DNA from: Malachius bipustulatus | Taxonomy: Eukaryota; Arthropoda; Insecta; Coleoptera; Melyridae | DNA length: 64,000 nt | NCBI GenBank assembly: GCA_910589415.1 | Contig: OU342638.1 | Location: forward strand, 32,461,579-32,525,578 | Direction: 5' to 3' | Shown: positions 1 to 64,000 of the stretch, in pieces | Numbering within the stretch: the first letter of the stretch is position 1 | Layout: each line of letters begins with the position of its first letter | Notes under the pieces: model-generated | Database searches by the model: none | What the model saw: the letters and a program-made list of their open reading frames with translations, nothing else | What the model was told of the DNA's origin: nothing | Made by a program: the position numbers and the translations under genes

Positions 1-551
1 AAACAGTGGCTCTATTCATCACAGTGGTGACAATAATATGGTGTCCACTTTCACGCCATTGTGCTGAAACGTCAAATTGAGTTCCTATCATTGTCAACAT
101 TGTGCTGATGTTATACAGAGAGTTGCGCACGGCCGCCTTCTATAAATTATTATTGTCACAATTCAAAAAATTCCCGCTTCTTTTCGTTAATCGAAGCAAA
201 TCATTCATTGAAAAGATTAAAAGGTAGTGAGATGAATGAACTTACAAACACTAACTGCTGGCAAGCCTGTCCTAAAGCACTGCCTCCTAGCAATCGCATC
301 TAAACTGGACGCATGCGCTACCCTATGTGATGGCGGGTGCCTAAAACACATACACATGTTATCATTGATAAACAGAAACAATAACAACAACAACAAACAA
401 TAATTATATAATAATACTTAAACAAGGACAACGAGGATTGTGACAATGGCGTGTGGATAAAACGTCAAAATTGTCTTTATAATGATGGATTGGGTCGATT
501 TTTCAGCGCTCATTATCGCTAAGTAATCACTACCGGTAATTTGATGTTTTC
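1..551. other. AT-rich DNA, no gene seen
   Basis: No open frame with splice sites, repeat structure or recognisable domain was found here. The short open frames contain no motif and look like chance. Confidence 0.6.
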
Positions 552-791
552 TACAGGGTGATCCAGTTTCAATCGACTCATAAAAGGTCGATTTTCTGGT
601 CTTCACCCTTCTTAAGCACTGGGTGGAATATGCAAGAAAAAGGTTTTTTTCAGGAACAATTCCACGGAAAAGGTGACTGGAGTGAAAAAAGCTCCAATAA
701 AAGATTAAAATTATTTTTGATCAGGCAAAAAGTAACAAAAAAACCTTTTAACTCGTTGGATATTATTGGATCAAAATTGGATCACCCTGTA
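552..791. mobile_element. MITE with CAGGGTG ends, TA target duplication
   Basis: The segment 554-789 begins CAGGGTGATCCA and ends with the reverse complement TGGATCACCCTG. It is flanked by TA at 552-553 and 790-791. At 236 bp with no transposase frame, it fits a non-autonomous element moved by a Tc1/mariner-type transposase, which targets TA. The 105-residue open frame across it has no domain and is treated as chance. Confidence 0.7.
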
Positions 792-894
792 TATCAGACA
801 GAGCAACCTACAGAGAGGGGAGAGATTTTTCTCTACGCACTGATGCTCAACCTTAACCTCTTTTGGTCTCTTTGATCCAGATATTTATTTTGCT

Positions 895-1650
895 TTACAT
901 GATTTCAATCTAACTCGACTTATTCTTGTTTATTTTCTTAACATTGACCGATAAATTATCGGTAATTGACATTTTAGGCAATACACAAGTTAAAGTTGCG
1001 AAGAAGAGTGCTCCGGTAATTTAATTTTTTTGAGAGAAGCATCTAGAATCTAACTCGATTCATCCGTGATTTTTTTCTTAAGAAAAAAGCGATAAATAAT
1101 TTAAAGCATCTGATCTTTCCTTCTTTTTCACCTTATTTAATGGTAGGTATATAAAATACGGAAGAATATTTTTTAATATAGGTAAGTTAGTAGTCGGAGG
1201 AGCTAATTTTAAAAAAGAAAATTTAAATCAGCTTCGTTCAAGCTTCATTTCTTTGACCTTTTTGGAGAGAGTTGTTGATTAAAATTAATTATTTTACGAG
1301 AATAATCTCGACTTAGTCTCGATTTATTCTTGTTTATTTTCTCAGCAAAAATCGATAAAGTTGCCGGGCGCTTGATAACGATATCGATAATAATAATTGT
1401 TATAAATTCAAATATGTAATTTTGACTTATTAATTCTTAACACAAACACAGTGAGTTTGAATTTCTGAATTTCACACAGTCCAATTTAGTTTATTGTTGT
1501 TTTTGGGACTACAAATTTAGTCCTTCTTTTGATCAAGAGGTAGATTCACTTAAAATTTAATTACTCCATGAGAATTATCTCGAATACGATCAGGTTCATC
1601 TTTGTTTATTTTCCTCATGAAAAGACGATAAGGGTAACAAGAGTTTGGTA
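895..1650. repeat. Diverged tandem copies, about four
   Basis: A block resembling 'tct-cga-ttattcttgtttattttct' followed by 'cgataa' recurs near 905, 1047, 1305 and 1572, with heavily diverged spacers. This suggests an old, decayed tandem array. No coding potential was seen. Confidence 0.4.
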
Positions 1651-2148
1651 ACGATGACAGCAATAATCGTAAGTCGAATTATGTGATCTTGTCTATTTTT
1701 CCAGTTTACTTATCATAGAAATTAGAGAGAATTGTAAACAAAATGCAAATCTGGATCAGAAATCAAAATAAGTAGTCGAAAAATCACCCCTCTTTACTCT
1801 CATACATTCTGTCATAAGTTCAAAAATTGAGCAGCTACTGAGATGACAGCCATAATGTATGACTCCCGTGGTGAGAGGAATCAAGCAATCAAGAGTAATT
1901 ACCGGACTCTTCGTTGCTTAGTTCCCCTCCCCAACCGTTCATCATGCTGGTAAATTATTTCGACGCCGTCTCATCCATCCACAAGATCAAATATTTAAAG
2001 GCCTCATCCCTCATCTCTTCCAGTTTCCTGTAACAAGTCCGTCATGTGCTCATGTATCCGGATCCAACCCTCCTCATTTCATCAACAGTTGGCTGGTGAC
2101 CACCCTCATCATCCCCGTAACAAGGATACGTCGTCCCTGCTCTATCAC

Positions 2149-2394
2149 CTGTTATTTCCTATCGATAGCGGCGGCTTGGCCTTGTCAATGCTCTCGCCTC
2201 GCTCGAAGCTGGCCTGGTGGCTGGTGGGCGCGCTGCGGCTCACCGCGAGGGAGGCGTTCTCCCCGGGAGGTAGCAGGGGGGCGCATGGGGCGCTCGTGAG
2301 GGCGGGAAGCGTTTGAGTCGTCACGGTGGGCGCCTCCGTCCGGGACACCCACGTCTGCTCGAGGATCGGCGTGGGCGAGTGAGATGTCAGGGGG
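2149..2394 (-). CDS. Internal exon, Ser/Thr/Pro-rich protein (unidentified)
   Basis: On the minus strand a 246-bp open segment starts after a tttcag acceptor (2395-2400) and ends at a CAG|GTGATA donor (intron GT at 2148-2147). The exon is phase 2 at both ends and divisible by three, so it could be skipped without a frameshift. It is much more GC-rich than its surroundings. The 82 residues are rich in Ser, Thr, Pro and Ala, without a globular motif; a central PALTSAPCAPLLPPGENASL stretch and a terminal ERGESIDKAKPPL stretch look disordered. I do not recognise the family. Strand and position would allow it to be a cytoplasmic-linker exon of the channel gene whose PAS exon lies at 27917-28147, but that exon ends in phase 1, so at least one other exon would have to lie between. 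The plus-strand frames over the same bases are poorer. Confidence 0.5.
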
Positions 2395-2649
2395 CTGAAA
2401 CGTGTTATGGCGAGATGATGAAAAGGGAGTTTTTGTTTGGGAGGGTGATTAGGTACCATTGTTCTAGGGTGTCGGCCTCCTCCTCGGCAGCGGTGACATC
2501 ACTCGGGGGCGTCAGGTAGCCGGCTAGACGTAGCCCCCGTCCTCGCAGGCTAGATCCTAGCCTTAAACTCTGTCTAAAGCTTGCTCTCGCTCTATCAACT
2601 GAAAAATTACAATTAATATCTTTTTTAACCCCTCAACCTCCCAAATATC

Positions 2650-2815
2650 ATTTTAAGCCTGCCACTCATCTGACGAACGTTCGTATTACCGAACTTCTAG
2701 GAATGAGAACTCACTATCGAGCTCTCACTTCATATATATGACGAAATTGTTGTGACAATGCGAACGAATGCAAACGTTCGTCAGGTGATGAATGATCGGC
2801 TTTATAGCAACAGCT
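2650..2815. mobile_element. Possible foldback/MITE relic
   Basis: Imperfect inverted arms: the TCATCTGACGAACGTTCG region near 2667 pairs with CGTTCGTCAGGTGATGA near 2776. The outer flanks also pair weakly. No clear target duplication was found. Confidence 0.3.
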
Positions 2816-3111
2816 ACTCAAAACGCTCAAACTTACATTTACTAAGCCTATTTTTTTGAACTGGACTAGTTTCTAAAGATGCAGTCGGTAAAGTGGTCAA
2901 GTCTTCAAAGTTGATTATGATAAGGCTTATATCGTCTACGTCGCTTCGTATAGGCGCTATCACTTCTGAACATAGGAACTTTGATCCTGCAAAAAAAAAA
3001 GATCATTAATTCGTACATGTTGCTTATTCACAGGTAGCTTGGTACATAAAAAAACTTGGTACATCACATGGAGAATGAGGGTTGTCTTGAAAAAATCTTG
3101 AAATTTAGTCA
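2816..3111. other. AT-rich spacer, no gene seen
   Basis: No open frame or repeat of note, apart from a short A-run near 2991. Confidence 0.5.
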
Positions 3112-3183
3112 TTTAGGAATCGTTAAGAAATCGTTAAAGCATCATTGAGGAATCGTTAAGGAATCGTTAAGGGATCGTTAAAA
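3112..3183. repeat. Short tandem repeat, ~13-bp unit
   Basis: Units of the type GGAATCGTTAA recur five to six times with small changes. Confidence 0.6.
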
Positions 3184-3254
3184 TGTCCAATTTTGAACAG
3201 AGGAAAGTATTTACGATTCTAGATATCTTGACAGATAACAAGCCTATGGCTTGA

Positions 3255-5690
3255 CCCTATGGCTGAAATTAGTTTCTTACAGCTACTTGGTCATATTCAT
3301 AAGTTCAACCCGTTGCCTAAATTTGGTCTCTTGGAGCTAATTTACTCAGATTGGACTTTTGCAGCTAGTCTAGCACCTTAAGCAGATTAACTTTTCTAAA
3401 ACATTACTTCATTGACGAAAACTGGGCTTTTGGAGCTATTTCAGAACCCTAAGCAGATTCAATATAGCTTTAAGCACAACTCCATAGTCAACAAAATAGA
3501 ATCTTGTTGTCAGGTCTAGTCTTAGACCTGACTCCACTGCCCGAAATAGGGTTCTTTGAACTAGTTCAGCACCCGGAGCAGATTCCCCAGTGCAAAACTT
3601 GACTCCATTTACGAAAATTTGGAGTTACTTTAGCACCTAAAGCAGATTCACCACCACCCAAAAGTTCAACCCTGTCAAATGCAAAAATTTGCACCTTGTT
3701 ATCTAAAATTTTCGCTGTTGAAGCTAGATCAACATCTTAAGCGGATTAAACAACCTAAAGCTTAACTCCGCTGTCAAAAATAGCTCTCTTGGGGCTATTC
3801 TAGCACTTGAAGCAGATTTAATAGCCTAAAACTGGACCCATTGACTAAAAGTGAGCTTGTGGAGCTACTTACACACTTTAAGCTAAGTCACCAATCTAAG
3901 ACTTGACTCCGTTGCTTAAAACTGAGCTTCAGGAGCACCTTCACCAAATTCAGAAGCCTAAGCGGTGTAACTCCATTGTATGAAACTACTAACGCCACTG
4001 TCTGGACTCTTAGAGCTACCTTAGGTAGATTGATCTGTCTAAAACTTGGCACTGTTGCCTTAAACTGGCTTTTGGGCCAACTTCAGCACCTTAAAGTAAA
4101 TTCAGCAGTCTAGAACTAGTTTGACTGAAACTGGTCTGGCAACTTGAATTAGCCTAAAATTTGAACTCCCATTATCAAAAAATGGTCTTTTGGAGCTATT
4201 GGCACCTTTAGCGGTTTCAACAGTTTAAAGCTTAGCTCCACTGTCCAAAATTGGGCTCTTGGAGCTACTTTGAGCAGATTCACCAATGAAAGCTTGACAC
4301 TATTGCCGAAAACTGGGGCTTTGGAGTCACTTTAACACCTTAAATAAATGCACCAGTCAAAAACTTGACACTATTATCTAAAATTGAGCTTTTTGACATA
4401 CTTTTGCACCTTAAGTAGATTCACCTGTCTAAAACGTGACCTTATTATCTGAAAAACTGATCTTCTGATGCAACTGTGGCAACTTAAGCAAGATTCAGAA
4501 ACTAAGGAGAAACTCTATTATTTCAAATTAGGCTAACAACTAAAATCAGTTCCAAACTGGACTCAATTACAAAAAAATGAAATTTTGAGCAAAATCAGCA
4601 CCTTGAGCAGTTTCAACAGCTTAAAGCTTAGCCCCACTCTCCAAATTGGGCTCTTGGAGCTACTTTGAGCAGATTTACCAGTTCAAGATTGTAATTATTG
4701 CGTAGAACTGGGCTAGCAACGTATAAATTAGGCTAAAAGTGGACCTCAATTTGAAACCTGGGCTTTCGGAGCTACATCAGCATCTTGAGCCTGAAGCTCA
4801 ACTCCACTGCCCAATTGGATTCTTGGGGCTACTTAAAGCAGATCCATCACCCTAAAACTTGACCCCATTGTCTAAAATTGGGCTCTTAAGGCCATTTTGA
4901 GTAGAATTACCAGTTATTTTGACACTATTGCCTAAAATTGGGCTTTTGGAATTACCCTCAATAGATGCACCATTTTAAAACATGACCTCATTGTTTAAAA
5001 TTTGGTTTTTGGAGATATATGAGCACCTTAAACAGATTCGAAAATCTAAGTCGTAATTGTGCATTGTCTAAAACTGGGCTACCAGCCTAAAATACTCTAA
5101 TATCGAAAAATGGTCTTTTGGAGCTACATTAGCACTTTCAGCAGTTTTAACAGCTTGAACTTTAACTCCACTGACCAACAAAAGCTATTTTGAGCAGATT
5201 CACCTGTCAAGGCTTGACACTATTGCCGAAAACTGGGCTTTTGGAGGTCCGGCAACACCTTAAACAGATGCACCACTCCAAAACATGACCTCATTGTCCA
5301 AAATTTGGTTTTTGGAGCTATATGAACAGCATATTAAACCTGAAGGATAACTCCACTGTCCAATTGGGTTCTTGGGACTACTTAAAGCATCCACCACTCT
5401 AAAACTTGACCCAATTGACTAAAATTTGCTTTTTGGAGGTATATGAACACCTTAAGTAGATTCGGAAGTCTAAGGGTTAACTGCATTGCCTAAAACTGGG
5501 CTAGCAACTTAAATTAGGCTAAAAGTGGACATTGAAACCTGGGATTTTGGAGCTACATCAGCATCCTAAGCCTGAAGCTCAACTCCACTGGGTTGAGCAA
5601 TTGGGAAAAATTGGGTTCTTGGGGCTACTTAAACCAGAAACTTAAAACTTGATCAAATTGTTAAAAATTGGGCTTTTCTTAAAAAATTAA
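3255..5690. repeat. Degenerate tandem array, ~65-75 bp unit
   Basis: A motif set recurs for about 2.4 kb: 'cttttggagctact', then 'agcaccttaagcagattcacca', then 'ctaaaacttgactccattg', then 'taaaattgggct'. Anchor copies near 3790, 3850, 3924, 4008, 4071, 4186, 4256, 4318, 4390 and 4452 are mostly 60-84 bp apart, with one gap of about 115 bp where a unit is degraded. Units are strongly diverged with many indels, so this is an old array. No frame persists through it. Confidence 0.8.
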
Positions 5691-7490
5691 TCTTCTGAGA
5701 ACTTTACATTACATAATATCAGTTCAGTTTGTATCCTGCAGGATTGATCTCTATCCTTAGACTTCTGCTGAGAAAACTTTATATCCCCGATACACTTTAC
5801 ATTCCACCCCGGTAAAAACAAAGAGCTACTAATTCCCATTCAGATATTCAATTGCAAATAAAACCAAGTCGTATTGTCTAAAACCTCTCAGAGGTTTCCT
5901 CTTAACTACCGTTTAATCACACTGAGGAGAACTTCGCAGTTTCTCACAATACACAATTCACTTAAACCCCAAATACAGCTCCCAGAATCCACCCTTGAGG
6001 GTTTACAAACTCGAAATCCGACTTGGAATTAATCATGCCCCATTGAGTTTATTATCAGGGTTGGTTCACATTTATAATGCACGTCGTAGCTAGGTGTAGG
6101 TATGAATTATATAAAATTAGAAGAGTATCCGCGTATTTTACAATGGGTGCGAATGATTTGCTATTCAGAGCAGGTGGATAACATCAGTATTCAGATGGCA
6201 TTACAAGGGGTGCCCGGGGCGGAAACCTCCCGCAAGATGAAAGATATTGAAAAGAGCTGAAACGGGAATTATGCAGCTGTGAAATTGTAACTTTAAAATT
6301 CACTTCGCACGTTTGTAGGCTTTAAGAGACTTTGAAGTTTCCCTATGAAAGCTCCAGTCCTTCTGTCGGCTCTACGCGATAAAAACTCTCCATAACTTCG
6401 TTAGATTCGGGAAACACACAAGCAAACAAATGAGCGATGAAAAGACGTCGTCTCGGATCCAATCTCTTTGCTCGAGATTTCATGTCGCAAAAATGATAAA
6501 TTCAAAAAAAATCCCTCGATGTAAACAGAGCCGATGCATCAATCTTTCACTTACTTTTATTGAATTCTTCTTCGACGACGGAGCGATCCATTATAATTTT
6601 ACGTCAAGTCTGAGAGGGAGCGATTTAGGGGAATAATTCGAGATTCAAGCAATCCCGCTGCTCGACGGTTGCATTAAAGAAAAACGAGGATGACTCGGAT
6701 AGAAACGGGAGAAGTTTGCCTTTCGCATAAGGAACTATTGATAAATCATAGAACAGTCCGCCGGAGTTGAACTAGCATCGGGGCACTTCTGGATGCCACA
6801 AACAGGGTGCAGTAGAGAGATCAATAAATGTGTAAATTCGGTCAAAAACATCCCACTTATCTTCACATAAGTACAAACCCGACAATTATCACTTAACTAA
6901 TATAACCCCTTAAGATTAAACTATAATTATTGTTCCTCGAAACCACCACCCCCACTCTTTTTTTCTTCACTACAACAACCATCTCGCGTCCATCTGGTTG
7001 GCTCGAAATTTGCAATAATACCTTTCAGCATAAGCACCATAAGCACCAGCACCAGCGTCAATAAAACACTAAGACAAACCACCCCCAACTTAAGTTATGT
7101 AACAACGATGTATAATTTTATTATCACTTACACATAAAAGCTCGATTTGTGCGTTTCGTATTAGAGTTGAGATAAGAGATTGGCAGTTGTTGTAGTAGTA
7201 GTAGTTGTAGCATCGCCGAGAGTTGATTTCACCCCTTTCGCCGTTAACGTGACGGTCGCGTGGATACCTGGAAGGCGACTACTGATACGGGGCGTTTGGC
7301 CAAGTCGAAGGAGAAGACGTTGCATAAGCGGCTCGTTTGCGTGATTAAGGGTCCCGATTTATTGGTCGACTTCTTATGCAGATTTATGACGTGAATACGT
7401 TTGCGTTTCGTGTCTCGGAATTCTTACCTTTTTTTTCTTCTTTTTTGTAGATTAGCGCGGTGAATGATCAGAGATGGAGATATTGAATAA
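5691..7490. other. Non-repetitive spacer, no gene supported
   Basis: The 68-residue open frame at 6430-6636 has no domain and no matching splice context. Short simple repeats occur near 7024-7050 (CACCATAAG/CACCAG) and 7192-7204 (GTA). A moderately GC-rich patch at 7230-7340 has no long open frame. Confidence 0.5.
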
Positions 7491-8830
7491 TTTATCCTCA
7501 AAATGGTCTGTGTATTTTTCGTTTGGTCAAGTATCGGTTTGGTAATGATCGGTCATATTTTTTATATTATACAGGGTGCTGATAAATTTTCTGTTATTAT
7601 TTTTTAGGGGCGATAATCAGAGCTTTTCAAAATATCCTTCAAAAGTATTTAAAAATTCAATTACCAAATACTCTGCTTTATAGAAAGGATTTCTAGTACC
7701 AAATACCTACTCAAGAAAAGTAATTGAAATTTACAGAAAATAGAGTATTTTAAATATTCTGTAGTATTTGAAATGCCAAAAGATTATTTGAAATGCAAAA
7801 TGGTGTATGAATTTTTTGTTAGGTCATATATTTAAATGATCAATTTATTTTTTATATTATACAGGGAGGGGGAGTCTTCTGTTATTATTTCTTAGGGGTG
7901 ATAGTCAGAGTTGTTTCAAATACCCATCAAAAGTATTTGAAAATTCAATTACCAAATACCATGCTTTATAGAAAATATTTCTAATATGAAATACTCAAAA
8001 AATTAAAATTTACAGCACATTAATGCCCGTATTCACAAACGATAATTTCCTAAATAATTACGTAATTATTTAAATGAGTGAGATGGAGATATGCAGTTTT
8101 TTTGCAATAGAATGAGATGGGGATAATTGATTACGTAATTATTTTGGAAATTATCGTTTGTGAATACGGGCATAAGTATTTCAAATATTCTATAGTATTT
8201 GAAATACCACAAGTTTAGTTGAAATATAAAATGGTCTATGTATTTTTTGTTAGGTCAAGTATTCAAAATGATCAATTTTTTTATATTATACTGCTATTTT
8301 TTTAGGTTTGATATCCAGAGCTGTTCCAAATACCAATCAAAATTATTTGCAAATTCAATTACCAAAAAATTTTCTTTATAGAAAGGTTTGAAATACCAAA
8401 TACTCAAAAGAAATATTTGAAAGTTACAGCAAATAAAGTATTTCAAATATTCTCTAGTATTTGATATAAAGTAGTTTATTTGAAATACGACATGGTCTAA
8501 GTATTTTTTGTCAAGTCAGGTATTTAAAACGAACAGTTTTTTTACATTATACAGGGTGCTGGTGAGTTTTTTTGTCATTTTTTATGGGTGATAATCAGAG
8601 CTGTTCTAAATACTCATCAAAAGTATTTTCAAATTCAATTACCAAATACTCTGCTTTATACAAAGGATTTCAAATACCAAACACTCGAGGGAAGTAATTG
8701 AAATTTCAAATATTCTCTAGTATTTGAAATTCCAAATATTTATCTGAAATTCCACAAGTTTTATTTCAAATACCCAAAAATTATTCTAAGGTTTTCAAAT
8801 CCTTTGTGTGTATTTGAAACACTACAAATT
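7490..8830. repeat. Diverged tandem array, ~300-350 bp unit
   Basis: About four copies of a unit are seen: 'aaatggtctatgtatttttt', 'tatattatacaggg', 'tgataatcagagctgtt', 'caattaccaaatactctgctttata', then runs of 'tatttgaaatacc'. Starts lie near 7500, 7798, 8225 and 8485. The ACAGGG core resembles a MITE terminus, so the array may have grown from a MITE. Relics of the same text occur at 12400-12710. Confidence 0.75.
8021..8175. mobile_element. Harbinger-like MITE with 45-bp TIRs
   Basis: The element 8024-8172 (149 bp) begins TGCCCGTATTCACAAACGAT and ends with its reverse complement. The first ~43 bases of the arms match with one difference. It is flanked by TAA on both sides (8021-8023, 8173-8175), the TWA target duplication typical of PIF/Harbinger elements. 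It sits inside one unit of the surrounding array and interrupts it cleanly, so it arrived after amplification. A near-match to one end (GCCCGTATTCAT) occurs alone near 8945. Confidence 0.85.
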
Positions 8831-9055
8831 GTACTTCTGTTGACAAAATCTACCTTCAAAGTTTTGAATTTTGTGATGAAAGTGATGTCACACGTTGGAA
8901 ACTATTTCCAGATTTCCTCAGCTCGAAAATGGTTCAGACTTTGGCCCGTATTCATAGAAATCTCCTTCTAATGCATATAAGCTGTACACCTCCCTGTATC
9001 TCGTTTATTTGATTATTTTCGAGATATTACTGGGCAGGAAACCTTTCTGGATAAA
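8831..9055. other. Spacer before the LTR element
   Basis: Only a lone MITE-end-like string near 8945 was noted. Confidence 0.4.
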
Positions 9056-9059
9056 GGCA

Positions 9060-9356
9060 TGTAACAATTTTTACTTAATTGTTCTTCGGGTTCGTTTATC
9101 GATTGGTAAAACTCAGATATTATTTTCAACTAATTTAATAACAATGATGACTATTTATTTTTACACCACCAAATAAGTACTACTTATCTATTTTCCATTT
9201 ATATTACACCCAAATTACGGCTTACTATTTTTCAACTGTCATTTTTCGGAGAGACGCCATCCAGACGGTTACTCCAGAAACCTACGTCAGGATCGCGCCA
9301 GCTGCCGGCGCTGCCATGTTGCACGCCCGGGCAATTGAGAGCGAAATCTCGTTACA
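9060..9356 (-). repeat. 3' LTR of the gypsy element
   Basis: This 297-bp copy is nearly identical to 11814-12110. It starts and ends with the perfect short inverted repeat TGTAAC/GTTACA. It supplies the stop codon (9352-9354) of the last open frame. Confidence 0.95.
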
Positions 9357-10602
9357 CTGCCCCCTCCTTAAAGAGTAAAGACCTTTCGTCCCGAAAGGTA
9401 GTCTTCTCCGGACGATGTAGATATCGGCAGGCTGATCCGTTTCTGCAGCCTGATGTCTGGTAGAAGTAGCAGTCAATGGTCCTCTCTCCTCCGGCCCTTC
9501 GGTTGAAGCTGCACACCAGGACGTCAATCCCCGTATGTCGAAACAGGACCTCCAACATACTTCGGACAACACGCCAATCCAAACTATCCCTTCCACATGC
9601 CAATTTTGGTATCGCCAAGTTAGTCTCATTGTTGGCCACCATCACTTCCCTGAGTCTGGTGAGAGCATTCCATAAATCGCGGTAGGTTGGTTTTTCTTGT
9701 GACCTTTCTTTGATGACTAAGTGGTAGATACTTCTTCTCACTCCCCCTTCCATGTGCTTAATTCGTAGTGCGTCTCCTAACCGAGGGTTTTGCTTCCGTA
9801 GCTCATCAAGTTGGCCAAATTTTGCTCGGAAGACATTTGCGATTCCTCGGTACATCAGAAGGTCTCTTGCGACGCAATGAGCCAAGCTGTAATGCGAAGG
9901 TACGTCAAAAAGGCCACCGGGCTCCTCTCGAACCACACCAAACCAAGACCTATGTGTGCCTGTGTGCAAGGCCATGAAATCTTCGAATGAGCAGTCGTTG
10001 TCCCATGTGATCACCCTGGCTTCTGCTGTTGGATCGTCATTGTCTCCAACATAAGGTGTTAATCGGTTGAAGTGGACAACTCTTGGTTTTCCCCTGGGCT
10101 GCTTCTGAATTCTATATACCACATCGTTGATCCTTGCTAGCACTCGATTAGGACCCTCCCACGACGACTGTAGTTTTGGTGATAGACCTCGACGTCGTTG
10201 AGGATTATGAAGCCAGACCATATCTCCGAGTTGGTAGCCGCCTTCCTGCGCTTTGATGTCATAAACCTCCTTCATTCGGTCGCTAGCATCCTGTATATGC
10301 ACCCGTGCTCGTTCGTGCATATCGTCCATCTTCTTACGGAGCTCGCTGACATAGTCCTCCCCAGCAACCTCTGCTCCCGGAGGGCACCCAAACTGCAAGT
10401 CGCAAGGCAACCTCAATTCTCGTCCCATTACGATCTTCGCCGGTGTTTGGCCCGTGGTTTCGTGTACGGCAGATCTGTAGGCTAACAGAAAGAGGTGCAG
10501 ACATTTGTCCCAGTCCCTTTGGTGGTCAGAGACAACCTTTGATAAATATCGGTTCATGGTGCGGTTCATGCGTTCCACCATTCCATCAGATTGCGGATGC
10601 AA
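9352..10602 (-). CDS. Integrase C-terminus fused to TARG1-like macro domain and CCCH zinc finger
   Basis: The 416-codon open frame is the 3' part of pol. Residues 1-60 are the end of the integrase core; E10 in the DGMVERMNR motif is the catalytic Glu. Residues ~125-190 are a GPY/F-like C-terminal domain (WEGP, RVVHFNRLTPY). Residues ~232-367 form a macro domain closest to human TARG1/OARD1: SLAHCVARDLL, GIANVFRAKFG, an IYHLVIKER segment (K298 at the catalytic Lys position), KPTY, and LACGRDSLDW (D339 at the catalytic Asp position). TARG1 hydrolyses O-acetyl-ADP-ribose and removes ADP-ribose from glutamate. The phosphate-binding loop has MYRGIA where TARG1 has MGAGIA, which may alter activity. 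Residues 378-396 are a C-x7-C-x5-C-x3-H zinc finger, usually RNA-binding. The frame runs through the polypurine tract and stops inside the LTR. The listed start is only where the frame opens after a frameshift; the true protein would begin far upstream. Confidence 0.9.
   Translation of the reverse strand: MHPQSDGMVERMNRTMNRYLSKVVSDHQRDWDKCLHLFLLAYRSAVHETTGQTPAKIVMGRELRLPCDLQFGCPPGAEVAGEDYVSELRKKMDDMHERARVHIQDASDRMKEVYDIKAQEGGYQLGDMVWLHNPQRRRGLSPKLQSSWEGPNRVLARINDVVYRIQKQPRGKPRVVHFNRLTPYVGDNDDPTAEARVITWDNDCSFEDFMALHTGTHRSWFGVVREEPGGLFDVPSHYSLAHCVARDLLMYRGIANVFRAKFGQLDELRKQNPRLGDALRIKHMEGGVRRSIYHLVIKERSQEKPTYRDLWNALTRLREVMVANNETNLAIPKLACGRDSLDWRVVRSMLEVLFRHTGIDVLVCSFNRRAGGERTIDCYFYQTSGCRNGSACRYLHRPEKTTFRDERSLLFKEGAV
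9357..9369 (-). promoter_or_regulatory. Polypurine tract (plus-strand primer)
   Basis: On the minus strand AAGGAGGGGGCAG abuts the 3' LTR, the usual place for plus-strand DNA priming. It is also coding, giving the last residues of the CCCH protein. Confidence 0.85.
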
Positions 10603-11432
10603 GGCAGTTGTTCTTGTCTTGCGTATACCCAGAAGTCTGCAGATATTTTGAAACAGGTTGGACTCAAAATTCTACCCTGGTCGGAATGAAGCTCCAAAGG
10701 CACGCCAAATCGACAGACCCATTCTTTTACTAATACTTCTGCGATCGTCACAGCCTCCTGATTTGGCAACGCATACGCTTCGACCCATTTGCTAAAATAA
10801 TCCATAACGACCACGATGTACTTGTTCCCCGCCTCGCTTTCCGGGAACGGTCCAGCTACATCGATTGCGATTCTCTCAAATGGGCTGCCTACGTTGTACT
10901 GCTTCATTGGGGCTCTCTTCCGCCTCTGGGGTCCATTGCTCGCTGCACAGGTAACGCATTTTCTGCACCAATCTTTCACGTCTTCCTTGCTGTTAACCCA
11001 GTAGAAGCGTTCTCTTAACTTGCCCAGCGTCTTCGCCACTTCAAGATGTCCGCCGGATGCGCCGTTATGCATTTCCCTAAGTACTTCAGCGACACGATTG
11101 TTAGGGACTATAATCTGCTTACGCTTCTCCCTGCCGTCTTCTCCTTCTAGGATGCGTTTCAGTATTCCATCATGGAGTATGATGGAATCCCACTGTGCCC
11201 AGTAGCACTTTACAGCCGGGGAATGTCGTGCTACCTGTTGCCAAGCTGGTCTACGGCCTGCTCTCTTCCAAGCCAACACAAGTCTTAAGACAGGGTCACC
11301 TTCTTGGTCTACTTCGATTGCTGCCGGTTGCCAGTTGTCAGACACAACCGTTGTTCTTCTGCAGAGAACAGACTCCTTTTCTTCAGCTCGCTGGCAGTGT
11401 TTACAGTCCGGAGGACAAGGTCTTCTGGACAA
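10566..11432 (-). pseudogene. Integrase, zinc-binding and core domains (frameshifted)
   Basis: The frame contains an HHCC zinc-binding domain (H122, H129, then WCRKCVTC with C159/C162) and the rve catalytic core: D191 in AIDVAGPF and D251 in LHSDQGR. A one-base loss at about 10670-10675, just after SDQGR, shifts the frame; the remaining core continues in the 9352-10602 frame. Counting across the shift, the third catalytic residue (Glu) lies 35 residues after D251, the canonical D,D-35-E spacing. Integrase joins element cDNA ends to host DNA in the nucleus. The first codon is TTG inside the RNase H tail, so this is not a real start. The protein from this copy would be truncated. Confidence 0.92.
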
Positions 11433-11796
11433 GGCGTCAGCATTCCCATGGATCTTTCCGGCACGATGCTCTGTTTCGAAGTCGAATTCTTGTAGCCTTT
11501 CGATCCATCTGGCTACCTGTCCTTCCGGGTTCTTGAATTGTAGTAGCCATTTAAGAGCTGCGTGGTCGGTCCTGAGGAGGAAGTTCCTTCCATAGAGGTA
11601 TTTATAGAAGTGTTCTACCGACTGCCAAAAGTTCTCTGCGAGTCACACAATAATTCCGCTCTGGCTTGGATAAAGTTTTACTAAAATACCCGATAACCCT
11701 TTCTTGACCTCCCTGGATTTGTGACAGAACGGCACTTATTCCTACGTTGCTGGCATCTGTGTCTAAGATGAACCGCCCCTCGGACAAGGGATAACC
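11433..11796 (-). pseudogene. RNase H domain, frameshifted and 5'-truncated
   Basis: RNase H removes the RNA strand of the RNA:DNA hybrid during reverse transcription. Visible motifs are FILDTDASN (first catalytic Asp), TRREL (Glu), LRTDHAALKW (Asp) and HGNADALSRR (last Asp), the order seen in Ty3/gypsy pol. The first part is in one frame (stop at about 11602); from 11618 the domain continues in the integrase frame, so there is a frameshift at 11617-11622. Nothing of the reverse transcriptase precedes it: the SEGRF segment is joined to primer-site sequence, and the frame even opens backwards into the 5' LTR. Confidence 0.9.
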
Positions 11797-11811
11797 CCAC
11801 ACCTGACACCA
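11795..11811 (-). promoter_or_regulatory. Primer binding site, tRNA-Leu-like
   Basis: Two bases inside the 5' LTR the minus strand reads TGGTGTCAGGTGTGGGG. This resembles the complement of the 3' end of tRNA-Leu (recalled, not searched). The last few bases may derive from the RNase H side of the deletion. Confidence 0.65.
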
Positions 11812-11813
11812 AT

Positions 11814-12110
11814 TGTAACAATTTTTACTTAATTGTTCTTCGGATTCGTTTATCGATTGGTAAAACTCAGATATTATTTTCAACTAATTTAATAACAATG
11901 ATGACTATTTATTTTTACACCACCAAATAAGTACTACTTATCTATTTTCCATTTATATTACACCCAAATTACGGCTTATTATTTTTCAACTGTCATTTTT
12001 CGGAGAGACGCCATCCAGACGGTTACTCCAGAAACCTACGTCAGGATCGCGCCAGCTGCCGGCGCTGCCATGTTGCACGCCCGGGCAATTGAGAGCGAAA
12101 TCTCGTTACA
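11814..12110 (-). repeat. 5' LTR of the gypsy element
   Basis: 297 bp, differing from the 3' LTR only at 11844 and 11979. In the minus orientation it would carry the promoter; I could not pin down a TATA box. Confidence 0.95.
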
Positions 12111-12114
12111 GGCA

Positions 12115-12712
12115 TTTAAATATAACTGTTGCAACAGAAGCAGCTGTATAATTTCAACAAATTATCACCTTACCATTTTTTTCTAAAATCAAAAGGCGAG
12201 GTAATATTTGCAATTATTTGATATTACATGCGATTTCCCTATGTGAAAAACATAGCACATCATGTTTCCCCGTTTTTCAAAAAAAAAAACAGTTTTCTAG
12301 ATTTGTTATAATTTATTTGAGGGGTAGTTTTAACCCTTAGGAAATTGAATTTTCAAAAATTCTCTCTTATCTACTGCCTACACCCTGAAATGAATCTAAT
12401 AGGTATTCCAAAATTCAACTTTCTGTCCTTCAAACAGAATTTGAAATGTCGAAAGGGTATTTGAAATACCGGAGATTTTTTGAATACCAAGCAAAGGAAT
12501 TGAAATATGTACCAGTATTTTTGAAAACCAAATGCCCACCTACCAAATTCAAATGCTCGATGAACGGATTTCAAATACCAAGCACTAAATACCGATAATC
12601 GAAAGGATTTGAAATATAGTGTGTCAAATACCTAAAATATTTGAAATATTGAAGCTATTTTATCTATTAAAGATTTTATATTCAGATTAACTGTGTAAAG
12701 GTGATGATATTA
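12115..12712. repeat. Relics of the 7.5-8.8 kb repeat family
   Basis: From about 12400, short runs such as 'atttgaaatacc', 'caaataccaagcac' and 'gaaaggatttgaaata' repeat irregularly and match the array left of the LTR element. The retrotransposon therefore inserted near or into the edge of that repeat field. Confidence 0.5.
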
Positions 12713-12892
12713 TACAGGGTCGTATTTTTTACATTTCAAATTTACAAACCCCCTCCCTCGCACCTACAAGAGAGGGAGGTAGACTAATTTTAAAACCAAC
12801 AAAAATGATAAAATTTTGATCCTGAACTTTTTTTCGTAGAATGCATATTACTCGAGACTTTGAAAGTTCCAGCTTGAAAAATTCACCCTGTA
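12713..12892. mobile_element. MITE with CAGGGT ends
   Basis: The element 12715-12890 begins CAGGGTCGTATTTTTTACAT and ends AAAAATTCACCCTG, an imperfect inverted pair, flanked by TATA on both sides. It shares the CAGGGTG terminus with the element at 554-789. At 176 bp it is too short for a transposase. Confidence 0.6.
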
Positions 12893-13126
12893 TAGTGTAC
12901 TCGTATATGATACACAGAGTGAAAATAAAAATCCGGAATAAACTCGAGAAATGGAAAAGAATTACACCTACATTAAATGATAACAATCATTTACCCAACA
13001 ATTATTCATCAATTATTATTACTTTCGACTTTTCTGTAAAGTGTGATAGTGTCAAAATCGTGTTAGAAGTTCGGTTATTAAATAATTACAAAATAACGCA
13101 TTATTTATTCGAAAAAATGTTATAAA

Positions 13127-13192
13127 TGGCGCCCAACGTGGGGCCCGAACTCACGACCCTGAGATTAAGAGGCTCATGCTCTACCGATTGAG
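13127..13192 (-). pseudogene. tRNA-Lys(CTT) remnant with encoded CCA
   Basis: The minus strand carries the D-arm to 3'-end portion of a tRNA-Lys: GGTAGAGCATGAG, the anticodon region CTCTTAATCTC, a T-arm region, CGTTGGGCG, and then CCA. The 5' acceptor strand and start of the D-arm are missing. Nuclear tRNA genes do not encode CCA, so this looks like a reverse-transcribed copy of a mature tRNA. Alternatively, read on the plus strand, TGGCGCCCAACGTGGGGC is a classic tRNA-Lys primer binding site of an LTR element, here with unusually long complementarity. The T-arm carries substitutions, so function as a tRNA is unlikely. Confidence 0.7.
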
Positions 13193-15619
13193 TGAAATTT
13201 TTTAAGTGCCGTTAAATCACATCCGTGGCCACAGGAAACGTAAGGAGCTATTCAACATCTTGACTGATAAGGAAAGCTCGAGATAACAAATGTAATTATC
13301 ATTTTTTCACTGATAACTGTTATCAGTTATCATAAACACAAGGAGTGTAAGCATCGCTTGCGCACACGTAATTCCTGATGATGTCTACCGCAGCTGTAGA
13401 CGAAAAGTTCGGAGCAAATCTCAATGGACCACGGCACAACAGCCTGAAATCAATTACGATTTCAATAGAAGCCGGCCGTGAAAGCCTACACAAATCAATT
13501 ATTAATTACAGTAAATTTATTTAAAAATAAATATTCCTCTGATTAATATAATTCTCATTGGTTATTAATATCAGAGGAATCCGATAAGGGAGCCACGATC
13601 GGTCGTGAGGCACTGTTCTCAAATTTATGAAAAAGGCTAACACGGTGGAGAATATTGTGTGGGTGTATTATGGTGAACATTGTGTCTTAAATTCTAACAA
13701 TATTTACTTTTGTTCGAACCTTGAGGGATTAACATTATACCTTAGCGGCTTAAGATAACCCGTAAAATGCGGTGGAGCACCATCAAGTAACAACAATCCA
13801 GCAAAATGCGGAGGAGCTCGGTCTTCTAAGAACCAGATAAGTATAGTTACTGATTACTTTTGAGAACTACTGTCAACCAACCTGTCGCCCTAAAAAAAAC
13901 ACTCAAATAGACACAGTTTAATTTTTTTTCCGTTTGTTACAATGGCATGAGATAAAACCCCCGTATTTAAACAAAACATACATAATATCGACTAGTACGA
14001 CCCTATTATTAATGTAGGTCAGACAGATCGCCCCTACATTAAAAAAAATTATCCCACATTTATTACTGGAGATAATTTGGTACCTATTCTTGATCGTTAC
14101 TATAGTAAAGCACCGTTACCTATTAAAATTAAGAGGAGAAGACGGTAAAAATCCCGTGTTTAGTATGTGAAAATTTAAATATTCCTACACGAATATTCAA
14201 ATCCACGACATGACAGAACGGCACGTTGGAAATTCCACTTTTTATGGTCTCGGTCACGTAAATTTAGTACGTACGTACGTGGAAATTGTCAATTTAGTTC
14301 GAAGTTCGAAATAAGCAAACTTCAACGCCTGTCATAACATACTCATACTCGTGGTGGTGACGTTTGGTTCATAAACGTTCATGTACTGTCGGTGAGTACC
14401 GTCAAGATGCTGAAAATGCCAAAAAACGACAATTTATAAACGACAAAAATGGTCCACAGTCAACTATAGGAAGAGTTTTTTTAACCAGTAAATAACCACG
14501 TTCTGTAAAGGTTTGAGGAGTTGACTCGGCCGCACTCCTATAGTTGAGGAGTTGACTAAAAATCTTTTTCTGGTGCGTTGATCCGTCAAAGAGACCCTTT
14601 CACGTGTACATTATCCTCATGCTTATAATAAATGGAACTTCCAGCATTTACAGTCAGGAAACCCGCAGTAAGAATAAAATCGATGACCTCGTTTTAAATT
14701 TCACAAATTGTAAACGTATGACTCCTTTTTAAAGTCTTCTTAGGGCGACTAAGAGCAGGTATTATATTGTTAGATTTCCCAGATTTAGGTACCTAATGTC
14801 AAGACAAATTAAAAATAAAAAAAAACAAGAAAACTGGCAACCTCGCTTCAAGGAAGTTACTTATTGAATTATTATGAAACTGGTAATCTATTTTTACTTA
14901 AAAGAATTGTTTAGATGTTACGGTGCTTCAACATTTGAACATTACCTTCACTTTCACTAATAATATTATAACGTTCAATGTCAAAAATGGATTGACGTTC
15001 AAATTGACGTTTAACTATAATCATATTTTGAAAATTTATTTAGATTCGTCGCTTTCCTCACAAGTTTTTCTTTCCTCAACCAATGAGGCATAAGGTCTTC
15101 GATTTTTCTTTGACATCAGAAAAGTAGTTTTTTGGCGTATTTTCTGTTTTATCAAAAGAGGACGAATTGAATTTTATATACTCTTTAGCACCATTTCACT
15201 ATTTTCAGAAAAATGAATAAATTTATGAAAAATATTTTCTCTCGATTATCGTTCAAATTTTTATGGTGGCCATTGATTTTTCAAAAAAATCGAATCCCCC
15301 CCACTCCTCTGTCAGACGTCCATCACAATTTTTTCAGGTTTTTTGCACTCTTTTTTTTATTAGAGAGAATTGAGCAAAACTAAAATCGACTTCCTCTACT
15401 CCAGCTGATGTACATTCGGGAAAATCGCATCTTTAAATATTTTGACAACTGACAGCTGTCACTTGTCACTTGTCACAAATGCCTATTTTTTCTCGTTTCG
15501 TTGAAAGCTCCTCCAGGCCAGCCCCGTAAAATGCAAAAACACGCAAAGAAGTCATTATTGGTCTTCTGATTATAAGTTTTCTGAAAAGTCGGACAAAAGT
15601 TTCAAATTGATGACGGGTG
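13193..15619. other. Spacer with dispersed-repeat fragments, no gene supported
   Basis: It contains a GTAC simple repeat (14269-14282) and a short inverted pair around 14457-14555 (CAACTATAGGAAGAG / CTCCTATAGTTG). No open frame has domain support. Confidence 0.5.
13428..13495. repeat. Dispersed repeat fragment, copy 1
   Basis: The text around 'gaaatcaattacgatttcaatagaagccggccgtgaaa' recurs, diverged, at 24060-24125 ('gaatcaattatgatttcagttgaagccagctgtgaaa'), and a shorter trace lies at about 19545. It is probably part of a SINE or other transposon; the family is not identified. Confidence 0.5.
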
Positions 15620-16540
15620 ACAGCTACCAAAAAATGTCACTTATGTAAATGCGCCAATTTGGGCTAAAATCTTTTTGCTGAAATTTTGCTGAATAAAATC
15701 CGAAATTTAATAATATCACGTGATTTCCGCACCGGACTAAAAAAAAATTGCTGAAAATTTTTTGCGAAAAGGCCGAAATTTTATAATAATGGCCGGTCAC
15801 GGACGTGACATACATAAATGATAATCAATTTAAAAATAGTTTTTGGCTGAAAATTTGCTGAACAAGTCCAAAATATAATAATAATGGCCACACATGTTTT
15901 CGGCCACGGACTTGATAGACTTAAAAAATAGTATTTGCTCTAAATTTGCTGAAAAAGTCTTAATTGTATTTTTTACAGAGGCCAAACATGCGTTCGAGCA
16001 CGGACTTAATAAACTGAAAAAATCGTTTTTGCGGAAATTTTGCTGAAAAAAGTCCGAAATTTTATAATAATGGCCATCGACGCCTTTAGCACTGGACTTA
16101 GTAAGCTGAAAAAGTGTTTTTTACTGAAATTTTGCTGAAAAAAGTTCTAAATTTTAAAATAATGGCCACACACACGCCTTCGGCCACGAACTTCATTTCA
16201 TTAACTGAACAAATAGTTTTTGCTGAAATTTGGCTGAAAAAAGTCCAAAATTTTATAAAAATGGCCCTCAACGCTTTCAGTCACGGGCTTTTAATTAACT
16301 AAAAAAATATTTTTGCTGAAAATTTTCTTTGAAAAGTACCAAGTAGGTATTAATTTTAAAATAATAGCCAACCATGCGTTCTTTCACCGAGTTAATAAAC
16401 TGAAAAAAACTTTTTTGCTGAAATTTTGCGCAAAAACTAGTAAATTTTCTAATAATGGCCAGCCATGCTTCAGCCACGGATTAAAAAAAAGTCAAAATTT
16501 GTTGTGAAAAGGCCGAAATTTTATAATAATCGAAGTCCCT
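15620..16540. repeat. Degenerate tandem array, ~95-bp unit
   Basis: About nine units of the pattern 'tttttgctgaaattttgctgaaaaaagtcc', 'aaattttataataatggcc', 'cacggacttaataaactgaaaa'. Anchor copies at about 15949, 16029, 16124, 16224, 16314 and 16414 lie 80-100 bp apart. Confidence 0.75.
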
Positions 16541-16789
16541 CTCCTTGGACTTGAATACCATTTTTATAGAGTGACATAAAGTGAGATAAAATTTCGACCA
16601 AGGAACAGCAAAACGATTAAAGCGATTTTTATATTTTTCTTATTTCATGATTTTTTCCCTATATTATCAGGCAAAAGGAAAAGGGAAAAAACCTGGAAAA
16701 GGGTAACGGTAAAAGGGAAGGGAAACTTTTTTTCTTGAAAAAATCTCCTAATTGATGTTGATGGAGCGATTTTTGTACGACGACGCCCG

Positions 16790-19300
16790 GAAATCTTTTT
16801 TTAGGCCACGATTTTCCACTTAATAATGAGCAAACGGGAAAGAGAAAAATGACTAGTTGCTTGAAAAAATCTCAAAATTGCTGCTGAGAAGAGATTTTCG
16901 TTCAAAGATCGAAATATTTTGTCAAATCACGATTTCCCACTCAATAATGGGCAGCCTGGGAAAGAGAAAAATGACTAGTTATTTGAAGAAATCTTTGAAT
17001 TGCTGCTGGGAAGAGATTTTCGTGCAAAGATCGGAATTTTTTTTCGAGCTGCGAATTCTCACTTAGTAATGGGCAACTTGAGAAGGTAAAAAAGTACTAG
17101 TGGCTTGAAAAAATCTCTAAATTGCTGCTGAGAAGAGATTTTCGTTCAAAGATCGTAACTTTTTTCTAGTTACGATTTTCATCTTAACAATGGGCAAACG
17201 GGGAAAGAGGAAAAAGACTAATTGCTTGAAAAATTTCTAAATTGCTGCTGAGAAAAAATTTTCGTTCAAAGATCGGAATTTTTTGTCAAGCCACCATTTT
17301 CCGCTTATTCATGAGCATACGGGGAAGAGAAAAATTGTTTTGTTTCTTGAAAAAAAATCTAAATTTTTCGTAAAGATTTTTCTCGAGAAGAGATTTGCGT
17401 TCAAAAATCGGAATTTTTTGTTCAAGCCACGAATTTCCACTCAATAATGGGCAAACTGGGAATAAGAAAAAGGGCTAGTTGCTTAAAAAAATTCTATATA
17501 AATTGCTACTGAGAAGAGATTTTAGTGAGAAGGTGAAAATGACTAGATACTTGAAAAAATCTCTAAATTGCTGCTGAGAAGGGATTTTCGTGAAAAGATG
17601 TTTTTCCAAGCTGTGATTTCTCACTTAATAATGAGCAACCTGGGAAGGTGAAAAAGGATTAGTTGCTTGAAAAAATCTCTAAATTGCTGCTGAGAAGAGA
17701 TTTTCGTGAAAAGATGTTTTTCCAAGCTGTGATTTCTCACTTAATAATGAGCAACCTGGGAAGGTGAAAAAGGATTAGTTGCTTGAAAAAATCTCTAAAT
17801 TGCTGCTGAGAAGAGATTTTCGTGAAAAGATGTTTTTCCAAGCTGTGATTTCTCACTTAATAATGAGCAATCTGGGAAGGTGAAAAAGGATTAGTTGCTT
17901 GAAAAAATCTCTAAATTGCTGCTGAGAAGAGATTTTCGTGAAAAGATGTTTTTCCAAGCTGTGATTTCTCACTTAATAATGAGCAACCTGGGAAGGTGAA
18001 AAAGGATTAGTTGCTTGAAAAAATCTCTAAATTGCTGCTGAGAAGAGATTTTCGTGAAAAGATGTTTTTCCAAGCTGTGATTTCTCACTTAATAATGAGC
18101 AATCTGGGAAGGTGAAAAAGGATTAGTTGCTTGAAAAAATCTCTAAATTGCTGCTGAGAAGAGATTTTCGTGAAAAGATGTTTTTCCAAGCTGTGATTTC
18201 TCACTTAATAATGAGCAATCTGGGAAGGTGAAAAAGGATTAGTTGCTTGAAAAAATCTCTAAATTGCTGCTGAGAAGAGATTTTCGTGAAAAGATGTTTT
18301 TCCAAGCTGTGATTTCTCACTTAATAATGAGCAATCTGGGAAGGTGAAAAAGGATTAGTTGCTTGAAAAAATCTCTAAATTTCTGCTGAGAAGAGATTTT
18401 CGTGAAAAGATGTTTTTCCAAGCTGTGATTTCTCACTTAATAATGAGCAACCTGGGAAGGTGAAAAAGGATTAGTTGCTTGAAAAAATCTCTAAATTGCT
18501 GCTGAGAAGAGATTTTCGTGAAAAGATGTTTTTCCAAGCTGTGATTTCTCACTTAATAATGAGCAACCTGGGAAGGTGAAAAAGGATTAGTTGCTTGAAA
18601 AAATGTCTAAATTGCTGCTGAGAAGAGATTTTCGTGAAAAGATGTTTTTCCAAGCTGTGATTTCTCACTTAATAATGAGCAACCTGGGAAGGTGAAAAAG
18701 GATTAGTTGCTTGAAAAAATCTCTAAATTGCTGCTGAGAAGAGATTTTCGTGAAAAGATGTTTTTCCAAGCTGTGATTTCTCACTTAATAATAAGCAACC
18801 TGGGAAGGTGAAAAAGGATTAGTTGCTTGAAAAAATCTCTAAATTTCTGCTGAGAAGAGATTTTCGTGAAAAGATGTTTTTCCAAGCTGTGATTTCTCAC
18901 TTAATAATGAGCAACCTGGGAAGGTGAAAAAGGATTAGTTGCTTGAAAAAATCTCTAAATTGCTGCTGAGAAGAGATTTTCGTGAAAAGATGTTTTTCCA
19001 AGCTGTGATTTCTCACTTAATAATGAGCAGCCTGGGAAGGTGAAAAAGGATTAGTTGCTTGAAAAAATCTCTAAATTGCTGCTGAGAAGAGATGTTCGTT
19101 CAAGGATCGGTATTTTTTCAAGCCACGATTTCCCACTTATTAATGGGAATCCGGGAAAGAGAAAAGGGACCACTTGGTGGAAAAAATGTCTAAATTGCTG
19201 ATCGTTCAAAGATCGAGTTTTTTTTTCCAAACCACGATTTCCCACTTAATAATGGGCAAACGGGGAAAGCGAAAAAGGACTAGTTCCTTGAAAAAATTCA
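16790..19300. repeat. 116-bp satellite array with homogenised core
   Basis: The core (about 17530-19075) holds 13 monomers with an exact 116-bp period; the string GCAACCTGGG or a one-base variant recurs at 17635, 17751, 17867, 17983, 18099, 18215, 18331, 18447, 18563, 18679, 18795, 18911 and 19027. Core copies differ at only a few sites, for example CC versus TC in that string. On both sides (16790-17530 and 19076-19300) copies diverge progressively in sequence and length. No frame crosses monomers. Confidence 0.95.
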
Positions 19301-19310
19301 AATCGCGGCT

Positions 19311-21439
19311 GAGAGCATTTTTCTTCATGCATTTTTCTTTCCATGAATTAAAATATTTTTCTAAAACCGTCACGTCCTCGGATTATAACCATTAAATGAC
19401 GAACGGGCGCTTTAAAAATGAAACCCTTATGACCATTCGAAACTACCAATAAAAGATTTACTGGATGATTGAAGACTGAGAAAGACACATGCGATAAAGG
19501 GGAAACGCGAACGTAGTAATAGTAAGAAAAGTGCAAAAGGCATGAAATCAATTACAGCTGTGACCTGAAAACCGGAAATAATTACACGAAAACATGGAAA
19601 TATTAATAAATGCTCCAGTTCTGAAATGGGACTCATTCAGCCCGTTTCATTCCTGCAATAACACAGTCGTAAAATTTATTATTACTACTCGCCTACCCAC
19701 TTCTTGTAAAATTACTATGTGTCTATATTACAACTTCAAGTATGACATAAATCCATAGCGCCCTTAACCCTTTTTACACCCTATAATTGTTTTTTCTCTC
19801 TCGTCCTCATCTCGATCATCCGAATTATGAAAGCAATCCCAATTTAATAACTGCCGCTACCATGTGTTATAAGTATCAAATAAAATCCCCTTCTAATCAT
19901 ACGCCCCTGATTTCGGTTCCAAATCGATCGCCCCGGCCTGAGGTCGCGGATACCTATTTAAATACCCCCGTTATGCTTCTAATAAGGCAATAAACGGGGT
20001 CGGTTTGGCCGAAAGGGGTGGCCCGACATGGAAGGGGTGTTGATGGTTATCTTTGAGGTTCCGTATATTTAGTAGCTCCTCATCGATTAAGGATATGTAT
20101 AGGAAAGGTGGCACGACTATGTATGTATAGCTGACTAAAGGGTTGTTTATACTTACTCTGTTAGGTATCTATAGTGTAAATGGTCCTTTAGATTTTTTTT
20201 TTATAAACGAGATTGAAACTAGAGTCATTCTTTATGTTCTATTCTCATGGAATATTAATTTATTTCATTATACCGCAACTTTTTTTCTGGGCCCATAACC
20301 TAGTGTTGGATTTTCTGAACTCGTTTCGGTCATAATAATTTTAACAATGGGGTTTACGTTTTATTTCAGAAATAAACGCACAAGAAAAGTTGTTTGATGA
20401 AGCTAAACCACGTACTTAATAAAAAAGTTCCAGCTTCAAGAGACTAATGCGTTATATGAGAGACACGTCGTAATACACGTAAAGCGTCACGTACGAACAC
20501 ATATCGGGAGAGTTTTGATCAAAGTTTTCTCGACGCATATCCCACGTTTTTACATCCGAGCTTTTACATGTCACGCTTTTATATGATATTTTTTTGGCCA
20601 GTAAAAAGCGAAAGCTTCAAAAGTAGAATGACCGATTAGCCTAATTTACCAGGGAGTTCGCCATGGAGAATCCTCCAACAAACGGTGCGGTTGTTTTATT
20701 CTGTCACGCGTCAAGCGTCACGCGTCACGCAGACGCTATTCAATTTTATAATAACGAGAGTTCAGACGTTAAAAGGAGTCACTATTATAGCTCTTGCATG
20801 CGGAATCGTCCGCTCTTTTCCATCGCAGTAGCATGATGGAAGTTCTGGAATTTCAATTAACCGGAGAATTGGATTTGAATCCCGGCGTTGATAATCAACT
20901 CCTGCTCGAACGAATCAATTATCACTGCGGCGTATCGGAATTATCTTGTCATTATTCGTGTCGAAATTGGAAGCGATCGCGTCTAGACAATCTGGGATCG
21001 TGTGTCCGGGATTAGGGCGTATTTTCGCATTGATCAGAGTAGTTATGAGTTGGTTGATAATCAACGAATAACGGCGAACTGCGATGCACATTTTTTTTTC
21101 CATTTATTTGATTATCAGCGGAGAAGCAGGGCGCTTTTGCATGTTTAATGGAGCCTATCTCTGGGGAGCGACGCTACTGTCACGTCAGGCGGTGTTTGAA
21201 TCGCATTATTATTCATAAAATTAGCAACGTAATTGGTACTAAACGAGTATTTATTCCACTCTATCGTTGACCTATCACATAATGCCTCTCAGAGCCAACA
21301 TCAAACAGACCTCCATTTAATCTATTTACTAGCCTGTCGGCAAATTTAATAATATCTTTGTTCAATCCGTTGTTAATTATCTCTCAGTGCACTGAACAAG
21401 CTTTCAAATATAGAAAATTATTCGATTTTCATGTTGCTC
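19311..21439. other. Spacer, no gene supported
   Basis: A short direct-repeat cluster of GCGTCACGC/GCGTCAAGC type lies at about 20702-20735. Open frames under 75 codons show no domain. Confidence 0.5.
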
Positions 21440-22790
21440 TGATCCTTCCCCCTTTTTTGCAGCAGCCATGCATTTATCAATAACGACCAGTAACGATCAG
21501 TATCAATAACTGTTACTATGTCACACTTTCTTCACACTATCACACTTTTTTTCAATTGATACTGAGTTACCATTCATATACGCGACTTATTTTGTTGCAG
21601 GAGCTGTCACAGTTACGCACGTATCAATAACGACCAGTAAGAGTAGCCACAGCCATTCAAGAGCGTGCTGAACTGATAATAATCAACGATCAGTGAACTG
21701 AAGGAGCAACTGGCTACAGGAGCTGCTACAGCAAATAACTTATCAGTAACTGTTCTCATTTCACACTTTCTTCGCACTTTCTGTCGATTTCAAAAAACGG
21801 AGAGTTACCATTTTTCTTCATACACGCAACTTATTTTGTTGCAGGAGCTGTCACAGTTACGCACGTATCAATAACGACCAGTAAGAGTAGCCAAAGCCAT
21901 TCAAGAGCGTGATGAACTGATAATAATCAACGATCAGTGAACTGAAGGAGCAACTGGCTACAGGAGCTGTTACAGCAAATAACTTATCAGTAACTGTTCT
22001 CATTTCACACTTTCTTCACACTTTCTGTCGATTTCAAAAAACGGAGAGTTACCATTTTTCTTCATACACGCAACTTATTTTGTTGCAGGAGCTGTCACAG
22101 TTACGCACGTATCAATAACGACCAGTAAGAGTAGCCAAAGCCATTCAAGAGCGTGCTGAACTGATAATAACCAACGATCAGTGAACTGAAGAGCAACTGG
22201 CTACAGGAGCTGTTACAGCAAATAACTTATCAGTAACTGTTCTCATTTCACACTTTCTTCGCACTTTCTGTCGATTTCAAAAAACGGAGAGTTACCATTT
22301 TTCTTCATACACGCAACTTATTTTGTTGCAGGAGCTGTCACAGTTACGCACGTATCAATAACGACCAGTAAGAGTAGCCACAGCCATTCAAGAACGAGCT
22401 GAGCTGATAATAACCAACGATCAGTGAACTGAAGAGCAACTGGCTACAGGAGCTGTTACAGCAAATAACTTATCAGTAACTGTTCTCATTTCACACTTTC
22501 TTCGCACTTTCTGTCGATTTCAAAAAACGGAGAGTTACCATTTTTCTTCATACACGCAACTTATTTTGTTGCAGGAGCTGTCACAGTTACGCACGTATCA
22601 ATAACGACCAGTAAGAGTAGCCACAGCCATTCAAGAGCGTGCTGAACTGATAATAACCAACGATCAGTGAACTGAAGAGCAACTGGCTACAGGAGCTGTT
22701 AAAGCAAATAACTTATCAGTAACTGTTGTCATTTCACACTTTCTTCGCACTTTCTGTCGATTTCAAAAAAACGGAGAGTTTTTAGGGATC
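21440..22790. repeat. ~244-bp satellite array
   Basis: The string GAGCTGTCACAGTTACGCAC recurs at 21601, 21845, 22089, 22332 and 22575 (periods 244, 244, 243, 243). Full copies are highly similar. A diverged partial copy precedes them at about 21465-21600, and the array breaks off at about 22777 within the conserved 'acggagagtt' text. Confidence 0.95.
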
Positions 22791-25260
22791 AGTACTCTGT
22801 AAAGTACTTAACAGCAAGAATTGCCACAGCAGTGGAACTATTATAAAGGAATAACGATGGAATAACGATGTAATAACGATTAAATCACATCTAATCAAAA
22901 TAGTTATAGTACAATAAGTTTACCTTATAACGGTGCGATTATCCAACTTATCATTTTGACGTCTCTGTGACCATAATAGCGGTAAAGAGCGAAAAAATGA
23001 GAAAAAGGTTATTTTATTTTTTATGCACGTCGATTAGATTAAGAGTTCAACGTTCATAATGGAAAACTATCAATACCCTCTCTCTAAGACCGTATTATTC
23101 AGAACGCTCCCACTCTCTGATCTATCTGCCTTTGTCCAATGTATACAAAGCATGGTACTGTCATTGCTAGAAAATCTGGGATACATCTGTTAGAAAAACT
23201 AGGAAATGTGTTAGATAAATAGATACTGTTTTTATAAATAAACATTAGTAGGTACTTCATGTTCAAATAAATCATATTAAATAATAGTCAGACTACTTCA
23301 TAGTGTTAAAAATCAACTCGAATTTCTATAATAAATAATTAATACAGTCCGAATTTAGTTTATAAACCAACCTTTAAACGCTGAACTAATATTAATAAAC
23401 TAATCTTGACCGAACCGCGAACTCTACCAAACTATGGACTTGACAGGAGCGCATTGACAAGAGAAATGTCTCATTTAGGCTTTAAAAAAAGCAGCCATTG
23501 GAGCGATAAATAAACCCGATCAACTATTTCGATAAGCAGCCCCGAAACATGTTTTTCCTTTTCATCTATCGCACCTAAATATCACCCTTAATTAAAATTC
23601 CTTTTAACAAATTCGTTCCCGTCGCCCGCTAATGCATATTCATTCGGCCACAAGACTGCGACCATTAGCATTTAGGTCGCGTGGGATATAACGAGGTTCC
23701 ACCTGCATTGTCCTTCAGATCGTGCACCCAAATACGAGTAGGCGATCCTGGAAACGGCAGCGAACTAGGTAAGAAAAGCCGACGAAGAGGGGAGGGATGG
23801 GGGATGATGTAAGATGGAAGGGTAAGGAGTCGAGTTGTGTGGTGTCGCCTGAAAACAATACATCTGAATCGTCCTGATTTGCAAGGGAAATAGCACTGTC
23901 TACACCAGATATAGTGTAATAGATCACGAGTGCATTTGGATGGGCGGTGTTGCCAAATTTCCTTCTAGTAAAAAAATGGATTCTTCTAGTTTCTGTTACC
24001 TATTTCTGGTAAAGATTCTTTCATGACAAGTTTCTCTCAATTGTTCCAGGGAGTCAATCTCTATTAACCACTGCAAAAGAGCCCGGAATCAATTATGATT
24101 TCAGTTGAAGCCAGCTGTGAAAATAAGTTCCATTACCTCTGTATTATTGGTGAGCTATCCCGGGTGGTTCCTATAATAAACCCCGCAACAATATTCTTCT
24201 CTACTGTTCTTAACCAGGAAAAAGTGCTCAAAGAAGTTGACATAATTAAAGGACCGAGGAAGATGGGGAGCAAAAAAAACCTTATAAGACGTACGTTGGA
24301 CTTTTTTTTTCATTAGGGGAGGATTAGGGGAGAAATTGCGAAACTGGGGTTTTTATAATAAATGAGTCCTTGATGAAGAAGATTACCGGAGCTCGGTGCC
24401 CAATAAAACGAACATTTCGGCACATCTTGGCAACACACAACTACCCAGACCGCATCGTCGCCCTCCCGACTGGTCATTACCGCCCCATAATGAGGGAGAC
24501 GGCTCCGCATAATCGTCCCTGATAATGTCCAACCTCAAACTCGCTCGCTCCCCCTCCCTCCCCCGACAGACATCATTATCCCGCGGCGTATGCGGCACGG
24601 TGTGTGGCGGGTTGCGTGTCGCCGCGATGCATAATGCTGTTTATCCGAGGGGCACTACAACAACATAGATCTAGATGTGGAAATGCGGAAAATTACCCGA
24701 CCGGGGTTGCATGTCATGTGGGAAGGGTCGCGGTCGTCGCGGGAATTATTGCGGCTTCATTTGGTGCAGTTCTCAGTTCTCAATCGGAGATATTAAACAT
24801 TTTCGCTCGTTAAGAGAGCGATTTGGTGCGCACGTCAGATGGGAATTTGGGAAGTTGCAGGTGATTTTGGAAGGGTGGCTACCGGTTGGGGGGATCGAGA
24901 TACGGTGGTAATTGTAGAGCGCTGAAGAGGTTCTGATCGGATTAACGAGGAGAAGGTGGAAATTCATAAATGATTGGGGTTAAAGGTGGAAAGGTTTTTG
25001 ATTACAGGAGCTTGGGGGTGAATTAGAGAGCGTGAAAGATTAATAATTACAGTAATTAAGATAAAAAATAATTATTAGTCTTAAGTACCGAAACCATCAG
25101 AAAGATTAAGACATTAATAAGAGTCATAATTTAGTCTTCCGGCTGAGTAAAAAATTCAAAGTATACACTTTAGTTCAGGATTTGGACTTTATAAAGGTAA
25201 AAGTTGAGTCAGTTGTTAAGTATAAGCAATCATAGAAATGTTTAGTTTGATTTAGACACT
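22791..25260. other. Spacer with GC-rich patch, no gene supported
   Basis: A diverged dispersed-repeat fragment lies at 24060-24125. A GC-rich patch at 24370-24610 has open frames on both strands but no convincing splice sites or motif. A pyrimidine-rich acceptor-like site is present on the minus strand near 23750. Confidence 0.45.
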
Positions 25261-25269
25261 CGCTAATGT

Positions 25270-26345
25270 GATATACGTACAGAATAAACAGTAAAGGGCG
25301 TAAAACAGTGCCCTGAAGCACTCCATGGTGATGGTTTTCTTATAGATTAGAAGACTTTTTAGTCATCTTGTAAAGAAAGAGAAGTACCAAGGATGAATGT
25401 ATGTCTTTTAGCGTCATTGGGGGGTCAAACTGCTCACTATCAAATTTCCACTTTTCGTTCCTGACCTGATTTATTTCGATCCAAAATTTAACATCAAAAG
25501 GGCTACATTAGGAATATCATCAAGGATAGAGTAGTTAATGCCATTTTGATACCAAAGCAACAGTTAGGACCTTAAACATTCCCTTGTGGCACTCCATGGT
25601 GGCTTCAATAGTTCTTGGGCAGCAATTTTTTTGGCAATAAAGGAATTTTGAAGATCGTCTCTTCCAGATAGTTTTGGTATGAAACTGGGAATTAGAAGCT
25701 TGTCAACATGACAGGGATTGAAGAAATAAATTGGATTGATTCTTATTGATTTTCACCATTTGTATGGGACTTTATTATCAAGTTACAGTCATTTAAATAC
25801 AAATTAAACAGTAGAGGCCCTGGAACATTCCCCCGTGGCATTCCATGGTGACTTCAACAGTTTTTGGGCAGCAGTTTTCGTGTAAATAAAGAAATTTTGA
25901 AGATCGTTTCTTCCAGATAGTTTTGATATCCGGCTGGGGATTAGCAGCTTGTCAACATGACAAGGAGTTGAAGAAATAAACTGGAGGAACACTAAACCAA
26001 ATTTTAACGATCGGTGAACAGTTAAGGCTTTGAAAATAGTACCCTGGGGCACACCATATTTCTTTCTAAGATCACTGCTTGGAGATATACAGGCATTTTT
26101 AACATATTCTTCCCAAAAAGGAATATACAGAAGTTAATGACGGATTTTCGTCTCTGTTGGAGTCTAAAAATAATTCGAGGTGCAAAAATTCAAACAGTTT
26201 TGGCCCAAATATATTTTTCCCTAAAAATAAAGATAAAGAACATTAACAACATAAAGGATATACCCGTAAATGCCATTCAAGTGGGAAAAATAATAGAGCA
26301 GCTGACATTGTCCCCTGGGGCACTCCATAAGGTAAATTTTAATGT
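25270..26345 (-). pseudogene. Tandem degenerate fragments of a non-LTR reverse transcriptase
   Basis: On the minus strand the reverse-transcriptase signature GVPQG-x-x-x-x-PLLF-x-x-Y recurs, each copy decayed. Examples are GVLQGTVLRPLLFILYV (about 25325-25275), GVPQGNV followed by a stop (about 25605-25585), GMPRGNVPGPLLFNLYLND (about 25846-25790), GVPQGTIF (about 26055-26032) and GVPQGTMSAALLF (about 26323-26285). Copies are spaced about 210-275 bp apart and share upstream text, most clearly 25590-25740 with 25840-25990. This signature is the segment around RT blocks 4-5 of LINE-type elements, upstream of the catalytic YxDD box. No copy is intact. A tandem array grown from one RT gene fragment explains it best. 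Confidence 0.75.
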
Positions 26346-26830
26346 GATTTTTGAAGATATTGTGGACATATTCTAGCGAAAAAGAACCGGTGGCTGATGG
26401 CTTTGGAATCAAAAGTCCAAAGACAATCTTTCCTAGAAGTCTGGAAAGAATTATGGCATATGTGACACTTAATTGTCATGTCAAAGGTAGGAGAAATTCA
26501 ACAAATATTTTCCCTTTACCCCCCCCCCCCCCCACTTGTCACGTGACTTATATCCCACAAAATAAAAAAGGAACCTGTCAATGTTTGGCGTCATAAAAAT
26601 AAATCGACCGCATCGCGTTTTTCACTTTACAGAATTCATTTCCTCATAAATCACCGCAAAAACATGACATAACCGCAAATGAACGATTTGGCATGGGAAC
26701 AATTCCAACGGCGTCGTCGCAACACTTACCATCATGCAGAGAACATTAAAACTGCGACCAAGTCCTGCAGCCATCGCGTCAGTAAACACAGGGAGAGATC
26801 GATCAATCCGGCAACGTTGCAACAGCTGAA
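26346..26830. other. Spacer with 15-C tract
   Basis: A run of 15 C lies at 26519-26533. Open frames on both strands at 26622-26873 have no recognised domain. An equal 15-C run occurs at 35123-35137. Confidence 0.5.
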
Positions 26831-26834
26831 TCGC

Positions 26835-26940
26835 CATTCTGACGTCAGGACCGATCCCCGGGTATGACGTCACAATATATAGTATGACACCTTGAGTTGA
26901 GAGTTACCTACCTATCATACTAGAGCTATAAATAACCGGC
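26835..26940 (+). promoter_or_regulatory. Candidate promoter: two CRE-like sites and a TATA box
   Basis: TGACGTCA-type sites occur in CTGACGTCAGG (about 26839) and ATGACGTCAC (about 26865), followed by TATAAATA at 26927-26934. The spacing would place a start site near 26960, ahead of the open exon candidate that ends at a strong donor at 27380. No experimental evidence; inferred from motifs only. Confidence 0.35.
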
Positions 26941-27269
26941 CTCTGGATAGTAAATTCGGTAATAGAACTAACGACCACCGATGCCGGATCAAACCATCAT
27001 TATATTCCCTTATTACTGGATTTAATTATTTACCATATTCATCAATAAATCAATTTATTATAAAATTGAAGAGATATTTCAGAAAACTCAAGACAACACT
27101 TCTTCTTGATGAGATAAGATGAGATAAGGGATATCGTAGACCAATCTGTCAACGTCGCCTAGCTCGCGCGATCTATTCCCGTTCTCCGGGAGCACATGTT
27201 TACTCAGGCAGGAAGTCCCGAATCCCGAAGGAGAGTTACGACCAAGTTGATGGGCAATTAACGGACCAG

Positions 27270-27380
27270 ATGAGGTCTTTGTCTCCCTCTCATAACTCCA
27301 AGACCGCGGAGTTCGGCGCACTTCTCCAGCTTCAAGGAGCTCCTCCGGGCGCCGCGTTCGGCAACAAGAACGTCCTTCAG
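27270..27380 (+). CDS. Candidate first coding exon (unidentified)
   Basis: An ATG at 27270 opens 37 codons that end at a consensus donor, CTTCAG|GTGAGA (GT at 27381). The frame is open upstream to about 27113, so the start is not certain; it was chosen as the first downstream ATG with the TATA-like element about 340 bp upstream. The short peptide (AEFGALLQLQGAPPGAAFG in its middle) is not recognised. The region is GC-rich compared with its flanks. The minus strand is also open here for about 95 codons (to 27088) with a weak acceptor-like site, so the strand is ambiguous. If real, this gene lies on the opposite strand to the potassium-channel exon 540 bp away. Confidence 0.35.
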
Positions 27381-27774
27381 GTGAGAATTATTGAGCAGAT
27401 GCCAGCAGACAGGTTGACAAGACAAGGTAAATGTGTGTGTGTATTGACGAGAACGGTTTGCACGGTTTGGAAGTTGTAAACATTTGGGAATCTCTGGTGC
27501 GCTTGTTATTTTTATAATGGAGTGAAATGTACAAATTGGCAGAGCTGGGCGTGGAGTGTAAAGATTTATTTGTATTTTCAACGAAGTGTGAGGAATTCAT
27601 AAAAAATCACCTGCAGATTTTCCGTTATTTACAGAGCGGCTTCATGAAGTGATACCTTTTTTCTCGCGTTCTTTGATCTACCATATGACCACGAGTGGGA
27701 TATAAAAATTGTCGCTACAAGAGGAAAAAATTTTGCAAACTATACTGGAAACATATTCTGACCATAATTATCGT

Positions 27775-27850
27775 TAATGTCATTTGCGTAAAAAAACAAT
27801 AGAGGCCTCAAAATACCATCCTGAGGCATTCCATAGTACGTTCAATGGTC
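27775..27850 (-). pseudogene. Isolated reverse-transcriptase motif fragment
   Basis: The minus strand reads GMPQDGILRPLLFFYAND, the same RT signature as in the 25.3-26.3 kb array, here as a single copy 66 bp beyond the donor of the PAS exon. It is an intronic transposon relic. It causes an open frame to run past the real exon end. Confidence 0.7.
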
Positions 27851-27916
27851 CTCTGGAGCTTTGGGAGGGAGCAATTCTCCCAGAAAAAGTCGCTAAAAAA
27901 AATAAACGTAACTCAC

Positions 27917-28147
27917 CGTCCTTTCTGTAATACAATATCTCGGCGTGCTTCTCCGTTCCGTCTTGCAGGGACTCCCGAAGAGAGGCCACCGCTTGTTGGC
28001 TGGTCAAAGGGCCACAGAGGAACTCGCAGCTGGCCGGACGTTGCATCACCTCCGCCCGGGAGTAGCCCGTCAGGCGGCAGAAGCCGTCCGAGCAGTAGAT
28101 TATGTGACATTGTCCTTCTCGGCTGTTTGCGACCAAGAACGACCGAT
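27917..28147 (-). CDS. sei: Erg-type KCNH potassium channel, PAS-domain exon
   Basis: This 231-bp exon lies between a ttttctgttccag acceptor (AG at 28149-28148) and a G|GTGAGT donor (27916-27911). It encodes most of the cytoplasmic PAS (eag) domain: RSFLVANS, IIYCSDGFCRLTGYSRAEVMQ, a CEFLCGPLTS segment and EILYYRKDG. In KCNH channels this domain caps the channel from inside and slows closing (deactivation). GYSRAEVMQRP and the YRKDG end are closest to the Erg subfamily (KCNH2, fly seizure) rather than Eag or Elk. Length (231 bp) and phases (1 at both ends) equal those I recall for human KCNH2 exon 2, and the split codons fall at equivalent residues. Flanking exons were not found: the first exon should lie at higher coordinates and the next at lower ones, so both introns are long. 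Only this exon of the gene is certain here. Confidence 0.88.
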
Positions 28148-28229
28148 CTGGAACAGAAAACCGCGAGGTTAGAAAGGCAAGAAAGCGATAAAACTTTTTC
28201 AGAGCTTTCAAAATAAAAAATGTGAGCTT

Positions 28230-31200
28230 TAGGAGAGGATAGGCTCTAATTGGGAAAGCTCAAAAAAGCTGAGGGATCGGGAGATATGAAAAGGTGACTG
28301 AAAAGGTTAGAAAGGCTAGATAAATAATTGAATTATCGAATGATACAGAAATTGATTAAAGTTATATTTTATTTTAAGTTAATTGTAGTTTAATTAGAGC
28401 TTAAGCGAAGCCTAATTGCGGCATAATGTCTTGAATAAATTTAGAAAGGAAGGTACAGTTAAATAAATAAATAAACCAAAACATAATTTAAGACAGTGAA
28501 GCCACTCGACAAGATTAAATAAGTAAATATTATAGAGGTCAGAATGTTTAGGTAAAGTTAGAAAGACTCCACAAAATAAAAGAAAGGTTAGAAAGCTCAT
28601 CTTTACGTTAGTAAACGTGTAAACTAGATTGAAAAAAGTGAGAGGAATCATGAAATATTAGAAAGACACGGAAAAACATAAATTTATAAAATCTTTTACC
28701 TATAAGTAAGAAAGTCTAGTTAGAAAGTAGGTTAGAGGAGCTGAGATAATTCAGGAAAAAATATATAAGAAATTATGAATGAGTATAAAGTTCTGATCTA
28801 TTTTAGAAAAGCCAGCAAGGCACTATTTTAGAGAAAGTAAGAGACCTCGAAAAGGCTAAAAATACATCAAAATGGCTAAGAAAAGATAAAAATATCAAAT
28901 TTGAGTTTGTAAATCTTGAAAATAAGTTAAACGAGATGATAAAGTCCAGGAAGTATTAGAAAGACGCAAAAAAAATCTCATATCCAGCTAAAAAAGTCTG
29001 GTCAGAAACAAGGTTAGAGAAGACAAGAGACCCTAGGAATAGTTAGAAAGGCCGATTTAGCTCAGAAAAGTAGAAAGCTAATATTTAGGTAGAAATGCCA
29101 TTAAACTAGATCTGAGAAGGTCCTAGAGAGTTTAGAAAAGATTAGAAAGATGGAAAAAAAATTGAGGGACTATAGAGTTGTTATGTATTTTAGAAAGTCC
29201 GGCAAGAAACTATTTTTGAGAAAGTACGAGACCTCAGAAAAGGTTGGAAGGACGTCAAAATAAATGAGAAAAGGTAGAGGTTATATTTGAGAGGAACAAA
29301 AAAAAAACGAAAAAACTCAGAAAAATCTCATATCTAGCTAAGAAAGGCTAGTCAGAAACAAGGTTAGAGAGGACGAGAGACCCCTGTAAAAGTTACAAAG
29401 GCCGATTAAGCTTTCAAAAATTAAATATTTAGTTTGGAAAACCTTAGAATAAGATTAGTGAATGTCAAAGAGAGTTGAAAAAGGTTAGAAAGATTATAAA
29501 CTTCATATGTATTTTAGAAAGTCCGGCATGGAACTATTTCAAAGAAGCTATAAGACCTCAGATAAGGCTAGAAAGTCATAAAAACAGCTAATAAAAGGGA
29601 AAGACGAGGTGATAAAGTCCAGGAAGTATTAGAGAGAAACAAGAAAACGAAGAGACCAAAAAAATCTCATATCTAGCTAGGAAAGTGTAGTCAGAAACCA
29701 GGTTAGAGAAGACGAGAAGCCCAAGGAAAAGAAGGCAGATTTAGCCAAGAAAATTAAAAAGCTAATATTTAGTTAGGAATGCCACGGAACTAGATTAGAG
29801 AAAGTCATAGAAAGGCAAAATTAGAAAAGCAGATAAAAAGTTGGTGATAAATATTTAAAAAAAGGATGATAAAGTTTTTAGGTATTTTGGAAAGTCCTGC
29901 AAGGAACTATTTTAGAGAAGGTACGAGACCTCAGAAAAGGCTAGAAAGACATCCAAACGACTAAGAAAAGTTAAAAATATCAAATTAAGGTTAGTAAGCC
30001 TCGAAGTTAGGTTAAACGAGGTGATAAGCTACAGGAAATATTAGAAAGACAAAAAAAACAATGAAACCAAAAAGTATCAAGAACTAGGTTAGAGAAGAAA
30101 AGATCGCAGCAGAGGCAACAAAGACAGCAAAAAAGGAACGGTAAGAGTAAAAGTTCATATTTAGTACATGTTGAAACTAGATTAAAGTTGAAAGAGTTCT
30201 AGAAAAACTAGAAAGGCACTAAAAAACTAGAACTACTAAAAATCTTACCTAGCTAGAAAGTCTAGTCAGAAACAAGTCAATGCAAAAAATAGTCAAAAGC
30301 TAGATTAGAGACACTCAGAGATTTCAAGAAAAAATATAGAAAGATATAAAAACATGAAAACGAGACAGTAAAAGTTAGAAAGCTCAAAATGTCAACAAAA
30401 ACCTCAAAAATTTCTACCGAAACACGTTAAAGTAGGAGATGAGATGAGAGAGTATAGTTGAGATTAGAAAGAACCCTAAAAAGCTAAAAAAAGGTATGAC
30501 ACCCATGTCTAATCTAGAAGATCTAGTTAGAAAACGGTGAGAGAGCTCAGATAACTTTCGAACGACATGAAAAAATTAAAAAAAAACTTTCAAGGTTCGT
30601 ATAAGCTTGAGAAGTCTATCAGAAAAGGTTAGAAAGGCAAATAAGCTACGAGAAATTAGAAAGCTCATATACATCAATGTTAGCCTGCCTATAAATTCGT
30701 GTCAAGGGGGAAATAGGTATCGTTTAACTGATATAAAAAACAAACCAATTTATTTGTGAACAGGGACAGAACAGTGTAAAGAGGGTGAGATGAATTGGGC
30801 AATTGACACCAAGGATGAAATTTACGAGCTAAGAAGTTTGTGGTATGATTAAATTTAATTAATGAGGAGAACGGTAGGGCGAAGTTTTAGAGTTAGAAAG
30901 TCCTAAAACTAGACTAAAACTAAAAATTAGATTAAAAAATTTAAACGTGGAAGTGTAAGGGCGAAAAGATTTCATAAAGGTTAGAAAGTTCATACCCACT
31001 AATAGCAGGAAGGAAAAATAAATATCATTACGAAATAGAGAGCCCATGCAAAGTTCCAAATATAATTAAATTTAAATTGGAATTATCCACTAAATTTCAA
31101 AGTGGAGAAGATATTAGAAAGAGTGGGTTGATGTTAGAAAGCAAGTTAGGGATCAAGTGGCTGTTTAGGGTAGACGGCGTAGAAATAATACTCCTGGTAA

Positions 31201-31250
31201 TATTATTAGAAAGTCGGAAAATATTAGAGAAACTAAAATTTTGGAAGAAT
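28230..31250. repeat. Degenerate tandem array, ~380-bp unit, family shared with 34.1-35.1 kb
   Basis: A long unit recurs about four times: 'ttttagaaagtccggcaaggaactatttt', 'gagacctcagaaaaggctagaaagac', 'gataaagtccaggaagtattagaaag', 'ctcatatctagctaagaaagtctagtcagaaacaagg'. Anchor copies of the 'gagacctcag' string lie near 28850, 29230, 29550 and 29926. The edges decay into short AGAAAG-type text. There is no coding capacity. It lies directly upstream of the PAS exon, in the presumed intron. Confidence 0.75.
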
Positions 31251-31280
31251 ATGCTTTCCTTTATAGAAATAACGATCAAA

Positions 31281-32319
31281 AAGGACCTTTATTCCAACAT
31301 TCGCATCACAGCTGCTGCTTTAGCAGGGAATTGAAAGTGAAAGCTGTCGCGTGGTTGAAAAATAAAGAAAGGTGAGCGTAAAATTCTTCAAAACAAAAAC
31401 GACAAAATCAATGCAAGGACTTGACTAAGAAAAAATTTCCAGACATCGCAGACAATGAGAAACCGTGGAAGAGGAAAAATAAAACCCGATTCACAGATTC
31501 AATGACGACAGATGTGACCTTTTCGAAAGCACTGACTGTTTTCGGCGTAAATAAAATTGAAACAGGTAAAGCAAGGTGTTTTCACATGTACTTTATATGA
31601 AACCAGACGTCAGCGTGCAATAAATATCAATTTCTTTGAGAAAATGAACTTCTGACCCATTTTCCGTCCGTCAGCCTCAAAGGGCTTTAACATTCTTATT
31701 GATATTTATAGCGGCATTAAAAGCATCCCGTTTTTTTAAAGTATTTAATTCCCTATTACCACCTCTGACCTTTACCTTACAGCAGCAATCGATGTTTGAC
31801 AAAAACAAATATAAAAATTCCAACAAAAAAAAAACAACTCCTCGCACATTGATCTTTCACATGGCGAGATCCGCGGCTGCTGCTCCTGCTGGGAAAGCAA
31901 CGCGTAACAAATAATAATGATAAGCCCACGGCCTGCTTGGATTTACGCGCGATAATAGTAGTAGGAGAGATATTTAAAGATCGCAACGGGCGATTATATG
32001 ACGAGCTTTTAAAGATGTACGAGAACTTTTATACGTTCGATATACTCGATCTAAACGATTAATGATCCGACTTTATGGCCTACTCTTGCCAAATCTTACC
32101 TCATAATTGCTCGGGCAATGTCTGTTGTTTATGAAAAGTGAGATACTTATGGTAGTTGATTGTCCGATTTTTACAAGCGGGAGAAATTGATCGAGCGGAG
32201 TAAATCTGGTCGAAGACGAGAAAATAAACCTCAATTCCCATGAAGTTATATGCTCGTGCATGCTCTTACTTACTCCAAATGGTCATTCAAACAGGGATCC
32301 CCAAAACATTGCCGCAATC
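31281..32319. other. Spacer, no gene supported
   Basis: AT-rich. Small open frames at 31699-31914 and on the opposite strand have no domain. Confidence 0.5.
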
Positions 32320-33650
32320 GTCGTTCATTTTGATGGAACAGTTTTGGAAGAACAGTTTATTGTAGACGTATAGTGTTGTATCCATTTTTTTGGCGAACGA
32401 CTTAGAAGATAAGCTCTTCATCAAGAAAGGTTGTCAACTTTACTTTAATTTCCTCAAGAGCTACTTCAGCTGCTACCAAAACAATTGGTGCAAATAACCT
32501 TTCGCCTTCATGGAACAGTTTTGGAAGAACAGTTGGAAAAGTTTCGCCATTTATGGTGCACGTTCCTTGTAATCCCGCTTAGGTTATAATTTTATTGTAG
32601 GCGTATATAATATTTTTTTGGCAGATGACTTAGAAGCTGAGCCCTTCATCAAGAAAGGATGTCAACTTTACTTTAAGTTTCTCAAGAGCTACTTCAGCTG
32701 CTACCAAAATAATTGCTGGCAATAAATAACCTTTCGCCTTCATGGAACATTTTTGCAACAGCAGATGGAGTCCTTCTGCTTGCTTTGGTGCAGATTGATT
32801 GGATGAAGCCTTATTGCATCATTCAAGCATGTAGTGATGATCCATGTTGCAAAATCACCAACGCTGCAGAAACTCAGGTTGCTCTTAAACATCTCGAACC
32901 GGTGCTTCAATTCTGTTTTTGTTCCACTGCATTCTTGTGGTGGAAGCTTTTGGAAGCTCTTCAATCAACCGATTTGGGTGCTCTTGATCAAGAAACTTCA
33001 CTTTTTTTTCTCAAGAGTTGCTATATTATTATGAGTACTAGTGACACAGAGTGATCTTGCTGGAGAGCGAAATGTATTCGTCGGGCTGTGGTTTTAAGCG
33101 TGTCTTAGGTTGCCAAAATCTTAGATTGTGATAGTGGTCTATCGTCTTCAAGGAACATTTTCGCAACAGCAGATGGACCACTTCTGATTCCTTTGGTGCA
33201 GATTAATTGTATGAAGTTCAGATTGCACTTCCATTTCAAGCGTGTAGTGATGAAAAAATCACGAACACTGCAGAAACTCTGATCGCTCTGAAACATCTTG
33301 AAACAGTGTTGCAATCTGTTTTCGTTTCACTAAAACATCATGCAGAACGTTTTGCAATAATGCTTACGTCAGCAATCTCCGTTATCTTCGCCGCCATAGT
33401 CACTTCATCCGAAAGACTTTGAGCTCTACATCAAGAATTGATGTCAAATTCACTTTAATTTCCCCAAAAGTTGCTGAAAAAAGCTCTTGCTTCTTGGTAT
33501 GTTGTTATCTGCAAAAAAAAAAAATGGTGGCAATACCTTTCTTCTTCGAGGAACAGTTTCATAGCAGCAGATATGGAACCGTTTCACCTACTTGGTGCAG
33601 GTTCTTGGTGAAATTCTGTTTCGACTGTACAATATTATGAACTCTTTTCA
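32320..33650. repeat. Diverged tandem repeats, 200-400 bp units
   Basis: The string 'cttcatggaacagttttggaagaacag' and relatives recur near 32332, 32507, 32738, 33148 and 33545, each with 'catcaagaaaggatgtcaactttacttta' and 'gagctacttcagctgctacc' text nearby. The pair 32760-32960 and 33165-33340 aligns through 'gcatgtagtgatga...cactgcagaaactc'. The 113-codon open frame at 32713-33054 falls within one copy and is not preserved in the others, so it is not considered a gene. Confidence 0.7.
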
Positions 33651-33889
33651 CCATGTATGTTCTTCCTAGTTACTTGAATCAGATGACCTGGGAGCTCTTA
33701 ATCAAAAAAGCGCCCAAAAAAGAACGCTTGGCTTTATTATTTTAACTTCCTCGCACGTAGTCCCTTAGAAAAAAAGGCCATGAATATCACTAACCGATAT
33801 TTCTTCTCTTTTTCCGTGAAATACTACAATAAACGAACAAAAATTGGTTCGCGTTTACATTCCCTGCAGCCTTAGTTCTTCTTTCAGAC

Positions 33890-35390
33890 TATTGCGTGAA
33901 CCAATGGTACCAGCATCATGCACCGCAGTACCTAGGATTCCGGTTCAGTAGCAGGTCACGTGACCATTTCCTCTTTGAAGACCTAAAACAAACGGCCTTA
34001 TTTATATGTTTCCCAAAAATTTCCCAAAAATGCGACTTTTTTTCTCTCAGAATTTTTCTGTAAAACGCATCAATGAAGATTCACGAATTTTTTTTTTGTT
34101 TATTTTTTAAAGAGAAAAATCAATTTGAAGGAAAAGTTCTTATCTATTATAGAAAATTCAACAAGCAACTTTTTTAGAGAAAGTACGAGACCTCGGAAAA
34201 GGCTAGAAAGACACCAAAATAGCTTAAAACAAAAAGATAAAAATAATATTTGAGAGACACAAAAACGAAGAAATCCAAAGATCTCATTAAGAAAGTCTAG
34301 TCAGAAATAAAATTAGAGAAGAGTCCAGGAAAGGCTAGAAAGGCCGATTTAGAAAAGAAAATTAAAAAGCTAATATTTATTTAGCAATACCACGGAAATA
34401 GATTGGAAAAGATCTTAGAGAGTTTAAAAAAGATTTTTAACTAGAAAAAAATTTGAAGGGTTATAGTGTTCTTATGTATTTTAGAAAGTCCTGTAAGGAG
34501 CTATTTTAGAGTAAGTACGAGACCTCATAAACGGCTAGAAGGTCCTAAAAATAGCTGAGAAAAGATAAAGATAATATTTGAAAGACACAAAAAACCGAAG
34601 AAATCCAAAAATCTCTTATCTAGCTAAGAAAGCCTAGTCAGAAACAATGTTAGAGAGGTCGAGAAACCCCAGGAAAAGTTAGAAAGTTCGATGTAGCTAA
34701 GACAATTAAAAATCTAATATTTAGGTAGGAATATCATTAAACTTGATTAGAGAAGGTCATAGAGAGTTTAGAAAAGATTAGAAAGCTAGAAAAAAATTTG
34801 AATGGATATAGAGTTCTTACGTATTTTAGAAAGTACGGCAGGAAACTATTTGATAGAAAGTACGAGACCTCAGAAAAGGCCAACAAATATCACAATGCGA
34901 AAAAAAACGAAGAAATACAAAAAGTTCTTATAAAGTCCGGCAAGGAACTATTTTAGAGAAGGTACGATATCTCAGAAAGGCTAGTAGAAAGTCATCAGAA
35001 CAGTAAGAACGATAATAATTTCAAATTTACGCTACGAAATTACGTTAATGAAGATGATAAAGTCCAGGAAATATCGCTAGGACAGTCTATAGTCAAAAAC
35101 TAACTTAGTTTTTGACCTAATTCCCCCCCCCCCCCCCTCAAAACAAATTAATAAAGTCTTTGCATTTTTGGTTTTTGTTATTTTTTTTTCGAGAGAAAAG
35201 ACAAGACGACAAAAATTTGTTTTGGGCAACATTTAAGCGGCGTTTCATTTTTGGTTTTCCTCTCGAAGGGGCAGCTGTCCCGTAACCCGCCACTGAGACC
35301 AAATAATTGTAACTGCACGTCTCCCCCACCAAGACACGGCGACTGCGATGCACCGTACCACTTTTGTTCAGTCACTTCTTTCATATGTAA
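33890..35390. mobile_element. TIR element, copy B, carrying AGAAAG-type repeats
   Basis: The left arm (about 33893-33965: GCATCATGCACCGCAG ... TCAGTAGCAGGTCACGTGAC) and right arm (about 35270-35385: CACTGAGACC ... GATGCACCGTACCACTTTTG) are imperfect inverted copies of each other. Both align with the arms of the element at 60619-61568. The left arm has an internal deletion. The interior (34090-35105) holds about 2.5 copies of the same repeat unit as 28.2-31.3 kb, in the same orientation. No transposase frame was seen. Confidence 0.6.
34090..35105. repeat. Second block of the 28.2-31.3 kb repeat family
   Basis: It shares 'gtacgagacctc...aaaggctagaaag', 'gaaatccaaaaatctc' and 'gaaagtctagtcagaaa' with the first block. 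It is entirely inside the TIR element. Confidence 0.75.
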
Positions 35391-36690
35391 ATCGTTTACT
35401 GTTAATTTTTGTGTGTGCCAAATTGTGTTCCTTTATCGGTGATGATAATGGTTGGTGCACCGCTTCTGGTTACAAAATTCACAAAATCCATATGATCGAA
35501 GCGAGCGCCTTATGCGATGGTCGGGGAGAGTTACACTAAAAGACGGTTTTCTGAGGAGAAGTCTTGTGGTTTCACCAATAACTGACAATCAAGGCGTCGA
35601 TTGTCAAAAATTTGATTGTTAAAAATAAACTAATATCCATAATCACTGTCTTATGCCTTTAAAAAGAGTCTAAAATTTAACTCCAAAACCTGGACATCCA
35701 CTAGGTATACTCGCTGAAATAAAGTATTCCTAAAAACCCCTGTTACGACTTTAAAGGACCTTTCTACAAAGAACAAAGGACTCCAAAGAGTAAGATAAGA
35801 AAGTTTCAGTCTAGATTCAAGAAAATTAATTTCCACTTCCATAACCATTAACATTTAAAAAGACGATCGTCCTAAAAACAACCGCGCAAAAGTTCAATAT
35901 CTGCGCGATATCGGCCGCTATTGGCGGTTACTGACATTTTAATTGAATCCCTAATATGCCGCAAGAATTCCTTGTTGACAGCCTTTATTAATAATAAACG
36001 AGGCCACAGTGTGAAACGTCGAGGAAAATCAATCAAGGAAAGGAACAAGACACCACATTTGCTTTTGTTAGCAGGTTATTTAATATTATACGGCAAAGCA
36101 GAGCTTGTCAAACTTTCCCTTGATGGATTGCTGTTTCGCAACTTCTGATTCTGACAAGAATGAGAGATAGGTGCATGTGTATGGCGGGAAAATTATTTTT
36201 AAGCCCTTCTTACGGTAATTATAAATAAATTTAACGATGAATCATGCACTCATGTGCGATTAATTCCAAGTCTCCCGGACGTCTGAAAAAAGCTATCGGA
36301 GCACTCTGGAACAGTCTGTCGCTACTCTAGCTAGAGACTACATCGATCTAAAATTATTATTATTACTATTATTATTATTATTACAGGTACAATACCGGTC
36401 GCGTTACAAAGAAAATACAATTTACAAACAAACATGCGAGATCTTATATTATACAGTCGCCCGTTGTATTATTGCTTTGATGGCATTGTTAATTATTCAA
36501 CTCGATATTGCTTTGTCCTTTTGTAAATAATCCTCATTAGAAAGCTTTCAATTGATTTGTTGCTTTTTTTTCATGGACGATGCGATCAAAATTAGGTCTA
36601 CTACAATTATACAATTTTCATCCTTTGTGCTCTTAGCGGTAACAGTAGTTTCCGAGTTCATTTTTATCTTGACAAAAAACACCATGACAT
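35391..36690. other. Spacer with ATT microsatellite
   Basis: (ATT)n with interruptions lies at about 36352-36385. Open frames of up to 75 codons show no domain. Confidence 0.5.
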
Positions 36691-36699
36691 AATATTATA

Positions 36700-38695
36700 A
36701 CCTATAATCGTCCTTCAGGTAGCAGTGAAACGTGATGACACGTGATTATAACGTCATATTTTGGTAGTTATTGGTCGTAGATGTCAGTAACCTATACGTA
36801 ACGTCAAAAACACGTCATTAAAGTGCCTGGAATCTTACTTATAATTGAATCAACCAATAAAAGACGTCAAAAAGACGTTAAGATAACGTGTTTTTAACGT
36901 CATTTTCACGTGAAACTTGGAAAGAAACCGAGGCCAGAGTTAAGCGCTACTTTTACTATTTTTATTGAACAAAACAACATTTTCTTAATATTATTATTAT
37001 TATTATGATTTATTATTATATTTTGTAGAAGTTAAAAGTGCTTTTTTTGTTTTTTGTAAATTTAATGTTCATAAATAAGTGATAATCACTTCCCAAATTA
37101 CGTGGTTTTTGAGTCAAGACGACGTCTTTATTTGGTGGTTTTTACGTCTTTTTCTTAACGTCATTTATAGGTGAAAAAACGACGTGTGGCTTTTTGATTT
37201 GTCACACTTCTTTGTCATTACAACCACTCTCACGGCATTAAATTCATCATTCGGCATCGGAAAAAAAAAGACGTCATATAGACGTTGCTCTCCTACCTGG
37301 CCAATTAGACTTAATATCTCAACACTTGGTTCCCATTAGTCATTAGTATCACGTCCCAAAATACGTGGTATTTTTTAGGTTGATATTAGTTTTCAATTTG
37401 GTAGTTTTTACGTCGTTTTTTGGTCTGATTTTAGGTGAATAAGTGACATATGTGACATTTTCAGCTGTGACATTTATTCGTCATTACCTCATTCTTATGT
37501 CGCTACGTCACTAAATCGTTAGTCGACTCGGTTCCAATTACACAATAGTACCTATTCGCGTTCAAAATTAGGTATTTTTTTAGGCAAAGGAAGTTTTTGA
37601 CGTGATTTTTACGTGAATAGATGACCTGACATTTTGATGTTGGCTGCAATTACTTATCAGTATTCACGTATCAAATTACTTCAAAATTCTAAAAATCAAA
37701 TTAGACTCTGGTCTTTGTTTGGTAGATTTTACGTCGTTTTTGACGTGATTTCTTATTTATCATGACTTTTTGATCTGTGACATTTCTCCATCATTACAAC
37801 CTCATTTTGACGTCACTAAATTCGTTATTCAATATCGAGAATGCTTACAAAATGACGTCAAGTTGACGTACTTTTTAGGTCAAGGTGACGTCTTTTTTGG
37901 TGGCTTTTACGTCGTTTTTTTGACGTGATTTATAGGTGAATAAATTCCCTGTGACTTTTCGAATTGTCACACTTCTTCTTCATTACAATCATCCTCACGG
38001 CATTAAATTCGGCATTCGACATCGTAAAATCAACAAACTGACGTCATGTTGACGTTTCCCTGCTACCTGGATTATTATTTCAACTCTTGAATCCAATTAC
38101 CCATTAGTATTCATGTCATAATTAGGTTTTATGTTTAGGTCAATATTTACATGAAATTTTTATATTTTGGTAGTTTTTGACACGTTTTTTGACCTGATTT
38201 CTGGTGTTTACGTTTACATCTGGTGACATTTCTTCATCACTACTACTTCATTCTTACGTTATTCTAACTAAACTCGTCATTCGACTTGGTTCCAATTGAC
38301 AATAGTATGTTTTGACGTGAATTGATGACGTGTAATGACGTCCCAAATTATGTGTTTTTTATGTTAGAAAACGTCTTTTTTTGGTTGTTTTCACGTCGTT
38401 TTTGACGTCATTTTTTAGTAAACAATTACAACTTTCTGATCTGTCACATTTCTCCATTATTAATTACAACCTCATTCTGACGTCACTAAATCCGTCATTA
38501 GATATCGAAAACACCAACAAAATGACGTCAAATTGACGTTATTCTGCTACCTGAGCAATTAGACTTATTGTCCCAATTATTCATTTTTAGGTATTCACGT
38601 CCCAAATTACGTGCTTTTTAGGTCAAGATGACGTCTTTATTTGGTGGTGTTTATGCCGTTTTGACCTGATTATAAGTGAAAAAATACGTGTGACC
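36700..38695. repeat. ACGTC-rich tandem array, forward orientation
   Basis: Units combine 'ggtagtttttacgtcgttttttgacgtgatttttaggtgaataa', 'catttcttcatcattacaacctcattctgacgtcactaaattcgtcattcgacatcg', and 'tgacgtcaaattgacgtt...ctgctacctgg'. Three unit types alternate: matching types lie about 766 bp apart (37214 and 37980) and 763 bp apart (37484 and 38247), giving a higher-order unit of about 765 bp. The sequence is dense in GACGTC and TGACGTCA palindromes. Confidence 0.85.
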
Positions 38696-41082
38696 GGATG
38701 AAGTGTGAACCGATCCGTATCCTCGACGCCTTTATACTAAAAGTAAGGGCTTATCTGCTTTCATTGGTCGGATGTTTGAGTGCGGTTTATCCGGCTCGAA
38801 GGACCAATGCTTTGTTGCGATCTTATTCATTTTAAGTCATATTGAATTATTTCACTTTAAATGACTAGAGGCGTAAGAAACAATAAAAAAGAGTAGAAAA
38901 CTCGTGTACTTATGAGTTTTTTTCTTGTAAAACGTGATAGATTTTAATTCCAGCTCGATCCAATAAAAATATGAAAGGAAACCGATTTAAACTTGCAAAT
39001 TGAAAATGTTTCAACAAGGTGTCTTAGAAGTTCCATCTTCCACTCTCCCTCTCTCTGAGAGGTTCCAAGCGAAATCGTTACGACAAAGAGAACGAGGAAA
39101 TCAATACCGTCATCTAATAACCAATCCAACACTTTCCTCTTTTCCTGCCGTAAAATAATATCTCTCCAAATACGAACCATCAAGTTTGATACAGTGTAAA
39201 CGAAAAAACACGTTCATTCCGAATTCCGCACGAAGACGCCCGTACACACAATACCTAAGCAATTATTCGCTGAAATGTCGTCCCGACTTGGAAGAGACAG
39301 CTTAATTTCTATGCAAAGGAGCTGTCCCGGAGATTGGCAGTCTCAGAATCACTTCTCAAATGCATGATATCGAAATATTCGACAAGAAAAACGTGCGATC
39401 CGGACGGTTATTCCAATTATTCAACTGCGTCCGGGAAGTATTTTTCAAATTCAGCTTCGAGTTTCCATAAATTAACCATATTTCCTTTACCTGACTGATT
39501 ATCGGTGTAGGGGAGGAGCTTGCTCGAACTTGATCGCCTTAATGTTCCCCAGATAAGCATCTAGATCATATTTCCACCACGATAAATGTTTTTTTTCATA
39601 GATCTATGGATTATGCTGAAATATTACGATACTGCACGAGGGGTACTCATTGAAGACGATCTTGAGCTTCTGCAAGTCTTGGAAAAAAATGGATTAATCA
39701 GTTTGCGCAGAAGTGGTCTTTAGGCACCCTCCTGGTTTACTACCATTTCAATTCATAGGCGAGAAATTACCAAAAAAAGGGTTGTTTTTCAAATAAGGGG
39801 TTCATGCGCACCAATGAGTGCGCAATAAGACAATTTTATCTCGCATTGCTTGATTAAATTTCATTCCTCTGTCTAATTTTAATTATTTCCTCTCACTGTA
39901 ATGAGTACTACATCTTCCAGCCGATCCAGATCTCTCTGTCAACTTAATTCGATCAAATGGAGTAATTCCTACGCACACTTCCATCTAATTCTTTTCGCCC
40001 CTAATTCGCTTTTATAGATAGGAAGCGCCGTGGCAAACTATTCGACCTTTAAAAGGGAAAATGAAGATATACGGCTTCCTTTCAAGTATACACGTTCTCG
40101 TGTCCTGTCGGGAAACTTTACCGGCCGCGTAGTTCTTGTACTTTTGAATATTTAAATTTGTTTTCATGAAATTCTCGTTGAAAAAAGCACTTTCTGCATT
40201 AAAAATAAGCTGGGAATAATAAACCCTCCATAAATCTTTATCAGTTAACGTCTGCAAACGGTAATAATAAAATCGATCTACTTTCTTTTGCATCTAGAAC
40301 AAACTAACTAACAAACTACCTATAACAACACTGTACCTGTCTACATTACGGGGAAAATAATTCATTTCGCTCGATTTACATAAAATACATACCTATACGT
40401 TGTGTTCGCGTTCAATTCGCTCGACAAAGTAAATTATCCCGGTTAAATGCACGAACCGATATGTCAATTTATTTCTGGCATCGAACAACCATTAAATCGG
40501 GAATATTTTATTTCAACCCCCACCCTTTATTTATTCAGCTCTAATCAATTTATGTACATTCAATTTCACTCCATGCAGTCTCGTGACTCTTCGTCTAGTT
40601 ACGGTATGGATCGTTTCATTCCCTCCGCCCTTTCGTTATATTAAAATCTTATCCCGCCGTGAGAAATTAGTATTCCAAACGCGCCGGACGATATATCTCA
40701 TTTACATATCCCCACGTCGAATCACTAATGTGACACGTATTGAGATTAATGTCTCCTTTAATGAAATAGACAACACTCTCCGCGACACCTGAATGTGAAT
40801 TTAACCTTTTGTTGGTAAAATTGCATTCGTTCGCATAGCCAAAGAAATTTCGTCATGTGTAGGAGTGATGGCTCGGTAGCGAGTTCTCTCTCTCCCTCGA
40901 AAGCAAAAGTATGTCAGATAAGTGACCGGCTTTAAAATTTGATTGAAACCATTGAATTCTCGTCTATCTCGTCTTTTGAGGCTCTGGAAGCTTTATTGGT
41001 TGATGTAATCATTAAAATAATTGGGGACATCGGTTTTTTCTGTATAATAGTTTGTTACCGCAGTTTGTATTAAAATAATAAG
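38696..41082. other. Unique DNA between two inverted arrays
   Basis: Open frames of up to 93 codons (such as 40012-40293, minus) have no recognised motif. It would be the loop if the flanking arrays paired. Confidence 0.5.
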
Positions 41083-42855
41083 TCTAATTAACCAGTTAGC
41101 AAAACAGCGTCAATAAGACGTCATTTTTTGGCGTTTTCCGACATCGAATGGCGAATTGAGCAATATGCGATGAATGAGGTGGTAATAACGAAGAAAGCTC
41201 AGTGATAAAAATGGAAGACGTCATTTATTCACTAGAAATCAGGTCAAAAAACGACGTAAGAACTACCAAATTGAAGACCCTGGCCTAAAAAAGAACCTAC
41301 TTGGGGGGCGTGACTACGAGCAACGTCAATAAGATGTCATTTTTTGGTATTCCCCAACATCGAGTGACAAATTTAGCGACGTGAGATGAGATCGTAACAA
41401 CGAAGAAGTCTCGCTAATCAAAATGTCACACGTCGTTTATTCACTTAAAATCAGGTCAAAAAACGACGTAAAAACTACCAAATTGGAGACCCTGACCTAA
41501 AAAAGAACTTAATTGAGAATGTGACTATGAGCAACGTCAATAAGACGTCGTTTTTGGTATTCATCAACATCGAGTGACAAATTTAGTGACGTGAGAATGA
41601 GGTCGCAACAACGAAGAAATCTCACTGACGAAAATGTCACACGTCATTTATTCACTAAAAATGAGGCCAAAAACGACGTAAAAACTACCAAATTGGAGAC
41701 CCTGACCTAAAAAAGAACTTAATTGAGAACGTGACTATGAGCAACGTCAATAAGACGTCATTTTTTGGTATTCCCCAACATCGAGTGACAAATTTAGTGA
41801 CGTGAGAATGAGATCGTAACAACGAAGAAGTATCACTAATGAAAATGCCATACGTCATTTATTCACTTAAAATCAGGTCAAAAAACGACGTAAAAACTAC
41901 CAAATTGAAGACCCTGACCTAAAAAAAACCTAATTTGGGACGTGACTATGAGCAACGTCAATAAGACGTCATTTTTTGGGGTTTTCCGACATCGAATGGC
42001 GAATTGAGCAATATGCGATGAATGAGGTGGTAATAACGAAGAAAGCTCAGTGATAAAAATGGAAGACATCATTTATTCACTAGAAATCAGGTCAAAAAAC
42101 GACGTAAGAACTACCAAATTGAAGACCCTGGCCTAAAAAAGAACCTACTTGGGGGGCGTGACTACGAGCAACGTCAATAAGATGTCATTTTTTGGTATTC
42201 CCCAACATCGAGTGACAAATTTAGCGACGTGAGATGAGATCGTAACAACGAAGAAGTCTCGCTAAACAAAATGTCACACGTCGTTTATTCACTTAAAATC
42301 AGGTCAAAAAACGACGTAAAACTACCAAATAGAAGACCCTGACCTAAAAAAAGCACTCAATTTGGGACGTAACTACAAGCAACGTCAATAAGACGCCATT
42401 TTCTGGTGTTCTCCGACATCGAATGACGAATTTAGTGACGTGAGAATGAGATCGTAACAACGAAGAAGTATCACTAATGAAAATGTCATACGTCATTTAT
42501 TCACTTAAAATCAGGTCAAAAAACGACGTAAAAACTACCAAATTGGAGACCCTGACCTAAAAAAGAACTTAATTGAGAATGTGACTATGAGCAACGTCAA
42601 TAAGACGTCGTTTTTGGTATTCATCAACATCGAGTGACAAATTTAGTGACGTGAGAATGAGGTCGTAACAACGAAGAAATCTCACTGACGAAAATGTCAC
42701 ACGTCATTTATTCACTAAAAATGAGGCCAAAAACGACGTAAAAACTACCAAATTGAAGACCCTGACCTAAAAAAGAACCTAATTTGGGACGTGACTACGA
42801 GCGACGTCATTAAGACGTCAATTTTTAGTTTTCTCCGACATCGAATGTCCAAATT
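41083..42855. repeat. ACGTC-rich tandem array, ~211-bp unit, reverse orientation
   Basis: The CAACGTC anchor recurs at 41321, 41532, 41742, 41953, 42169, 42380 and 42592, a period of 210-216 bp. Unit text such as 'aggtcaaaaaacgacgtaaaaactaccaaatt' is the reverse complement of the 36.7-38.7 kb array. Near-identical units recur at 849 bp (41132 and 41981) and 1060 bp (41532 and 42592), so blocks of units have duplicated. Confidence 0.92.
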
Positions 42856-44120
42856 ATAACCTTCCGAGTTCGCCTGTAACCAAAATTCGATGTCTTATTC
42901 TCCATGTCGTTTTCCTCGCCAGTTTTTGCCTTCACAATATTTTCACTGTCAGATCTGACGCACAAGCGTCACTTTTTCCTATCATCGCAGCAAGAACCAT
43001 TCCTTTTACAACCACAGAATCGAAGAAAGTCAAAACAACGGCAACAAAACAAACGAAAAACATTTTGCATGGTCTGTACTCCTTTGAGAACGCCGAATTG
43101 AAACATACATTAAGAAATCTTCAATTGTCAAGATTTGGAGAAAAATGAGGCGGATGTTTGGTTGCGTGACCAGGGAACGATTCGATTTCCTGCTCCGAGT
43201 GTTGATCAGAGCTTCTGCCCCCTCCTTCCTATTAGGCGAGCTGAGCGGATAGGCAAAGTCCCTGCCTTTTCCGTTATTTTTTTAGCTTATTTGTAAATAT
43301 TTTAAATTCCCATTTTAAAATCATTGTTTGGAACTTTTGAGCTACAAACCACCTGTTTTTACTCGAGAAAAATCCCTTACAAAGTGTTGAGATAAACTCA
43401 GATAGGCGTTGAAATTAATTTATGGTTGCCTTTTATTGGTTAACTGCAGAGGGTCATATTAATAAAAAAAAACTACTTGTGGCAACTTAAAATCTATAAA
43501 ATTTTAAGCTCGACAGAAGAGATTAAAAAAATTACGCCATTCGTATATTATGCAACCTCTCCGCTCAACCAGATCCAATAATATAACCTAGTGAGCTGTT
43601 GTATTTGTACATTGTAGCCATAACAATGTCAGTAGCAGGTCGTAGCAATCCTATAAGCGCTTTTATACCGCAGGATTTTATATCAAATCTGTTTGCATTC
43701 AATATGTAAGCCGCCGTATAAATCCCTCGGTATATCGTAAAAGCTGCACAGATACACAATAAAGCTGCTGCGAGTTTATTTATAAACCAGAGGTGGCTAC
43801 ATTCCGTGAAATTTGTTAAGTAACTGTTACAAAATATTTCTTAATTTTTTATTTCATTTTATATTAATTGAAGAGGAAATGCCATCTAAAATATTAAACT
43901 GACCTCACAAGACTTACCCGGAAGCCTCGTTTGAAAAAGGTTATTGCAATCGAGACAAATTTCCAGCCCTTGATCCGGGGTCTAGTGTCCGTTACTGTGG
44001 ACGTTCCGTCCCTAACCGTGACAGGAAGAACAGTGCCAAAAAATTTTACCTGAGAGTAATAATTGAAGGTTCTAACGCCCTAATATTAACTAAATATTCT
44101 ACGCCCTAACGTTGAATAAA
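42856..44120. other. Spacer, no gene supported
   Basis: Open frames of about 65 codons on either strand have no domain. Confidence 0.5.
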
Positions 44121-44124
44121 TCTC

Positions 44125-44790
44125 AGTCAAACGTCATATTGTGGTGATAAGTAGCAACTGATCAGGAACCTAAAAGTGACGTCAAAAACACGTCTTCTTA
44201 GTGGCAATATCTCACCTACCCAGGTAGCAAGGTGACGTCATAACTACGTCCCTAATTGGTCACTAGCTAGTTATGGCGTGTGTATGACGTGAAAATGACG
44301 GGCAAATGTCACAGCTCAATGAGTCATTTCTAGATGCTTAAAGACGTCATATTAAGCCATCAGAAAGACGTAATTACATTCATTTAAAAGACGTCACTTT
44401 ACCACCAAGAAGATGTCATAGTGTATATCTAAAAGACGTCTTCAAGACGACATATTAATTTAGGAAATAAAAGAAAAATTAATTTTTCTAATAAATTTAA
44501 TTTTCTTAAACATTTTTCATATTTCTGGGGCATACGCAACCACCACAGATCTGATGACTGGCCACTCTAAGTTAAAGAAAACCAATTGGTGACGTCAAAA
44601 AGACGTAATTTTACTTCCATTTTATGACGTTGCCGTAATAAGTAAAGTGATTAGCTCAGTAGTTCTAATTGGGTAGTTCTAAAATACTTCGTTTTAGTAT
44701 GTGACGTCAAAAAGACGTAAAATTGACTTCCATTATAGTATATGACGTCATCTAACGTGTCTATATAACGTCACATACACACGTAAAACT
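44125..44790. repeat. Dispersed ACGTC-family fragments
   Basis: Several 'gtgacgtcaaaaagacgtaattttacttcc' blocks and a CCAGGTAGCAAGGTGACGTC block occur. They share the GACGTC and CAGGTAGCA strings with the arrays at 36.7 and 41.1 kb, but no clean period was found. Confidence 0.55.
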
Positions 44791-44842
44791 TGATACAAGT
44801 ACGAAATTCGGGGAACATTTTTCTGGTCGTAGGGAGTTATAG

Positions 44843-45165
44843 TTTGGTGATATTCTTTTCCCAAACACACGTGGAATCGAGATGGAAACAGGAAAGAAGC
44901 AAAGACTCCCAAAAGGAGAAACTTCAGGCCTGGTAGGAGTTGCACCTTACCCTAATCCATGTAAGCTCAATCGTACAGATGTTCAGCCCAGCAGGGTAGA
45001 TGCAAAAAAGTTGACGGGGAACAAGAGTTGACGGCTCGGTTGACGGTCATAGCCAAAAAGGCTGCTAAAGGTGACACTCGCACCCAGAAGGTCGTCTTCT
45101 TGATGCCTTTCGATGTTGTGAACGACATTTTGGAAGAGTTTCAGCTGGATTGTCATAAACTTTGA
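44843..45165 (+). pseudogene. Coding-like fragment with one frameshift (unidentified)
   Basis: The first frame (44843 to stop at 45029-45031; ATG at 44882) reads as plausible protein: METGKKQRLPKGETSGLVG, then PYPNPCKLNR and RVDAKKLTGNK. Close to that stop, a second frame (open from 44965, stop at 45163-45165) takes over with ELTARLTVIAKKAAKG and VVFLMPFDVVNDILEEF. The hand-over falls at an apparent one-base loss near 45025. The C-terminal part is copied again at 45174-45280. The residue mix looks protein-like rather than random, but I do not recognise the family. It could be a decayed transposon gag, a processed pseudogene or a broken host exon. Confidence 0.4.
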
Positions 45166-45173
45166 CGCTCGAA

Positions 45174-45280
45174 ACCGAAAAGGCTGCTAAGGTGACACCC
45201 CCACCCAGAAGATCGTCCTCTTGATGCCTTTCGAAGTTGTGAACGATATTTTGGAAGAAGTTTCCGCTGAATTGTACTTG
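45174..45280 (+). repeat. Tandem duplicate of the coding-like fragment's 3' part
   Basis: About 121 bp downstream of the first copy, 'aaggctgctaaggtgacac...cacccagaagatcgtc...ttgatgcctttcgaagttgtgaacgatattttggaagaa' repeats the earlier text with substitutions and a one-base loss that breaks the frame. Confidence 0.75.
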
Positions 45281-45289
45281 CAGCTGTCA

Positions 45290-48200
45290 CATTTATCCTT
45301 GTTATGGTCTGATAAATCAGGGTCAGAAGGCTAAAGGTACAGAAGTCATTGGTAAAAATGGGCAAATAATGTCGGAGATGAAGCGACATTAACAGCCGAT
45401 TGGGCTTACTTATGCAAAAATAAAACCTCGCGTTTCTGGTGACCTAAAAGCTATGATTACACTAAACTCTAATTGCAACGTCCTGAAACAGATCAAATTT
45501 TTTAATGACAAAAATCACGACTTTCTGGTCGTGACCTTACAGCCGTCGAAAACTTCCAGCCAGACTTAGTTTTACCGGGCGGATCGAATCGGCCGTGGCT
45601 TGCAAATCGATACCAAAACACAAACTATTTATCAAGTCGGCTCAGACCGTGATATGCCCATTAGATTGATTGCATCGTCATGAGTTCGTTCGGCTCGAGC
45701 AGAGTTCTCAAAGAAATCGCATTCGGGTCAAATAATGTTCTCGTTTGCCTTCCGAGAGACATGCGAATATTTTTCCGATTCGTTTTCACGCCACCGACGG
45801 CCGAAAAACCGGCTCCCAGGCATTTCCATCGGCGTCCTTAACAGTGGACTAGTTATAGTTTGGCCATGAACCAATTTGTGTATATGAATCCTGTTAAGTT
45901 AAATTGTTGGATTAATGCGGTGAAGCCACGTGCCAAATGATCAAGAGTGCCTCTCATTCATGCCAAAGCTACGACGGGGGCTATTGTGTCTTTATACCAG
46001 GTAGTCATGAAAAGTGCTGCAGGCTGGTAATTCATGCAAACGTTATCGGATCAGATGGTCTTGATTGAACTTTTGAGAACTGCTTTTGATTGAATCGGTT
46101 ACGCTAGGAGAAATTGGATGGAAAATTTATGAATGTAAGATCTGGGCTAGTGAATCACAAACTTATCAGAACTTCCTCGTAGATGTTATTTTAATCGAAC
46201 GAGAATTCTAATTTTATTTTTCCTGGTAGATAATTAAGTATTACTGTTTACTCAGAGGTTTGGAATCTCTCCTCACGTTAATTGCAGGAAAAATTAATTT
46301 AAATTCAAATTAAAACACAAAAAAGTGTCTTGTACAAGGTATCCCTCAAACCCTTCCTTATATTACCGACACAAGCGTCAGTGTCGGTAATACAGGTACC
46401 CTAAGGTACCCTAATAAGAACTCGTTCTTATATGACACGATACAAGTTGCAGTTTTCAATATAGGGAATTAAATGTCTAAACGGAGTGGTTTGATATTAC
46501 ATTCGAGCAATATCCGTCAAGTAGTTTCAAAATGGCGGCTATTCTCAAAAGAAAGTTCAATACCCGAGTTATAATTTTTATTGATAACATGGAACTATTA
46601 GTAGAACAAAACGATCAGCTTTCCTCGAAAATTTCCCCCTAAATTTCACCCCAAAGCGTCAGCTTTCCCGGAAAATTTATCTCCACATAATATTTTAAAT
46701 GGCCCACGGTGATGTTTCGACGGAATCGCGTGTCCGTGCGAATATACCAACCTAATTAATTGATTCCGCGGTTTCCACAACAACATCACAGTTTCCACGA
46801 ACGAGCTTTACCTATGGTTCTAGTTTTCGCCCTACTCGCATATAAAACGGGTCGGTTGGGGGGATGGGGGGGTGGATTGTTTAGCCTCCCCGAGCTGTCG
46901 TATCGTAAACCCTTTGCCGGGGCCTGCTGTGTATCGTGTCCCTCTATCTTAGTTACCTAGATAGCTAAGCCCACTACTACTGTGTGTCTTGTTATAATAA
47001 ATGTGAGATCGATTTTCTGTCTAGATATTCCGGAGCCGGAAAATCTAATTGTGAGGTGATACGGTCGGACAAAACGACGAGGAAATTGTCTTTCGGTTAG
47101 TTTAATTACGCGGGGAAAGTTTATTCTTTTTATATCGCATGCATGGGATTCGTTAATTTTGAGTCCGTAGAGCATTTTCAGTTTCTGACACGAGAACTCG
47201 TTACGTTGATCAAAATGTAGAGGAATTATTCAAAATAATTAGTTTCACTGGTTTAGAGAAACGTCTAAAGCGGAAAATTCAATGTTTTATTAGAAATTTG
47301 ATGAAAATTTAATGGTAGCAGGTAGGAGGCGCCACTGTAGAACACTCCAAATAAGTTTTCTCAACGGATTCCGCAAGGGGTGGCCGCCATTTTGGATAAA
47401 ATGGATGAAATCATGTATCTTGGTAAATATTTCTTGTAGGTGGAAAAATATTAATACAAAAATTAAGGAGGCTGCATCTAACAGCTTTTGTTTGAAACTT
47501 TTTTTGGAATTTCTTATTGTCAAAAAGTTACAACATTCAAAAATGACACTTTTGGAGGTGAAACGGTTTTTGTCGATCTTACAAGAAAACTGTCAATCGG
47601 GGGAGAAATCGGTAGTGAAAAAAATTGTAGCTGTTAAGTTTTCCATAATTTAAAGAGAGCTGCTTGTTAACAACAGAGACGGCGTTATTGCTACGGTAAA
47701 GTCGGTTTGTTACATTACAATATTCGTCTGAGAAATGGGAACAGTTCATGGTTGATCAACCCTGTAATAAATCTTCTGTTTTTTTTTGCTTTTTAGTTCC
47801 GATATAAAATATCGATCGATCTCAAAAACAAAAACAAATAAACGCGAACTTCCTGCCGCGTTTTCTTATTTATGGATAGGTTTGTTGACGTTGTTTACTC
47901 CGTTGACAAGTCAACAATTCCGGCACACCTGTGCGATTCTCCTCGCCTCTTGAAAATTTAATAAACCCGATTTTACTGTCCTCCACCGGATTGTTTTCCC
48001 GAATATTGTTATTAAATTTTGATCCGACCCGCAAAAAATGAGACCGTAAAGCCGGGAGGGCAATAAAACTCCTTTATATTAAATTTTGAGGCCCTCTTGT
48101 GAGTTGCAGCCTGCTGATCGAAAGCAATGTACAAATATTTCATTTTCGGTGTTCCCTTTTTCAGTATTCAACAACCACCAATTGACTTGTTGTAGGTATC

Positions 48201-49740
48201 TCCGCCCCGCGTATTGGCGCAAACATCGCAATGATAGATAGAAAAATTCCATCCTGTATAAAATAATTATTATCACAGAAGGCCTTGACATCAATAAAAA
48301 TATCTGAGTTGGTATTTCCTCCTACTCCTATGGCTCGCGGCTAGGAATGAAAAAGTAAAATGTCATCGCTTTGGAATCTGATAATTTAATCGACACATAG
48401 GTGGTGGGGATTATATGCTGTGAGCCCTCCCCCCCTCCCTCGCCCCGTCTCTTTTCTACAAACTGACGACCTTTCATCTCACACGTGTTTAAAGCTAAAT
48501 CGCAAGCTGAGTTGTCAGTTGTAATTAGACATTTAATTTAAATCAGACATGTACCTACTAAATTCATATTTCGCAGTTACTCGTACCTATAGATTATAAA
48601 TTAAATATAATTAAATTAAATAAAATAAAAAAAATAAAAAACAGGAATCCTTATTTATGTATAATTAAATATAAGCGAGATCTGTCAACACCGCAAAGTA
48701 GACAACTTGAAGAATGACCGCAAGTGGATCAATACGCCAACCTACTATGATGTATGCATTCCAGATAGCGCGTAAAGCACCGGATCATCCCTCTCGATCC
48801 CCGTCATCCCTCTCAGGGATGACCTCCCCCTTATGCTTAAAAGTGGGGCACTTGGTCATGCTGTCTCATCATGCCTGTTCCCTAGACGGGGGTGTGAAAG
48901 GGCTATGAAAGGGCTGTGAAAAACTCCAACCCTGCGCTTATTATGACGAGCAGTTTCGACATTATGTAAGCTCTAGAACATGGTTAGGTAATAGTAATCA
49001 AATATGAGGGTGATTTATTTATTTTATATCCTGTAGACAGAGCATTTTATTATATCATAATCGAATGGTCATGAAGAGTCCATAAAAATTCGTAGCGTCC
49101 ATGTATGTCAAGGATTGATTCAAATCGTGAGGGTGAATCGATTCCACCCCGCTACAAATTCATTTATAATTTTTTTTCTAACATAAAACTGGGAAAAAAT
49201 AAATAACCTCAAACGAGATACTGCGGGCGCTTCTGCGTCGCTACCGGTGCCGGTTCTTTTTTTTTTTACCGCAGAGCAAGCTCGCCAATTCTCCAGTCTC
49301 ATTACCGGATTTCACGATCCCCTATAGTCGTATCCTATTGCAAAATACAGCGAGCAATATCTCACACCCTTTTACAACCCCTTGCGTAGCTCCAATTGAA
49401 AAATTGTTAATTTAAGGCGCGAACGGGGTCGGTTGAATAACCAGGCCCGGTTAAAACTGCGTTTGAGTTCCGTTTCAACCTCCGGCCGACATAACTCGAT
49501 TAAACTTCAGTCAGCGTTGTTTGCTTGTACCGATGAGAGTGAATCGGATTACCATGAATGACAGGCACGGTCAACTGAGAGCTCGTAGAGTGCTCGCCAC
49601 CGGAGAAATTGGCTTATCCAGTTGAAAGATGATAGCACGGTTTTGGTTTTGTTAATATACGTTAAAACACAGAGCGACTGTGACTCATGTTGTAGTCTCT
49701 TTGAAAAAATTAAAAAATAAAAGCCTTCAAAATTTGCAAA
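45290..49740. other. Long spacer, no gene supported
   Basis: It contains open frames of 60-113 codons (for example 47312-47653, plus) without domain or splice support. A pyrimidine-rich GC patch occurs at 46830-46930 and A/T simple sequence at about 48600-48645. Apart from the hairpin at 46361-46392 nothing is assigned. Confidence 0.45.
46361..46392. repeat. Perfect 12-bp inverted repeat (hairpin)
   Basis: TATTACCGACAC and GTGTCGGTAATA are separated by eight bases. A tandem GGTACCCTAA duplication follows at about 46396-46415. No T-run follows as in a Pol III terminator. Confidence 0.6.
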
Positions 49741-49849
49741 AAAAATTGTTGGTCTATTTCATTATGAACTTTAATAATGAGACTTTACGTTACAGGTGGG
49801 ATGAAACACACTGTTAAATAAAAATAGACCCCAAATTCTCTCATTTTTA

Positions 49850-50560
49850 ATTTTTCGAAGTACTCTTCAAAAACGAGATACCTTGATGTACCCCAAAATT
49901 ATAAACCCCATTATGCGGGTATAACAATTTCAAGATAAGTAGAAACGAATAAATCCACCAAACGAACTTTGCTGAAAATATGTACAATTTTCATCATCTC
50001 TAATTGTAAAAATGCAATAGGTACCCCTAATTTATATACCCCATTATGAGAAAATTACAATTTAAGGGTAAGTGCAAACGAATCAACCAACCAAAGAAAC
50101 CTTGCCGAAAGTGTATACAATTTTTGTCACCTGTCACCTCTAATTGTAAAAATCAGTAGATACCCCAAATTTGTATACCCTGTGATGGGAAAATTACAAT
50201 TTAAAGGCAAGTGTAAACTAATCAATCCACCAAACAAAGTACATACAACTTTTATCATCTCTAAATGCAAAAATTCATTAGGCACCCCAAATTTATATAC
50301 CCCATTATGAGGGTATAACAATGTCAAGATAAGTACCAACGAATCAATCCATCAAACAAACTATTCTGAAAGATTATACAATTTTTATCACCTCTAATTA
50401 TTGTAAAAATATACCATGTACCCCAAATTTATATTACCCATTATGCGGAAATTACAATTTAAGGGTAAGTGCAAACGAATCAATCGACCAAGCAAACATT
50501 GCTGATTTTAAATACAATTCTAATCACCTCTTATTGTAAAAATACAGTATGTCCCCAAAT
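49850..50560. repeat. Tandem array, ~145-bp unit
   Basis: About five copies of 'ccccaaatttatataccccattatg', 'aaattacaatttaagggtaagtgcaaacgaatcaatcc', 'accaaacaaac', 'tacaatttttatcacctctaattgtaaaaat'. Confidence 0.8.
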
Positions 50561-52420
50561 TTATACCTGATTTATAAAATTAGAAATCGGTTTTACGTCT
50601 TCAGGAAATTTACATAAAAGTTAGTTTCCTATAAAGTTGAATCAAGGCTCTCGCTCTCGTAATACGACTTTTTTTTAGAAGAAACCACATTTTATTTCAA
50701 CTCAAATTTAGGGGTCTGACCTACATTTACTCGAACCCAAAAAAATTGTATAAATTGGGGTATCAAATTCTTACCTAATCAGCAAAAAAGAGCACGATCC
50801 AAATTGACAGTACCAAAAATTTAGGGTACAAAGACCTGGGTTTAGAAAGCGAAATGTAAGGGGGGAGTTTAAGGAAACATCATGTGAAGCGACAAACGTT
50901 TAAAATTGAGAATAGATCGACCAAAAAGTTTTTAGACGACCTAGATATACCCCAAATTTATACATATACCCCACTATGCGAAAATACCAATTTAAGGATA
51001 AATAAAAGCGAATACAATTCTGATCAGCTATAATTGTAATAAAAGTACCCCAAATTTATACCTGATAAAAGTTGGTTTTCCTATTCAAGTGAATCAAAGC
51101 CCTCATGACACGATTTTTTTAGAAAATACAATAAATTGTTTCACCTAAAATTTAAGGGTCTGACTTAAATTTAATAGGACCCTAAAACAAGATTTAGTAA
51201 CTGAGTTATCAAATTCTTGACTATGAATCCCTAAAAACATGCAGTTTGAGAAAAACACGATCTAAATTGGGGTACAAACCTGGGGTACAAATCCGGGATA
51301 CAAACCCTGGGTTTAGAGAATGAAATGCAAGGGGTGTTTAATAAGACGTCCTCTGAAGTGACCAGCGTTTAAAATTAAGATTCTATTACTCAAAAAGTGA
51401 TCTTTAAAACGATCGTAACCAGTTTTACAGTAAAATAAATTAAGGGTATTGAAAATTTACGACAACATAAATTTAGGGTACCAAAACCTGAGTTTTTAGA
51501 CGACCACGAACAATTTTATAGTAAAATAAATTTGGGGTATAGAAGGATAAGCTGTCAGGAAGTTTAAGGCTATGATAAGTGATGCCGTTGCAAATGATCT
51601 GAGAATTCAAAAATGTAGTGCGAGCACGGCCCAAATTTACGACACCATAAATTTAGGGTACAAAAACTTGGGTAGCCAAGATGATCAAAATTGACAGTAG
51701 GTACCCTCAATTTAGAGTACAAAAAACTGGGTTTAGGAGTGAAATGTAACTCCTTACACAGCTGAGAGGAATGATAAAAATTTAAAATTAACATCTCATG
51801 GAGCAAAAAGGGAATTTTTAAACGTATTGAATGGTTATAAATTTGGGGTACAAAAACTTGGGTAGTCAAGATGATCAAAATTGATAGTACCCTAAATTTA
51901 GGGTACAAAAATCTGTGTTTATAAAGTGAACAGGAAAGTTTATTAAATGGTTTAAAATTCACATCCCATCGAGAAAAAAGTGAATTTTTAGACGACCACA
52001 ATCAATTTTACAGTAAAATAAATTTAGGGCATTGAAAGGTAAGCTGTCAGGAAATTTGGGGCGGTGATTAAGTGATGACGTTCAGAAATGATCTCAGATG
52101 GTTCAAAAACTTAGTTTCAGGCTAGCACGACTCAAATTTACAATACCAAAAATTTAGGGTATAAAAACCTGGTTTGTTTAGGATTAACTGGGGTTTATAC
52201 CCTAAAATAACTTTAGGGTATCGAAAGGGAACCTTTCAGGACGTTTGAAATGATCTCAGATGGTTCAAGAAATTCGATTTCAGGCGAGCAGGACTCAAAT
52301 TTACGACACCATAAATTTGGGGTATAAAAACCCGGGTAGCGAAAATTTAAGACACATAAGGTGAATTTCAGATTTTGAAGTAAACTGGGGCTTAAAATTT
52401 GCCTCCGATTGCCCAAAACG
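50561..52420. repeat. Diverged repeats with 'aaatttagggtacaaaaacctggg' core
   Basis: The core recurs near 50815, 51290, 51475, 51650, 51710, 51842, 51900, 52150 and 52315, together with 'cagtaaaataaatttagggtat' and 'aagctgtcaggaa'. Copies are irregular. The family shares 'accccaaatttata' text with the block at 49.85 kb. A 143-codon minus-strand frame across it is incidental. Confidence 0.65.
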
Positions 52421-52609
52421 TCCACTTTTAGACCACAGACGAAAATGACCCAAATTTATCATGCAACAAGTTGGAGATATAAAACTTTTGGAATAAATTT
52501 CAATACTTTTATACAAAAATCTGTGGAGTCTTATGAAACACATCAAAAATAGTTTGACAAAAGAAGAAAAATAGTCTCGGTCAAAATGTTCCCAAAATTT
52601 CACTTTTGG

Positions 52610-52870
52610 TGCCTGTTGAGTTAAAAAACTTTTGCGTTGATCAATCGTACGTACCCCTTATGCCAAAATGGTCCCTGCTAAGTCAAAAATCACCAGTGTC
52701 GAGTCAAAATTATTCGAGTTGAGCCAAAATCGTGTCCGTTAAGAGAAAATGATTTCCGCTCAGTAGAATTTTACCGCAATAAAAACTCATTTTAGTCCCT
52801 TTCATGTTAAAAATCGTCCCCTTTGAGTCAAAATTGGTTCCCCGTTAAGTCAGCTTCAGTTTTAGGTTAG
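52610..52870. repeat. Short degenerate repeats, ~25-30 bp
   Basis: Irregular units of 'gagtcaaaat' with 'tcc/ccgttaa' spacers occur about nine times. Confidence 0.55.
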
Positions 52871-54055
52871 TTCAGTCTGAGTCAGATGGTACAAAGGATT
52901 CACATGAAGGAGAAATCGATTATTTGGGCCATATATTCCCGACTTAGATAGCAAGACCAATCAATCAATCATCCAGATTGACTAATAAAAGTATAATTCT
53001 TCACACCAATGTATAAGCATCTACTTACAGCTCACTTTAGAGCCAGCTTATGTAACAAAGCAAGTCTTCAAGATCTGAAGCGCCACCCACTCATCTCGTC
53101 AGCCATCCTCGGATTAACGCTAAAGTGTTTGTTTCGCTTGTTCGTCCGCTTATTCTCTCCAAGTGACCTGGCCTGAAAGTGAACACAAGTACAATTCACA
53201 GCTCTGACCTGGCGGATTGTTATACGACCCAGCAACCGCCGCTTCAAGCCCATGTAATATTAAATTTTATGAATCGCGATACCCGCGGATGCAAAGTCGA
53301 CTGACAAATGAATTTTTGGGGGTGGCGGTCGTCGCTGTGCTCATGTTGACCTCAAACCAGATTAAACCGAGTGTGTTTGCCAAATAGGACGTTAGAGTTA
53401 GGATAGTAGCCGCTCGTGGTCCGCGGTGCGAATTTTTTAACCCGTAATAGGTCTCCTGAGGTCTGAGGTGAAAGATTTATAGTTGTCTGACTCAGTATTA
53501 GTGTTAGACTCAGAACACGCTTAGTTTTTTTTTTAAGTCAATATAACCAACGTCGTCATCCTCGAAAAACAATTCCAAGAACGCAATGAAAATAACATCA
53601 TCACAAACGGGCATAAAAACCGGGACAAACAAACTACTTCCAGATTTTATACCGTCAGTTTCTGTAAGCCTCACCCCGTCCGGTCGTGAAATATTTCCCT
53701 CAATTACGCCTTTCATAGAGCCGGGCAATAAAGCCCAAACGGCCGCCTTTCCGTCTCACTTCCAGGACATTCCAATTCTGTTGATCTCGGCTTTACAACA
53801 CGAGGGTTAATAAAATGATCCGACCTTTCGCGGTCGATGTTATCCGGTGCGAAAGGTTCCTGTAGGATGTGTTCCAGCGGCGGGGACAGGTTGGAATGGT
53901 TAATAAATTGCGTTCACCTGCTACGATGTCAGTTTTTCTTACACTTCCTTCGCCGTGGTCGTAGGAAGTACATATTGACAGATGGAGTTTTATTAGATCT
54001 TCATGTGGGGACTATTTTGTTTAATTTGGTCACCATAACAGAGATAGTTTAACTG
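52871..54055. other. Spacer, no gene supported
   Basis: Overlapping open frames on both strands near 53510-53810 lack a recognised motif or splice sites. Confidence 0.45.
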
Positions 54056-54059
54056 ATTA

Positions 54060-57000
54060 TTTACGATTTAGCCCTTGAAAGAGATTTTCTCGTTCAAGCT
54101 TTTAAATTTTGGAAATTGGTGGTGTTTCGTCGAATAATTGGTTGCAGTTTCTTGTCAAAAATGAAAGACTGCAGTTAGTTGATGCCGAACTATCCCCGAG
54201 ACAAATTACAAATGACCATAACGGAGATAGTTTTGCCGTTTCTTGACGATCTTGCCCTTGAAGAGATTTTCACGTTCTTCAAACTTTTTGATTTTGGAAA
54301 TTGGTGGTGCTTCGTCGAATAATTGGTTGCATTTTTTTGTCAAAAATGAAAGACTGCAGTCAGTTGATGCCGAACTATCCCCGAGACAAATGACAAATGT
54401 CCATAACAGAGATAGTTTTGCCGTTTCTTGACGATCTTGCCCTTGAAGAGATTTTCACGTTCTTCAAACTTTTTGATTTTGGAAATTGGTGGTGTTTCGT
54501 CGAATAATTGGTTGCAGTTTTTTGTCAAAAATGAAAGACTGCAGTCAGTTGATGCCGAACTATCCCCGAGACAAATGACAAATGACCATAGCAGAGATAG
54601 TTTTGCCGTTTCTTGACGATCTTGCCCTTGAAGGGATTTTCACGTTCTTCAAACTTTTAGGCTTTGCATATTGGTGGTGTTTCGTCGAATAATCGGTTGC
54701 AGTTTTGTCAAAAATTAAAGAATGCAGTCAGAGGGTGCCGAACTATCCCCGAGACAAATGACAAATGACCATAGCAGAGATAGTTTTGCCGTTTCTTGAC
54801 GATCTTACCCTTGAAGAGATTTTCACGTTCTTCAAACTTTTAGGCTTTGCATATTGGTGGTGTTTCGTCGAATAATCGGTTGCAGTTTTGTCAAAAATGA
54901 AAGACTGCAGTCAGAGGGTGCCGAACTATCCCCGAGACAAATTACAAATGACCATAACGGAGATAGTTTTGCCGTGTCTTGACGATCTTGCCCTTGAAGA
55001 GATTTTCACGTTCTTCAAACTTTTTGATTTTGGAAATTGGTGGTGCTTCGTCGAATAATTGGTTGCATTTTTTTGTCAAAAATGAAAGACTGCAGTCAGT
55101 TGATGCCGAACTATCCCCGAGACAAATGACAAATGTCCATAACAGAGATAGTTTCGCCGTTTCTTGACGATCTTGCCCTTGAAGAGATTTTCACGTTCTT
55201 CAAACTTTTTGATTTTGGAAATTGGTGGTGTTTCGTCGAATAATTGGTTGCAGTTTTTTGTCAAAAATGAAAGACTGCAGTCAGAGGGTGCCGAACTATC
55301 CCCGAGACAAATTACAAATGACCATAACGGAGATAGTTTTGCCGTGTCTTGACGATCTTGCCCTTGAAGAGATTTTCACGTTCTTCAAACTTTTTGATTT
55401 TGGAAATTGGTGGTGCTTCGTCGAATAATTGGTTGCATTTTTTTGTCAAAAATGAAAGACTGCAGTCAGTTGATGCCGAACTATCCCCGAGACAAATGAC
55501 AAATGACCATAGCAGAGATAGTTTTGCCGTTTCTTGACGATCTTACCCTTGAAGAGATTTTCACGTTCTTCAAACTTTTAGGCTTTGCATATTGGTGGTG
55601 TTTCGTCGAATAATCGGTTGCAGTTTTGTCAAAAATGAAAGACTGCAGTCAGAGGGTGCCGAACTATCCCCGAGACAAATTACAAATGACCATAACGGAG
55701 ATAGTTTTGCCGTGTCTTGACGATCTTGCCCTTGAAGAGATTTTCACGTTCTTCAAACTTTTTGATTTTGGAAATTGGTGGTGCTTCGTCGAATAATTGG
55801 TTGCATTTTTTTGTCAAAAATGAAAGACTGCAGTCAGTTGATGCCGAACTATCCCCGAGACAAATGACAAATGTCCATAACAGAGATAGTTTTGCCGTTT
55901 CTTGACGATCTTGCCCTTGAAGAGATTTTCACGTTCTTAAAACTTTTTGATTTTGGAAATTGGTGGTGCTTCGTCGAATAATTGGTTGCATTTTTTTGTC
56001 AAAAATGAAAGACTGCAGTCAGTTGATGCCGAACTATCCCCGAGACAAATGACAAATGACCATAGCAGAGATAGTTTTGCCGTTTCTTGACGATCTTGCC
56101 CTTGAAGAGATTTTCACGTTCTTCAAACTTTTTGATTTTTGAAATTGGTGGTGCTTCGTCGAATAATCGGTTGCAGTTTTGTCAAAAATGAAAGACTGCA
56201 GTCAGAGGGTGCCGAACTATCCCCGAGACAAATGACAAATGACCATAACAGAGATAGTTTTGCCGTTTCTTGACGATCTTGCCCTTGAAGAGATTTTCAC
56301 GTTCTTCAAACTTTTAGGCTTTGCATATTGGTGGTGTTTCGTCGAATAATCGGTTGCAGTTTTGTCAAAAATTAAAGAATGCAGTCAGAGGGTGCCGAAC
56401 TATCCCCGAGACAAATGACAAATGACCATAGCAGAGATAGTTTTGCCGTTTCTTGACGATCTTACCCTTGAAGAGATTTTCACGTTCTTCAAACTTTTAG
56501 GCTTTGCATATTGGTGGTGTTTCGTCGAATAATCGGTTGCAGTTTTGTCAAAAATGAAAGACTGCAGTCAGAGAGTGCCAAACTATCCCCTAAACCCGAG
56601 ACAAATGACAAATGACCATAACAGAGATAGTTTTGCCGTTTCTTGACGATCTTGCCCTTGAAGAGATTTTCACGTTCTTCAAAATTTTAGATTTTGCATA
56701 TTGGTGGTGTTTCGTCGAATAATCGGTTGCAGTTTTGTCAAAAATGAAAAATTGCAGTCAGAGGGTGCCGAACTATCCCCGAGACCCGAGACAAATGACA
56801 AATGACCATAACAGAGATAGTTTTGCCGTTTCTTGACGATCTTGCCCTTGAAGAGATTTTCACGTTCTTCAAAATTTTAGATTTTGCATATTGGTGGTGT
56901 TTCGTCGAATAATCGGTTGCAGTTTTGTCAAAAATGAAAAATTGCAGTCAGAGGGTGCCGAACTATCCCCGAGACCCGAGACAAATGACAAATGACCATA

Positions 57001-60000
57001 ACAGAGATAGTTTTGCCGTTTCTTGACGATCTTGCCCTTGAAGAGATTTTCACGTTCTTCAAACTTTTAGGCTTTGCATATTGGTGGTGTTTCGTCGAAT
57101 AATCGGTTGCAGTTTTGTCAAAAATGAAAGACTGCAGTCAGAGGGTGCCGAACTATCCCCGAGACAAATTACAAATGACCACAACGGAGATAGTTTTGCC
57201 GTGTCTTGACGATCTTGCCCTTGAAGAGATTTTCACGTTCTTCAAACTTTTTGATTTTGGAAATTGGTGGTGCTTCGTCGAATAATTGGTTGCATTTTTT
57301 TGTCAAAAATGAAAGACTGCAGTCAGTTGATGCCGAACTATCCCCGAGACAAATGACAAATGTCCATAACAGAGATAGTTTTGCCGTTTCTTGACGATCT
57401 TGCCCTTGAAGAGATTTTCACGTTCTTCAAACTTTTTGATTTTGGAAATTGGTGGTGTTTCGTCGAATAATTGGTTGCAGTTTTTTGTCAAAAATGAAAG
57501 ACTGCAGTCAGTTGATGCCGAACTATCCCCGAGACAAATGACAAATGACCATAGCAGAGATAGTTTTGCCGTTTCTTGACGATCTTGCCCTTGAAGAGAT
57601 TTTCACGTTCTTAAAACTTTTTGATTTTGGAAATTGGTGGTGCTTCGTCGAATAATTGGTTGCATTTTTTTGTCAAAAATGAAAGACTGCAGTCAGTTGA
57701 TGCCGAACTATCCCCGAGACAAATGACAAATGTCCATAACAGAGATAGTTTTGCCGTTTCTTGACGATCTTGCCCTTGAAGAGATTTTCACGTTCTTCAA
57801 ACTTTTTGATTTTTGAAATTGGTGGTGCTTCGTCGAATAATCGGTTGCAGTTTTGTCAAAAATGAAAGACTGCAGTCAGAGGGTGCCGAACTATCCCCGA
57901 GACAAATGACAAATGACCATAACAGAGATAGTTTTGCCGTTTCTTGACGATCTTGCCCTTGAAGAGATTTTCACGTTCTTCAAACTTTTAGGCTTTGCAT
58001 ATTGGTGGTGTTTCGTCGAATAATCGGTTGCAGTTTTGTCAAAAATTAAAGAATGCAGTCAGAGGGTGCCGAACTATCCCCGAGACAAATGACAAATGAC
58101 CATAGCAGAGATAGTTTTGCCGTTTCTTGACGATCTTACCCTTGAAGAGATTTTCACGTTCTTCAAACTTTTAGGCTTTGCATATTGGTGGTGTTTCGTC
58201 GAATAATCGGTTGCAGTTTTGTCAAAAATGAAAGACTGCAGTCAGAGAGTGCCAAACTATCCCCTAAACCCGAGACAAATGACAAATGACCATAACAGAG
58301 ATAGTTTTGCCGTTTCTTGACGATCTTGCCCTTGAAGAGATTTTCACGTTCTTCAAAATTTTAGATTTTGCATATTGGTGGTGTTTCGTCGAATAATCGG
58401 TTGCAGTTTTGTCAAAAATGAAAAATTGCAGTCAGAGGGTGCCGAACTATCCCCGAGACCCGAGACAAATGACAAATGACCATAACAGAGATAGTTTTGC
58501 CGTTTCTTGACGATCTTGCCCTTGAAGAGATTTTCACGTTCTTCAAAATTTTAGATTTTGCATATTGGTGGTGTTTCGTCGAATAATCGGTTGCAGTTTT
58601 GTCAAAAATGAAAAATTGCAGTCAGAGGGTGCCGAACTATCCCCGAGACCCGAGACAAATGACAAATGACCATAACAGAGATAGTTTTGCCGTTTCTTGA
58701 CGATCTTGCCCTTGAAGAGATTTTCACGTTCTTCAAACTTTTAGGCTTTGCATATTGGTGGTGTTTCGTCGAATAATCGGTTGCAGTTTTGTCAAAAATG
58801 AAAGACTGCAGTCAGAGGGTGCCGAACTATCCCCGAGACAAATGACAAATGACCATAACAGAGATAGTTTTGCCGTTTCTTGACGATCTTGCCCTTGAAG
58901 AGATTTTCACGTTCTTCAAACTTTTAGGCTTTGCATATTGGTGGTGTTTCGTCGAATAATCGGTTGCAGTTTTGTCAAAAATTAAAGAATGCAGTCAGAG
59001 GGTGTCGAACTATCCCCGAGACAAATGACAAATGACCATAGCAGAGATAGTTTTGCCGTGTCTTGACGATCTTGCCCTTGAAGAGATTTTCACGTTCTTA
59101 AAACTTTTTGATTTTGGAAATTGGTGGTGCTTCGTCGAATAATCGGTTGCAGTTTTGTCAAAAATTAAAAATTGCAGTCAGGGGGTGCCGAACTATCCCC
59201 GAGACAAATGACAAATGACCATAACAGAGATAGTTTTGCCGTTTCTTGACGATCTTGCCCTTGAACAGATTTTCACGTTCTTCAAACTTTTAGGCTTTGC
59301 ATATTGGTGGTGTTTCGTCGAATAATCGGTTGCAGTTTTGTCAAAAATTAAAAATTGCAGTCAGGGGGTGCCGAACTATCCCCGAGACAAATGACAAATG
59401 ACCATAACAGAGATAGTTTTGCCGTTTCTTGACGATCTTGCCCTTGAAGAGATTTTCACGTTCTTCAAACTTTTAAGCTTTGCATATTGGTGGTGCTTCG
59501 TCGAATAATCGGTTGCAGTTTTGTCAAAAATGAAAGACTGCAGTCAGAGAGTGCCAAACTATCCCCTAAACCCGAGACAAATGACAAATGACCATAACAG
59601 AGATAGTTTTGCCGTTTCTTGACGATCTTGCCCTTGAAGAGATTTTCACGTTCTTCAAAATTTTAGATTTTGCATATTGGTGGTGTTTCGTCGAATAATC
59701 GGTTGCAGTTTTGTCAAAAATGAAAAATTGCAGTCAGAGGGTGCCGAACTATCCCCGAGACCCGAGACAAATGACAAATGACCATAACAGAGATAGTTTT
59801 GCCGTTTCTTGACGATCTTGCCCTTGAAGAGATTTTCACGTTCTTCAAACTTTTAGGCTTTGCATATTGGTGGTGTTTCGTCGAATAATCGGTTGCAGTT
59901 TTGTTAAAAATGAAAGACTGCAGTCAGAGAGTGCCAAACTATCCCCGAGACCTGAGACAAATGACAAATGACCATAACAGAGATAGTTTTGCCGTTTCTT

Positions 60001-60285
60001 GACGATCTTGCCCTTGAAGAGATTTTCACGTTCTTCAAACTTTTAGGCTTTGCATATTGGTGGTGTTTCGTCGAATAATCGGTTGCAGTTTTGTCAAAAA
60101 TGAAAAATTGCAATCAGAGGGTGCCGAACTATCCCCGAGACAAATGACAAATGACCATAACAGAGATAGTTTTGCCGTTTCTTGACGATCTTGCCCTTGA
60201 AGAGATTTTCACGTTCTTCAAAATTTTAGATTTTGCGAATTGGTGGTGTTTCGTCGAATAATCGGTTGCAGTTTCTTCAAAAATG
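54060..60285. repeat. ~186-bp satellite with higher-order repeats, about 33 copies
   Basis: Monomers of 182-195 bp share 'ttgacgatcttgcccttgaag', 'gattttcacgttcttcaaa', 'attggtggtg', 'cttcgtcgaataat', 'ccgaactatccccgagac'. Three monomer classes differ after 'cgttcttcaaa' (TTTTTGATTTTGGAAATTGG; TTTTAGGCTTTGCATATTGG; ATTTTAGATTTTGCATATTGG), and some carry an extra CCCGAGA. A marker variant recurs exactly 1674 bp apart (56571 and 58245; 55936 and 57610), a nine-monomer higher-order unit. The 62-codon frames repeated in both directions are by-products: the period is not a multiple of three, so frames break at each monomer boundary. Confidence 0.97.
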
Positions 60286-60618
60286 AAATCTGAAGTGCAG
60301 TTGATGTAAAGAAGAAGACAAACCTGAGAGTTTCTGCTTTTCCACTGTCCAGCTCTTCGTCAACATCAGAATTCACATTGGTGGAATTTGAGCGTGATAT
60401 AGACAGAATTTAATGGACATATCCATCAGTAGATCCGAGAAATCGGGTGCTTGGAGGGTGTTTAGGGGTTAGGGGTTTGTCCACTCTCGAGGAGACACGG
60501 AGGGCGCAATGGACACCTAGGTGTCAGTGTGAAATTAACCTCCCCACCACAAACCAAATCAGGAGAAATTTGTCATGGTAATCAAAATTGCAATCAAAAT
60601 CTCAATATTCTCCATAGT

Positions 60619-61568
60619 ACGAGAACCCACTGACAGTGGCATCGTGCACCACAAACACTGTCGCTTGTTGGAGATGTTGTAGGCACGCGTAGCTACGATT
60701 CCAGCTAGTCACGTGATAGTGCCTCTTCGAGAAGGAAGCGTAAAATCAAGGAGTCGCTTATATGTTGCTGAAGAAAGCAGAAAAAAATCTTTACATTTCT
60801 TTGTCCCCTGGTAATTTATCCAAATTCCTTCCTCGTCCCGAAGAAAATCAAAAAAGAATAAGAGGTCATATAAAAAATTTCAGGGAATATATATATATAT
60901 ATATTCGTTTGAAATTACAAATTGCAGTCTTACGATACATGTTGTTTAGTTTATTAAATTACATATGATTGGTTTCGTCGATCATGGGGAAAAGAACGAT
61001 CTGTAGGATATTCTGATGCGATGTTGACATCATGGTGAAGCATTTGCTTTGAGAGATATAGTCTAGGGAAAACCCCATTAAAAAACCTAGACACACCATC
61101 CTGTTGAGATTGGTTTGAAGTATTCCAATCATTTTGATTAACCGGCAGTCGTGTTCTTTGGATAAAGATGAGTAATTTTTACTCTTGAAGTTTTCCTCTT
61201 AAAAGCTTATTTAAGGTAATTATCCGAAGGTAAATATTTAGTAAAATTCATGTTTTTAAATTTTTTTAAAGCACATGCACTATAGGGGAATCCCTCAAAG
61301 CGTCATAGGGGTTCCCCTGAATTTCCTTGCAGTGCATATGCTTTTTCAATAAAAAAATAACTTTATTATTTTCTTTCGGACGAAGGAAGCGTTTTAGAGA
61401 AAAACTTCAAAAGTGAAAAGTTGCTTATCTTATTATCTTGGTCCAAAGAATTAGCAGCTATCACGTGACATGCTACTGAGCTGGATTTGTAGCTATACGT
61501 GCCTGCAGAGTCTCCACCAAACGACGGCGTGTGCGGTGCACGATGCCACTTTTGTTAGTGAGTTCTCC
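60619..61568. mobile_element. TIR element, copy A (~950 bp, ~115-bp arms)
   Basis: The left arm (60619-60735: GAGAACCCACTGAC, GTGGCATCGTGCACC, CAGCTAGTCACGTGATAG) pairs with the right arm (61455-61568) at roughly four of five positions by eye. The interior has no transposase frame. Its arms align with those at 33890-35390, so this is a family. No clear target duplication was found, so exact ends are uncertain. An (AT)9 microsatellite lies inside at 60887-60904. Confidence 0.7.
61266..61350. repeat. ~80-bp hairpin inside the TIR element
   Basis: AAAGCACATGCACT and AGTGCATATGCTTTT form the outer stem; AGGGGAATCCC and GGGGTTCCCCT pair within. It may be a nested MITE or a structural motif. Confidence 0.6.
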
Positions 61569-62645
61569 CGTTTTCGTAGATTGAATAAAATATCGTTTCG
61601 CAAAGTTTTCTACGACTATGAAAGCTTCGGCTTATTTTTCCTTTTCGAGATACGCATGATTTTTTTTTTACCAAAAAATACTTCGATTATAAATAAAGGA
61701 GTTTTTTTCATGATGTTGATATATGATAAATGATTCAAAGAATCTCTCGCCTCTGTAAAATGAACCTTAATATTACCAGAAGGGAAATTTCGGGATTATT
61801 TCAATAAATTCAGAGCACTTTGGAAACTTTAACACGTTAACGGATATATGATTTATTTTCGCAAGCAGTTTTATAAACTGCAAACTCGTACTTCCAGCGA
61901 AACTCTAAACTGACAGCCACATCAAATGCCCGATGTTTATTATCATAAACGTTAAATGTTCGACGGGCTCGGAAAGACGACTATCCTCCACTACTTAAAA
62001 CTATAAATATCAAAAGATGCATTTCGATTCGTCTACATTGTAAATATTCCCCGCGACTTCGACACTTAATCAATGAATCTCTTCTTGCGCTCTTTTCCCT
62101 TACAACTGCAACCGCGGAGCAAATTTTCTTAACACGCGAAAAGCAGATGGATGTAATCTAGACGTTGCAAGCTCCAGTTCTAGTTTCCACGTCCAGCTGT
62201 CACTCTGATTTACGTAGATCAAAGTCAACTCAAATATCAAAGCCAAGGTCTACCAGTCTGTAGTCTGCAGATCTGATTCCTTCCAGTTCTCCGGAGAGAT
62301 TTAGATATATGAAATATTCTTTTATGCGAATCTGTTTCTTTTTACTGGTTATCCCTGAACTCTTGAATTTGAGAGAAAAACATCTTGAAGCAGAGGTCAA
62401 CTGAAGTATTATATTAAGAATCGCGTGCATCTTAATATAAGTGAATTTTCACCATTTCTTTTCACCAATTTTCACCAAATATATGGCACGTGAACCTCTC
62501 GGAGCTCCTGAAACGAGAATTTTGAAAGTGGTGCTCGGTTCATAGCGAAATTCGACGCATACATATTTCGCAGAAATCTATTGGCACTGGGGAGCTTTGT
62601 GCTCTTAATTATGCGCATCTCTGGTTGGACTACCCATTTGTGCAA
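61569..62645. other. Spacer, no gene supported
   Basis: Two 66-codon minus-strand frames (62230-62430 and 62472-62672) have no recognised domain. Confidence 0.45.
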
Positions 62646-62649
62646 AGTT

Positions 62650-64000
62650 GTAAAAATGAATTTTAAAAACAACGACTACGTTATGTCAGAATTTTGACTG
62701 TTTTTGAGAATATTGATGACCTTACAGTCAAATTGGTAAGTTTTCATTGTTCTTAGTACGTGTAGTCAGCTGTATTAAGGTTCAATCTTGACAATTTTTT
62801 TAATTTGTGTGATTTTTAAGACAACTACATGGCTTAGTCAAAATAAAATAGTCGAAATAGTCAAAATAATCAAAATAAAGAGTTTCCGTAGTTCTCGATG
62901 TGCTGGCTCAAATCTCGGCAAATTTTTAAAAACAATGACTACGTTATGTCAAAAATTTTGACTATTTTAGAGAATATGGTTGACCTTACAGTCAAATTGG
63001 TAAGTTTTCATTGTTCTTAGTACATTACGTCAGTTGTATTAAGGTTCAATCTTGACATTTTTTTCATTTTTTGTGATTTTTGAGACAACTAAATGACTTA
63101 GTCAAAATAAAATAGTCAAAATAGTCGAAATAATCAAAATATGGAGTTTCTAGAGTTCTCGATGTGCTGGCTCAAATCTCGGCAAATTTTTAAAAACAAA
63201 GACTAGGTACGTTATGTAAAAATTTTTGACTATTTTTGAGACTATTGTTGACCTTACAGTCAAATTGGTAAGTTTTCATTGTTCTTAGTACATGTCGTCA
63301 GCTGTATTAAGGTTCAATCTTGACTAATTTTTTAATTTTTGTGATTTTTGAGAAAACTAAATGACTTAGTCAAAATAAAATAGTCAAAATCGTCAAAATA
63401 ATCAAAATAAAGAGTTTCCATAGTTTTAGATGTGCTGGCTCAAATCTCGGCAAATTTTTAAAAACAACGACTACGTTATGTCAAAAATTTTGACTATTTT
63501 TGAGAATATTGTTGACCTTACAGTCAAATTGGTAAGTTTTCATTGTTCTTAGTACATTACGTCAGCTGTATCAAGGTTCAATCTTGACAATTTTTTTAAT
63601 TTTTGTGATTTTTGAGACAACTACGTGGCTTAGTCAAAATAAAATAGTCAAAATAGTCAAAACAATCAAAATAAAGAGTTTCCATAGTTCTCGATGTGCT
63701 GGCTCAAATCTCGGCAAATTTTTAAAAACAAAGACTACGTTATGTCAAAAATTTTGACTATTTTTGAGAATATTATTGACCTTACAGTCAAATTGGTAAG
63801 TTTTCATTGTTCTTAGTACATTACGTCAGTTGTATTAAGGTTCAATCTTGACATTTTTTTTATTTTTTGTGATTTTTGAGACAACTAAATGACTTAGTCA
63901 AAATAAAATAGTCAAAATAATCAAAATAAACAGTTTCCATTTGCTGGCTCAAGTCTCGGCAAATTTTTAAAAACAACGACTACGTTATGTGAAAATTTTT
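62650..64000. repeat. ~264-bp satellite, runs off the window end
   Basis: The ACGTTATG anchor recurs at 62678, 62941, 63209, 63473, 63737 and 63982 (periods 263, 268, 264, 264, 245). Units contain 'gaccttacagtcaaattggtaagttttcattgttcttagtac', 'ttaaggttcaatcttgac', short 'agtcaaaat' subrepeats and 'tgctggctcaaatctcggcaaattttt'. The array is cut by the end of the window. Confidence 0.95.

What the first reader, a model, noticed from the sequence alone, without database searches (positions are those of the whole stretch)
9352..10602. Gypsy retrotransposon pol fused to a TARG1-like macro domain and a CCCH zinc finger
Seen: one open frame carries the end of integrase, a GPY/F-like region, then macro-domain motifs (SLAHC, GIANVF, VIKER, KPTY, LACGRDSLDW) and C-x7-C-x5-C-x3-H. 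Known: TARG1/OARD1 removes ADP-ribose from proteins using a Lys and an Asp, and both positions appear kept (K298, D339). ADP-ribosylation is used by animal cells against viruses and retroelements, and some RNA viruses carry macro domains to reverse it. Inference: the element captured a host ADP-ribosyl hydrolase, perhaps to counter PARP-type defence or to act on ADP-ribosylated chromatin at integration sites, with the CCCH finger binding element RNA. I do not know of this exact domain order being described.
Basis: partly seen in the sequence, partly recalled or inferred. Interest (0 to 1): 0.88.

Follow-up and report, generated by a model that had tools for sequence, protein, structure and literature searches.

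The report
Jumping gene carrying an ADP-ribose eraser
A virus-like jumping gene in an insect, probably a beetle, ends its replication protein with a captured copy of a cell enzyme that strips ADP-ribose marks; other jumping genes in the same genome carry the same domain elsewhere, so such elements may gain from handling a mark not usually linked to them.

Summary
On the minus strand the end of a Ty3/Gypsy integrase runs in frame into a TARG1/OARD1-type macro domain (PDB phmmer 7.6e-25; best fold match TARG1, TMt 0.96) and a CCCH-like finger, ending at the 3' LTR. The Lys and Asp of TARG1 are kept. This copy is a 3,051-bp deletion derivative with two frame breaks, so the 416-aa ORF is a fragment of pol. 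The fusion is no chance insertion: 16 copies lie in this genome; of 120 long public proteins found through the macro, 118 have integrase before it; integrase-linked copies come from longhorn, leaf, seed and firefly beetles. New here: other Gypsy families in this genome, some in many identical open copies, carry the domain between RNase H and integrase; one has an envelope-like ORF. Likeliest role: an ADP-ribosyl hydrolase travelling with integrase, acting on element nucleoprotein or at the integration site (inferred). The PARP-counter-defence reading is weakened: insects lack most vertebrate PARPs (PMC10221186) and one lineage lost the Asp. Eight relevant full-text searches found no TARG1-type macro in Gypsy pol.

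The parts
9056..9059 (.). target-site duplication GGCA, left copy (3' end of the element)
9060..9356 (-). 3' LTR, 297 bp, TGTAAC...GTTACA
   Evidence: 295 of 297 identical to the other LTR
9352..9354 (-). stop codon of the integrase-macro-CCCH frame, lying inside the LTR
9357..9375 (-). polypurine tract next to the 3' LTR, overlapping the last codons
   Evidence: sequence inspection
9415..9471 (-). CCCH-type finger, C-x7-C-x5-C-x3-H
   Evidence: (just under the Pfam cut-off); pattern intact in 15 of 16 family copies
9502..9933 (-). TARG1/OARD1-type macro domain
9586..9588 (-). codon of the Asp equivalent to TARG1 D125 (P0001 residue 137)
9709..9711 (-). codon of the catalytic Lys equivalent to TARG1 K84 (P0001 residue 96)
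10051..10227 (-). integrase C-terminal SH3 / p58_C region
9352..10671 (-). open frame: end of integrase, macro, CCCH (439 aa stop to stop)
10671..10883 (-). integrase core (rve), first part, in another frame
10935..11108 (-). integrase H2C2 zinc-binding domain
11484..11624 (-). RNase H, second part
11617..11778 (-). RNase H, first part, in another frame
11796..11811 (-). primer-binding-site-like stretch; gag, protease and RT are missing between it and RNase H
   Evidence: inspection; of 16 matches to the junction stretch only this locus runs through to the LTR
11814..12110 (-). 5' LTR
12111..12114 (.). target-site duplication GGCA, right copy

Best explanation
The finding is the 3' part of a deleted copy of an insect Ty3/Gypsy LTR retrotransposon whose pol polyprotein ends in a captured TARG1-type ADP-ribosyl hydrolase and, in most lineages seen, a CCCH finger. 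Shown: the fusion, its ancestry, its spread and the kept catalytic pair. Inferred: the domain is made with integrase, enters the particle and the integration complex, and removes ADP-ribose from the element's own nucleoprotein (acidic side chains, or the ends or bases of its RNA and cDNA) or from proteins at the nick and repair site, where PARP1-type enzymes act. That would keep the cDNA usable and the integration site repairable.
For: TARG1 by sequence and fold. The K84-equivalent Lys is one of two columns reported invariant among 47 aligned rows, and the Asp is kept in at least 90%; among 121 aligned stretches of 120 long public proteins Lys is seen in 120 and Asp in 119, most of them from two species. 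Purifying selection on the macro codons: window vs L006, 13 synonymous and 8 non-synonymous changes, dN/dS 0.17; the 15 pairs of six family-A copies range from 0.17 to 1.09. Six pairs of families A, B and C/D were put to a rough binomial test with an assumed 0.76 non-synonymous share: P from 2e-4 to 0.1. A public 1,379-aa pol without internal stop has protease, RT, RNase H, H2C2, rve and p58_C above Pfam cut-offs and the macro and CCCH by HMM and pattern. The same cellular domain sits at a second pol position in other families, 11 copies of one being identical over it. TARG1 is reported to remove ADP-ribose from Glu/Asp, nucleic-acid end phosphates and thymidine (PMC8501950, PMC8053099; passages).
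Against: No activity, substrate or expression data. Three diverged proteins that form a clade (P0006, P0018, P0020) lack the Asp, as do P0019 and P0039. Family E lost Lys and Asp, family F lacks about the first 43 of 144 model positions, and family C/D has Asn for the His of the LAHC motif. In the window family the loop MGAGIA of TARG1 reads MYRGIA, which could alter binding. The macro is less conserved than the integrase end (63% against 83% identity, window vs P0222). The window copy itself cannot make an intact pol.
Confidence: 0.5

Rival explanations
1. Reader, not eraser: the domain binds ADP-ribose on chromatin or repair proteins and tethers the integration complex there, as the integrase-linked chromodomain is thought to do for chromoviruses (recalled); catalysis is dispensable.
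For: Position at the integrase C-terminus; a clade without the catalytic Asp keeps open frames; degenerate linker copies in long open frames. A preprint reports that ADP-ribose binding rather than hydrolysis matters for a viral macrodomain in mosquitoes (PMC12632316, abstract).
Against: Lys and Asp are kept in most lineages and in all 16 own family-A copies; the RNase H-integrase linker position is less obviously a tether; no insertion-site analysis was done.
Confidence: 0.25
2. Counter-defence: the domain erases antiviral ADP-ribosylation placed by host PARPs on the element's RNA or proteins, as viral macrodomains do in mammals.
For: Viral macrodomains are reported to do this in mammals (listing; abstract and introduction). 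SIRT6 mono-ADP-ribosylates KAP1 to silence L1 in mammals (PMC4695847, passage). The domain is less conserved than the integrase end.
Against: Insects lack most vertebrate PARPs, and insect-specific alphaviruses lost macrodomain activity (PMC10221186, passages). As a pol domain it would be made at low level inside particles (inference).
Confidence: 0.13
3. Structural passenger: a stable folded extension or linker kept for polyprotein spacing, with no ADP-ribose role.
For: Degenerate domains persist in families E and F with long open frames.
Against: Low dN/dS in families A and B (C/D has too few changes to tell) and a kept Lys-Asp pair in A, B, C/D and G; the same cellular family at two different pol positions.
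Confidence: 0.1
4. Chance: a host OARD1 fragment fell into this one copy, or the match is spurious.
For: Pfam's Macro and zf-CCCH scores are just below cut-off.
Against: Sixteen copies here, the same order in other species, TARG1 fold match, one clade at 99/94.
Confidence: 0.01

Closest known systems
Human TARG1/OARD1 (C6orf130), 4j5r/4j5s
   Same: macro fold, Lys-Asp pair, 36% identity in the structural alignment; beetle cell-type OARD1 rows lie nearest to the elements in the tree, but only weakly (44/85)
   Different: here fused to integrase, followed by a CCCH finger, loop MYRGIA in place of MGAGIA
Fish epsilon-type endogenous retroviruses with macro-domain ORFs (Basta et al. 2009, known only through a sentence in PMC4977317)
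   Same: a retroelement carrying a macro-domain protein
   Different: described there as additional open reading frames, in fish retroviruses; macro subfamily and position not checked (paper not held)
Chromoviruses (Ty3/Gypsy with a chromodomain after integrase; recalled, and mentioned in PMC5348765)
   Same: a captured domain at the integrase C-terminus
   Different: macro domain plus CCCH instead of a chromodomain
Tat-type and oomycete Gypsy elements with a second RNase H (PMC5348765, passages)
   Same: repeated capture of a cellular domain into retroelement proteins, also in non-LTR elements
   Different: captured domain is an RNase H, not a macro domain
Alphavirus and coronavirus macrodomains
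   Same: ADP-ribose-handling macro domain inside a viral polyprotein
   Different: alphavirus chains rank below TARG1 and DarG in the fold search; no coronavirus chain is among the 50 rows shown

Membership tests
Ty3/Gypsy LTR retrotransposon | protease-RT-RNase H-integrase order in pol | tested here: met
   window copy has only RNase H and integrase; copy L044, itself split over three frames, has a SAP-bearing gag-like ORF, protease-RT, and RNase H-integrase-macro-CCCH, scanned in pieces (macro and CCCH there under Pfam cut-off); P0222 has protease through integrase in one public protein
Ty3/Gypsy LTR retrotransposon | LTRs TG...CA, target-site duplication, PBS, PPT | tested here: met
   (PBS and PPT by inspection)
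Ty3/Gypsy LTR retrotransposon | place among Gypsy clades in an RT tree | not tested
   RT is deleted here and no reference RT set was at hand
TARG1/OARD1 macro-domain hydrolases | TARG1-type macro fold | tested here: met
TARG1/OARD1 macro-domain hydrolases | catalytic Lys and Asp | tested here: met
   met in the window copy; not met in the Diabrotica-type clade and family E
TARG1/OARD1 macro-domain hydrolases | ADP-ribosyl hydrolase activity | not testable with these tools
   needs protein
CCCH zinc finger | C-x7/8-C-x5-C-x3-H passing a curated model | tested here: inconclusive
   spacing met; Pfam 18.6 bits against 20.5 here, but relative P0006 passes at 29.4; fold confidence low
Viral (alphavirus-type) macrodomains | closest to that subfamily rather than TARG1 | tested here: not met
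   TARG1 chains rank 1-8, DarG next, chikungunya from rank 17

The most novel reading that the evidence does not exclude
ADP-ribose handling is a recurrent, selected module of insect Gypsy-type elements: a TARG1-type enzyme was taken up at least twice (after integrase, and between RNase H and integrase, including in an envelope-bearing family; a gag-like ORF in P0007 may be a third uptake) because reversal of ADP-ribosylation of cDNA or of integration intermediates is a limiting step of insect retroelement integration.
Probability: 0.35. Interest if true: 0.92.

Novelty: new variant of a known kind. Interest (0 to 1): 0.78.

Why it matters
If the domain works, DNA or protein ADP-ribosylation becomes a testable step of retroelement integration in insects, hosts that lack most of the PARPs discussed for antiviral defence. 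It also gives natural pairs, with and without the catalytic Asp, to separate reading from erasing ADP-ribose. Practically, some database entries named 'ADP-ribose glycohydrolase OARD1-like' (Leptinotarsa P0035, which has an integrase end; by similarity only Macrosteles P0033 and P0037, Nilaparvata P0043, Diabrotica P0039 and P0059) look like fragments of such elements rather than host genes.

Tried and rejected
Chance insertion and spurious-match readings were tested and rejected. Amplification of this deletion derivative: of 16 matches to the junction stretch only this locus runs through to the LTR, so the deletion looks private to this copy (the part beyond the junction is only about 14 bases, so this is not strong). 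One common capture for both pol positions: the AU test does not reject a single clade (p 0.419), so two captures are not proven by the tree; the two positions and a separate, strongly supported linker clade only suggest it. IMG/VR scans: A2 gave three contigs at 30% identity, two of them over 138 kb, not followed up; A3 gave none. Whether macro-less sister elements exist in this genome could not be tested. Literature: ten of ten searches used; eight bear on novelty, two on TARG1 biochemistry and chromodomains. The only retroelement-macro precedent seen was the fish ERV sentence. In the survey PMC9503650 a word search gave 'retro' only at a passage on 2H domains and no 'transpos', 'metaviridae', 'TARG1' or 'OARD1'. 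No paper was read whole: passages, abstracts or listings only.

Caveats on counts. The 120 long proteins are the listed part of 176 hits, were found through the macro domain (so 120 of 120 with macro says nothing), and by their names come mostly from Aromia moschata and Molorchus minor. The macro and integrase HMMs were built from members of the same family. The label 'INTc' in the trees was given to some rows by similarity only (P0012, P0014, P0023, P0033, P0043 have no integrase HMM match; P0017 and P0026 show only the last integrase residues by eye), and to own-genome copies not each scanned for integrase; so the 99/94 clade is partly a clade of similar macro domains. The quick tree had 68 rows; seven were dropped for the careful one (L002, L005, L013, L030, L031, P0097, P0125). 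'Host' rows are so called because they stand alone or carry other N-termini; introns and expression were not checked, and they are not one supported group (50/81). dN/dS was computed for six of the 14 gap-free family-A stretches loaded. Seven linker-type loci were scanned by Pfam pieces (L021, L025, L027, L029, L031, L033, L040; L040 lacks the RNase H part); the other loci are assigned by identity.

Full report
What is there. The open frame lies on the minus strand, 9352-10671, 439 aa from stop to stop. The 416-aa form begins at a TTG and is no proven gene start. Its first half is the end of a Ty3/Gypsy integrase (Integrase_p58_C 2.3e-11; SH3_Tf2-1 3.8e-06, under cut-off), then come a macro domain and a CCCH-like finger, both slightly under Pfam's cut-offs (18.8 against 22 and 18.6 against 20.5 bits), which may be why such proteins carry no macro label in databases. 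Against the PDB the macro part matches human TARG1 at 7.6e-25. A model made from 47 aligned sequences has a confident macro part and an unsure finger; Foldseek puts eight TARG1 chains first (best 4j5s_C, E 7.6e-17, TMt 0.96), then DarG, with alphavirus macrodomains lower. The catalytic Lys and Asp are kept.

The copy. The frame is the tail of an LTR element at 9060-12110, with LTRs identical at 295 of 297 positions, GGCA on both sides, a polypurine tract beside the 3' LTR and a primer-binding-site-like stretch beside the 5' LTR. The stop codon of the frame lies in the LTR. Gag, protease and RT are absent between the primer site and RNase H, and RNase H and the integrase core are each split over two frames. 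Of 16 matches to the junction stretch only this one runs through to the LTR. So this is a broken, non-autonomous copy; near-identical LTRs fit a recent insertion (inference).

The family in this genome. The window lies in a 544-Mb assembly. A search with the macro-CCCH piece gave 146 matches (206 candidates, 150 scored). Sixteen are copies of this family at 87-100% identity, 13 of the 16 without stops in the matched stretch. All 16 keep Lys and Asp (L016 was printed out of register and read by eye) and 15 of 16 have the intact CCCH pattern, L015 having lost it. Ten LTR matches on C7 lie within 54 kb, four successive spacings being 5,621-5,661 bp, like a tandem array that shares LTRs. Copy L044 shows a fuller element over three frames: a SAP-bearing gag-like ORF, protease-RT, then RNase H-H2C2-rve-p58_C-macro-CCCH (macro and CCCH under Pfam cut-off there). 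Among six copies the macro codons give dN/dS of 0.17 to 1.09 over 15 pairs; window vs L006 has 13 synonymous and 8 non-synonymous changes (0.17), and the highest value is between two close copies with 1.5 and 5.5 changes. A rough binomial test, assuming a 0.76 share of non-synonymous sites, gave P of 2e-4, 0.007 and 0.005 for three family-A pairs, 0.004 and 0.004 for two family-B pairs and 0.1 for one C/D pair; the pairs share ancestry.

Other species. Among proteins of 241-768 aa seven relatives were found; five have the integrase end and four of these an intact CCCH pattern. P0007 instead has macro plus two CCHC knuckles, a gag-like ORF that I take, from recall, to be of non-LTR type; P0008 has a piece of macro and a weak protease match. 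The profile search for 118-375 aa gave 140 hits, 120 listed. An integrase end by HMM was seen there in proteins named from Aromia, Exocentrus, Molorchus, Callosobruchus, Leptinotarsa and the firefly Aquatica, and in Diabrotica. Acanthoscelides proteins have macro plus CCCH; Brassicogethes, Pyrocoelia, and the hemipterans Macrosteles and Nilaparvata are linked by similarity. The same list holds cell-type OARD1, as of flies, a flea, Photinus and Aromia. The padded search for long proteins gave 176 hits, 120 listed; all were found through the macro, 118 of 120 have integrase before it, and 114 a CCCH after it. P0222, 1,379 aa, has protease, RT, RNase H, H2C2, rve and p58_C above Pfam cut-offs and the macro and CCCH by HMM and pattern, without internal stop. 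In the lineage that groups with the hemipteran proteins no member has a CCCH pattern (7 of 7); three of them run on to the usual end without one (P0029, P0034, P0036), the others are shorter.

A second position. Long open frames in the same genome with macro matches turned out to be other Gypsy families with the macro BETWEEN RNase H and the integrase H2C2: family B (L021), C/D (L025, L027) and G (L033), each with RT, RNase H and integrase H2C2 by Pfam pieces. A profile of these domains, A3, matches TARG1 at 6.2e-37. By identity B has 17 matches, 11 of them 100% identical over the 134 residues and 16 of 17 without stops; C/D has 18, none with stops, with frames of 1,797-2,323 aa; G has 2. Lys and Asp are kept in B, C/D and G, but C/D has LANC for LAHC. 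Family E (L029/L030; four matches) has a decayed domain without Lys and Asp. Family F (five copies) has a shortened one that still matches TARG1 at 1.3e-14, keeps Lys and Asp by eye, and has an adjacent ORF matching Baculo_F at 2.0e-60, that is, an envelope-like gene.

Origin. In the careful tree of 61 rows the integrase-end fusions form one side of a branch (99/94) and the linker type another (100/100); the cell-type rows are not a supported group (50/81), and P0007 sits beside the fusions (91/76). A single clade of both element types is not rejected (p 0.419), so one or two captures cannot be decided by the tree. Integrase and macro trees of 19 rows agree on P0006 with P0018, on the Molorchus rows and on the Aromia pair, which fits co-inheritance; the pairing of the window with P0222 in the integrase tree (93/91) is unresolved in the macro tree.

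How it probably works. Shown: architecture, ancestry, kept pair, signs of selection. Reported for TARG1: removal of ADP-ribose from Glu/Asp, nucleic-acid end phosphates and thymidine; K84A fails to rescue (PMC8501950, PMC8053099; passages). Inferred: made as the last part of pol, the domain travels with integrase and erases ADP-ribose on element nucleoprotein or at the integration and repair site. Against a universal hydrolase role stand the Asp-less clade and the decayed families; these fit a reader role or relaxed need. Against the counter-PARP reading stands the poor set of PARPs in insects (PMC10221186, passage).

Novelty. Retroelements with macro-domain ORFs have been reported in fish (sentence in PMC4977317; Basta et al. 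2009 itself not seen), so capture of a macro domain is not new in kind. A TARG1-type domain as the end of Gypsy pol with a CCCH, and the same domain between RNase H and integrase, were not found in eight relevant full-text searches of an open-licence library, which lacks most subscription journals. I rate it a new variant of a known kind.

Noticed in passing
L021, L025, L027, L029, L031, L033 (own genome): Other Gypsy families with a TARG1-type macro domain between RNase H and integrase, many with long open frames; family C/D also has a G-patch domain after the protease.
   Followed up: partly
L031:6029-8032 and L032: Envelope-like ORF (Baculo_F, tested in L031) beside a pol with a shortened macro domain.
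   Followed up: partly
L033:5484-7259: A dUTPase-like stretch upstream of RT in family G, just under Pfam's cut-off (21 against 22 bits).
   Followed up: no
L034-L038: Several short open frames with a cell-type OARD1-like macro domain and their own N-termini in one genome; OARD1 seems multi-copy here.
   Followed up: partly
G000:C7:6008452-6062257: Cluster of family-A copies with LTR spacings near 5.66 kb, like a tandem array sharing LTRs.
   Followed up: partly
P0007: Gag-like protein with two CCHC knuckles and a TARG1-type macro domain, nearest to the fusion clade.
   Followed up: partly
P0015: A stretch that looks gag-like by eye followed directly by the macro domain; Pfam finds no family in it; perhaps a deletion derivative.
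   Followed up: no
window 54032-60288: Tandem array, 183-bp unit, 33.7 copies, 93% matches.
   Followed up: no
window 17529-19200, 21573-22780, 41108-42844, 62661-63929: Further tandem arrays with units of 116, 243, 211 and 264 bp.
   Followed up: no
window 8023-8173: 50-bp inverted repeat, 94% complementary arms, 51 bp apart.
   Followed up: no
window 28001-30000: Strong purine excess on the + strand (GC skew 0.286, AT skew 0.309).
   Followed up: no
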